Source: an uncultured Eudoraea sp.
GTDB taxonomy: Bacteria > Bacteroidota > Bacteroidia > Flavobacteriales > Flavobacteriaceae
Assembly: GCA_947258555.1 (NCBI GenBank)
Contig: CAMYJF010000007.1
Coordinates: 59,531 to 100,140, forward strand
Reading direction: 5' to 3'
DNA length: 40,610 bases
In this document: positions 1 through 40,610 of the stretch, piece by piece
Layout: each line of letters begins with the position of its first letter
How positions within the stretch are numbered: position 1 is the stretch's first letter
Made by a program: the position numbers and the translations under genes
The notes under the pieces: generated by a model
Databases searched by the model: none
The model's input: only the letters and a program-made list of their open reading frames with translations
Told to the model about the DNA's origin: nothing

Positions 1-310
1 TCGCCCCAATGAACAATATGACGAGAGCATACCACAGCAGTGCTTTGCCCAGCGTCCAGTTACGGAAGAGTTTTGGAAAGAGAGAGGGGATCAGCCATTC
101 CATGAATAGTACAGAGAATATGAACAGTACACCCAGACTGAGAATAACCAGATCAACCAGCAATTCGCCTGTGGTGTTCTCGATGCCAAAAGGTTGATAC
201 AGCAGGATAAACAGACTCGAGGCAATTCCTACCAATATCACCCATAACAAGTTTTTACGACTTCGTTTGGGCCTGGGAAATGGCGCATTTAAATAATCCC
301 TGATGGACAT
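1..310 (-). CDS. N-terminal part of a membrane protein, probably a LytTR-type regulator (truncated by window edge)
   Basis: Reading the minus strand from an ATG at 310 gives about 103 codons open to the window edge, so the 3' part of the gene lies outside. The product starts MSIRDYLNAPFP, followed by a basic stretch (RPKRSRKN) and three hydrophobic segments at about residues 23-40, 48-68 and 88-103. A short basic head, a first helix ending in YQPFGI and further helices is the usual N-terminus of Bacteroidota membrane-anchored LytTR transcription regulators. The DNA-binding domain would lie beyond the edge, so family membership is inferred from the N-terminal pattern only. It is separated by 112 bp from the next gene. 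Confidence 0.6.
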   Translation of the reverse strand, partial: MSIRDYLNAPFPRPKRSRKNLLWVILVGIASSLFILLYQPFGIENTTGELLVDLVILSLGVLFIFSVLFMEWLIPSLFPKLFRNWTLGKALLWYALVILFIGA

Positions 311-422
311 TCTCTTAAGATATTAACCTTGGCCAGTTATTGTTTAATCAATTTAAAAAATTCCGTCGTCTTACCGATTACAAAATACCAGACAGCTCAT
401 GCCGATCATTGTTTATTTGCAA

Positions 423-1379
423 TTAATCGATCGTTAGGATGCCTAGATGTTTCGGGATCAGGACTTTGGTTTTAGGGGATAACTTTATAACATCCTCTAC
501 AAAAGGAAGGAGCTTTTGTTCAACCGCATCTTGCTGGGAAAAGCCATAGGGCAAACGGAAATTATCCCAGTGGGTGGGTATGATCCATTTCGGGTTATTT
601 GTCACTGCCAATAGCCGTTCATTATACTTGTAAAGACCCAGTTGTGAACGGTTCACTCCGGCAAGCAGAATGTCCGGTTGGAGTCCGACCAATTCCCTTT
701 CCACAAAATTCATGGAACCCATGGTAAGCACTTCATGCTTGGTGAATCTGGCAAGAAACATCAAGGAACCGCCTTCAATGAATTCAGAAACTCTAAGAGG
801 TGCCTCGGGTACTTCTGTATATGTTCTTGAATCCAGGTAATGTTTGTCATTTAAAGCAGAATGGATCGAAGGGATCACTTTCACGGCAAAGTTCTCAAAC
901 TGATAGTCTTCACCTCCCTTAACTGGATATAACTGCTCATTAGGGATACCATAGGCTCGCAGAATATTACAGGTCGTTTCGGTTCCTATTACTTTGGCCC
1001 CGGTTTTTTTGGCTATATAAGGGACATCGGACAGGTGATCGAAATGGGAATGGTGCACCAGGATAAAGTCGGTTTTTTGCACCAGGCTGTCGATACTAAC
1101 GGTATCGGAAACAAAATAATCAGAACGCTTGACGGTTTGCCTGTTGTCATCCGGACTGATGCCCGGACCGGTACCCAGTTTCACCCTGGAGATATAGGGA
1201 TCTATCAAAACAGAGATCTGACCATCACTGATCTGCCAACCGGCAGTACCCAGGTATTTCAATTTAATCGGATCATTTTGTGCAGTCACGATCGAAGAAT
1301 TCAATAAAAATAGTATTGATGCGAGAGCCAGGAAATGGATAGGATCAAAGGAAATCTTGCTTTGTGAGAAGGTTTTCAT
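423..1379 (-). CDS. Exported metallo-beta-lactamase-fold hydrolase
   Basis: A 318-residue protein with an N-terminal signal sequence (hydrophobic about residues 14-33, ending VTAQ). The metal site of the metallo-beta-lactamase fold is clear: HHSHFDH at 109-115 gives H110, H112, D114 and H115. A later ligand candidate is H173 in SIHSA, with a C-terminal His in IPTHWDN. The arrangement resembles UlaG-like or 'Lactamase_B_2' proteins rather than true beta-lactamases. The substrate is unknown; members act on phosphodiester, lactone or ester substrates. It lies 15 bp downstream of the FG-GAP gene, at the end of a run of exported proteins that probably share a transcript. Confidence 0.85.
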   Translation of the reverse strand: MKTFSQSKISFDPIHFLALASILFLLNSSIVTAQNDPIKLKYLGTAGWQISDGQISVLIDPYISRVKLGTGPGISPDDNRQTVKRSDYFVSDTVSIDSLVQKTDFILVHHSHFDHLSDVPYIAKKTGAKVIGTETTCNILRAYGIPNEQLYPVKGGEDYQFENFAVKVIPSIHSALNDKHYLDSRTYTEVPEAPLRVSEFIEGGSLMFLARFTKHEVLTMGSMNFVERELVGLQPDILLAGVNRSQLGLYKYNERLLAVTNNPKWIIPTHWDNFRLPYGFSQQDAVEQKLLPFVEDVIKLSPKTKVLIPKHLGILTID

Positions 1380-1394
1380 GGAACTTGGTTTTTG

Positions 1395-2519
1395 TTATTT
1401 CTTTTTGATATTGAAATAGTAGCGATTAATCTCATCTGAATTCGCTTCGATGATATCCGGAAAACCGTCGTTGTTGAGGTCTGATGAAATGATATCATAG
1501 GTTCTGAAAGATTCAACCGATAAAGGAGCTCGTTGCCACTTACTTCCATTGCCATTATTGATGAATATTACATTATTCTCCCCGGCATTCCCTATGAGAA
1601 TGTCCGTATTTCCATCTAAATTCAGATCGGCAGCAGCTACAGTATAGCTTTTAGTAGACGATGGGTCAAAGATGATAGATTGTGTATATGGATCAGAAGC
1701 ACTCCCCATGTAGATCGCATTGGCCTCATCAATATTCGCTGTAATTATATCCAAATGGCCATCATCATTCACATCGGCCACTGCAACAGAGCGCGTATTA
1801 TCCGTACCGGTACCAAACGGGATTTTCTCTGTGAACCCCAACGCGCCATTATTCAAATAGACATAATTAGGTTGCTTGTCCCTATTAGCAAGAACAAGGT
1901 CAAGGTCACCATCATTGTCCATATCGGCTGCTTCTACATCGATGGTGGAATCTTCTTCGGAACCGAAATTCAAGGATTTTGTGAAGAGCCCCTCACCGTT
2001 ATTAATACAGATTTCGTTAGGCTGACCCCTGTTGGTAATTAAAATATCTACATAGCCATCCTGATCCAGATCTGCCAGGGTAAGATTTCGGCTCGGCGCA
2101 TAAGCCTCCCCGAAGGATTCGCCCTGGCTAAACAAACCCTTGCTGTCATTGATAAACACATAATTTGGTGCCATATCATTGGCCACGGCAATGTCCAGAT
2201 CCCCATCATTGTCCAGATCCGCTAATTCTGCGGCATAGGTAGTAGATCTTCGTGTCCCAAGATCATATTCTACAGTGAAGATCCCTCTACCATCATTTAT
2301 GAAGATGCGATTCTGTCCGGGCCAGTGTCTTCCGTTGGCCACAATGAGGTCAATATCCCCATCTCCATCAATATCACCAGATGCTACAGAGGCAGACCGT
2401 TCTTTGTAGGTTCCCAGAATAAGTCGATTACTACTCATCAGTGTGTGGTCCTGTGCCAAGACAGCAGCTACGGCAAGCCATAAAAATATTTGGATAACAT
2501 TCAAGGATATTCTCTGCAT
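1395..2519 (-). CDS. Secreted FG-GAP/VCBS seven-repeat beta-propeller protein
   Basis: A 374-residue protein with a signal peptide (MQRISLNVIQIFLWLAVAAVLAQ). The rest is seven repeats of roughly 48 residues, each with a D-x-[DN]-x-D-G-x-x-D calcium-loop motif: DIDGDGDID, DLDNDGDLD, DLDQDGYVD, DMDNDGDLD, DVNDDGHLD, DLNLDGNTD and DLNNDGFPD. Seven copies fit a seven-bladed propeller. Each loop is followed by a hydrophobic strand and an Asn-rich turn (VANG, VAND and similar). Such proteins bind partners or polysaccharide, or serve as stand-alone scaffolds; no catalytic domain is visible. Gaps of 39 bp and 15 bp to its neighbours suggest an operon. Confidence 0.88.
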   Translation of the reverse strand: MQRISLNVIQIFLWLAVAAVLAQDHTLMSSNRLILGTYKERSASVASGDIDGDGDIDLIVANGRHWPGQNRIFINDGRGIFTVEYDLGTRRSTTYAAELADLDNDGDLDIAVANDMAPNYVFINDSKGLFSQGESFGEAYAPSRNLTLADLDQDGYVDILITNRGQPNEICINNGEGLFTKSLNFGSEEDSTIDVEAADMDNDGDLDLVLANRDKQPNYVYLNNGALGFTEKIPFGTGTDNTRSVAVADVNDDGHLDIITANIDEANAIYMGSASDPYTQSIIFDPSSTKSYTVAAADLNLDGNTDILIGNAGENNVIFINNGNGSKWQRAPLSVESFRTYDIISSDLNNDGFPDIIEANSDEINRYYFNIKKK

Positions 2520-2558
2520 GGGTATTTGAATAATTAAACGAATAATAGAATTCTATTT

Positions 2559-2984
2559 TTAATGCCACTTAGATTGCAAGCTATGGAAAAGAAAAGCCAT
2601 CCCAATTCCATAAAGTAAAAAAAGTCCGCCAAATAAGATATGGATAGTTAACTGTAGATCAGGAAATCCCTGTGCCGCTCCTTTGCCATCTATTGGCAGG
2701 ATTAAGATCATCAAGTAGGCAAGTATTCCATGAAGCAATCCCCATATAAGCTTATTCTGATAGGAAAATGGAAAGCTGATCCCCATAAAGGCACCGGAAC
2801 AGAGCCCGATCAGAGCTCCAAGAGTCACTACTTCAAGACTACCGTCCCAACTAAAACCACCTGTCAAGCCACCTATGATTGCCATAGCTCTCATCATCAA
2901 ACGACCCCCAATTCCAAGTATCAGCGTGCCCGAGATTAGGCCGGACAGGATTCCAAGTAAGATGTACCTAAAAATTTGACGCAT
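2559..2984 (-). CDS. Small multi-pass inner-membrane protein of unknown function
   Basis: A 141-residue hydrophobic protein with about four membrane segments (about 6-27, 48-70, 79-98 and 111-133) and glycine-rich helices such as GILSGLISGTLILGIGGRLMMR. No recognised catalytic motif. It lies between the PQQ dehydrogenase (38 bp away) and the FG-GAP gene (39 bp away), so it is probably co-transcribed with exported proteins. I cannot assign a function. Confidence 0.7.
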   Translation of the reverse strand: MRQIFRYILLGILSGLISGTLILGIGGRLMMRAMAIIGGLTGGFSWDGSLEVVTLGALIGLCSGAFMGISFPFSYQNKLIWGLLHGILAYLMILILPIDGKGAAQGFPDLQLTIHILFGGLFLLYGIGMAFLFHSLQSKWH

Positions 2985-3022
2985 TCAGATCCTAAATTCA
3001 TATTAAGTCAACAACAGTGTCT

Positions 3023-5197
3023 TCAGAGAGAAAAAGCCATGTAAGTATCTCCTGAGGATGTTCCCATTTTGCCTCCACCACAGGCAATTACAAGGTACTG
3101 TTTTCCATTTACCTCATAAGTGGCTGGAGTGGCATATCCTCCTGCAGGAAGCTCGGTTTCCCATAAAAGTTTCCCTGTCTCCATATGAAATACCCTCAAT
3201 TTTTCATCCTTGGTTGCGGCTATGAATATGATGCCTCCGGCAGTGATCACAGGGCCGCCATAATTTTCTGTTCCTGTTACCGGATGGTCGGGATCTTTCA
3301 GGCCCTCCTCATGTCCCAGCGGAATGGTCCATTTATACTCCCCTGTATTGAGGTCAATGGCATTCAGTGTGCCCCATGGGGGTTTTACGACCGGATAGCC
3401 GGTTTGATCCTTAAAGCGTCCAAATCCTACCATGGCATAAGGAGTGCCATCCGTTTTTTCTGCCCTATGGTCCGTTTCAATTTCCTCTTCCAATCCACTA
3501 AGAAAGGCCGTAATATTTGCCACTTCGTCCAGGGTTAAATTCGGCAAAGCTGGCATGGCCCCTTTTCCCAGAACCATAGTCTGACCTATTTCCTCCGGTG
3601 ACAATCTTGAGCTAACCTGCTGAAGTTCCGGAATAGCCCCAAGGCCTTGCAGATTTCCTCCATGGCATCGGGCACAGTGAATTTGTGTGAGGCCCTTCCC
3701 GCTGGAAGCCGAACCGACTTTGGCCATGCGGACGATCCAGGCCATTTCATTGCTATTGACATACATGGTCCCATCCCGTGGGTCTACTGCCGCTCCTCCC
3801 CATTCGGCACCTCCGTCTGCGCCGGGGTATAAGATGGTGCCCAGTGTGTCCGGCGGAATAAATTGGCCTTTCGAAGTGACCTGTTTAAATCTATCCCTTA
3901 CGCTAAATCCTTTCTCATTCTGTGCCTGGTCAATAAAGTCGTCAACGAAAGCAGCTTCATCTGGCTTATAAAGATCTTCTTCCTTTAGTAATTGTCTGGC
4001 AAAAGGTGCTGGTTTCAAAGGTAGCGGCTGAGTAGTTGCAGCAGTATCTCCAATAAGTGTAGTTTGTGGATAGGGTTGTTCTTCAATTGGGTATAGCGCC
4101 TCTCCTGTAAGTCGATTAAACACAAAAACGTGACCGCTTTTAGTTACCTGGGCAACAGCTGGTATTTTTTGTCCGTCTCGTTCCACATCAAGCAGATTCG
4201 GCGGGGCAGGTAAGTCCCTGTCCCATACATCGTGATGGACGAATTGAAAATGCCAGATCCGTTCTCCGGTATCTGCATTTAAAGCGATTAGGGAATTGGC
4301 AAATAAGTTGTCCCCGATACGAGCACCCCCGTACCAATCAAAGGCAGATGAGCCTGTAGGCACATATACGATGCTATTTTCTTCATCCAATGCCATACCG
4401 GCCCAATTATTGGCACCCCCAATTCGTGGATCCTGATAGGCATTCTCGGGCCAGGTTTCATAGCCGTATTCCTCGGGATATGGTATGGTATGGAAGATCC
4501 ATTCTAATTCTCCGGAAAGTACATCATAAGCCCGGATATGGCCTGGTGCCGCGCCCGGGGATTCTGAAGTGCGAAAACCAATGATGTATAAATTCTTGTA
4601 AATGACCCCGGGGGTAGTCATAACAACAGGTAATTTTTCGGGATCCCTTCCGAGGTTTTCCCGAAGGTCTATTGCTCCATCCTTTCCGAAAGAAGAAATC
4701 ACTAGCCCCGATTCAATATCAATGGCATGGAGGAAGCTTCCGGAACTAAAGAAGAGTCGGCTTTTTGCATCGCTATCAGAAGGCCAGTATGCAAAACCAC
4801 GACATAATCCCAGGCCGGTTTCATCAGTGTTTCCGGGTGTGAATTCCCATAGTTTTTTTCCTGTGGCCGCGTTGACAGCAAAGAGTACATTGGATGCATT
4901 TACACCAAAAAGTTTGTCGCCAATGACCATAGGGTTATTTTGGATCTGAGAATTGGAGTCCTGGTTAAGGCCATCGCTCTGGTATGTCCATGCGATTTTA
5001 AGCTGATCTACATTCTCTGTATTGATCTGATCCAGTGTCGAGAAATGCGATCGGTGGGGATCGCCCAGGTAGTGTGACCAGGTTTGGAAATAAGGGTTTT
5101 CCTCCCATGAATGTCCATCATACGCTTCCTGCTCTGCCAATTTTTTACAACTGAAAAGACAGAGCAATAAAATGGGGACAAGTTTTACATATCTCAC
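3023..5197 (-). CDS. PQQ-dependent dehydrogenase (quinoprotein) with inserted cytochrome c domain, lipoprotein
   Basis: A 724-residue protein with a lipoprotein signal (MRYVKLVPILLLCLFSCKK, Cys after LFS). The body is a quinoprotein beta-propeller: repeated 'G.l.W' blade signatures include GKKLWEF, GELEWIF, GERIWHF, GEYKWTI and GKLLWET, and NNWAGMALD and VPTGSSAFDWYGG resemble the glucose/alcohol dehydrogenase core. A haem c motif, CARCH, lies at residues 508-512 inside the propeller sequence, so the cytochrome interrupts it before the last blades. The known family role is periplasmic oxidation of sugars or alcohols, with electrons passed by the haem to the respiratory chain. The substrate cannot be read from sequence, and no PQQ biosynthesis genes are in the window. 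Confidence 0.88.
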   Translation of the reverse strand: MRYVKLVPILLLCLFSCKKLAEQEAYDGHSWEENPYFQTWSHYLGDPHRSHFSTLDQINTENVDQLKIAWTYQSDGLNQDSNSQIQNNPMVIGDKLFGVNASNVLFAVNAATGKKLWEFTPGNTDETGLGLCRGFAYWPSDSDAKSRLFFSSGSFLHAIDIESGLVISSFGKDGAIDLRENLGRDPEKLPVVMTTPGVIYKNLYIIGFRTSESPGAAPGHIRAYDVLSGELEWIFHTIPYPEEYGYETWPENAYQDPRIGGANNWAGMALDEENSIVYVPTGSSAFDWYGGARIGDNLFANSLIALNADTGERIWHFQFVHHDVWDRDLPAPPNLLDVERDGQKIPAVAQVTKSGHVFVFNRLTGEALYPIEEQPYPQTTLIGDTAATTQPLPLKPAPFARQLLKEEDLYKPDEAAFVDDFIDQAQNEKGFSVRDRFKQVTSKGQFIPPDTLGTILYPGADGGAEWGGAAVDPRDGTMYVNSNEMAWIVRMAKVGSASSGKGLTQIHCARCHGGNLQGLGAIPELQQVSSRLSPEEIGQTMVLGKGAMPALPNLTLDEVANITAFLSGLEEEIETDHRAEKTDGTPYAMVGFGRFKDQTGYPVVKPPWGTLNAIDLNTGEYKWTIPLGHEEGLKDPDHPVTGTENYGGPVITAGGIIFIAATKDEKLRVFHMETGKLLWETELPAGGYATPATYEVNGKQYLVIACGGGKMGTSSGDTYMAFSL

Positions 5198-5227
5198 AGT
5201 TATAGGTTTTGTTGGTTTTTCTGGTGC

Positions 5228-5608
5228 TCATTCATGCACTTTAATCCATTCAATAGATCCGTCTTGATTTAATTTGACTACCATAGTCTTGGTTTTTACA
5301 GTCCAGTTCATCAATCTTGTTTCTGAAATCCGGTAATATAAATGACCTTCTTCATGATAGTCAGGATCTCCCAGTGCTTCTAAAAGTTGTACTTCGGTCA
5401 GGGATCGAATAGTGTCATTGTACAAGACCGCTTCATACATCTGCTCCCTATAGACATAATCCTTTCCTTCCTTTAGTGCCCATTTGTCTTTGTCAAATGG
5501 GATCTCAATGTTTTCTGATGCCAGCTTGCTTGTTGCTTTATCTTCCTGGTCTGACTTACAGGAGAGTATAGCTGACAAGAGCAAAAGGAGTATTAGAATT
5601 CTATTCAT
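5228..5608 (-). CDS. Small lipoprotein of unknown function
   Basis: A 126-residue protein with a clear lipoprotein signal (MNRILILLLLLSAILSCKSDQED). After a charged linker there is a mixed alpha/beta region with IRSLTEVQLLEALGDPDYHEEGHLYYRI, reminiscent of small outer-membrane-assembly-like lipoproteins where a 'LLG.P' turn precedes beta strands, followed by VKTKTMVVKLNQDG. This similarity is too weak for an assignment. It lies 30 bp upstream of the PQQ dehydrogenase gene and 12 bp after the next membrane-protein gene, so it is likely in the same operon. Confidence 0.7.
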   Translation of the reverse strand: MNRILILLLLLSAILSCKSDQEDKATSKLASENIEIPFDKDKWALKEGKDYVYREQMYEAVLYNDTIRSLTEVQLLEALGDPDYHEEGHLYYRISETRLMNWTVKTKTMVVKLNQDGSIEWIKVHE

Positions 5609-5620
5609 AGTTCAAAAGTC

Positions 5621-5896
5621 TTAAATATAGTTCTCGAGATATTCCATCAGATCTCCAACGGCTAAAGTGGCCCAAAGTAACAATAAGGCAAAAGCGATCT
5701 TTAGCCATACCGGGATCGAGAATCCTAGTCGTTTTTCAATTGCCATACTGATTGGCGGAAGATAAAATAGTGAAACCACTAAATAGAAAATTCCGGGTAC
5801 AGGATGTATAAGGATCAAGTTCAATATTCCTATCAACAGGAAAAGGAGGCCAAAGGCCCAGCTTATAAGCTTCCAGCTTTTTGAATTTTTCTCCAT
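5621..5896 (-). CDS. Small membrane protein, about 91 residues
   Basis: I chose the ATG at 5896 (MEKNSKSWKLISW). The longer reading from 5980 would overlap the end of the alkaline phosphatase gene by 65 bp and add only basic, low-complexity residues. The product has three hydrophobic helices (about residues 10-28, 31-50 and 66-84) and no recognised motif. It sits 19 bp after the phosphatase stop and 12 bp before the lipoprotein. Function unknown. Confidence 0.65.
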   Translation of the reverse strand: MEKNSKSWKLISWAFGLLFLLIGILNLILIHPVPGIFYLVVSLFYLPPISMAIEKRLGFSIPVWLKIAFALLLLWATLAVGDLMEYLENYI

Positions 5897-5915
5897 GGGT
5901 CGACTAATTTTTTTG

Positions 5916-7088
5916 TTATTCTGTCTTAATGAGGCTTTTAAGGATTTGCCCGATCTGCCAATTTCGGTCGACATCCACAAAATATTCAGCTCCCGGGCCT
6001 TTAGCTAATAAGGGAACTACCGTGGCTGTATGATCTTGTGAGCCCCAGATGATCTGCATGTTGGGGTATTCGTCGAAATCTACACCTGCTGCCATTCCGC
6101 CAGTCTCATGATCGGCAGTAAAAACAACCAAAGTATTGCCTTGTTTTTCGGCAAAATCGAGGATGAGGCGAAGTGTTTCTTCAATGGCTTTCAGGCCTTT
6201 TAAGACGCGTTTGGAATCATTCCTATGAGAACCGGAATCAATTTCTTCGCATTCAACCATAAGAGCAAAAGGGGTATCTTCTTTTGTCAAATAGGTTAAG
6301 GCCAGGGTAGTCAATTCAGGAAGATTGGGTGTAGATCCCAGATCCTGTAACTCATCTTCACTATAGATAGCCGCAATAGGCTGTAATGGATTTGACTGGG
6401 AGGGTAAAGTCAGGCTTTTGTCAAGAAAATGAAATCGCTGTTTTAAGATTTCCATGGTTTCTTCCAATTCAGGGACTTCCCCTTCACCAATATCTTCCAG
6501 TTCCCCAAAGAGAATATCGAGCTCGCTGGAAGCTGTTTGTTCCAGGATATCCCTGGCATTATCCCTGGATTTGGTGTGTGCTACAAAAGCTGCAGGTGTG
6601 GCATCCCACACATAGGAATCGGTTACTATAGCGGTGTTATAGCCATTAGAGCTGGCCACCTCAAATACATTGGCCACGCTATTCCCTTCAGCATCCATAC
6701 CAATGACGTCAAAGAAGGTGGGTGTTCCGGTAGCCATAGCCGTTGCCGAGGCACCAGAATCGGTGATGGGCCCATAGGTAGAGCGTGTATCATGCCAGGC
6801 CCGGACATCAAATCGTTGCCATACCGATTGTGCGCCTGTTTCATTTTGGGACATCATTGCCAGGGATAGATGGCTGAAACCCATACCATCGGCAATAAAA
6901 AAGATGATATTCTTTGGTTGAGAAGGAATACTGTCTAACTGCAAAGCTTGCGATTCTGCCTGAGGGGAAAATTGAATGTCTGCAGGAGATGTTTTGGCGA
7001 TCTTCCAATTAAAAATGTAAAAGACCCCAATAAGCAGGAGCGCCAATATAAGGGTTGTGATAAGCGCCGTTTTTTTCCAGGGTTTCAT
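5916..7088 (-). CDS. Alkaline phosphatase, PhoA family, membrane-anchored
   Basis: A 390-residue protein with an N-terminal hydrophobic anchor (about residues 8-27) and then a complete alkaline phosphatase domain. By alignment from memory with E. coli PhoA, the active-site residues all have counterparts: D67 (IADGMG), nucleophile S111 (TDSGASATAMATG), D162 and T164 (DATPAAFVAH), R175, E279, D284 and H288 (spacing E-x4-D-x3-H), D326-H327 (TADHETGG) and H353 (QDHT). The reaction is hydrolysis of phosphomonoesters to phosphate outside the cytoplasm, usually for phosphorus supply. There is no obvious cleavage site after the hydrophobic stretch, so it may stay anchored. It is the first gene of the run 7088-423. 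Confidence 0.93.
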   Translation of the reverse strand: MKPWKKTALITTLILALLLIGVFYIFNWKIAKTSPADIQFSPQAESQALQLDSIPSQPKNIIFFIADGMGFSHLSLAMMSQNETGAQSVWQRFDVRAWHDTRSTYGPITDSGASATAMATGTPTFFDVIGMDAEGNSVANVFEVASSNGYNTAIVTDSYVWDATPAAFVAHTKSRDNARDILEQTASSELDILFGELEDIGEGEVPELEETMEILKQRFHFLDKSLTLPSQSNPLQPIAAIYSEDELQDLGSTPNLPELTTLALTYLTKEDTPFALMVECEEIDSGSHRNDSKRVLKGLKAIEETLRLILDFAEKQGNTLVVFTADHETGGMAAGVDFDEYPNMQIIWGSQDHTATVVPLLAKGPGAEYFVDVDRNWQIGQILKSLIKTE

Positions 7089-7193
7089 TTGTAATGTTTA
7101 TAGAACAATGTCAATTCTTAGTGTCTTTTGAGCGTTGTTAAATCAGCATACGGATAGGGAAAAAATGAAAACTTCCTTATTTATCTGAAACAT

Positions 7194-7949
7194 CTATTCA
7201 TTGTTCAAGGCTTTCTCCAGGCAGGCTTCTAATTTTTGGATCTGTTCTATCTGAACCTCACATCGATAGAGTGCATGACCGGTGTTTAACCATAATGACG
7301 CTAGGATTTGATCCAATTCTTCCGAACCGAATTGCGCCTTTAACTTGTCGTATTGGATCACATTGATGACCGTATCCCGGACATTAGCCCAATTCATATC
7401 AACTTCCCGGAAGACAACATCGGCATTCATCATACCGTGTTTTTCGGAAAAGGGTCGAACCATTTCCATTTTAATCTTATTAAAACCTCCAAAGCTTGCT
7501 TGGGTCTCTTTTTCTTCTTTTATGTAATCATTTAAAGCTTCCCGAACCTCGTCGTTAGTGATCGTAGCCATTTTGTCTAAATGGTTTTCTGTAATGATCG
7601 GATTGTAGTACCGGGTCAATCGGAGTAAATGATAGTTAGTTTCATCGTTGTAGCTTTCCTCCCCCCTTATTTCCTGATATAGATGTCTATGAAGAAGCTG
7701 ATGTTCAGTAAATCGATCTGCATCTGATCGTACATTGGTACGCGCCAGGTCCAAATCCCCAAGAACTTTTTCAAATATTTTTTTCTCCTCTTGGAGTGTT
7801 ATTCTGTTCTGATTCCAATTATTGAGTTGCAAGGCGATCAAAATTCCGACTACAACCAGTACGATCTCACCCACTGCGTAAGCAAGATATCTTGTAGCCC
7901 TGCCTTCGGCGAGAAGTGATCTGCGGATGTTTCGAAAGAATTTGAACAT
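7194..7949 (-). CDS. DUF6090-type membrane-anchored protein
   Basis: A 251-residue protein beginning MFKFFRNIRRSLLAEGRAT, then one membrane helix (YAVGEIVLVVVGILIALQLNNWNQ, about residues 26-45), then a long helical soluble part. The N-terminal 'R.....EG....YL.YA.GEI.LVV.GILIALQ.NNWN' pattern is characteristic of the DUF6090 family, abundant in Flavobacteriaceae and of unknown function. The soluble part is mostly charged helix without conserved catalytic residues that I can see. It is divergent from the DinB gene, 216 bp apart from its chosen start. Confidence 0.8.
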   Translation of the reverse strand: MFKFFRNIRRSLLAEGRATRYLAYAVGEIVLVVVGILIALQLNNWNQNRITLQEEKKIFEKVLGDLDLARTNVRSDADRFTEHQLLHRHLYQEIRGEESYNDETNYHLLRLTRYYNPIITENHLDKMATITNDEVREALNDYIKEEKETQASFGGFNKIKMEMVRPFSEKHGMMNADVVFREVDMNWANVRDTVINVIQYDKLKAQFGSEELDQILASLWLNTGHALYRCEVQIEQIQKLEACLEKALNNE

Positions 7950-8165
7950 GAATATGGGTCAGTTTTAAAATAGCAGCCATCCACTTCATGTTAACCTTTT
8001 TAGCAAGCTGCTTTTAGTGTACTCTAATATAGCAAATTAAACATCGCATCTTTGTCGCCTTACTGCTTTTGGATCAGGAACAATGTTCGTGAGAAGGGGC
8101 TGTACTTATGTATTATTGAATTCCAGCTGAATCCCTATCTTTTGGTCTCATTTAATTCTTCCAAA

Positions 8166-8702
8166 ATGAAAAAATTGATCACTACTGCTGTATTATTGGG
8201 ATGTATATTTATTATTTCCGGACAGTCAGCAGATATCCCCAGAACCCCATTCACCCAAATGTATCTACCAGTCTGGGAAGAGGCCAGGGATCATTGCCTG
8301 GAAATTGCCAAAGCCATGCCTGAGGAGCTGTATTCATACAAGCCCACGGAGGTTAGCAAGACATTCGGGGAACAAATGGTTCATATTGGTTATACCATAG
8401 AATTGCTCACAAAACGATATGTACGAGGCATGGAAGTGGTGCCGGATACGCCGGATGCCAATGAGATGACTAAAGAAGAGATCCTGGAATTACTGGAAAG
8501 TGGTTTTAGCTATACAACTGAAGTTATTTATACAATTGAACAGTCACAATTAGATGAAACCTGTGTTATGTATCACAGTGGAAATACTGTGAGCAGAGCT
8601 TTTGCTTTTTTTTATGTGCAGGACCACCTTACTAATCACAGGGCCAAGGCAAATTTATACCTGCGTATGAATGGGATAGACCCTCCGGAATACACATGGT
8701 GA
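8166..8702 (+). CDS. Exported DinB-family protein
   Basis: I chose the ATG at 8166 because it starts a normal signal peptide (MKKLITTAVLLGCIFIISGQ). The in-frame upstream extension from 8052 encodes nothing like a domain. The 178-residue product has the DinB/YfiT four-helix pattern: FTQMYLPVWEEARDHCLEIAKAMPEE is broken helix 1, and the three-His metal site is H73 (QMVHIGYT), H154 and H158 (QDHLTNHRAK), followed by the usual end motif YLRMNGIDPPEY. DinB proteins are metal-binding helical bundles, some acting as thiol transferases. The reaction here is unknown, and export outside the cytoplasm is inferred from the signal. It ends 1 bp before the convergent gene. Confidence 0.85.
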   Translation: MKKLITTAVLLGCIFIISGQSADIPRTPFTQMYLPVWEEARDHCLEIAKAMPEELYSYKPTEVSKTFGEQMVHIGYTIELLTKRYVRGMEVVPDTPDANEMTKEEILELLESGFSYTTEVIYTIEQSQLDETCVMYHSGNTVSRAFAFFYVQDHLTNHRAKANLYLRMNGIDPPEYTW

Positions 8703-8703
8703 T

Positions 8704-9060
8704 CTAATGCTGATCCGGATATTCTTCAAAGTCCATAGAGGCTAGAACTTTGTCCCATCGGGTGGTAAAAGGGCTGTTATAAAGTTCTTTCAGAAGACGT
8801 TTACGACGCCGTTCGGAAATGTCCAGCGTATCTATGATAGCTCGTCGCTTTGCAATGAGGTCTCTTCGTTCGAGTTTCTTTTTCAAACGCTCATCGGCAG
8901 AAAGCACCAAATTGGATTCAAATTGACCAAGAACCGTACGTTCCCGAATTTTTAATTCATTTGTTGATGGCAGGGCTACAGAGTCTTGGGCCATCAGATC
9001 AGAACTTCCGATCAGAAGGAAGAGGCATATAATATGAAAGGGCAAAGCTTTAATCTTCAT
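8704..9060 (-). CDS. Small secreted protein of unknown function
   Basis: A 118-residue protein with a signal peptide (MKIKALPFHIICLFLLIGSSDLMAQ). The mature part is strongly charged and helical: two Arg/Lys-rich stretches, RLKKKLERRDLIAKRR and SERRRKRLLKELYN, then an acidic end, DFEEYPDQH. Exported proteins of this style are common in Flavobacteriaceae and lack an assigned role. No motif is recognised. It is convergent with the DinB gene. Confidence 0.65.
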   Translation of the reverse strand: MKIKALPFHIICLFLLIGSSDLMAQDSVALPSTNELKIRERTVLGQFESNLVLSADERLKKKLERRDLIAKRRAIIDTLDISERRRKRLLKELYNSPFTTRWDKVLASMDFEEYPDQH

Positions 9061-9232
9061 TTCCAGAGATTGTGCCGTAACTCATTGCAAATTAGGATAT
9101 TTTGCTCTAAATAAAAGGACAAATCGACGTCATATGAATCCACTTGTCGAATTTTTCCGGACTTTGGTCGGTAAGTGACCGTATGAGTTCTTGATGCTCG
9201 AAATATGCGCTTAAAAATTGCAGGGAAATCTA

Positions 9233-9619
9233 CTAGCTCAAAGGACTTCTTTTTAGATAATAGTGTCGCAATGTCAGAATTGAAATACCCAAAAAGGGCA
9301 GTGTTGACAATACAATCCTAGCATTCATTTGCAGTAAACCGATGAACAACATTAGGAATAATAAAAGGCCAATACCTGCGATTCCCAGATAGGTTAGGAG
9401 TTTCTTGGGTTGCTTTTGAAAAAGAGTAATGATCAAGAGTATCTGACCCAAGAGAGGCAATACAATAAGTGGATGGATCATAGAAGCCGGATCACTGAAT
9501 AATTTAGAAAGGATATCTTTTTCCATCTGGAAGAGGTACATGGAATTATCACCGCCCCACTCTAGATAGCCAAGTAAGGATGAAAGGACCAGCCCTGCAT
9601 TTAGTAATTTCGACTTCAT
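9233..9619 (-). CDS. Small four-helix membrane protein
   Basis: A 128-residue protein with about four hydrophobic segments (roughly 5-22, 45-63, 73-93 and 98-118) and a basic C-terminus (LRHYYLKRSP). No motif. It lies 9 bp downstream of the VOC gene stop-to-start junction and may be the last gene of the run that begins at 13612. Function unknown. Confidence 0.62.
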   Translation of the reverse strand: MKSKLLNAGLVLSSLLGYLEWGGDNSMYLFQMEKDILSKLFSDPASMIHPLIVLPLLGQILLIITLFQKQPKKLLTYLGIAGIGLLLFLMLFIGLLQMNARIVLSTLPFLGISILTLRHYYLKRSPLS

Positions 9620-9628
9620 TGTTTTAAA

Positions 9629-9970
9629 TTATGTATCAGACCAAACAGCTAATTCGTTCCCGCTTGGATCCAGGTAATGAAATCGTCTGCCACCAGGAAA
9701 GGAGAAAATGTCTTTTGCGATCCGTCCTCCGGCATTTTCGATCTCCCCTTTGAGTTTTTCAAGATCGTTATGATAAAGAACTACCAATGCCCCATTCATG
9801 ATAGCCGCCTCCGTTTTTTCGAATCCACCGGCAAGACCACTTTCTTCGAAAGACATATAGGCAGGACCATAATCTGTAAACTTCCATCCGAAAAGTTGGG
9901 TATAAAAATTCTTTGTCTTTTCCAGGTCATGTGCCTTGAATTCAACATAATTAATATGTGTGTTTTTCAT
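9629..9970 (-). CDS. VOC (glyoxalase/bleomycin-resistance fold) protein
   Basis: A 113-residue single-domain protein with the paired beta-alpha-beta-beta-beta modules of the vicinal oxygen chelate fold: HINYVEFKAHDLEKTKNFYTQLFGW, then AYMSF and GLAGGF, and a second module ending GGRRFHYLDPSGNELAVW. The 'D..G..F.Y..DP.GN.LA.W' ending is diagnostic of the family. Members are metal-dependent isomerases, dioxygenases or resistance proteins; which applies cannot be told. It is 10 bp from the Rieske oxygenase gene and is probably co-expressed with it. Confidence 0.85.
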   Translation of the reverse strand: MKNTHINYVEFKAHDLEKTKNFYTQLFGWKFTDYGPAYMSFEESGLAGGFEKTEAAIMNGALVVLYHNDLEKLKGEIENAGGRIAKDIFSFPGGRRFHYLDPSGNELAVWSDT

Positions 9971-9980
9971 TTCCTAAGGT

Positions 9981-10976
9981 TTATAAAGTCAACCCTTCCT
10001 TCTTCATGGCCCTCCTGTAATTTATGGCTACGGCATCAAATTTTAAGTGCAATTCTTCGGCAAAATCAAAAGGCACCTGTTCGGGTCGTTGTGATTCTAC
10101 TATGCGTTGATCCTGTCCAAAAATAACTCCTTCAAAGTCCTGATACAGCGAATCCGATTCATCTAATTTATAATTGCGTCCAACGATGCAATAGCCCCGA
10201 CATTTATTGGCCGAAATCGGTTGAGATACAAATAGGTACACCATTCCTTCTGTGCCGCCCCAACCTACATGGAGTACGATGGTATAGGGCAAATGCAGTC
10301 TATAATCACTTCTTCTTTCCGGATCGATATTTTCTTTATTGGCGAAGATGGGGAAGTCCTCCGAATTGGTAGATTCTGGTCGTACAACAGAGTAGTGTAG
10401 CACAGGCCCTTTCACTTCTACTTTACAATCCGGGACTTCAGGTCGTTCCGGTTCCCCCAGTAATCCAGGATGTACCCATGGAAAATGGCCAAAATCAGTG
10501 AAGTTTTCAACCTGCCTGGAGGCATCGCTGTTCCATTGAAAAGGACCAGTATTAACAAATTTCCATTCTGGTTTTTCAAATTCCGGGATGTCGGGTAGAT
10601 CATAGACCGGTTCCTCCAGCGCCACCCAAACCAGGCCATACTTTTCCTGGCAGTGATAGACCGGGGTTTTAGCTTTGGAAGGTATGGGCGTATCTGGGGC
10701 CTGAGGTATCAGGACACACTCACCCAGACGATTGTATTCCCATGCATGATAGGGACAAACAATGCAGTCATTTTTTACCCAGCCTAAAGACAGGGCGGTG
10801 CCCCTGTGAATGCACAGATCCTTCATGGCGTGTACTTTTCCGTCAGAACTTCTCCACACCACAACAGCCTGGTCCAGCAAAAAAGTACCAAAAGGCGACT
10901 CAGAGAGTTCAGCACTATAGCATACCGGATGCCAACAGGCTAGTAGTTTTTCTGGATAAACATTTTCATGCGACAT
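9981..10976 (-). CDS. Rieske non-haem iron oxygenase, alpha subunit type
   Basis: A 331-residue protein. The Rieske [2Fe-2S] site is C55-x-H57 (CIHRG) and C74-x-x-H77 (CPYH). The mononuclear iron site follows as NFTDFGHFPWVH, giving D161, H164 and H169 with N158 as the usual bridging-region Asn. The spacing fits the vanillate demethylase / pheophorbide-a-oxygenase-like branch of single-component oxygenases. The likely role is monooxygenation or O-demethylation of a ring compound, with electrons from an external reductase that is not in this window. Substrate unknown. It is part of a minus-strand run with VOC and RibD-C proteins. Confidence 0.9.
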   Translation of the reverse strand: MSHENVYPEKLLACWHPVCYSAELSESPFGTFLLDQAVVVWRSSDGKVHAMKDLCIHRGTALSLGWVKNDCIVCPYHAWEYNRLGECVLIPQAPDTPIPSKAKTPVYHCQEKYGLVWVALEEPVYDLPDIPEFEKPEWKFVNTGPFQWNSDASRQVENFTDFGHFPWVHPGLLGEPERPEVPDCKVEVKGPVLHYSVVRPESTNSEDFPIFANKENIDPERRSDYRLHLPYTIVLHVGWGGTEGMVYLFVSQPISANKCRGYCIVGRNYKLDESDSLYQDFEGVIFGQDQRIVESQRPEQVPFDFAEELHLKFDAVAINYRRAMKKEGLTL

Positions 10977-10992
10977 TTGAGTTCGGTATTTT

Positions 10993-11532
10993 TTATTTCA
11001 ATTCATACCACAGTTCCACCATTCCGTCTTTGTAAGGTGTAATTTCTTTAAGGTGCAAGGCTTGTTCTTTTCCGATATAATCAAAAAACAGCGTACCATC
11101 GCCCAGGATCACAGGCATAATAGATATGATGATATCATCAACTAGATCTTGCCTTAGAAACTCTTTGCTAAGCATCGCCCCTCCTACAAGCCATATATTA
11201 TTATATCTGGATTTTAATTGATCGTTCACCAGTTTTGACAAATCTCCTGAGTAGAAAGAAACACCTGGTTTATCTGAATTAAAATTCCTGGAGGTTACAA
11301 CAACGACCGGGGTATTTCCATAAGGCCAACCGAGTTGTATGGCGTGTTCATAGGTACGGGAACCCATGACATAGCAATCGATCTTTTTAAGGAATTCAGC
11401 AACTTCATCTTCACTCAGGCTTACCCCTCTTTCATACGTATCCTCAGAGTGCATCCAGGCTACACTCCCATCCTTCCTGGCGATAAAACCATCCAGACTA
11501 GATACCATATGCAGGGTTACCTTAGCGCTCAT
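10993..11532 (-). CDS. Dihydrofolate reductase-like (RibD C-terminal domain) protein
   Basis: A 179-residue protein of the RibD-C / DHFR-like fold. It shows MVSSLDGFIARKDGSVAWM near the N-terminus (substrate/NADPH loop), VMGSRTYEH in the middle (glycine-containing NADPH loop), NIWLVGGAMLSKEFL (the 'vGG' dinucleotide turn), and SIMPVILGDGTLFF near the end. These are the conserved steps of this family, seen in YwjB/YyaP-type proteins. The natural substrate is usually unknown; true DHFR activity is unlikely given the divergence. It lies 16 bp upstream of the Rieske gene. Confidence 0.85.
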   Translation of the reverse strand: MSAKVTLHMVSSLDGFIARKDGSVAWMHSEDTYERGVSLSEDEVAEFLKKIDCYVMGSRTYEHAIQLGWPYGNTPVVVVTSRNFNSDKPGVSFYSGDLSKLVNDQLKSRYNNIWLVGGAMLSKEFLRQDLVDDIIISIMPVILGDGTLFFDYIGKEQALHLKEITPYKDGMVELWYELK

Positions 11533-11547
11533 CAGTAGATTGAGAAT

Positions 11548-12078
11548 TTAGTTTGGAGGTAAAAAGTCAATCGGAATTGGATTCTCCTCAGATTCCTGCA
11601 TCCAATAGATATTGATAATCCACCATCGTTCACCATCGTTCATTAGTTGAATACTGTTTATGCCTCTCATAAAAGGGGATTCATCTGCCTCACTTCTATA
11701 GGATTCATAAGTACTGAATACCTGTGTAATATTCCCAAAAGTATGAACGATTCTATTGATCTCCTTTTCAAAAAAACCATTCTCGACAAGCCATTTCCCG
11801 GATCTGTCTATGTATCCTTCAGGCGTTAAAAACCGAGCTATGTGCAAACCTTCTTCGTTTTTTCCCGTTGGGATGAGCCTGGCTTCCGGATGAAACAGGT
11901 AGGTAAATAATTCCCAATTCCTTTCTTCTCCTTTTTCACCTGAGATAACGTCATAAAGTGTGAAAAGTGTACTATCTAAGGACTGCACTTTAGTAGGAAA
12001 CATATCATTAGAATTTTGCGCATTAATTGTCATAGAAAAGATACAACACACGATGGGTAAAAGCATAAAGTTTTTCAT
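11548..12078 (-). CDS. Exported NTF2-like (SnoaL/DUF4440-type) protein
   Basis: I start at the ATG at 12078 (MKNFMLLPIVCCIFSMTINAQ), which gives a proper signal peptide; the reading from 12120 puts 14 extra polar residues ahead of it. The 176-residue product has a cone-shaped NTF2-like fold signature: LYDVISGEKGEERNWELFTYLFHPEARLIP, IVHTFGNITQVFSTYES, and the last strand DGERWWIINIYWMQE. Such domains bind small hydrophobic ligands or act as isomerases/hydrolases. No firm catalytic residues. Function unknown. It lies between the RibD-C and bestrophin-like genes. Confidence 0.78.
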   Translation of the reverse strand: MKNFMLLPIVCCIFSMTINAQNSNDMFPTKVQSLDSTLFTLYDVISGEKGEERNWELFTYLFHPEARLIPTGKNEEGLHIARFLTPEGYIDRSGKWLVENGFFEKEINRIVHTFGNITQVFSTYESYRSEADESPFMRGINSIQLMNDGERWWIINIYWMQESEENPIPIDFLPPN

Positions 12079-12155
12079 TGAACTAGGTTTTGTATTTGCA
12101 AGTGATAACATGTGGCGCAACTTGATTAATTAAATTTCTGGCTATGAAAGACTCT

Positions 12156-13211
12156 TTAAAATTGGACACCAAGTTGTGTAGGAAACTGCCCGGGTATTTC
12201 TGTTTTATCTTCCCCGAGATTTTGACGCAAATCAATTTCAATACCCCTTGATATGGTGGATATGGGAACATCATTTGCTGTACCTTCAAATGGATTTTCT
12301 CCGGTACGACCTATTCGTTCCATCGTATGGAACATCCAGGCCACCGCCATATAAACAGGAATGGAAAACCATATGAAGTTTTTCCCTAAGGGACCGTAAT
12401 TCTCGATAATCTCTTTGCCTATATCAACAAATTGGGGAGCTAATGCCAAAGGGAGGAGTAAGAGTAAAAGCCACATAAAATAGTGGTTTAAAGTTGCATA
12501 TTGACGCGGGTACGGAAAATTCTTAATGCGTTCTGTCTGCCCTTGTAATGTGAAAAGTTCCTGAATAATACCTTCCAGTTCCAGAAATGAAAATTCCCAG
12601 ACAAGCCCTATCTCTTTTAATCTCCGAAGGTGATGAGATTGCAAATAGAGAACAGCAGTTTGATGATTATCGTGGTTCAGAACATACTCCAAATCCTCAG
12701 CAGATAAATACGGTTTGAGGTCATCTTCGAGCGCTGCTTTCTCTTCCGGAGGTCGTACACCAAACTCTCTATTGGTTTTATGCAAGATGGCCGTCTCCCA
12801 GTTTTTTTTATTGCGCATTGCATGACGTAAAGCTGTCATCCAGGCAATATGTCTGTAGGTTAGGGTCTTTATCTCTATTTTGAGCTTTTCAGAAGAGACA
12901 TCTTCCTCGGCATGCTCAGATGAGACCATGTCTTGTACAAAGACACCAAAAGTACGGGACGTATTTACAATACCCCCCCATATTTTACGCGCTTCCCATA
13001 TACGGTCATATACTGCGTTGTTTTGAAATCCAATGATAAAGGCTACGGCCGTACCGATCAGTGCCATAGGTGTCCAGGGAATACGAAGCCATTCCATATC
13101 CAGAAAATAATAGCCTGCAACCCAAAACAAAATAATGAACAGAAATAATAATGTTTCATAACGCGTCCATTTCACCATGTCGATGAATCTATAAACCTTC
13201 CCAGTATACAT
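12156..13211 (-). CDS. Bestrophin-family (RFP-TM) channel protein
   Basis: A 351-residue membrane protein. The N-terminal helix pair and the sequence TAVAFIIGFQNNAVYDRIWEARKIWGG match the bestrophin-family signature 'G..ls.flgFR.n.aYdRwwEar..wg', and the late helix RIGRTGENPFEGTANDVP is the conserved C-terminal end. Two hydrophobic regions frame a cytoplasmic middle (HLRRLKEIGLVWEFSFLELEG). Known bestrophin homologues are pentameric anion or cation channels. The ion here is unknown. It lies 11 bp from the NTF2-like gene upstream. Confidence 0.88.
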   Translation of the reverse strand: MYTGKVYRFIDMVKWTRYETLLFLFIILFWVAGYYFLDMEWLRIPWTPMALIGTAVAFIIGFQNNAVYDRIWEARKIWGGIVNTSRTFGVFVQDMVSSEHAEEDVSSEKLKIEIKTLTYRHIAWMTALRHAMRNKKNWETAILHKTNREFGVRPPEEKAALEDDLKPYLSAEDLEYVLNHDNHQTAVLYLQSHHLRRLKEIGLVWEFSFLELEGIIQELFTLQGQTERIKNFPYPRQYATLNHYFMWLLLLLLPLALAPQFVDIGKEIIENYGPLGKNFIWFSIPVYMAVAWMFHTMERIGRTGENPFEGTANDVPISTISRGIEIDLRQNLGEDKTEIPGQFPTQLGVQF

Positions 13212-13222
13212 ATGTTGTTTGT

Positions 13223-13612
13223 TTAGTTTTTTAATTGGTTTACAAGCGTACGAGCTAAAACTGTATCGTAAATTATTTTCAACTTTTTAATTTTATTAGC
13301 ATCGTTGAATTCAATAACATCCACCACGTCAAAAGACACTATTTCCTGAGTCTTTAACGTCCATTTGTAGGTAAAATACAAGGCAATATCTGAACGATTT
13401 TCTTCTTCAAAGATCCCTAGGAGCTCGAGCTTAGAGGCTTTCGTATCAGCCTGCAGCTCACGATAAAAATCGGAAGCTTTTTTAAGACCATAAATCGGAG
13501 AATCTACAATGGCATCCTGACTGAATAGATTCAAGAGTTGCGATATATCGCCATTTTGGAGGAATTTCAAATAATTTTTAGCGATACTACTTCTGTTCCC
13601 CATTGGAATCAA
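13223..13612 (-). CDS. NTF2-like (SnoaL-type) protein, cytoplasmic
   Basis: A 129-residue protein without signal peptide. The pattern is an NTF2-like domain: SIAKNYLKFLQNGDISQLLNLFSQDAIVDSPIYG, then strands EENRSDIALYFTYKWTLK and SFDVVDVIEFNDANKIKKLKIIYD. An alternative start is the Met at residue 4. It is probably the first gene of the run down to 9629. Ligand unknown. Confidence 0.78.
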   Translation of the reverse strand: MIPMGNRSSIAKNYLKFLQNGDISQLLNLFSQDAIVDSPIYGLKKASDFYRELQADTKASKLELLGIFEEENRSDIALYFTYKWTLKTQEIVSFDVVDVIEFNDANKIKKLKIIYDTVLARTLVNQLKN

Positions 13613-13988
13613 GGTCTTTTAGAAAGGTATGTCAATTTAGAATATGGAAAATACAAAATATTCATCTGTCTCCGCATACATCTGCGATATTAGGATCGAC
13701 TGTGGAAACATGAATAATAGGTAGCCCGGAGTATGGTTTTAAGAATGAGTATGGGTCTGCTATTCGAACCTGGATCCGGAAAGATTCTCACAGCCTTTTA
13801 AGGCTAATTATGGCAGGCACTGAGCCTTGATTGGAAGACACCCTGAGATTTGATAAGAATTAGTATATTTACTCATGTGAGAAAGTATGAACTCATGCCA
13901 AAACCATGCCCCAATTATAATAAATAAGAACGTTCATACTAAAATCAAACAACCAAAAAGATCTCCCTTATTAATACCGGGTTTTAAC
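13613..13988. other. 376-bp divergent intergenic region with small repeats
   Basis: This space lies between the divergent NTF2-like and cyclase genes and should hold both promoters. I see a short inverted repeat, AGCCTT-TT-AAGGCT, at 13792-13805, and two ACTCATG copies at 13871-13877 and 13891-13897, exactly 20 bp apart (two helical turns). An in-frame ORF extension covers 13887-13988, but its residues look non-domain, so I treat it as leader. No promoter box was convincing. Confidence 0.5.
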
Positions 13989-15944
13989 ATGCAGAATAGT
14001 CCACCAAAGCAAAGGCACTTGGCGTGCATCATGTTTACTGACATTGTGGGGTATACTCGATTGATGAGTAAAAATGAAAGTAAAGCCCTGCAAACCTTAG
14101 ATGAAAACAGATATATCCATAAAACCATTATCAGCAAATACGGGGGTGAATTGCTAAAGGAAATGGGGGATGGTATCATGGCTATTTTCAATACGGCTAC
14201 TGATGGGGTATATGCGGCATGTGAAATTCATGCAGCAGCAGAAAACAATGAAGATCTTAATCTCAGGATCGGCTTGCATTACAGCCAGATTATCTTGGAA
14301 AAAGGAGACATTTTTGGAGATGGGGTCAATATAGCTGCCCGGATAGAGCCCACTGCGCCAACTTGTGGCACCCATATTTCTCATGAAGTATATGACAATC
14401 TCTTAAATAAGAAAGGCTTAAAAATTGACTTAGTTGGTGGTTTCGAATTAAAGAATCTGAGCGAGGAGATCAAAATTTATTCTGTTGAGGTAAATGCACA
14501 GTTCATAAAGGATCTGGCATCCAGAACCAGCGATTATACGGAAAGATCGATCCTGGAAACTAAAAACAGTATTGCAGTTATTCCTTTTGCGAATATGACG
14601 GGCGATAAAGAACAGGATTATTTTTGCGATGGGATTGCTGAAGAAATTCTGATCACACTTTCGAACATTAAGGAGCTGAAAGTCGTAGGAAGAAGTTCCT
14701 CCTTCCAATTCAAAAACAGCGAATATTCGGAAGTACAGATCGCCGGGACATTGAATGTAAATCATATTCTCCAGGGGAGTATACGAAGGAGGGGTAACAG
14801 ATTACGGATCAATGCCATGTTATACAGTGTGGGCGAAGAAAGCCAGATCTGGGCCAAGCGATACGACCGTGAGCTTGATGATATATTTGAAATTCAAGAC
14901 GACATTGCCGCAAAGATCTCCGATGAACTTGAAGTAAGCCTTGTCAAGAATACAGACAGGGCTAAACCCGTTAGTTTGGAAGCCTATGAAATGCTTCTAA
15001 AAGGCCGGTATTTTGAAGAAATGTTCATCGAGGGATTTGATAGGGCGCAGAGCTGTTATTTCCAGGCAGTTGAGCTGGATCCTGATTATGCGGAAGGATA
15101 TGCTGCCCTGGCCAATATTCATTTCCTACAAACCATGCATTTACTCCTTCCACCTCAGGAAGGATTCAAAAAGACTAAATCTTTTGCCAATAAGGCGCTA
15201 TCCATCAACAAGGAGATCGCAGGCGCACATTTTGTGCTTGGGCAATCGGCTTTTTGGTTCGACTGGGATTTTGATCAGGCAAAGGAACACTATGAAAATG
15301 CGGCCAATGCCCGTGTGCCATATTATTTTACAGGGGTAACCTTAGATCCCTGGTATAATGCATTTGCATATGGGGATTATGAAACAGCTATCATCAACAC
15401 AATGAAGATCATAGAAACTGATCCGCTGTCCTTTTACAATCAAGTGTTGTTAGGTTATTATTTTACCTGGGGTCAGTATCATGAAAAAGCCCGGGAAGTA
15501 CTCAACAACTTATTGAAGTTAATTCCAAATTACTCTGAGGCCCAACGCTTACTGGCCTATAACAGCTTTATTGAAGGGGATAATGAAAGAGCCGTTAAAG
15601 AAGGCAAAAAAGCTGTGGAGATGGCCCAGGGACTTGGCTGGGCGCAGATTACCTATAGCATTGCCCTGGCAAAAAACGGCCAGGCAGCAGAAGCCAGGGA
15701 GATCCTTGTAAGATTGGAGGCTTCTCAGGAAAAAGTGAATGTTTCTCCCTTGGGAATTGCGCTGATCTATGCCTATCTCAACGATCTTGACAATGCCTTT
15801 GCGTATTTGGACATTGCAATAGAATACAAAGATATTTGGCTTGTTTCTCTTAAACATGGCCCGGAATACAAACCGCTCCGATCAGATCCTCGATTTGATG
15901 CCCTCCTCGAGCGAATAGGTTTTCCGGAAACTGTTTTTCAATAG
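13989..15944 (+). CDS. Class III adenylate/guanylate cyclase with TolB/CadC-like domain and TPRs
   Basis: The start at 13989 (MQNSPPKQRHLACIMFTDIVGYT) is preferred because class III cyclase domains begin a few residues before 'FTDIVG'. The 651-residue product has a cyclase domain at about 10-170 with metal Asp residues D18 and D61 (KEMGDG), K57 at the usual adenine-contact position, D111 and the N114/R118 pair (GDGVNIAARIE). A domain starting SIAVIPFANMTGDKEQDYFCDGIAEEI (about 195-330) resembles the TolB/CadC-type 'FANxSxD..xxyFsdGlteei' module. TPR-like repeats follow (YFQAVELDPDYAEGYAALA and more). No membrane helix, so cytoplasmic. It likely makes cAMP or cGMP in response to a partner binding the TPRs. 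Only 30 bp separate it from the catalase-like gene. Confidence 0.88.
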   Translation: MQNSPPKQRHLACIMFTDIVGYTRLMSKNESKALQTLDENRYIHKTIISKYGGELLKEMGDGIMAIFNTATDGVYAACEIHAAAENNEDLNLRIGLHYSQIILEKGDIFGDGVNIAARIEPTAPTCGTHISHEVYDNLLNKKGLKIDLVGGFELKNLSEEIKIYSVEVNAQFIKDLASRTSDYTERSILETKNSIAVIPFANMTGDKEQDYFCDGIAEEILITLSNIKELKVVGRSSSFQFKNSEYSEVQIAGTLNVNHILQGSIRRRGNRLRINAMLYSVGEESQIWAKRYDRELDDIFEIQDDIAAKISDELEVSLVKNTDRAKPVSLEAYEMLLKGRYFEEMFIEGFDRAQSCYFQAVELDPDYAEGYAALANIHFLQTMHLLLPPQEGFKKTKSFANKALSINKEIAGAHFVLGQSAFWFDWDFDQAKEHYENAANARVPYYFTGVTLDPWYNAFAYGDYETAIINTMKIIETDPLSFYNQVLLGYYFTWGQYHEKAREVLNNLLKLIPNYSEAQRLLAYNSFIEGDNERAVKEGKKAVEMAQGLGWAQITYSIALAKNGQAAEAREILVRLEASQEKVNVSPLGIALIYAYLNDLDNAFAYLDIAIEYKDIWLVSLKHGPEYKPLRSDPRFDALLERIGFPETVFQ

Positions 15945-15974
15945 CGTTCTGTATTAATCCATTAACCCACCAAC

Positions 15975-17546
15975 ATGAGCAAATCAGGTAATAGTACTCC
16001 AGAATTAGGACGTGAATACTTACTGTCCAATGAAGATGCCATCATCCAGGAAATGGTGAACGAGATGGAGGATCAAATGCTGCGAATGTATGCCGATGAT
16101 GACAAGCATATGCCGCGACAAGTGCATACTAAAAGCCATGGCTGTGTAAAAGGGATCTTCAAGGTGGAGCCAAATCTTGACGCGAAATACAGAGTAGGCG
16201 TCTTCAAAGAGCGTAAAGAATACAATTGTTGGGTGCGATTTTCCAATGCCAACCTTCCACCGGAAAGCGACAAGAAAAAGGATATTCGAGGCATCGCTAT
16301 TAAACTTATGGGAGTTGAGGGTGATAAGATATTGAACGGCAAACAGAATGAAAAGACCCAAGATTTCTTGCTGATGAGCAGTGAGACCTTCTTTTCTAAG
16401 AATATAAAGGAATTCAGCCCGCTGTTAAGGGCTGCAACGGCAGAGAATAGTAAAAAACTGGTGCTAAAATATGCACTTACCCATTTGAAGGTGATCATGC
16501 GACTGGTGAAGTCGCGAGTTGCATGCGATAACCCCCTAAATATTCCCTATTGGAGTACACAGCCCTATCGTTTTGGTGACCAGGACACGGCAGTGAAATA
16601 CTATCTTGAACCTTCCAAAGAGAATGAGATCCTCAATGAGGATGTAAATGAATATTCCTATCTACGGATCAATATGGCACAAACGCTCAGTGTTCATGCA
16701 CAAGAGTTTGAATTCTATGTGCAATTCCAAAATGATCCTGTTACAATGCCCATAGAAGATCCTACCGTTCCATGGGATTCTGAGTTTGTACAAGTGGGCA
16801 CTTTAGTCATTCCTGCCCAGCAATTTGATAGCACGGAACAAATGGAATACGGTGAAAACCTGTCTTTCAACGCCTGGCATGCACTTCCGGAGCACAGGCC
16901 ACTTGGCAATTTTAACCGGGCAAGAAAACGGGCCTATGTGGCCATGTCCAAATTTCGCCATGAGTACAATGGAACACCCGATAAGGAGCCCAGGGATTCT
17001 GCCGATTTTTTAGACGGTACCCATATCCCGGAAGGCAGCACTATCCCGCCTAAGATCCCCACTAAAGGGGTAATAGAAATGCAGGCCCAGGTTATTGTGG
17101 ACTGTAGTAAGGAGATCGCCTTTAACTTCATTACGAGTGGTGCAGAACTTCCCAATTGGCTAAAAAAAGTGGGAAAGATACCTGCTGCCCTAAATGCAGA
17201 AAACTTGGGTAAGACTTATAACAAAAGCGGCGATCAGCGCATCGTTTATTTTGACGGCGGAGAATCGGTACATGAAGAATTACTCACATTTAATCCGTTT
17301 GCCAATTATTCCTATAAGGCCAGCAAGTTCACCAATGTGCTAAAGAAGTTTTCGGATGAGGCCTATAGTCAGGTATGGTTTGACACCATGGATGATCAGA
17401 CGCGTATAACATGGAATTATATTTATACAGCAAAAAACTTCATCGCACGCTTCTTACTCAAGTTTATATTGCGCTTGATCAAGTATGAGGAATTCATGGA
17501 AGAGAGCCTCGAGAACGCCAAGGATTACATTGAAAACGGAGACTAA
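15975..17546 (+). CDS. Catalase-like haem protein fused to an SRPBCC domain
   Basis: A 523-residue protein. Residues about 35-340 match the catalase fold: H51 in RQVHTKSHG (distal His position), WVRFSNA, DIRGIAIKLMG, N125 in NGKQNEKTQDFLL (distal Asn position), EHRPLGNFNRARKRAYVAMSKFR with R317-x3-Y321 at the proximal Tyr position. Regular catalases are longer here and the ends differ, so it belongs to the divergent 'catalase-related' group that includes peroxidase and allene-oxide-synthase-like enzymes. Residues about 365-520 form an SRPBCC (START-like) ligand-binding domain: VIVDCSKEIAFNFITSGAELPNWLKKVG to TRITWNYIYTAKNFIARF. Reaction unknown; a lipid peroxide substrate is an inference. It follows the cyclase by 30 bp and overlaps the DyP gene end by 4 bp. 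Confidence 0.83.
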   Translation: MSKSGNSTPELGREYLLSNEDAIIQEMVNEMEDQMLRMYADDDKHMPRQVHTKSHGCVKGIFKVEPNLDAKYRVGVFKERKEYNCWVRFSNANLPPESDKKKDIRGIAIKLMGVEGDKILNGKQNEKTQDFLLMSSETFFSKNIKEFSPLLRAATAENSKKLVLKYALTHLKVIMRLVKSRVACDNPLNIPYWSTQPYRFGDQDTAVKYYLEPSKENEILNEDVNEYSYLRINMAQTLSVHAQEFEFYVQFQNDPVTMPIEDPTVPWDSEFVQVGTLVIPAQQFDSTEQMEYGENLSFNAWHALPEHRPLGNFNRARKRAYVAMSKFRHEYNGTPDKEPRDSADFLDGTHIPEGSTIPPKIPTKGVIEMQAQVIVDCSKEIAFNFITSGAELPNWLKKVGKIPAALNAENLGKTYNKSGDQRIVYFDGGESVHEELLTFNPFANYSYKASKFTNVLKKFSDEAYSQVWFDTMDDQTRITWNYIYTAKNFIARFLLKFILRLIKYEEFMEESLENAKDYIENGD

Positions 17547-18982
17547 TTGTCTTTCTTAGGGGGTAGTGTACACAGGTAGCGTACACTCGTAATAGATGGG
17601 AAAAAGAAATACGCCCCTCCCCGAATTGTCACAAAGCGTTTTAGATCTTTCACTGTCTTATTATAGGGCTCACCTTGAATTGTAAATTGCTGTTGTTGCC
17701 CCTCTTCCGGTTTCTCCACTACACCAATAATTGGGTCCGGATCAATATAGAGTTGTTTGATCTTAGGGTAATTAGACCAGGTGTATTGCAGGAATTCAAA
17801 TTGCCGACTGATATCAGCGCCAAAGCATGTAAAATACAAGCCAACTTCTCCTTCCGGATCATGGTTGGTCGGAGAACTGATGATCGGTTCACCATATAAT
17901 CGCGCCCTTCGTATTAAACGATGCCTGTTACTCAGGATGATGGACTTTTCTTTTGAATCGTGTTCAAAGTTGTCCCTGGGATTCATGCGCCTTAAATGGG
18001 ATCCAAACGGACATTTGGCTCCGGTCCTGTCATCGTCATAATACAGAAAATCATTGTCGTCACTGGCACCCCCTGGGTCTTTGTCCGGGAATTTGCTCAG
18101 CGGTGCACCACTAGGCCACCTGCCAAACATTTGGGAAGCTAATTTTATACTGGCTTCCTCATTGATGGAATCATCGGTATTTTTGGTCTCTTCATTCATA
18201 AAATCCCAAAACCGGTCTACATGCTCCTGCATTTGACGTATGATCAGATAAGTGCCATTTTTACCCAGGTCTCTAGACCCTGGACGCGCCCCACTTGGAG
18301 GCAGTAAGTTAACATCACCCTGTTCTTTAAATATGGCGGGAGAATCCGGAAAGACAAAGTAATTATTCTCGTATCCCAGAATAAACTCCCCGGGATTCAC
18401 ACAGTTGTAATCCGGTCCTGTTCTCCCGCTTCCTTTAACAATAGGTTGTGCAATGCCATCCCTAAATCCGAAATGCTCCTTATTATCTGGGAGAGTTAAT
18501 CCATCCAGTTTGCGAACTTCCCAGAGTCCGCTAGCTTCAAAATCTGATTTTAGCTCCTGGTAATAGGCCATACATGTGTTTTTGTCCTTGCCGAAAACCA
18601 ACAGTATGATCTCTACAGCTTCATTATTCTTGCCGCCCCACTCCCAACTATCCGGATGGCTGCTATCAATATCACCTAAAAGCCGGTGCCTGTGGTCTGT
18701 GACCATGCCTTCCTTAAAGGGAGGTGAAAATGAATCCAGGTTTTTCTTATCTAATCCCAAAGCGGTTAATCCGTCTTTGGCAAATGCGATATTGAGTCCT
18801 CTATCGGGCAATTCGTCTTTGTTTACTTTGACGGCATTGGTCAATTGGTCACAAATGGTCTTTATCCATTTCTTGGCCTGGGAATCTTCGGTGATCTTTA
18901 GCAAGACAAAACGGGAAAATTTCATATTTCCGTATTCTCTTAGGACATAGCCCTGGACATCTTCTAATTCTATGGTATACAT
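17543..18982 (-). CDS. DyP-type peroxidase
   Basis: A 479-residue haem peroxidase of the dye-decolorising (DyP) family with no signal peptide. The catalytic Asp is D175 in FGFRDGIAQP, matching the GxxDG signature. The proximal haem His is H329 in CPFGSHLRRMNPRD, and distal Arg candidates are R358/R359 in HRLIRRARLYGEP. The N-terminal beta-alpha-beta half (MKFSRFVLLKI) and the second half fit the duplicated ferredoxin-like fold. It oxidises dyes or other reductants with H2O2; the natural substrate is unknown. It is last in a tight minus-strand operon (6 bp after the preceding gene) and runs tail to tail into the catalase-like gene. Confidence 0.9.
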   Translation of the reverse strand: MYTIELEDVQGYVLREYGNMKFSRFVLLKITEDSQAKKWIKTICDQLTNAVKVNKDELPDRGLNIAFAKDGLTALGLDKKNLDSFSPPFKEGMVTDHRHRLLGDIDSSHPDSWEWGGKNNEAVEIILLVFGKDKNTCMAYYQELKSDFEASGLWEVRKLDGLTLPDNKEHFGFRDGIAQPIVKGSGRTGPDYNCVNPGEFILGYENNYFVFPDSPAIFKEQGDVNLLPPSGARPGSRDLGKNGTYLIIRQMQEHVDRFWDFMNEETKNTDDSINEEASIKLASQMFGRWPSGAPLSKFPDKDPGGASDDNDFLYYDDDRTGAKCPFGSHLRRMNPRDNFEHDSKEKSIILSNRHRLIRRARLYGEPIISSPTNHDPEGEVGLYFTCFGADISRQFEFLQYTWSNYPKIKQLYIDPDPIIGVVEKPEEGQQQQFTIQGEPYNKTVKDLKRFVTIRGGAYFFFPSITSVRYLCTLPPKKDN

Positions 18983-18988
18983 GGGTTG

Positions 18989-20467
18989 TTAGATAAGTTC
19001 GAAAAATTTCTTTGCCTTTTTTTCACTCAGGTTTTTGGCGAGCAAGACACGGATCCTTGAATTATTGTTTACGTTCTTGATGGATAGATCAGGATACGCG
19101 GAATACCAAATATTTGTAGGTAATTCAGTAGACCGGCTCCATGCCAGGAAATGTTCTTCGTCATAGGCCCCGCCCGGAAAGAACATCTTTGATTTGGGAA
19201 GAATATTTTTCATAGAGAAAAATCCGGTCGAACCCAGCCAATTGGTCTTTGGAAAAAAAGTAGTATTCGAAAAAATGGCTGATAATCCCCATCCGCTCTG
19301 ATCGATAAAATCGCCTAAATACTGTTGCCAACTTCCATCAAAATTGGAAAAGAATAAGACGCGCTTATTATCATCAAACAAGACCCAGCGTGCAAAATGT
19401 ATGGTAGGAATATTTAGAAGTTTTCCCTCGACGTACCAGATCGGAATTATTACTCTGGCAAATAACATCATCGCTTTGAAGGTGATGAGGCGTACTTTTC
19501 CCGGCTTCATATCTACGAGTTGACTGAATTGGTTCTGATAATTGATAACCATGTCTTTTTTTGGTTGTGTAGTTGCTATATCAACTGCAAATCCTTGAAC
19601 AGGTTCGGGTCGTTCTCCATCTGTAAGATCCTCGTATTCCTCAAGTATTTCTGTATTTTTCCGAGGGATATCACTCCGGTAAGTAGTAAAATATTTGTCA
19701 TATTTCTCATGACCAAACTGTACGATAAAAAGCCAAATAATGATTACTGGCAGCAATAAGACAATTACAAGTACGAGCAAGCATAGTTTAAATACACTGT
19801 TCTTTGGCATGCGATACTTAGTATCCGTAATGGTAATATTGTGATCATTTGAAATCAGCAATTTTAACTTTCGATGAATTTCTTTTGCAGACAGATCTTT
19901 CCATTTATCCTTGTTATCATCCAACTCTTTACGCAAGCGCACCCTTAGTTCATTCTCTTCTTTGATTTGGGTTACACTGCGCCGTGGGCTACCCCTATAA
20001 AAGGCTGAAACTTTGACTATATGATCACGTAAATAGTCTTTTCGTGTTTTATGAGTTCTATTACTGGATTCTGGGTAACCAATGCAACAACTATATATCT
20101 GGTCTGTCAAAGTATGACCATCTGAATACACGGCCATACCGTCCATTTTCTGAATGGATGCCAATTTATCTGTAGAAAGATCATCCAAATGATGCCCGAC
20201 ACTTTTATCAAAATTAGAGGAGAAGACTAACTTGGGTTTTAATGAATCCGCATTTTTTTTATGCTTGAAGAATTCAGATTCTTTATCATCAATTATGATC
20301 CAACGCAAATAGTGTACTTCCTCATATAGATCCTTGAATTTAGAACGCTCCTCAAACCCCTGGATATTCTCAAGGGTATATTTCATGTAATCTAATATTT
20401 CGCGTAACTCTTCTAGTTTATCAGGCCTTATAGGCGTGATCACGGTCAGTGGATTTTGACGGCTCAT
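18989..20467 (-). CDS. Membrane protein with a duplicated HxxRW...DD...SNFD module, unknown function
   Basis: A 492-residue protein I cannot place in a named family. One hydrophobic helix (about 226-250, FKLCLLVLVIVLLLPVIIIW) divides it in two. Each half carries the same order of residues: H52-Y-L-R55-W56 with D60-D61 and S84-N85-F86-D87 in the first, H357-F-A-R360-W361 with D365-D366 and S374-N375-F376-D377 in the second. The H-to-DD spacing is identical; the first half has a 15-residue insertion before SNFD. The N-terminal strand/helix style (LTVITPIRPDKLEELREIL) recalls a ferredoxin-like fold, as in the neighbouring DyP enzyme, but this is inference. It is 4 bp after the patatin gene and 6 bp before DyP. 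Confidence 0.75.
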   Translation of the reverse strand: MSRQNPLTVITPIRPDKLEELREILDYMKYTLENIQGFEERSKFKDLYEEVHYLRWIIIDDKESEFFKHKKNADSLKPKLVFSSNFDKSVGHHLDDLSTDKLASIQKMDGMAVYSDGHTLTDQIYSCCIGYPESSNRTHKTRKDYLRDHIVKVSAFYRGSPRRSVTQIKEENELRVRLRKELDDNKDKWKDLSAKEIHRKLKLLISNDHNITITDTKYRMPKNSVFKLCLLVLVIVLLLPVIIIWLFIVQFGHEKYDKYFTTYRSDIPRKNTEILEEYEDLTDGERPEPVQGFAVDIATTQPKKDMVINYQNQFSQLVDMKPGKVRLITFKAMMLFARVIIPIWYVEGKLLNIPTIHFARWVLFDDNKRVLFFSNFDGSWQQYLGDFIDQSGWGLSAIFSNTTFFPKTNWLGSTGFFSMKNILPKSKMFFPGGAYDEEHFLAWSRSTELPTNIWYSAYPDLSIKNVNNNSRIRVLLAKNLSEKKAKKFFELI

Positions 20468-20471
20468 GCTG

Positions 20472-21491
20472 TTATACTTGTTGGAGTTTGGTCCTTTTTG
20501 CTTCTAAAGTTTTAAGATAATCAAAATATCGATGAACTCCGACTCGTCCTGCTGTCATCAAATCCTCCTTTTCTTGATCTGTCAGATCAAATTTTGTGGC
20601 AGAGATGCCCAAATCATCTATAAATACGGTTCTGCGCACCAAATAACTCTCTTCAAAAATTGCTATGTTCTGAGAATTCATTAAGGTGTTGAACAGGTGT
20701 TTTACATAACTGGTGATCCATTTATAGTACTTGAATTTGTTAAGATGCTGCGCGATCGATTGCTGCCTGTGTTCTTGCCGTTTTTCCGATTCCAAAGGAT
20801 CGATCTGGAACATTTCATAGACCTTTTGTTGTTCAAGAAAAAGACCCAAGGTCTCTTCATTGGGTGCCCATGGATCGTCATTGAATCGCCTTTTGTCAAA
20901 AAACGACAAAGGATAATTAAAAGTCACCCCCCCATCCACATAGATATGGTCATTGGGTATATTATTCGAGAATTTCCAGCTTTCGAAAAAGAAGGGGATG
21001 GACATGGATGCCCTTATTGCTTCAGCCACGATACAATGGGGAGTCTGGTATTCGGAGAATTCATTTATTGTATTCTTGTTCAAATTTGAGGCAAATACAA
21101 TGAGATCAAGCCCACCTGCTTTTTGTAATTCCTTAAACGTCGTATTTCTATCCGGTCGTAAGGGAGAAGCATCATAACATTCATAAATGAAAGTAAAGAT
21201 CTCCTTTCCGCTGTATAATCCGTATTTTCCGAAAAACCGCAAGGGACTCCAACCCTGCTTAAATCTTCGAAAATCGAGCTCTTTCATGAGCTCCTTAATT
21301 TTCTCCGGGGATAATTTCAGGGCTATCATCAAAGCTACTAATGCACCAGCCGAGGTGCCTGAAACTCTTTTTATAGATTCGTAATGACCTAACTTATGTA
21401 ATTCCTCAAGGGCACCTACATACGCTATGCCTTTAACGCCTCCGCCTTTTAAGGCTAGATTTTTAATGTTTCTTTCCATGAAGTCTACCAT
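20472..21491 (-). CDS. Patatin-like phospholipase
   Basis: A 339-residue protein with the complete patatin catalytic set: oxyanion loop GGGVKG at 16-21, nucleophile S47 in GTSAG, and catalytic D186 in VDGG. Patatins are Ser-Asp dyad acyl hydrolases releasing fatty acids from phospholipids or other acyl esters. A helical C-terminal region (IAQHLNKFKYYKWITSYVKHLFNTL) may aid membrane contact. No signal peptide; cytoplasmic or peripheral. ATGs at 21491 and 21479 are both possible; I keep the first. It is first in the operon with the duplicated-module and DyP genes, linked by gaps of 4 and 6 bp. Confidence 0.9.
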   Translation of the reverse strand: MVDFMERNIKNLALKGGGVKGIAYVGALEELHKLGHYESIKRVSGTSAGALVALMIALKLSPEKIKELMKELDFRRFKQGWSPLRFFGKYGLYSGKEIFTFIYECYDASPLRPDRNTTFKELQKAGGLDLIVFASNLNKNTINEFSEYQTPHCIVAEAIRASMSIPFFFESWKFSNNIPNDHIYVDGGVTFNYPLSFFDKRRFNDDPWAPNEETLGLFLEQQKVYEMFQIDPLESEKRQEHRQQSIAQHLNKFKYYKWITSYVKHLFNTLMNSQNIAIFEESYLVRRTVFIDDLGISATKFDLTDQEKEDLMTAGRVGVHRYFDYLKTLEAKRTKLQQV

Positions 21492-21567
21492 TATTAGTTA
21501 TAGTTTCAGGGTTTTGTTTAAGAATAATTTATCATTCACATTTTATACCCTGCCTAACTTTTGCAAC

Positions 21568-21579
21568 AGGAATATTCCT
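21568..21579. repeat. Perfect 12-bp palindrome AGGAATATTCCT, operator candidate
   Basis: The sequence reads the same on both strands. On the minus strand it ends 1 bp before TTGCAA and roughly 20 bp before TATAAAATG, about 80 bp upstream of the patatin ATG. A dimeric regulator could bind here. The role is inference from position only. Confidence 0.35.
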
Positions 21580-21727
21580 TCTGCTTTCGTTTTGCTGTTC
21601 AATGAGTTAGATGGTGCATTACTGTTGAACTCATAATGCTTTTACCTTCAGGATACTATTTAATCGATCCTTTTATTTTATAAGTTCATTGACACCTACT
21701 AAATATCGGTTTGAGGGAGAAATTCAA

Positions 21728-21745
21728 TCATTCCGGGGGGAATGA
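21728..21745. repeat. Inverted repeat TCATTCC-GGGG-GGAATGA
   Basis: Perfect 7-bp arms around a GGGG loop, 237 bp before the patatin ATG on the minus strand. There is no T-run beside it, so it is not a clear terminator. An operator or structured leader is possible, as is chance. Confidence 0.35.
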
Positions 21746-21886
21746 CTTATTTAAATATAGGATTTTTTGGGCGTTTGACAATAAGTGTTCCCTATGGGAG
21801 GGCCTAGAATATATAGAGGGCTATTTAAAATTTTAAATACTGAGAGATAGATCAGCTTAATAACCACCTGCTATGTTCCCCTCATT

Positions 21887-22435
21887 CTATTCCCTGATCG
21901 AAGCCTTCTTAAATAACAATCCTGAAAGGAGAAAGATCAAAGCAAAAAATCCGCTTAGAACAAAGACACCCATAACGCTTGGCGACCAGGAAGTGGCAGG
22001 AGGGGGCCAGATAAATAGGGCTGTAACCGGCACTAACATTTGGACTATTGCCGCTACTATCAAGGTATAATACATACCACGCGCCTTAAAACGAGATACT
22101 AGAGCTCCGACTAGACCCACCACAAACACGGCTCCATATAATAAGTTGGCAGTTTGGCCTTCGTTTCCAATAATGCCTACCGCTGCATTGACCCAAAACA
22201 AGAGGAAGGCACCCAGCAGGCCTATTCCAAAGGCCAAACGATAGGTGGTTTTTTGCGATCTTCTTGCGATGAGCTCATACGCCAGACCAATGCCGAAAAG
22301 GACAGCTCCCATGATGGTAAAATCTACAAAGTCCCATTGCACTTCGGAGGTGAATTGCATGGCCAATAAAGGGATTAATAGAAGAAAGACTACAGCTAGG
22401 AACCAAAGAAGCAATCTTTTTGTAAGTATCTGCAT
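21887..22435 (-). CDS. Multi-pass membrane protein of unknown function
   Basis: A 182-residue protein with about six hydrophobic segments, from LLLWFLAVVFLLLIPLLAM at the start to FVLSGFFALIFLLSGLLF near the end. A short polar stretch, ELIARRSQKTTYR, separates segments 2 and 3. No conserved catalytic motif. It reads like small flavobacterial integral membrane proteins of unknown role. It has 385 bp of non-coding sequence upstream, shared with the divergent coiled-coil gene. Confidence 0.7.
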   Translation of the reverse strand: MQILTKRLLLWFLAVVFLLLIPLLAMQFTSEVQWDFVDFTIMGAVLFGIGLAYELIARRSQKTTYRLAFGIGLLGAFLLFWVNAAVGIIGNEGQTANLLYGAVFVVGLVGALVSRFKARGMYYTLIVAAIVQMLVPVTALFIWPPPATSWSPSVMGVFVLSGFFALIFLLSGLLFKKASIRE

Positions 22436-22820
22436 AGCAATAAGTTAAATTGTAAACTTGAAAAATACAGCATACAGGCAAGTCCTCTAAGATACAAAAA
22501 ATTCAATTTTTTGCTATGTAATTCCCCTTGACATTCGGGGGCATACCTCCTATTATTGGGCTGCTATCAGGCTAAGGGCAAAGCCACCACCAGGGGCTAA
22601 TTTCTCATTAAGTTAAGTAGTATTACTCTGCTCCGATTTTTGAATCTCTTACGCCTGATAAACCTCATTTCAATGTTTCCGCAGGATACGGGTTTGGCTT
22701 CTCGGGCCTGACTTTTTTAATACATGACCGCATAGGAAAACTGATTTTAGTCATAGTAAATGATTGCAATAGACTGTAACTTAACTTTTTGTTTCAGGTA
22801 AATATTCAAATATTCAAGTT
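22436..22820. other. 385-bp divergent intergenic region
   Basis: No gene seen. It must carry promoters for the divergent genes at 22435 and 22821. An AAATATTC unit is repeated twice in tandem at 22800-22815, five bases before the ATG at 22821. A box near TAACTTTT lies about 40 bases before that ATG, but it is only partly like the Bacteroidota TAnnTTTG element and I cannot pair it with an upstream TTTG. Confidence 0.4.
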
Positions 22821-23198
22821 ATGAAGACCAAGACTTTATTAGAATTAGTCATGTTATCCTCAAGCATTTATCATTTGGCCAAGGATGCAGAGGTTTTAGA
22901 GCGGATTAACCAAATGTCCGAAAAAGGGAAAGATAACATCAATAAAGTAGCCTCAGAAACCATATTAGACGACGATGGACAACCCCTGGAGCTGATGGAT
23001 AAGATCATTTATAAGACCAGTCAGTTGAAGGAAGAATTTGAAGAAAAAATAGAAGAATTAGTGATCAAATTCTATAAGAAGATCAATGTGGCCCATTTAG
23101 ATGACATTAAGGCACTAGAGGAAAAGGTAGACAATGCTGATATGGCCATAGCCCTGCTGGAAGCACGTCTAAATAAACTCGATATCAAGATCACATAA
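22821..23198 (+). CDS. Small coiled-coil, phasin-like protein
   Basis: A 125-residue, nearly all-helical protein. After a hydrophobic start (LLELVMLSSSIYHLA) come heptad-rich segments, including QLKEEFEEKIEELVIKFYKKINVAHLDDIKALEEKV and ADMAIALLEARLNKL. The size and the shape (hydrophobic start, then coiled coil) resemble phasins or other scaffold proteins, but no phasin hallmark is decisive. It stops one base before the ABC1-kinase ATG, so the two are surely co-transcribed, and a partner role for the kinase is plausible. Confidence 0.68.
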   Translation: MKTKTLLELVMLSSSIYHLAKDAEVLERINQMSEKGKDNINKVASETILDDDGQPLELMDKIIYKTSQLKEEFEEKIEELVIKFYKKINVAHLDDIKALEEKVDNADMAIALLEARLNKLDIKIT

Positions 23199-23199
23199 G

Positions 23200-24906
23200 A
23201 TGGCTTTCACCTTAAATATAGAGCGCAGATACAAATCGGTCACCCGATACAACCAGATCTTAAAAGTACTGGTAAAGTACGGGTTTGAGGACTTGGTGCG
23301 GTATATAGAACAAAATAAGCGCTTCACATTCTATCAGCGTTTTATCCCTAAAGGGTCTCGCAATCACGCATTGGAATATTCTAAATGGGAACGGATGCGC
23401 ATGGTTTGTGAAGATCTGGGTCCCACTTTTATCAAATTCGGACAAATATTGAGCAATCGCCCCGATCTGGTCCCGCTTGAACTCACACTGGAATTAGAAA
23501 AACTTCAGGACCATGTACCCCCATTGCCGGAAGAAATTGCCAGAGAAGTTGTGGAAGAAGAATTAGAGGATACGGTTGAAAATTTATTTGCCTGGTTTGA
23601 TCCTGTTCCTTTCGCCTCAGCTTCAATGGCACAAGTGCACAAGGTAACATTACACAGTGGGAAACGTGTAGCCTTGAAGGTCCAGCGACCTGAAATAAAG
23701 GATATTATTATTGAGGACATAAAGGTCATGTACAAACTCGCTCATACCTTCGAGCGACGTATTCCCTCTTTAAAAAGTTTTGACCTCAACGGATTGGTAC
23801 AGAATTTTGAGGAGTCTATTATGCAGGAACTGGATTTTATCAACGAATCCATTAATATTCAACGTTTTTATAACAATATCATGGCCGATGACGGCCACGA
23901 CCAATTTGCCTTAGCGCCTAAAGTCTACCAGGAATATACCACGACCAAAATATTGGCGATGGAATTCATGAAGGGTATTAAAATAGACCGGATCAAGAAA
24001 CTTGAGACAAATGGTTTTGATACTAAAGTCCTTGCCAGAAGGCTGACTATCAGCTATTTTAAACAAATATTCGAATACGGATTCTTCCATGCCGATCCGC
24101 ACCCTGGTAATCTATTAGTAGTGCCGAATCGTCATATTTGCTACCTGGATTTTGGAATGATGGGCAGTATTTTACCCAGGGATATTGAGATCTTTGGAAA
24201 ATTGTTCCTTGCCATTACCAAGAGGGATGTTCATAAGATCATAAAAGCACTTCAATCTCTCTCGAATGATTCGCCAATTGAAGATATCCGTCAACTGGAA
24301 TTCGACATTAATGAGTTTGTTGAAAAGCACTATATACGGTCATTTCATAAGAATGAAATGAGTACTATTTTACTTGAACTTAAGGACATTATTATCGATC
24401 ACGGCCTGAAAGTACCGACTCATTTTTTCCTTTTTGCCAGATCGTTGGTTACGCTTGAAGGCGTACTAAAGAAGTTGGATGGTGAACTCGATCAATTTGC
24501 CATCGCCCGTCCGTATTTGATAAGCGCTGTTACGAGAAGTTTTAGTCCATTGAAAATGGGTGAGAAAGCGATCAATTCAATTTACGAACTGGGCAATTAT
24601 ATGGAAGAATTTCCCAGGGATCTGAAGAATGCCATCCGTAAGATCAACAGTGGAGAGGTCAAAGTTGATCTGACGCATAAAGGAATAGACCCGATGGTAC
24701 ACACCATACAGCGTGTAACCAAACAGCTGGTGACGGCTTTTATAATGGTTGCCTTAATAATAGGAGCATCGTTATTTATCATTTCTGATGTAAAACCCTT
24801 GTGGAATGGCCTCTCAGTTTTTGGTTTACTATGCTTGATAATTACCGTTATCCTGGGTTACGGCATGCTGAGGAATATACGGAAAGGGGATTATGACAAT
24901 ATCTAA
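23200..24906 (+). CDS. ABC1/AarF/UbiB-family protein kinase-like protein
   Basis: A 568-residue protein with all UbiB/ADCK hallmarks: K79-F-G81-Q82 (KxGQ) in the N-terminal extension, an Ala-rich nucleotide loop at about 129-137 (ASASMAQVH), K150 in VALKVQRP, E200-L-D202 (ExD), ADPHPGN at 288-294 and D307-F-G. Two hydrophobic helices near the C-terminus (about 508-555) anchor it to the membrane. Family members support ubiquinone or other isoprenoid-lipid metabolism; ATPase activity is known for some. Since Flavobacteriaceae use menaquinone, its lipid is uncertain. Transcription probably ends at the hairpin at 24952-24982. Confidence 0.92.
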   Translation: MAFTLNIERRYKSVTRYNQILKVLVKYGFEDLVRYIEQNKRFTFYQRFIPKGSRNHALEYSKWERMRMVCEDLGPTFIKFGQILSNRPDLVPLELTLELEKLQDHVPPLPEEIAREVVEEELEDTVENLFAWFDPVPFASASMAQVHKVTLHSGKRVALKVQRPEIKDIIIEDIKVMYKLAHTFERRIPSLKSFDLNGLVQNFEESIMQELDFINESINIQRFYNNIMADDGHDQFALAPKVYQEYTTTKILAMEFMKGIKIDRIKKLETNGFDTKVLARRLTISYFKQIFEYGFFHADPHPGNLLVVPNRHICYLDFGMMGSILPRDIEIFGKLFLAITKRDVHKIIKALQSLSNDSPIEDIRQLEFDINEFVEKHYIRSFHKNEMSTILLELKDIIIDHGLKVPTHFFLFARSLVTLEGVLKKLDGELDQFAIARPYLISAVTRSFSPLKMGEKAINSIYELGNYMEEFPRDLKNAIRKINSGEVKVDLTHKGIDPMVHTIQRVTKQLVTAFIMVALIIGASLFIISDVKPLWNGLSVFGLLCLIITVILGYGMLRNIRKGDYDNI

Positions 24907-24951
24907 GTAAGCTGATATAATTTCAGGTCTTTTGAATTATTATTTTATAAA

Positions 24952-24982
24952 AAAAAACACAGTCAAACCGACTGTGTTTTTT
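24952..24982. terminator. Bidirectional hairpin terminator
   Basis: A 13-bp perfect stem with a 5-base loop: A6-CACAGTC, AAACC, GACTGTG-T6. Flanked by A-run and T-run, it can terminate both the plus-strand kinase operon (stop 46 bp upstream) and the convergent coiled-coil gene. Confidence 0.9.
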
Positions 24983-24997
24983 AGTTTCACTATCTCA

Positions 24998-25600
24998 TTA
25001 AGGTTTCGAAAAAGCATGTCTAAAATGAGAAAAGGCTTCGGAGATCTCTCCCTGGAAGTGCTCCCAGCGGGTAGCTTCCGTTTTATTGGAATACTTTGCC
25101 TTCATCCTTTCAATGAATTCATTGAATTCCTCTTTCCCTTTCTCAAAGGAAGCAGTCGTGCCTTCTTTGCCCTTGTCAAATCGCTGTTCCAAAAGTTCAA
25201 GTTGTGCTTTAAACTTTTCGATTTCAACAAGCATAAAGGCATAGGCACGATTCAGCCTTTCATTAGACTTGATCTTAAGCTCGATCTCATGGATCGTTGC
25301 CAGTAATTGCTTTTTCTGTTCTTTAAAAGCCTCAATAGTTTCGGCCTTACCTAAGGCAAGCTGCACACGGAGCTCATCAAACTGGGTGTGGAGATCTTCA
25401 ATTTTATCCATACCTGTTTCATATTTGTACTTGCTCTCATGAATGAACAAATTGAATTTCTTCTTGATATCTTCATATTTGTCCGATGCCTCAGCTTTAC
25501 CCAAAGCAGCTTGAACCTGAAGTTCCTCTAATTCAATAGCCGCAGTTCTCAATGCATTTACAACTTTGTCAACAAAGTGAACATTCTCTAAAGTTTCCAT
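24998..25600 (-). CDS. Helical coiled-coil protein with three internal repeats
   Basis: A 200-residue, highly charged, all-helical cytoplasmic protein. Three related segments carry the pattern 'L..L.v...lGKae....y...K..f...I.e': residues 24-55 (ELQVQAALGKAEAS), 74-105 (ELRVQLALGKAETI) and 134-165 (LLEQRFDKGKEGTT). The GK pairs are at 34-35, 84-85 and 144-145, 50 and 60 residues apart. The third copy is the most diverged. No family recognised; a scaffold or membrane-stress filament role is possible but unproven. It is convergent with the ABC1-kinase gene across the shared terminator. Confidence 0.75.
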   Translation of the reverse strand: METLENVHFVDKVVNALRTAAIELEELQVQAALGKAEASDKYEDIKKKFNLFIHESKYKYETGMDKIEDLHTQFDELRVQLALGKAETIEAFKEQKKQLLATIHEIELKIKSNERLNRAYAFMLVEIEKFKAQLELLEQRFDKGKEGTTASFEKGKEEFNEFIERMKAKYSNKTEATRWEHFQGEISEAFSHFRHAFSKP

Positions 25601-25705
25601 AATAATCAGGTTTTATGTTCCAACCTTACAAATATCCATACAGATATTCTTTCATCCTATGATGAATATCAGCTTATGGAATAGAGAGGTAAAAATTCGG
25701 ATATT

Positions 25706-26557
25706 TTAGTCTATGATCCGGGCCGAAATGATCCGGACATCCGTTACTGGTCGGTCCCTTTTATTGGTCTTAACTTTAGCTATGGCATCAACTATGTCCA
25801 TGCCTTGAACGATTTCCCCAAAGATGGTATAATTCTGATCGAGATGTGGGATGCCGCCCTCAGTTTTATAGACTGCCCTGTGGGTTTCCGGGACGGTATA
25901 TTTATTAAAATTGGTATAGGTCTTTGCGATGGTATCCAGCTGTTCACTGAACTTTCGGTACTTCTTCATATCGTCAGCTTCCTGTGCCTTTTCCATGGAT
26001 GCGATAAGCTCATTGTAAGCGGCATCTTGATAAGCAAAATGCCTGGCCAGCATGTTATTGATCCGCTTTTCGGCTACTTCCAGCAAGCTGTCGTTCTGCA
26101 CACCTCTTTGCACAACATAGAACTGGATACCGCTTGATGCGCGTTCAGGATTGCCATCTCTTGCGGCGCCAATAGTGCCCCTTTTGTGGAAGATATTGGG
26201 TCGGAATTCAGCATCTATAGTATAGCCAACATCTCCATTTCCCAGGGCAGCATCTGCCTTGGCCTCTTTGCTGTCAGGATCGCCAGCCTGGATCACAAAG
26301 TTGTCTATCACCCGGTGAAAGAGCAGGCCGTCATAGGCACCTTCTTTAACCAACTTTAGAAAGTTATCGCGATGCAGCGGTGTCTCATTATAAAATTCCA
26401 TAACGAGGGTGCCATGGTTGGTAACCATCTCCACCTTTTTTCTTTCCGTACTTACTTCCTGTGCAGTAGCTGTTTGAGCTTCAGATGTAATTACTATTCC
26501 GACTATGAAGAAGGAGCATAATAAGCATTCCTTCAACTTAAATTTTTGCATATTCAT
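25706..26557 (-). CDS. Exported cyclophilin-type peptidyl-prolyl isomerase with helical insertion
   Basis: A 283-residue protein with a signal peptide (MQKFKLKECLLCSFFIVGIVITSEAQ; the ATG at 26551 may be the true start). The cyclophilin core shows LLFHRVIDNFVIQAGDP (Arg and Gln catalytic positions), RGTIGAARDG and, after an insert, IPHLDQNYTIFGEIVQGMDIVDAIAKV. About 80 residues (RINNMLARHFAYQDAAYNELIAS to ETHRAVY) interrupt the domain before YKTEGG, mostly charged helix. Family role: folding of secreted proteins. Insert function unknown. Confidence 0.9.
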   Translation of the reverse strand: MNMQKFKLKECLLCSFFIVGIVITSEAQTATAQEVSTERKKVEMVTNHGTLVMEFYNETPLHRDNFLKLVKEGAYDGLLFHRVIDNFVIQAGDPDSKEAKADAALGNGDVGYTIDAEFRPNIFHKRGTIGAARDGNPERASSGIQFYVVQRGVQNDSLLEVAEKRINNMLARHFAYQDAAYNELIASMEKAQEADDMKKYRKFSEQLDTIAKTYTNFNKYTVPETHRAVYKTEGGIPHLDQNYTIFGEIVQGMDIVDAIAKVKTNKRDRPVTDVRIISARIID

Positions 26558-26582
26558 CTATCTATTCCTATCTCAATGAGTT

Positions 26583-28568
26583 TTAATCTTTCGTTACCTT
26601 TTCCAGAAAATCAAACCAGGTTTGGTAGAAGGTAATGGTATTATCCAGGCCTTTGATTCCGTGTCCCTGACCTTCGAATTTTATTAAATCAACATTCTTG
26701 TTGTACTTGGTCAAACTATCGGCCATGCGTTCGCTTCCGGCAATGGGTACTCTGTTATCGTTCGTGCCATGTGTGAGGAGCAAATGTCCTTTCATTTTAT
26801 CGGCATGGTATAATGGGGAACGGTCATTTAGTTTATCGGCTTCTGTTTTCGGATCCCCGGCTTCCAGCGTAACCCAATCGGGAATATTGCAATTCTCATA
26901 AAAGTGAATAATATCGCTAAACCCGGCATGACTGATACCAAAGCCCCAGTCAAATTCGGCGGTATTGCCGTTTACTTCGCCCGGGAAGGTGAGTGAGCGC
27001 ATCGTGGCATAACCCCCATGGCTTCCGCCAAAAACACCAATACGTTCTGGTGGGATATTTAATTTTTCAGAAATATATTTGGCAGCATAAAAAACATCTA
27101 TGATCTCATTGCCGCCTAGATCCTTGTCGTTGAGAGCAGCAAATTCCTTCCCAAATCCACTACTGCCGCGAGGAGACGGACTCAGCACATAAATTCCTGC
27201 ATTTGCCAGGATCTGGTAGCGGGTACTGAAATTGTTCCCACCTCCATAAAAAGACTGGATCATGACCACCCTGTCTTTTTCCGGCAGGAGTTCTTTTGGC
27301 TCATACAAATAGGCATGAAGTTGTCTGGCTTCCCCTGTAGTAGGATCAATGTCGAATGTGGGGTAGGTAACCCTGCTTACATTGGATTGATAGACCTTAT
27401 TTTTCAACTCTTCGGGTACATCTATTTTCGTGCTGAAATTGATCTCTTGTGGACTTACCTGAACTTCATCAATTCGGAACATGGATGTATTGGAGGTAGC
27501 TGCAACCAGCATTTTATCGCCCTCTGAATCATAAACACTCAAGCCAACATCGCTTTGCTGCTGCAATACGACCTCACCGTCCGGAAGAGAGATCATATAT
27601 ATCTGGGTCTCGACAGGTGAGGAGGTGGTCGCAAATAAATATTTTTTACCATCCAATGTGAGTATTTCAGATGTCCCAAGATCTGTAGTAAACTGCGTCA
27701 CCTGGGTTGACCGATCTTTGGATAGGTCATAACTGTATACATTGGAAAAACCATCTTCATTTGACTCGTATAAAAAGGTATTCGAATCCAGCCATTCCTT
27801 ATAAACTCCGGGGAAGGAACGGGCTTTGTCTGAGTCTGTGACAAGTCTTTGTGATCCGGTTTCAAAGTCTACATACAACAGGTTCCCATAGGTTCGGTCC
27901 GCATTTTTCACAGATGAAATGACGACTCCTTTTCCATCAGGCTGCCAACTGGGCGATCCCCAGGTAAAACGCATTTCAGGGGTGTCCTGAATGATCTTCG
28001 TTTCTTCCTTTGTTTTAATGTCCAGGGTGCGCAATTCACCCAGGCGTTCCTCTTTATCCCCTAGACGAGCGACATAAGTCACTTTGTCTCCATCTTCATT
28101 CCATCGGTAGCCAAATATGTAGGGCACATCCGTGAGTTTTTCTACCTCGCCGTTTTCAGGATTCAGACGGGTTAAATTGATGATCTCATCATTGATCTCA
28201 TCACCGGTCCAATACAAATGGTTGTCGGTTTTATTGTAACGAATATTCCAGACATTTCGGGTAGCATAATCAATATCAGAGATCTTCCTGCCTTCTCCCA
28301 GGTCCGGATTTCCTTCGAGGTTGAGTTCCAATAGATCAGTTGTCTCACCGCGTCTCATATAATAGAGTTTTCCGGCTGCATACACCGGATTAAATCCACT
28401 ATATGGAAAACCTTCCACAAATGGGGTCAGGTCTATCTCACGGCCTTTAAATTGGACCACTTTAGCACTTTTGTCCGTGGTTGTTTCTTCATTTGCTTTG
28501 CTATTTTCTCCTTTACACTGCCATAAAAGTGGGATGGCCAACAGGACCCATATTTTATTTTTGATCAT
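26583..28568 (-). CDS. S9-family (prolyl-oligopeptidase-like) lipoprotein peptidase
   Basis: A 661-residue lipoprotein (MIKNKIWVLLAIPLLWQCKGE). Residues about 40-380 are TolB-like propeller repeats (e.g. KADRTYGNLLYVDFETG, SYDLSKDRSTQVTQF), and the C-terminal alpha/beta-hydrolase domain carries a Ser-Asp-His triad: S516 in FGGSHGGY, D604 in HGTNDNRVP and H636 in GQGHGIK. This is the layout of S9C/DPP-like peptidases that cut short peptides outside the cytoplasm. Substrate specificity cannot be told. It lies 25 bp from the cyclophilin gene, with which it is probably expressed. Confidence 0.9.
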   Translation of the reverse strand: MIKNKIWVLLAIPLLWQCKGENSKANEETTTDKSAKVVQFKGREIDLTPFVEGFPYSGFNPVYAAGKLYYMRRGETTDLLELNLEGNPDLGEGRKISDIDYATRNVWNIRYNKTDNHLYWTGDEINDEIINLTRLNPENGEVEKLTDVPYIFGYRWNEDGDKVTYVARLGDKEERLGELRTLDIKTKEETKIIQDTPEMRFTWGSPSWQPDGKGVVISSVKNADRTYGNLLYVDFETGSQRLVTDSDKARSFPGVYKEWLDSNTFLYESNEDGFSNVYSYDLSKDRSTQVTQFTTDLGTSEILTLDGKKYLFATTSSPVETQIYMISLPDGEVVLQQQSDVGLSVYDSEGDKMLVAATSNTSMFRIDEVQVSPQEINFSTKIDVPEELKNKVYQSNVSRVTYPTFDIDPTTGEARQLHAYLYEPKELLPEKDRVVMIQSFYGGGNNFSTRYQILANAGIYVLSPSPRGSSGFGKEFAALNDKDLGGNEIIDVFYAAKYISEKLNIPPERIGVFGGSHGGYATMRSLTFPGEVNGNTAEFDWGFGISHAGFSDIIHFYENCNIPDWVTLEAGDPKTEADKLNDRSPLYHADKMKGHLLLTHGTNDNRVPIAGSERMADSLTKYNKNVDLIKFEGQGHGIKGLDNTITFYQTWFDFLEKVTKD

Positions 28569-28636
28569 GACTGTTTTGATAAATATTTAATTCTGAATGT
28601 CTATGCTCATTGCGATCGGATGCTCAAGATACTAAA

Positions 28637-29380
28637 CTATGAGCTAGTGTCTGCCTTATATTTTGTAACAAATCCCCTTAAGATCTCATGGGAATACGGA
28701 GTTGTAATACCCCGGATCTCCTTAAGGAGGGTATCGGCATGTTCAGGGGGGAAATAGCCATAATTTTTATATGCCCGGATGCGCACTATGTACTCGCCTT
28801 CATCGGCCTCAGGATGAAATTGGGTAGCATAAATGTTGTTTTTGATCCGAAACATTTGCACCGGACAGGTGTCTGAAGTGGCTAAGAGTACGGCATTTGG
28901 CGGAAGTGTATCACAGGCCTCCTTGTGACCTACAAAAGCACGAAAGGGGCTGGGTAAGCCAGTTAGCAGATCATCCTTTTCACCAGCTTCGGTAATATGG
29001 ATCATGACCGTTCCGATAGGCTCACCATAAGTACGTGAAATTTTTGAACCCAGGTAACTACCAAGCAACCCGTTACCTGAGCAGGCACCAAGAAACGGAA
29101 AATCATTTGGGACCACCTTATCGAACAGGCGCTTAAAAAAGGATTCGACCTGTATTTGTGCCTCACTCTTTTTCTCAGGCGGACAGCTTATATCAAAAGG
29201 ACTTCCGCCGGCGATGATCGCAAAATAGTCATCAAGATCAACATCAAGCTCTTTACCCTGTTCAACGCGAATACGATGCACCTGATTCTTGTCAACACCA
29301 CCTAAACGTAAAATCGTCATGAACTCACTTTCAGTAGGTTCATCTTCAGGACGCATTTGAAGGATCAGGAGTTTTTTCAT
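28637..29380 (-). CDS. Class I glutamine-amidotransferase-like protein (GMP-synthase-type GATase fold)
   Basis: A 247-residue protein with the class I GATase fold: LILQMRPEDEP start, IAGGSPFD loop, nucleophile-elbow C100 in LGACSGNGLLG, and H189 with E191 in QFHPEAD, so the Cys-His-Glu triad is present. The elbow reads GACSGNG rather than the common GxCxGxQ. The stand-alone domain without a synthase partner is typical of proteins annotated 'glutamine amidotransferase-related', where the natural reaction is uncertain. It lies 15 bp downstream of the lipoprotein gene. Confidence 0.85.
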   Translation of the reverse strand: MKKLLILQMRPEDEPTESEFMTILRLGGVDKNQVHRIRVEQGKELDVDLDDYFAIIAGGSPFDISCPPEKKSEAQIQVESFFKRLFDKVVPNDFPFLGACSGNGLLGSYLGSKISRTYGEPIGTVMIHITEAGEKDDLLTGLPSPFRAFVGHKEACDTLPPNAVLLATSDTCPVQMFRIKNNIYATQFHPEADEGEYIVRIRAYKNYGYFPPEHADTLLKEIRGITTPYSHEILRGFVTKYKADTSS

Positions 29381-29395
29381 TTTATAAGGCCTGCC

Positions 29396-30073
29396 TTATT
29401 CATTGATAGGAGATATCATAATATGTGCTCTGTGTGTTCCCGGGTTCATGATCCATGGATGGTTGGCTGCAATGGGTTTTTCAGGAAGGCCCGTAGATTC
29501 GGCAGTAGCCCAGGGCATGTAAACGACATATCGGTATTTAGCGCCCTCTACTTCCGACGTCTCGGGATCGTATTGATTGCCTTTTCCAAAATAAATATGC
29601 AAGGTAGAACCAGCTTTTCCTATAGAGAGTTGCCCGGATTTAGTCTCTTCTTCCCGGATATTAAAAATTTCACCCGCCGTCTTACCTTCTTTACGCAATT
29701 CCCGGCCTCTGGCCATAAAAGGCTCCATGTCTTTGTGGTAACAGGCGGCATTAAAACCGTCGCGTGAAGGATTATCGGCCAGGCAAATAAGATCATTGTC
29801 GCCTTCTTTTAAAGTGACAAATTCTCCAGCCATATTATAACCTATAACAGTAGCTCCTTCCCGATGCTCCTTTGGTGCTGCCATGAGCGCCGTGGCGACC
29901 AGGGCTTCATCGGTATTGATCTCGACATACGCTGCATTGGTTTCATCGGCGATTTGTTCAACCTTGCTGGTATCAAGTCCCTCAGTTTCGGATTGGCTGT
30001 TTTCTGATTTGTCTTTTGTATTACAGGAAAGCAATAATCCTGATAAGATACATGTGGTTAAAAAAGTTTTCAT
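29396..30073 (-). CDS. Lipoprotein of unknown function
   Basis: A 225-residue protein with a lipoprotein signal (MKTFLTTCILSGLLLSCNTKDKSEN). The mature part has conserved-looking segments: DLICLADNPSRDGFNAACYHKDMEPFMARGREL and RYVVYMPWATAESTGLPEKP, then HPWIMNPGTHRAHIMI with several His and Cys residues. I recognise no family. It is between the membrane hydrolase-like gene (11 bp) and the GATase-like gene (15 bp), so these three are likely one transcript. Confidence 0.7.
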   Translation of the reverse strand: MKTFLTTCILSGLLLSCNTKDKSENSQSETEGLDTSKVEQIADETNAAYVEINTDEALVATALMAAPKEHREGATVIGYNMAGEFVTLKEGDNDLICLADNPSRDGFNAACYHKDMEPFMARGRELRKEGKTAGEIFNIREEETKSGQLSIGKAGSTLHIYFGKGNQYDPETSEVEGAKYRYVVYMPWATAESTGLPEKPIAANHPWIMNPGTHRAHIMISPINE

Positions 30074-30084
30074 ATAACGTATTT

Positions 30085-30735
30085 TTAGGTATTAGGCACG
30101 GATGCCTTCTTTTTTTCGATCCACCAGGCCCATAGGACGATCAGCCACATCAAATTGGCAGACCATGCAACTGCCATGGGATCTGGTGGGGGAGGGCCAA
30201 AGAAATTCATGAAATAGATCAGGAGGAGAAATCCGATTAAAATCCAAAAAGCTGTTTTTCGTCTTACGTTGGACGATTTAAAATATAAATATACCCCCAG
30301 TCCAAAGAGAACTACCTCAAGAACGATCGCTCCTACGGGCATATTCCACAAGCCTAAACCTACTTTTAAATCCGTAAAAGGAGATAGCGGTAAGTCGGGT
30401 CGATGGGTGATAAAATCAAGGATCCAATGACTCAATACTAATCCACCGAGCAGCCATGATCCTTTTTTATTTTTTGTGAACATGAAATAAACCAGGGCAA
30501 ACAACAAACTCCAACCAAAAGCCATTAGCAAACTATGAGAATATGGATAATATTCAAAATTAAGCGGTGTTAGTTTCGTATTACCAGGGTCGATCGATAG
30601 GGTTTCAATGCCCAATAAAACAAAGATGGGCCATAGAAGATCCAGGAACTGAACGGCGATGAACATCATAGCTAATGAAGGAAGTGAAGTCTTGTTTTTA
30701 GCTAATAAACCAATGGCAAAATGTCCGATAAACAT
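30085..30735 (-). CDS. Membrane metal-dependent-hydrolase-like protein (YdjM/DUF457-type)
   Basis: A 216-residue protein with about six helices. Polar residues characteristic of this membrane-hydrolase-like family appear in the expected order: GHFAIGLLAK near the start, FLDLLWPIF, YPYSHSLLMA, and GLVLSHWILDFITHRPD. His and Asp in those helices form the presumed metal site. The natural reaction is unknown. It is first in a short run with the next two genes and has 259 bp upstream. Confidence 0.75.
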   Translation of the reverse strand: MFIGHFAIGLLAKNKTSLPSLAMMFIAVQFLDLLWPIFVLLGIETLSIDPGNTKLTPLNFEYYPYSHSLLMAFGWSLLFALVYFMFTKNKKGSWLLGGLVLSHWILDFITHRPDLPLSPFTDLKVGLGLWNMPVGAIVLEVVLFGLGVYLYFKSSNVRRKTAFWILIGFLLLIYFMNFFGPPPPDPMAVAWSANLMWLIVLWAWWIEKKKASVPNT

Positions 30736-30994
30736 ACTTCTTGTTTTTGGTGCTGGTTGGAAATTTGCATCCCCAGAATGGGGTTCTGTTAAATTACAAA
30801 TTCCTCCTTAAATACCCTACTATTAGTGTTAACCAGAATATTACAAGAAGGACAATAGACAAAATAGGTATCCCATAGCTATACCTCTAAAACCACTTAA
30901 TAGCTGTTTGTCCATTCTGAAAGTCTTCGGTATCTGAGAAGCTAGAAACCACAGTTTTCTATTCTTCATAGTACCGGTGAATAGGTGATACAAC

Positions 30995-31699
30995 TTAAAT
31001 ATTTGAATCGATAAAGATCCGCCATACCCCGTCGTCCTCCTTCTTCCATATAAGGATGTATTTGCCTGGATAAGAACCCTGGCACTGGCCGATCTCGAAA
31101 ACAATAGAATCGTTGACGACCTCTACGATCAAAGGGTTTAGTCGCAATGAATATTTCTCGTAATTCATATAGCCATATTCTTTGATCAAGGCTTCTCTCC
31201 CTTTAACTAAAGGTCTGTGATTATAATACATTGTATTCTCGCTGTACAGATCGTTTACAAGTTCTGCCACCTGATGCGCATTGCACAATTCCATCCATCG
31301 CGCCCTTCTATTCGAAATTTCAGTGGTATCAAGAGCCGTATGTAAGGAGTTGCTTTGCCAGTATTCAAATTCCTTTTGCTGCTTACCTTCTACTTCCTTC
31401 CAAATCACCAATTGTTTCTCTACGGTGTTATTTAATAGAGTAAGTTGGTTTATGGCATAGGAAAGACCTTTGGCTTCATTTGCTTCAACCTGGAAGATCT
31501 GTTCAATGGCTTTATACTTTCGCCTATTGCTTACAAAATAGGAACTGATTGCATCGGGGCCATTTAAAATTGTATCCGGAGAGACAACCAAAACGGCCTG
31601 AGGTGTATACTTTGAGGCAATGTCATCTTCGGACTTCTGGGCTTTGCTACTAAATCCTAAAAGCAATAGCGGCAATAATAACAGAATCGTTCTTTTCAT
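30995..31699 (-). CDS. Exported NTF2-like protein
   Basis: A 234-residue protein with a signal peptide (MKRTILLLLPLLLLGFSSKAQ). The second half is an NTF2-like domain: MELCNAHQVAELVNDLYSENTMYYNHRPLVKGREALIKEYGYM, then three strands ending VWRIFIDSNI. The first half has helices that may form a degenerate second copy (DGPDAISSYFVSNRRKYKAIEQIFQ mirrors 'v.g.eai..yf'). It is 55 bp from the acetolactate-decarboxylase-like gene. Ligand unknown. Confidence 0.75.
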   Translation of the reverse strand: MKRTILLLLPLLLLGFSSKAQKSEDDIASKYTPQAVLVVSPDTILNGPDAISSYFVSNRRKYKAIEQIFQVEANEAKGLSYAINQLTLLNNTVEKQLVIWKEVEGKQQKEFEYWQSNSLHTALDTTEISNRRARWMELCNAHQVAELVNDLYSENTMYYNHRPLVKGREALIKEYGYMNYEKYSLRLNPLIVEVVNDSIVFEIGQCQGSYPGKYILIWKKEDDGVWRIFIDSNI

Positions 31700-31754
31700 A
31701 TCATAATCTTTACAATAACTGAAGACGCCTTTGATACGATAGCGATCTGATAAT

Positions 31755-32507
31755 TTATGGAATATTCTTTTGAATAAACAATTCCATTTGATCGATTTTC
31801 ATTTTATCCAAATGTCCCATCATCTGCTTGTCCTTTGTTATGAGATGCAAGTGTACAAATGAATCATGATGGGTAAAAATACCTTGATGATCAACAGAGA
31901 AAAATCCAAGAATGATAACTTCCTCGTCTTTTACAGCATAATTTACTTGTCCCTGGTGCGCTTCTTCGGCTGAGCCGACCTGCGTTCCTTTTGATAAATT
32001 TTGCACATGAATATCTGCATGCGCAACCTTTCCAGTTAGTTTAAATGCAAATGGACGTTTCAGATCTTTTGAATTAAGTTCAAGATGACCCTGCAAGTCC
32101 ACTATGGTCTTTACAGTATCAGGCAATTTAGATTCAATCCACTCATGCACAGTTGTATAGACAAAGAAGGGTGCTGAGACCTCATAATTTTGTTGTACTT
32201 GCAGCGTAGAATCAGAGGCTATTCTTGATACAAAACTCTGCCCGTCCAGGATTAACAATTCACCTCCTAAGTGGCTGTCAGGACCCAGACCATAAAGTCT
32301 TGTCCTATTGTTAATAGTATCTAGATCGATCATGTCGTCCAAATTCCCATGTTGCATGACATTCCGCAATGCACCCACGACTTTCACCTCAGTCCTGATA
32401 TCCGATTGACCCTTATCTTGAGCATTTTTACAGCCCATGAACAGTAGTAGCAGTAGAAAAATCAGGACTGTTCTAAATACAATGAAATTTGCTAGCAAAT
32501 TGCTCAA
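31755..32507 (-). CDS. Alpha-acetolactate decarboxylase-family lipoprotein
   Basis: A 250-residue protein with a lipoprotein signal (LIFLLLLLFMGCKNAQ). The rest matches the acetolactate decarboxylase fold: YGLGPDSHLGGELLILDGQSF, RPFAFKLTGK, GFFSVDHQGIFTHHDSFVHLHLITKDKQMMGHLD. H219-x-H221-x10-H232 has the same 2/11 spacing as the zinc His triad of known enzymes. The known reaction converts acetolactate to acetoin and CO2. Placement outside the cytoplasm by the lipobox is unusual, and no acetolactate synthase is nearby, so its substrate may differ. Downstream of the amidohydrolase gene by 19 bp. Confidence 0.85.
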   Translation of the reverse strand: MSNLLANFIVFRTVLIFLLLLLFMGCKNAQDKGQSDIRTEVKVVGALRNVMQHGNLDDMIDLDTINNRTRLYGLGPDSHLGGELLILDGQSFVSRIASDSTLQVQQNYEVSAPFFVYTTVHEWIESKLPDTVKTIVDLQGHLELNSKDLKRPFAFKLTGKVAHADIHVQNLSKGTQVGSAEEAHQGQVNYAVKDEEVIILGFFSVDHQGIFTHHDSFVHLHLITKDKQMMGHLDKMKIDQMELFIQKNIP

Positions 32508-32526
32508 TGAAAATTGTGTTATTTAA

Positions 32527-34104
32527 CTATTGTTGTTTAGGTGCAACAGACTCCTCCCCGCCGGAAAGTAATGTAAAGCTTTCAACTACTCCTTCGGCAT
32601 TCAGATTAAAAGAAATTTGAAGATTGACATCCTTTGCGTAGAAAGTATTGTCGGATTTGGGAAAGAATTCAAAATTTCCTTGCGATTTGGATCTTGCCAT
32701 AAGATGATCCCCATATTTATCAACGCTAATGGTTAGTTCCGGACTTAGTTCATAGTCTCCCTCATAACTACGCAAAACTGCATCAGAAACTCGGATCTCT
32801 TCTACGAAGTCTTCGGTATCTACATAGATATCCCCATCTTTCATCACTAGGACAACATTGAATAAGGTATTGGCAAAATCGTTTTCAACATCTCCTTTTA
32901 CGGCAATTAGATCTGCAAAAGCGCCTTGTTTTATTACACCCAATTCCTCTTCCTTGTCCATGAATTTTGCTGATAAGAATGTTGAGGATCGTAATATCTG
33001 AGTAGGTGTCATCCCTTCTTCCTCGTAGGCGATCAAGATATTCTTGGCTGCTTCCCCCTGGGGCATTTCCAGATCCAGATAGTTATCGGAACCGGTCACA
33101 ATTGTAACTCCGGCCTTGATCGCTCGTTGCAACCTGTCTGTGTATCGATCTTTGGCCCGCTTCATGTTCTTTTCTCTGTCCCATTGGAAGTCTGTAATAT
33201 CATACAACTTGTGAAATAGCGGTTTTGAAATATCCGTGGGGATAAGCGCAACTCCTTTTTTAGCCATTAGTGTTAAAGTGGTATCCGAGATCTGGTAACC
33301 GTGTTCAATACCGTCTACACCTGCGGTCACAGCTTCCCAAACTGCCAGGTCGTCCGTAGCGTGGGCCGTGACTTTTACATTGTATCTCCGGGCCATCTTT
33401 ACTATGGCCTTCATTTCATCAATAGTGAGGCTGGTTACATTAGGTGTATTGTTTGCGCAGATCTTGATCAGATCGGCTCCATAGGTCAGGTGCACTCGAA
33501 CTGCATTGATGGCGTCATCCACATTTCGTATAATGGTATACTCATCTTCGATCACATCGCGCTGACTGTGGAGGAGGCCCGGAACCTGTCCGCCTTCGGA
33601 AATAATAATGGGCCCACTTACAAACATTCTGGGTCCGACAGTGGTTCCTTCATTGATAGCCTTTTTCAAGGCTACATCAAGGAAGGCTCCGGAATCACCC
33701 AGATCCCGTACAGTGGTAAAGCCGCTTTCCAACCAGGATTTTGCCCGACTCGCACCTCGAAGTACTCTCAGGGCATCGCCTTCATAGAGGAGCTTATCTG
33801 ACATGGGCGTTTCATCATTCAGGTCGTCGAGCGTCATAAGATGTGTGTGGCCGTCTATCAGGCCGGGGAGGACGGTGTATGCTGATAGATCGATCAGCCT
33901 GGCATCGGTAGGGATCTCAATATCACTTCCCACTTGGGTGATGCGGTTCCTGGAAATTTTGATGACCTGGTCAGATACGTACTGCCCTTTTTCTGAATCA
34001 AATAGCTTGCCGGCTTTTATATAAGTAGCATTGTCCTGAGCCTTGGCGGTAAAAGCCCAAAATAGGCAGGTGCAGAAGAAAATCGACTTAAGATATTTTG
34101 TCAT
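32527..34104 (-). CDS. Exported amidohydrolase (imidazolonepropionase-like) with extra C-terminal domain
   Basis: I use the ATG at 34104 (MTKYLKSIFFCTCLFWAFTAKAQ), which gives a signal peptide; the longer reading overlaps the upstream gene. The 525-residue product has H86-x-H88 in GLIDGHTH, GADLIKICANN, HATDDLAVWEAVTAGVDGIEHGY and the Asp of TGSDN, the metal-binding steps of the amidohydrolase superfamily. This subgroup includes prolidase-like enzymes. Beyond the barrel and the composite beta domain, residues about 440-515 (SYEGDYELSPELTISVDKYG) look like the DUF3471-type beta domain usually attached to serine beta-lactamase-like proteins. Substrate unknown. Confidence 0.88.
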   Translation of the reverse strand: MTKYLKSIFFCTCLFWAFTAKAQDNATYIKAGKLFDSEKGQYVSDQVIKISRNRITQVGSDIEIPTDARLIDLSAYTVLPGLIDGHTHLMTLDDLNDETPMSDKLLYEGDALRVLRGASRAKSWLESGFTTVRDLGDSGAFLDVALKKAINEGTTVGPRMFVSGPIIISEGGQVPGLLHSQRDVIEDEYTIIRNVDDAINAVRVHLTYGADLIKICANNTPNVTSLTIDEMKAIVKMARRYNVKVTAHATDDLAVWEAVTAGVDGIEHGYQISDTTLTLMAKKGVALIPTDISKPLFHKLYDITDFQWDREKNMKRAKDRYTDRLQRAIKAGVTIVTGSDNYLDLEMPQGEAAKNILIAYEEEGMTPTQILRSSTFLSAKFMDKEEELGVIKQGAFADLIAVKGDVENDFANTLFNVVLVMKDGDIYVDTEDFVEEIRVSDAVLRSYEGDYELSPELTISVDKYGDHLMARSKSQGNFEFFPKSDNTFYAKDVNLQISFNLNAEGVVESFTLLSGGEESVAPKQQ

Positions 34105-34114
34105 ATAGATCGGA

Positions 34115-34921
34115 TTAACATCCCATCGTACCAAAGAAAACTACTAATAACTGTTCTACTTTTTCTCCATCGGCATTTTCGGCCGGTGTCCATTTTCCGG
34201 GCGCTTCAAAAATAAGCTTTACCAGTTTTTCATCCATTTGAGGTATGCCGGAACTAGCTTGTAAGTCGACATTGGTTAGGGTTCCCTCTTTGCCGATAGT
34301 CAAATAGATCCTTCCCGGTTGTAATTGCTCTCTTCGAACAAAGTCGGTGAATTCAGGAATGTTCTCTTCCAGGTAAGTGAGGAAGGCCTTTTCTCCTTGA
34401 TTGTATGTTGCTTCCTTTTCCGGTACCACAGTTAGATGTGGCGTCCAGTAGCTTTCTTCAACTACCCCGGTATCTTCCCACTTTTCTGTGTACTCTGCCC
34501 AGATCAGGATATTGGAAGATAGACCTGCAGCTTGCAAGTGGTTGCGCTGAGCTTCTGTCAAATCCCCGCTATTTGTGGTTATTTTCCGGTCAGTCTGCTT
34601 GTCATCATCAAGCTCGATAACACTTAACGATTTGTAGGAAATAATGCGATTTGCATGTTTAATACCAATAAAATCCTCGAAGGATGTTGCCTTATCCAGA
34701 TCCGACTTTTTGATGCCCTGAAACCTGGTCCCCATATCGAATTGAATTACCGGATCCTTTTTTTCTGTAGCTATTTCTGTTGATTTCTCAGTAGAAGTCA
34801 AATCTGCCGCGCTTGCTATTTCTTGTGGTTCTGTAGTTGAAACGACCTCATTTTTAAAGGCAAAGGCTGCCATTAATAAAACAACTAAAAAGATTGATAA
34901 TAGAAGGATTCGCTTTTTCAT
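34115..34921 (-). CDS. TonB C-terminal-domain protein
   Basis: I use the ATG at 34921 (MKKRILLLSIFLVVLLMAAFAFKNE), which starts at the membrane helix; the extension to 35020 runs into the divergent promoter region. The 268-residue product has one N-terminal helix, a Thr/Glu-rich linker, and a C-terminal segment about 190-265 like TonB-C domains (PGRIYLTIGKEGTLTNVDLQASSGIPQMDEKLVKLI, then APGKWTPAENADGEKV). It ends in Cys. TonB domains couple to outer-membrane receptors, but isolated copies in Bacteroidota are often of unknown partner. First gene of the run to 25706, divergent from a membrane regulator. Confidence 0.8.
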   Translation of the reverse strand: MKKRILLLSIFLVVLLMAAFAFKNEVVSTTEPQEIASAADLTSTEKSTEIATEKKDPVIQFDMGTRFQGIKKSDLDKATSFEDFIGIKHANRIISYKSLSVIELDDDKQTDRKITTNSGDLTEAQRNHLQAAGLSSNILIWAEYTEKWEDTGVVEESYWTPHLTVVPEKEATYNQGEKAFLTYLEENIPEFTDFVRREQLQPGRIYLTIGKEGTLTNVDLQASSGIPQMDEKLVKLIFEAPGKWTPAENADGEKVEQLLVVFFGTMGC

Positions 34922-34948
34922 ATCTGTTAATTTATGATTTATTTCTAT

Positions 34949-34956
34949 CAAATGTA
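34949..34956 (-). promoter_or_regulatory. Bacteroidota -7 box TACATTTG for the TonB-domain gene
   Basis: On the minus strand this matches TAnnTTTG exactly, 27 bp before the ATG at 34921. I see no clean TTTG at the usual -33 distance, so the evidence is only partial. Confidence 0.4.
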
Positions 34957-35053
34957 ACGTGAACCCCTCCTTTGCTGTATTAATCAAGTGTAAAATGATG
35001 TAAATTCTTTGTAAATCCATTTAAAGGGACACGGATTTAGATAGTTTTGTAGC

Positions 35054-35950
35054 ATGGGTTTAAGACTTTTGAATAAAATATCCTCCAGACTTGTTTTGAT
35101 TCTATTTTTAGCAGCTATTGGCCATGCACAGGATCCTGCGGGGGAAAGCCAGAAGAAAGTATCTCTGCGCATGATCGGCCATCAGGTCTTGCTCAGTACT
35201 CAGGACAGTACGTCCCGGGTATTACCTATAAAAAAGGAAGGGGATCGTTATCGGATCCAATTTGAAGAAGAATTCGCATTTGTCCCCGAGCAATTGGTCG
35301 CTACTATAGATCAGGTGGCAAAGGAAACAAAATTAGCTCTTAGCTATATAGTAGAGGTCGTGGAATGTGAAAATGGGGATGTGATCTATAGTTTTAAAAT
35401 GGACGAAACCGCCCAATCCGATATTGTGCCCTGCCAGTCCAGGATCCAGGAAAAGGGCTGTTACAGTTTGTTATTTACCATCCTTGAAGAAGGAAATTAT
35501 GCGGCACTAGTTACCGGCACTCAGGATCCATCAGGGCAATTTGCAGATAAGACTTCCTATACGACTATAGTCATTGCTGCATTAGCCTTATTTGTAGGTT
35601 TGTTGTCCTTTATCTATTGGAAGCGGAGGCGAAGCTTAACTTTAGATCCAAACCTGATCTCTTTGGGCGAATACCAGTTCGACAAACGGAATACCGAGCT
35701 ATTAATCGAAGAGCAACGTATAGAACTAACAAGTAAAGAAGCCGATCTTTTGCTTCTGTTGTACAACGAGGCAAATAACACAGTAGAACGGGAACTGATC
35801 TTAAACCGGGTTTGGGGAGATGAAGGCGATTATGTGGGAAGGACGCTGGATGTTTTTATATCCAAGCTGCGAAAAAAACTAGAGTTCGATTCCAAAGTCA
35901 AGATCGTTAATATCCGGGGGGTAGGATATAAGTTGGTAGTGGATGTTTAG
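35054..35950 (+). CDS. Membrane-spanning winged-helix regulator with periplasmic sensor half
   Basis: A 298-residue protein. It begins with a signal-like segment ending GHAQ (about residue 26), then about 140 residues predicted outside the cytoplasm with Cys at 105, 127 and 136, one membrane helix (about 170-188, followed by KRRR), and a cytoplasmic winged-helix DNA-binding domain at about 204-298 of the OmpR type (LTSKEADLLLLLYNEAN, LNRVWGDEGDYVGRTLDVFISKLRKKL, VNIRGVGYKL). There is no receiver domain. This is ToxR-like in principle but with the DNA-binding domain at the C-terminus. It is divergent from the TonB-domain gene, its likely target. Signal sensed unknown. Confidence 0.88.
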   Translation: MGLRLLNKISSRLVLILFLAAIGHAQDPAGESQKKVSLRMIGHQVLLSTQDSTSRVLPIKKEGDRYRIQFEEEFAFVPEQLVATIDQVAKETKLALSYIVEVVECENGDVIYSFKMDETAQSDIVPCQSRIQEKGCYSLLFTILEEGNYAALVTGTQDPSGQFADKTSYTTIVIAALALFVGLLSFIYWKRRRSLTLDPNLISLGEYQFDKRNTELLIEEQRIELTSKEADLLLLLYNEANNTVERELILNRVWGDEGDYVGRTLDVFISKLRKKLEFDSKVKIVNIRGVGYKLVVDV

Positions 35951-35975
35951 ATGGTAATCTGTTGAGTCAGTGTAT

Positions 35976-35994
35976 ATTCTGGCAGAATTTTTAT
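35976..35994 (+). terminator. Possible weak terminator ATTCT-GGC-AGAAT-TTTTATT
   Basis: A 5-bp stem with a T-rich tail 26 bases after the regulator stop codon. The stem is short, so it is only a candidate. Confidence 0.3.
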
Positions 35995-36007
35995 TGTTGG
36001 TAATCAT

Positions 36008-36067
36008 TGTCAGGTCGAGCGGAGTCGAGACCTACCCAATGACCTCTCGACTCCGCTCGAGGTGACA
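36008..36067. repeat. REP-like flavobacterial intergenic palindrome
   Basis: Arms TGTCA-gg-TCGAGCGGAGTCGAGA (36008-36030) and TCTCGACTCCGCTCGA-gg-TGACA (36045-36067) surround a 14-base loop. The 16-bp inner arms and 5-bp outer arms pair perfectly, while a GG:GG mismatch sits at the same place in both. Similar TCGAGCG.AGTCGA palindromes recur between genes in many Flavobacteriaceae genomes (my recollection, not searched here). It lies between convergent genes and could also halt transcription. Confidence 0.75.
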
Positions 36068-36149
36068 TCCCCATCACCTCCTCATCTTACAAGGATATTT
36101 TTTTCCACTCATAAGGTAGTGGTATCCTCCAAAAATTTGATCATTGAAT

Positions 36150-37010
36150 TCAACCCCCATTAAAGTTTTCTTCCGCCCAACTTTTGAGATCCCCGCTTAT
36201 GTTAAATTCATCCTTTATGGTTTGGATATTATCAACAACTTTGAAATCGTTCTTATTCATGTACTTGAACATCTTAGATAAGTCTTTTCCCATGGCCAAA
36301 CGCGTAATAATACCAGGTAGTTTTTTATATTTTACAGGGGTATTCAGCGCTTGTGAAAAGGCTTGAGGTACATCACCAATTTTCCATTCATCGGTGGCAA
36401 TAGAAAGTGTTTTATCCTGGTACCTTTCCCGGTTTGAAATTACATGGGCTGCAATATTGCCAATATCATCAGTACCGATCATTTGCTGTGTACAGCCTTT
36501 GTTCAAAGGCGAAACAAACTTTCCTTTTTTTATGCCATTGGCCACTTGCGGGAGTAAATTGTTTTCATAAAAAGATGCCGGCCGCAAGATGGTATGACTA
36601 AGGTTTTTGGATTGTATGTATTTTTCCAGTTCATACTTACTTTCAAAATGAGGCACACCCGTATTGAGATCTGCACCAAGTACAGAAGAATAGACAAAGT
36701 GTGTGTTGTTTTCGGGATTTATGGCATCAATAAATCGTTTCCCTTGTGTAATCTCCTCTTCTTTTTTCTGCAATACCTGCACTAAAAAAATAGCATCTGC
36801 TTTGTCTAGATATTCTTGAAATGATTCAGGCTGGCCAAGATTGCCTTCCACAAGTGTTGCTCCTTTAGCTATTAATTGTTTTGATCTTTCAGAGTTCGCA
36901 TTCCGCGTTAATCCAATAACAGCATGATTCCTGGCCAATGCATGCTTAGCTAGCGCACTCCCCTGGTTACCGGTGATTCCAGTTACGAAAATTGTTTTCT
37001 GCGTATCCAT
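36150..37010 (-). CDS. NmrA-like NAD(P)-binding protein
   Basis: I start at the ATG at 37010 (MDTQKTIFVTGITGNQGSALA); the longer form adds only MKASKIKQSQI. The 286-residue product has the Rossmann GxxGxxG motif (GITGNQG), ATLVEGNLGQPESFQEYLDKADAIFLV, and the NmrA-like region HFVYSSVLGADLNTGVPHFESKYELEKYI. The family includes redox-sensing regulators and NAD(P)H:quinone oxidoreductase-like enzymes. No catalytic Tyr-x3-Lys is clear; K.ELEKY may stand in. It has its own candidate promoter upstream. Confidence 0.85.
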   Translation of the reverse strand: MDTQKTIFVTGITGNQGSALAKHALARNHAVIGLTRNANSERSKQLIAKGATLVEGNLGQPESFQEYLDKADAIFLVQVLQKKEEEITQGKRFIDAINPENNTHFVYSSVLGADLNTGVPHFESKYELEKYIQSKNLSHTILRPASFYENNLLPQVANGIKKGKFVSPLNKGCTQQMIGTDDIGNIAAHVISNRERYQDKTLSIATDEWKIGDVPQAFSQALNTPVKYKKLPGIITRLAMGKDLSKMFKYMNKNDFKVVDNIQTIKDEFNISGDLKSWAEENFNGG

Positions 37011-37082
37011 TATTTGAGATTGTTTGATTTTACTTGCCTTCAACCGAAGAAATTAAGATTAGTTGGATTGCCTCGGTACACA

Positions 37083-37115
37083 GTAAGATACACTTTGTTC
37101 GTATATCAATACAAA
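37083..37115 (-). promoter_or_regulatory. Candidate promoter and operator for the NmrA-like gene
   Basis: On the minus strand TTTG (37112-37115) is followed after 21 bases by TATCTTAC (37083-37090), resembling the Bacteroidota -33 TTTG / -7 TAnnTTTG pair in 6 of 8 -7 positions. Within the spacer lies GTAT-N4-ATAC (37101-37112), a possible regulator site. The leader would be about 65 bases long. Confidence 0.35.
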
Positions 37116-37208
37116 TGCAGCCAAAATTTCTGCACGAGAAAAGAGAGGAAGATTGTTTGTAGGTTGGAAAGAAAAAACCGCATGATAGAGTATCATACGG
37201 TCATAAAC

Positions 37209-38297
37209 TTAGTCCTCTTTATGGTCGAGGCTGATCTTTTTGGATTGATCCTCCATCTGATACTGGAGTCGTTGTTCGGATCGTATTCGCCGTTCCAGGA
37301 TATTTACATAGTCCCAGCCACGGCGGATCTTGTATTCAGAATAGGACCTTGAGGCCCATTCTACAGCTTCATCCAGATTGCCATTGATCTCATTGATAAT
37401 GGCCATATTATAGCAAGCTCTACCTGCAACCTTGTCATTTGAGTTCCCTACTTCGGATTCCCACAAATCAGCAGCACGTTGCCAATAACCCGTTCTGGCG
37501 AGTCGCATTCCCTTCTTAAAATTATCCGTACCTCGTACAAAATAATCCCTTCTCACGCGGGTGTGGTAAGGGAAGAGTCTGGATGCATAACGCTGACCCA
37601 GTTTTTGGCTTATTTGGAGTACGGCTTCTTTTCTATTGACAATTGCCTGTACTGCTTTTACCGGATTAATACCAACACCCCTCGAGTTGGCTGTATTGTA
37701 CTCAACACACTCATCCCGGATCAATTTCTGTTGGGGATCATAGATGCGCCATCCTGTTTTAATTAGTGTAGACACTTGGGCCCTGTGTTCAATACCGGGG
37801 ATTTCAGTCCCTAAAGGCCCTTTAATAGTAACCGGGGCTGTTTGATAATCTATATTAGTATCCGTGTCAAAGAATGACAAGGTAAATAAGGCATCTATAC
37901 CGTATGTTTCACAGATCTCATTAACTTGCTCCCAGTCCAAAGGAGCCGGATGTACTCCCATACCCGGACTGCGCAAAGGCACATTTTCCAAATACTGAAC
38001 CGCTTCAAAACGTTTCGTTACAGTCAGCTCTTCTTTTAAAGCCATTATGGCATTTTGGGCAGCATCTTTATCGAGATTTTTCCCTTCTATAGATAAGATC
38101 TTATCGATCTCATCTGCTGTTCTGTTTTTTTCCGATGGTAGGCTTCGGTCTACAATTCCAATATCCTGAATGGAACTAGGGAGAAAAACCGTTGCGGGTT
38201 GGGTGACCGGTATGGTCAGTTCATTTGTCGATGCGCAGGAAACGAAGAGCAATCCGGCAAGGACGGACACGAGTAGGTGGTTGACATGAGATTTCAT
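37209..38297 (-). CDS. DUF6340-type lipoprotein
   Basis: A 362-residue lipoprotein (HLLVSVLAGLLFVSCASTNE). The order matches the DUF6340 family of Bacteroidota: an early TVFLPSSIQDIGIVDRSLP strand, IDALFTLSFFDTDTNIDYQ, VSTLIKTGWRIYDPQQKLIRDE, then helical repeats (FKKGMRLARTGYWQRAADLWESEVG and ACYNMAIINEINGNLDEAVEWASRSY) like TPRs. Family function is unknown; a cell-envelope role is inferred from the lipobox. Its nearest neighbours, both over 150 bp away, are the NmrA-like and amidase genes. Confidence 0.8.
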   Translation of the reverse strand: MKSHVNHLLVSVLAGLLFVSCASTNELTIPVTQPATVFLPSSIQDIGIVDRSLPSEKNRTADEIDKILSIEGKNLDKDAAQNAIMALKEELTVTKRFEAVQYLENVPLRSPGMGVHPAPLDWEQVNEICETYGIDALFTLSFFDTDTNIDYQTAPVTIKGPLGTEIPGIEHRAQVSTLIKTGWRIYDPQQKLIRDECVEYNTANSRGVGINPVKAVQAIVNRKEAVLQISQKLGQRYASRLFPYHTRVRRDYFVRGTDNFKKGMRLARTGYWQRAADLWESEVGNSNDKVAGRACYNMAIINEINGNLDEAVEWASRSYSEYKIRRGWDYVNILERRIRSEQRLQYQMEDQSKKISLDHKED

Positions 38298-38455
38298 GAT
38301 CGCTGGTTTTTTTGGTAATAGGTTACTTAATTACCATATAGTGTCCTAGGATATAACGTTTGAAGGCCTAAGATGGTATAAAGAGCTGGAAAAAGGCAAG
38401 GAGATCTATTTATTGGGGTTCAGGGGCTACACTATTGGTTTATGGACGCACTTTT

Positions 38456-40084
38456 TTAGTCAGGTAGTAATTCTGAAGCACATAAAATGCCTTTAAACTC
38501 CGGGATGATCCGGTGTTGTGTAGCTTGCTCATAGGCGTAAGCCGCCTCAATCAATACAGGTTCACTCCAGGCCCGGCCAAAAAAAGAAATACCCACCGGT
38601 AAGCCGCCCACATCCCCCATCGGTACAGTAATATTGGGATATCCAGCACGTGCTGCCGGGGAGGAGCTGCCTATGTGAAAACTATCTCCATTGGTCCAAT
38701 CGGTTTTCCAGGCCGGCGAACCGGTTGGAGCGATGATCGCATCTAATTGATGTTCGTCCATGACGCGATCGATACCATCTTCCCGAGCGCCTTTCAGCAT
38801 TTGGGCGAGGGCCTCCTGATAGTCAGGCGAATTGAGATCTCCTTTTTCCTGGGCCAATTCCAAATAGCGCTGATTGTAGAACTGCAATTCGATTGAATCC
38901 TTCTCATTAAAGGCGATTAGTTCTACCACACTTTTAATCGGGGCATTGGGCCCAAGGGATTCAAAATAAGCATTTAACCCATCCTTATATTCAAACAGCA
39001 TGATCTGAAAGGAATTCCGGCCTACTTCCGGTTCGGTGATCGTTTCAATCTCAATAATCTCAGCTCCCAGGGCTTTGATCTTTTCAACAGCCCGACTCAT
39101 AAGAGAATCTACCTTAAAATGCCTGCCTTCCGGTCGTTTGTACCAACCAATGCGTTTTCCGTTAAGTCCTTCTGAATTAAGGAATTGCGTGTAATCTGTA
39201 TATGATCTTCCCTGGCTTGCAAGCGTTTTGCTATCTGTGGAGTCTATACCGGTAAGTGCACCCAGACACATAGCAGCATCCCGAAGGGTTCTGGCCATGG
39301 GCCCTGGGGTATCCTGGGTAAATGAAATAGGGATGATCCCTGATCGACTCAGTAAGCCTACGGTTGGTTTGATACCTACAATGCCATTAGCGGTAGATGG
39401 GCAAACTATGGAACCGTTAGTTTCGGTACCTATAGCTAGTATGGTTAAATTGGCAGAAACTGCAACGGCAGAACCCGAACTTGAGCCACAGGGGTTACGG
39501 TCCAGGTAATACGGGTTTTTAACTTGTCCGCCCAGGCCGCTCCAGCCGCTGGAGGAAAGCTGACCACGAAAATTGGCCCATTCACTGAGATTAGCTTTGC
39601 CAAGAATAACGGCACCGGCCTCCCGCAGACGTTTTGTCGTGTAACTATCCTGCAGGGGATATGAATTTTCCAAGGCCCTGGAGCCTGCCGTATTTGGCAT
39701 TTTATCATGGGTGTCGATATTGTCTTTTAGCACGATGGGGATACCGTGTAGCGCTCCTCTGCTTTTACCCTGTTTCAATTCTTCCTGAAGGGATTCAGCG
39801 ATCTCCATGGCATCTGGGTTCACGCTGAGTATGGACCTTAGCGTCGGACCGTTCTGATCTATAGACTCGATTCGGTCCAGGTAGGCTTGTACTACTTCAG
39901 CAATGCTAAAAGTACCTTCTTTATACCCCTGCTGGAGTTGTGATATAGTGTATTCCTCAAAACGAAAGCTTTCTTGGTCATTATTTTCGGATGTATCACC
40001 TGGTCCTTGACAGCTTATAAACAAGCACATAGAAACGACGGCAAGGCTAATTTTCCAATTAGGTTTTGTGATTACTGTGTTCAT
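38456..40084 (-). CDS. Amidase-signature enzyme, lipoprotein
   Basis: A 542-residue protein with a lipoprotein signal (LAVVSMCLFISCQGPGD). The amidase-signature Ser-cisSer-Lys triad is visible: K120 in LKDNIDT, cis-Ser S201 in NPCGSSSGSA and nucleophile S225 in GTETNGSIVCPS, with the usual 24-residue spacing between the two serines. The C-terminal part includes ITVPMGDVGGLPVGISFFGRAW, typical of this family. It hydrolyses amide or ester bonds outside the cytoplasm; substrate unknown. It stands apart by 158 bp from the DUF6340 gene. Confidence 0.92.
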   Translation of the reverse strand: MNTVITKPNWKISLAVVSMCLFISCQGPGDTSENNDQESFRFEEYTISQLQQGYKEGTFSIAEVVQAYLDRIESIDQNGPTLRSILSVNPDAMEIAESLQEELKQGKSRGALHGIPIVLKDNIDTHDKMPNTAGSRALENSYPLQDSYTTKRLREAGAVILGKANLSEWANFRGQLSSSGWSGLGGQVKNPYYLDRNPCGSSSGSAVAVSANLTILAIGTETNGSIVCPSTANGIVGIKPTVGLLSRSGIIPISFTQDTPGPMARTLRDAAMCLGALTGIDSTDSKTLASQGRSYTDYTQFLNSEGLNGKRIGWYKRPEGRHFKVDSLMSRAVEKIKALGAEIIEIETITEPEVGRNSFQIMLFEYKDGLNAYFESLGPNAPIKSVVELIAFNEKDSIELQFYNQRYLELAQEKGDLNSPDYQEALAQMLKGAREDGIDRVMDEHQLDAIIAPTGSPAWKTDWTNGDSFHIGSSSPAARAGYPNITVPMGDVGGLPVGISFFGRAWSEPVLIEAAYAYEQATQHRIIPEFKGILCASELLPD

Positions 40085-40157
40085 TGATATTCAGATTTAG
40101 TTGCAAGAGAAGATATGCTTTGTTGGGCCTAATAATTTAATAATATCGATCCTATTT

Positions 40158-40610
40158 CTATTTGTAATTCGGAATATTATGTCCTAAAATTATATCCCTT
40201 TTGACTGTCAATATGTTATTTGCAAGCGTTGGCATTACCAAGCCTGAACCTCCACGATTCCTCAATTTCTCTCTTTCAGATTTAGTCAGCAAGGGGTCGT
40301 CCTCAAAGACATAGTCATCCAAATAGTATTCATTCCTAGCAGGTTCTTTTACGGTCAGGTGGATATGTTCCGGCTCGTTTCTTTCCGGGTAGGCTCCCGG
40401 ACGAAATGTATAAAAAGTATATTCCCCATTTTTCCCTGTTTTTACCCAGCCGCGAATATACCCATGTCTTTTTGCCCATCCTTTTTCATCACCTTTCTTT
40501 TCGTAGATACCCTTCCTATTCGTTTGATAGATATATAGGATTATATCTTCAGCCGGAGTTTTACCGTCTTGTTGAAATACCGTACCAGAAATTTTCAACT
40601 TGGGTTCGGA
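40158..40610 (-). CDS. Intradiol-ring-cleavage-dioxygenase-like protein, 5' end outside the window
   Basis: The frame is open to the window edge with no start codon other than an internal TTG at 40598, and upstream codons read SEPK, so the gene is truncated. The visible part has GYIRGWVKTGKNGEYTFYT, FRPGAYPERNEPEHIH and RGGSG near the end. YP and HIH are placed like the iron-binding Tyr and the two His of intradiol dioxygenases, but the spacing Tyr-to-His is short (8 residues), so full dioxygenase activity is uncertain. Many Bacteroidota carry such secreted relatives of unknown substrate. Confidence 0.75.
   Translation of the reverse strand, partial: SEPKLKISGTVFQQDGKTPAEDIILYIYQTNRKGIYEKKGDEKGWAKRHGYIRGWVKTGKNGEYTFYTFRPGAYPERNEPEHIHLTVKEPARNEYYLDDYVFEDDPLLTKSEREKLRNRGGSGLVMPTLANNILTVKRDIILGHNIPNYK

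Follow-up and report, generated by a model that had tools for sequence, protein, structure and literature searches.

Organization of the locus

The window analysed here is a 40,610-nucleotide stretch from an uncultured Eudoraea sp. (assembly GCA_947258555.1, contig CAMYJF010000007.1, positions 59,531 to 100,140). It holds five intact open reading frames in two converging groups (Table 1), at the spacings given in the first-pass annotation. On the minus strand, the genes of a patatin, of a 492-residue duplicated-module protein, here called MOD, and of a DyP-type peroxidase are separated by 4 bp and 6 bp, respectively. The DyP gene overlaps by 4 bp, tail to tail, the gene of a catalase-like protein. 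A cyclase gene, whose last base is 15944, precedes the catalase-like gene by 30 bp. The cyclase start first proposed, 13989, is an in-frame ATG (Met35), but the reading frame opens at 13887. The SnoaL-like gene is a possible accessory only; another SnoaL_2 family recurs in six MOD loci. In the 2.73 Mb genome to which the window belongs, patatin and cyclase queries give four and five matches, respectively, whereas DyP and the catalase-like protein as queries each match a single gene, both of them at the locus. Their co-location is therefore more than chance.

Table 1. Genes of the locus (positions counted from the first base of the window)
Feature	Position	Strand	Length	Profile match
SnoaL-like gene (NTF2 fold), in divergent orientation to the cyclase	13223..13612	-		PF12680, 30.5 bits (cut-off 27)
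Predicted class III nucleotide cyclase, TolB-like and TPR regions	13887..15944	+	685 aa	
Predicted catalase-related haem domain (~20-340) and Bet v 1/SRPBCC-fold domain (~365-521)	15975..17546	+	523 aa	
DyP-type peroxidase	17543..18982	-	479 aa	
MOD, predicted membrane-anchored tandem ferredoxin-like (ABM-like) protein	18989..20467	-	492 aa	
Patatin-like phospholipase	20472..21491	-	339 aa	

The encoded proteins

The patatin scores well above the PF01734 cut-off (112.4 bits against 27.7, E=4e-32), and the residues singled out earlier, S47 and D186, are both present, in GTSAG and DGG; with this Ser-Asp dyad it is by family a patatin-like phospholipase. The cyclase matches PF00211 (54.3 bits, cut-off 21.9, E=1.7e-14), has 3mr7 as its best solved relative (E=8e-21) and carries FTDI, KEMGDG and GDIFGDGVNIAAR. 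The profile, the metal-binding Asp, the N...R transition-state residues and the 3mr7 alignment together mark it as a class III nucleotide cyclase. Its residues 225-348 weakly match a TolB profile.

The DyP protein exceeds the curated cut-off of TIGR01413 (110.4 bits against 100.5) and those of the Pfam families DyP_N (46.2 against 27.5) and Dyp_perox_C (30.5 against 20). It has GFRDG at 172 (GXXDG) and HLRRMNP at 329 (the proximal HxRxxNP). Judged by profile and motifs, it is a member of the DyP-type peroxidase superfamily. Among the DyP reading frames of loci L025-L104, GXXDG is found in 73 of 76 and HxRxxNP in 74 of 76; four frames lack a motif, two of them cut by contig ends. No hydrophobic N-terminal signal was found in the window DyP, whose highest 19-residue hydropathy is 0.87, at 455.

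The catalase-like protein does not appear by sequence to be a canonical catalase: PF00199 matches residues 46-117 only, at 24.0 bits, just below the cut-off of 25. The C-terminal domain similarly falls just below the cut-off of the SRPBCC family PF10604 (24.6 bits against 27.4). When the AlphaFold model (pLDDT 86.6) was compared with solved structures by VIA-align, the top matches were 3dy5, an allene oxide synthase-lipoxygenase (AOS-LOX; Z 24.0), and 3e4y, the MAP catalase-related protein (Z 23.2 over 278 residues), tied with ordinary catalases (22.6-21.6). Foldseek on the same model found Bet v 1, PR-10 and PYL folds. The MAP protein (3e4w/3e4y) is also the only solved relative that a sequence-profile search found at a threshold of E 1e-4 (E=1.3e-11); its chain of 320 residues lacks a counterpart of the C-terminal Bet v 1-like domain. 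The distal His lies in RQVH and the proximal RxxxY in NRARKRAY. Of the catalase-like homologues over 300 aa in loci L025-L104, 28/29 have the distal-His motif, all 29 have NRxRxxxY, and 22 are longer than 500 aa. The predicted minimal catalase fold, the distal His and RxxxY point to a catalase-related minimal haem protein. In this family the distal His is preceded by Val, Ile or Ala, in coral AOS by Thr.

MOD belongs to an undescribed protein family without a Pfam entry. Searches of Pfam, NCBIfam and PADLOC assigned it to no family, the only Pfam match being Vpu at E=0.29. An N module (~1-220) and a C module (~300-492) flank a hydrophobic helix (225-256), with a hydropathy peak of 3.51 within 220-254. 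The duplication described earlier is real but divergent, the halves being 21% identical (E=4e-7). The family signature is H..RW / SN.DG.W..YL.DF. The predicted model (pLDDT 87.1, pTM 0.88) aligns with WhiE-ORFI (9lmn, Z 14.5 over 226 residues, rmsd 4.1) and Abx(+)O (9ltx, Z 11.8); Foldseek alone gave no match with E under 0.001. MOD is thus predicted to be an ABM-like alpha+beta barrel in which two ferredoxin-like modules form one barrel, a statement about fold that implies no function. It would share this fold with WhiE-ORFI, Abx(+)O and HmoB/IsdG, and it differs from such dimeric alpha+beta barrel proteins by the inserted helix, by its own signature and by the absence of a convincing sequence match to solved structures.

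Conservation of the locus

The survey was anchored on MOD alone and covered the genomes of 84,980 species; it yielded 469 relatives, of which the best 80 were kept. A same-strand DyP gene follows MOD within 200 bp in 72 of the 75 kept loci that could be judged, with a median gap of 10.5 bp. The recurrence of DyP, catalase-like and patatin genes beside the 492-residue family, which the first-pass annotation had proposed as a check, is thus strongly borne out, and it is close to certain that the linkage is real and recurs across many bacterial phyla. What could not be seen from the window is that the near-invariant core consists of MOD and DyP, to which certain lineages have added the patatin and the TPR-type cyclase. 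The unbroken five-gene order occurs in three loci, and in three more with one or two inserted genes. A patatin lies directly upstream of MOD, within 100 bp, in 13 other loci.

The family was found in at least nine phyla, and Bacteroidota provide 54 of the best 80 loci. Despite this share, MOD is sparse in the phylum samples: as a protein query it found one of 296 genomes, and as a profile two of 395, the window's own and a weak match of 30 positions. No MOD relative was found in the viral contigs searched. The reading-frame caller, which kept frames of at least 90 residues, misread five GC-rich plasmid loci (L012, L015, L016, L017 and L019), for which the record annotation was used. A catalase-like gene that seemed, from its coordinates, to lie near MOD in a Methylococcales genome (L104) was rejected as a case of linkage, as its stretch contains neither MOD nor DyP.

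A simpler trio of catalase-like, MOD and DyP genes occurs in Proteobacteria, Actinomycetota and Deinococcota. Eight of the 22 single-module/DyP plasmid loci examined have no catalase-like gene. Of the 14 plasmid trios examined, five have an oleate hydratase gene and seven a 3-hydroxyacyl-CoA dehydrogenase gene nearby, as raw counts; four of the five oleate hydratase neighbourhoods look like one moved cassette.

The structures nearest to the window DyP, 8re3 and 8re2 (E=1e-48), are those of DrDyP of Deinococcus radiodurans (DRA0145), as the plasmid DyP of that organism matches both. Its gene sits in a MOD-DyP-catalase-like trio; in D. radiodurans, however, MOD has a single module, no patatin or cyclase is annotated in the stretch examined, and DrDyP has GXXDM where the window DyP has GXXDG. 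The words "catalase" and "operon" are absent from the text of the DrDyP paper (PMC10820274).

The third haem partner

Fifty-two loci are complete on both sides: 26 have a catalase-like gene, 16 a P450 gene, none both, and ten neither. A Methylorubrum plasmid trio, outside the 52, has a catalase-like gene together with a P450, the latter with ferredoxin and reductase. On the MOD tree, a quick one with long branches flagged by the program, the partners were exchanged at least three times, 27 partnerless rows being outside the count. Of 23 genomes whose locus is not of the catalase type, 19 gave no catalase-like gene anywhere. The two partners thus tend to replace each other. Fisher tests, which ignore kinship, give P=1e-6 for catalase-like against P450 and P=1e-13 for catalase-like with cyclase; as the loci are related, we do not count these values as evidence.

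Other genes follow the partner. A class III nucleotide cyclase, in two builds, is present in all 26 complete catalase-type loci and in none of the 16 complete P450-type loci; 13 of the former and 15 of the latter have no patatin within the stretch. Relatives of the window cyclase adjoin the catalase-like gene in loci L026-L031 and L069. By a pattern of our own, the first metal-binding Asp motif is matched in 15 of 24 giant and six of seven TPR cyclases.

Fusions add to the linkage. MOD and DyP are joined in Rhizobium, and P450, MOD and DyP form one protein in the alphaproteobacteria Pararhizobium, Novosphingobium and Sulfitobacter; in Pararhizobium a relative of the window cyclase lies directly upstream of it. 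In L102, a frame labelled DyP plus P450 follows MOD.

Among 121 neighbours of the 22 P450-type loci (25 of 117 families listed, including every family with at least two members), there is no ferredoxin or ferredoxin reductase family with at least two members. Recurrent redox partners were therefore rejected, as expected of hydroperoxide-driven P450s. Lipoxygenase as a substitute partner in the partnerless loci was rejected as well: none is among their sampled neighbours, which comprise transporters, a kinase, a protease, a transhydrogenase and several proteins without a Pfam family.

Precedents

Coral AOS-LOX and the cyanobacterial catalase-LOX and catalase-haem dioxygenase fusions combine a minimal catalase-fold haem domain with a lipid-oxidising partner (PMC11719350), as may be the case here. 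The window locus differs from them in having no lipoxygenase or haem dioxygenase, with DyP and MOD beside the catalase-like protein instead, in an additional Bet v 1-like domain at the C-terminus, and in the attached cyclase and, in some lineages, patatin. The P450-MOD-DyP protein recalls the linoleate diol synthases and allene oxide synthases of fungi, fusions of haem dioxygenase and P450 in which P450 is likewise joined to a second haem enzyme (PMC13049297 and PMC11719350); it is bacterial, however, and its partner is DyP plus MOD rather than a cyclooxygenase-like dioxygenase. The titles and abstract openings searched, with most subscription papers outside the search, contain no description of a MOD-DyP-catalase/P450 set.

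Proposed function and alternatives

From the observed gene content, motifs, predicted folds, linkage, fusion and partner replacement, we propose that the locus encodes a membrane-associated unit for processing lipid (hydro)peroxides, a reading to which we give an even chance; its substrates, reaction order, complex and signalling we infer. MOD, anchored by its central hydrophobic helix, would act with DyP on a lipid substrate, the pair introducing oxygen into an unsaturated acyl chain or else reducing or activating its hydroperoxide. The third haem protein, catalase-like here and P450 in other lineages, would rearrange or reduce the resulting hydroperoxide, and the Bet v 1-like domain may hold the lipid or product. 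The patatin would supply free acyl chains out of membrane lipid, and the cyclase may report the state of lipid oxidation by way of a cyclic nucleotide, or regulate the unit. By analogy, DyP and MOD are best read as taking the place held by lipoxygenase in known oxylipin pathways. No match to lipoxygenase (PF00305) or animal-type haem dioxygenase (PF03098) was found in the window's genome, a weak negative, since the control genomes gave no match either; the hydroperoxide source is therefore putative.

The first-pass reading is supported in part. Its lipid side gains support from context and fold: the upstream patatins, the Bet v 1/SRPBCC and catalase-related folds, and, next to the core trio of certain plasmids, the genes of oleate hydratase and 3-hydroxyacyl-CoA dehydrogenase. 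Its oxylipin-type signal is one that we, too, infer. The swap of catalase-like protein for P450 beside the same core mirrors a swap known in oxylipin biosynthesis and argues for a shared reaction type.

Several observations run the other way: Val, Ile or Ala instead of Thr before the distal His, the frequent absence of the patatin, the lack of the cyclase from P450-type loci, the ten partnerless loci of 52, the single-module plasmid loci that show no catalase-like gene, the Methylorubrum P450 with its redox partners, the likeness of four oleate hydratase neighbourhoods to one moved cassette, the incomplete match of the cyclases to the first Asp motif, and the polyketide-enzyme folds nearest to MOD.

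Two haem families that use peroxide adjoin, each with intact motifs in the window, and the trio exists in D. radiodurans; the locus might therefore serve general protection against peroxide stress, DyP and the catalase-like protein removing H2O2 or small organic peroxides and the patatin and cyclase being bystanders or general stress regulators. We consider this unlikely. The DyP of the D. radiodurans trio shows no activity with H2O2 at physiological pH (PMC10820274), MOD and the P450 partners would be left unexplained, and fatty-acid genes lie near several trios. The polyketide enzymes nearest to MOD in fold could indicate substrates other than acyl chains, a non-acyl lipid or an aromatic compound (quinone, polyketide, carotenoid or terpenoid), with MOD as an ABM-like oxygenase or decarboxylase whose product is oxidised by DyP and the P450 or catalase-like protein. 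SnoaL-like genes recur, and ABA4-like genes occur at eight of the 22 P450-type loci; in plants ABA4 acts on epoxy-carotenoids. This, too, seems to us decidedly unlikely, since patatin and oleate hydratase indicate acyl chains and the 121 neighbours of P450-type loci include no polyketide or terpenoid synthase family with at least two members.

Anti-phage signalling of the CBASS or Pycsar type, in which the cyclic nucleotide would activate the patatin (or MOD) and thereby damage the membrane, is suggested by the likeness of the patatin to the phospholipase effectors of CBASS (E=1.6e-14 in PADLOC and E=7.6e-12 for CBASS_lipase of NCBIfam) and by the weak resemblance of the cyclase to PycC (E=5.6e-9 in PADLOC, where no cut-off applies). 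We regard it as highly improbable. At 45 bits, the CBASS_lipase score falls far short of the 200 bits required of an equivalog, and a PADLOC scan of six proteins gave no CD-NTase match and no defence system. The near-invariant core is MOD-DyP, and DyP, MOD and the catalase-like protein have no PADLOC match at E 0.01; complete P450-type loci have no cyclase and a single patatin among 16.

Implications

The lipid-peroxide proposal can be extended, tentatively and at the cost of becoming rather unlikely, to a bacterial oxylipin signalling route unlike the lipoxygenase and cyclooxygenase pathways. In it, DyP and MOD would produce or activate a lipid hydroperoxide at the membrane, the exchangeable catalase-like protein or P450 would convert it to a specific oxylipin carried on the Bet v 1-like domain, and the dedicated cyclase would pass this on as a cyclic-nucleotide message. 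If this were true, the DyP peroxidases of this branch would be lipid enzymes.

The locus points to MOD, an unnamed protein family spread over at least nine phyla. For DyP peroxidases, whose physiological role and substrates are described as unclear (PMC10820274), the constant partners of a whole branch suggest a testable role, on lipid hydroperoxides with MOD present rather than on dyes. A lipid role, if true, would give a function to peroxidases without known natural substrates.

The MOD–DyP Unit

MOD, the 492-residue duplicated-module protein of the window (by prediction a membrane-anchored tandem ABM-like barrel), almost certainly forms a functional unit with DyP. Linkage was searched with MOD alone as query or anchor. 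On 72,556 plasmids tblastn matched 31 records, and in several of the regions fetched the module is fused to DyP and P450. A profile-anchored scan of the genomes of 84,980 species gave 469 MOD relatives; the best 80 of these were kept (L025-L104), and their ORFs labelled by profiles as MOD, DyP, catalase-like, P450, patatin or cyclase. These best 80 of 469 belong to Bacteroidota (54), Pseudomonadota (8), Myxococcota (5), Armatimonadota (4), Nitrospirota (3), Planctomycetota (2), Acidobacteriota (1) and Actinomycetota (1), with 2 unplaced. L095 and L099 were dropped because the caller gave no MOD ORF, and DyP adjacency was scored on the 75 loci whose sequence continues for >600 bp beyond MOD on its right. 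The recurrence that the first-pass annotation had proposed to test around the 492-residue family is borne out for DyP: it lies on the same strand within 200 bp of MOD in 72 of the 75, at a median gap of 10.5 bp. The exceptions are L063 (DyP 219 bp away), L100 (406 bp) and L074 (none).

From the DyP side, MOD stands beside DyP in 13 of 14 plasmid loci (in Streptomyces with one gene between), a non-random sample picked for diversity from 81 DyP-match records and including a Streptomyces record known beforehand from the MOD search, a Deinococcus record known from the catalase-like search, and three Nostoc loci that are near-copies; Mycetohabitans is the sole locus of the 14 without MOD beside DyP. 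The genes are also fused, as MOD-DyP in Rhizobium and as P450-MOD-DyP in Alphaproteobacteria, and an Acidobacteriota MAG (L102) has a single ORF with both DyP and P450 labels. A protein of ~340 residues occurs with the pair on Nostoc and Streptomyces plasmids (Table), the copies of the two genera being 62% identical; the copy scanned (L111) gave no match in Pfam. It is a possible further partner.

An Exchangeable Third Haem Protein

Partners were counted on the 52 loci that extend for 5 kb or more to each side of MOD. A third haem protein is catalase-like in 26 and a P450 in 16; none has both and 10 have neither. On the MOD tree, a quick one with its long branches flagged, the starred branches force at least three changes of partner. 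A genome-wide catalase-like search covered 33 genomes, reached via 34 chosen loci. The 10 genomes of catalase-type loci hold one match each, one of them with a second; 19 of the 23 genomes of other loci gave no match, and the four exceptions (L051, L070, L089, L104) have the gene away from MOD, within the fetched stretches. The replacement rule is not universal, because Methylorubrum populi has P450, ferredoxin, reductase, catalase-like gene, MOD and DyP together.

The 121 proteins around 22 P450-type loci include no family of ferredoxins or ferredoxin reductases with two members. In 8 of the 22 loci, an ABA4-like membrane protein (PF14108) lies beside P450 or MOD-DyP. In the loci listed in the Table the neighbor of MOD-DyP is a ~700-residue protein with P450 as its C-terminal half; a GST C-terminal match precedes the P450 in all three scanned (L045, L070, L103), above the Pfam cut-off only in L045. 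The Gemmataceae genome of L070 also has an ORF that resembles the catalase-like protein over its N-terminal third (E = 3.5e-73). The catalase-like protein of L032 has Glu at the distal His position, where the other 28 homologues of >300 aa have His.

The Five-Gene Form, Patatin and Cyclases

The window's five ORFs are intact and positioned as first annotated. The one difference is that the cyclase starts further upstream, the earlier start, 13989, being its Met35. The window's cyclase, DyP and patatin have Pfam matches above cut-off, and the catalase-like protein stays just under it for both catalase (24.0 vs. 25) and SRPBCC (24.6 vs. 27.4). None of Pfam, NCBIfam and PADLOC offers a family for MOD; its duplication, as had been proposed, is confirmed by halves aligning at 21% identity (E = 4e-7). 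Motifs are intact in DyP (GFRDG, HLRRMNP), patatin (GTSAG/DGG), the catalase-like protein (RQVH, NRARKRAY) and the cyclase (FTDI, KEMGDG, GDIFGDGVNIAAR). Searched across the window's genome (2.73 Mb, 104 contigs), DyP and the catalase-like protein each have a single match, located in this locus; patatin has 4 matches and cyclase 5.

Features of the window and of related loci
Feature	Locus	Position	Strand	Length (aa)	Setting
Patatin	window		minus	339	4 bp to MOD
MOD	window		minus	492	6 bp to DyP
DyP	window		minus	479	tail-to-tail 4 bp overlap with cyclase/catalase-like pair
Cyclase	window	from 13887	plus	685	30 bp from catalase-like gene
Catalase-like protein	window		plus	523	30 bp from cyclase gene
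SnoaL-like	window	13223-13612			divergent from cyclase
Bestrophin-like channel	window	12156-13211			near cyclase
~340-residue protein	L111	7350-8390		~340	Nostoc, after MOD-DyP
~340-residue protein	L112	7350-8390		~340	Nostoc, after MOD-DyP
~340-residue protein	L114	7362-8390		~340	Nostoc, after MOD-DyP
~340-residue protein	L117	3947-4960		~340	Streptomyces, between MOD and DyP
ABA4-like	L058	11017-11469			
P450 C-terminal half	L045	6082-8175		~700	next to MOD-DyP
P450 C-terminal half	L058	6055-8166		~700	next to MOD-DyP
P450 C-terminal half	L064	5878-7992		~700	next to MOD-DyP
P450 C-terminal half	L066	11053-13146		~700	adjoining MOD-DyP
P450 C-terminal half	L070	3022-5166		~700	adjoining MOD-DyP
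P450 C-terminal half	L103	4339-6375		~700	adjoining MOD-DyP
Catalase-like N-terminal third	L105	1897-4902		1001	genome of L070
Catalase-like protein	L032	10963-11994			
Kinase/AAA/GAF/guanylate cyclase	L052 (similar ORFs elsewhere)	128-5341		~1,700	near MOD-DyP/catalase-like genes

L026, L027 and L069 repeat the window's order contiguously; L029, L030 (Olleya) and L031 (Lacinutrix) do so with one or two inserted genes, and L025 and L028 match it up to their contig ends. Thirteen of the kept loci (the best 80 of 469) have patatin no more than 100 bp upstream of MOD. Its membership of the module, as first proposed, holds in part: 13 of the 26 complete catalase-type loci have it in their stretch, 9 of these within 100 bp of MOD, and the other 13 do not.

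A class III nucleotide cyclase is present in all 26 complete catalase-type loci, in two builds: 4 of TPR type and 22 of giant type. L056, one of the 52 complete loci, has a cyclase without the catalase-like gene. Cyclobacteriaceae and several Chitinophagaceae combine MOD-DyP and the catalase-like gene with a ~1,700-residue protein, in which (one scanned) kinase, AAA, GAF and cyclase domains were found; across L025-L104 the cyclase label falls on 24 ORFs of >1,000 residues. In Pararhizobium a TPR-cyclase gene lies directly upstream of the P450-MOD-DyP fusion. Since some loci have the giant type and others, that of Pararhizobium included, the TPR type, cyclases of different build have been attached to the locus more than once. 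By pattern search the N...R motif is present in 23/24 giant and 7/7 TPR cyclases, and the first Asp motif in 15/24 and 6/7; some giant cyclases may therefore be degenerate, or the first-Asp pattern too strict. Near the window's cyclase are also SnoaL-like and bestrophin-like genes, the latter having a relative that is truncated by the end of the related locus L026. Six MOD loci have a different SnoaL_2 family and five a DUF4440 family, each assigned from one scanned member.

Single-Module Trios and Fatty-Acid Genes

Apart from the duplicated form, a single module (~190-250 residues in trios) adjoins DyP. The fetched plasmid loci of this kind number 22 (L012-L019, L110-L123). In 14, a catalase-family gene completes a trio (Rhodococcus, Acinetobacter, Ketogulonicigenium, Sphingomonas, Agrobacterium, Microvirga, Deinococcus, Roseomonas, Novosphingobium, Methylorubrum, Haematobacter, Sphingobium, Shinella, Paracoccus); the fetched stretches of the other 8 have none (Bradyrhizobium, Granulicella, three Nostoc, Gloeothece, Streptomyces, and Mycetohabitans, also without MOD). 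Five of the 14 trios (Agrobacterium, Roseomonas, Novosphingobium, Sphingobium, Shinella) have oleate hydratase, whose substrates are unsaturated fatty acids (PMC7948970, PMC8994360), within the stretch fetched. Seven have 3-hydroxyacyl-CoA dehydrogenase there (these five, Acinetobacter and Deinococcus); both figures are raw counts.

One gene order is common to four of the five. On these plasmids of four genera (L115, L118, L121, L122), oleate hydratase, 3-hydroxyacyl-CoA dehydrogenase, thioesterase and TetR genes run divergent from catalase-like/MOD/DyP, and three of the four stretches have transposase genes. The arrangement looks like one mobile cassette, and the oleate-hydratase cases thus count as two independent ones, not five.

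Predicted Structures

The MOD model, built from 74 sequences (pLDDT 87.1, pTM 0.88), is matched with both halves together by WhiE-ORFI (Z 14.5, rmsd 4.1, 226 residues) and also by Abx(+)O (Z 11.8), both tandem ABM-like proteins. Next come two putative monooxygenases (Z 9.6 and 9.3); sulfur oxygenase reductase and an anthrone-oxidase-like protein score lower (Z 6.6). Foldseek by itself gave no match under E 0.001. Helix 225-256 is strongly hydrophobic, and as both halves pack as one barrel in the model, it probably anchors the protein instead of simply spanning the membrane. Residues invariant in 74/74 rows include H357, W361, N375, D377, W380, Y383 and D389. DyP, haem-degrading IsdG-type proteins and chlorite dismutase are grouped in one alpha+beta barrel superfamily (PMC4835899).

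The model of the catalase-like protein (pLDDT 86.6) matches coral AOS-LOX at Z 24.0, the MAP catalase-related protein at 23.2 and catalases at 22.6-21.6, scores that do not separate AOS from catalase. For the C-terminal part of the protein, the folds that Foldseek adds (Bet v 1, PR-10 and PYL) are a good fit. By sequence profile, 3e4w/3e4y is the only solved match at E 1e-4.

A Proposed Mechanism

Known oxylipin pathways are described as joining a lipid oxygenase to a second, hydroperoxide-rearranging haem enzyme; for this step corals and cyanobacteria have a catalase relative, plants and fungi a P450 (PMC11719350, PMC5617202, PMC13049297). The exchange at the MOD-DyP loci is of this kind, and it is from the likeness that roles are proposed. 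DyP with MOD would take the oxygenase or peroxide-activating place, the hydroperoxide would be the substrate of the catalase-like protein or P450, patatin would be the acyl donor and the cyclase the read-out. Unsaturated acyl chains are plausible in the window's organism, since its genome has two fatty-acid desaturase matches. The solved structures nearest to the window DyP are 8re2/8re3, which the DyP of the D. radiodurans trio matches end to end. That enzyme is reported to be inactive with H2O2 at physiological pH, its authors leaving the physiological substrate open, and the words "catalase" and "operon" do not occur in the paper's text (PMC10820274). For a role of the locus in lipid (hydro)peroxide chemistry we see the chances as evenly balanced; a true oxylipin-to-cyclic-nucleotide signal seems unlikely.

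In closing, the MOD-DyP gene system is real and widespread, its core protein family is unnamed, and no description of the system was found in the literature searched. As neither a lipoxygenase nor a haem dioxygenase is seen in it, the system would, by the mechanism proposed here, be a variant of the oxygenase-plus-haem-isomerase kind rather than the same.
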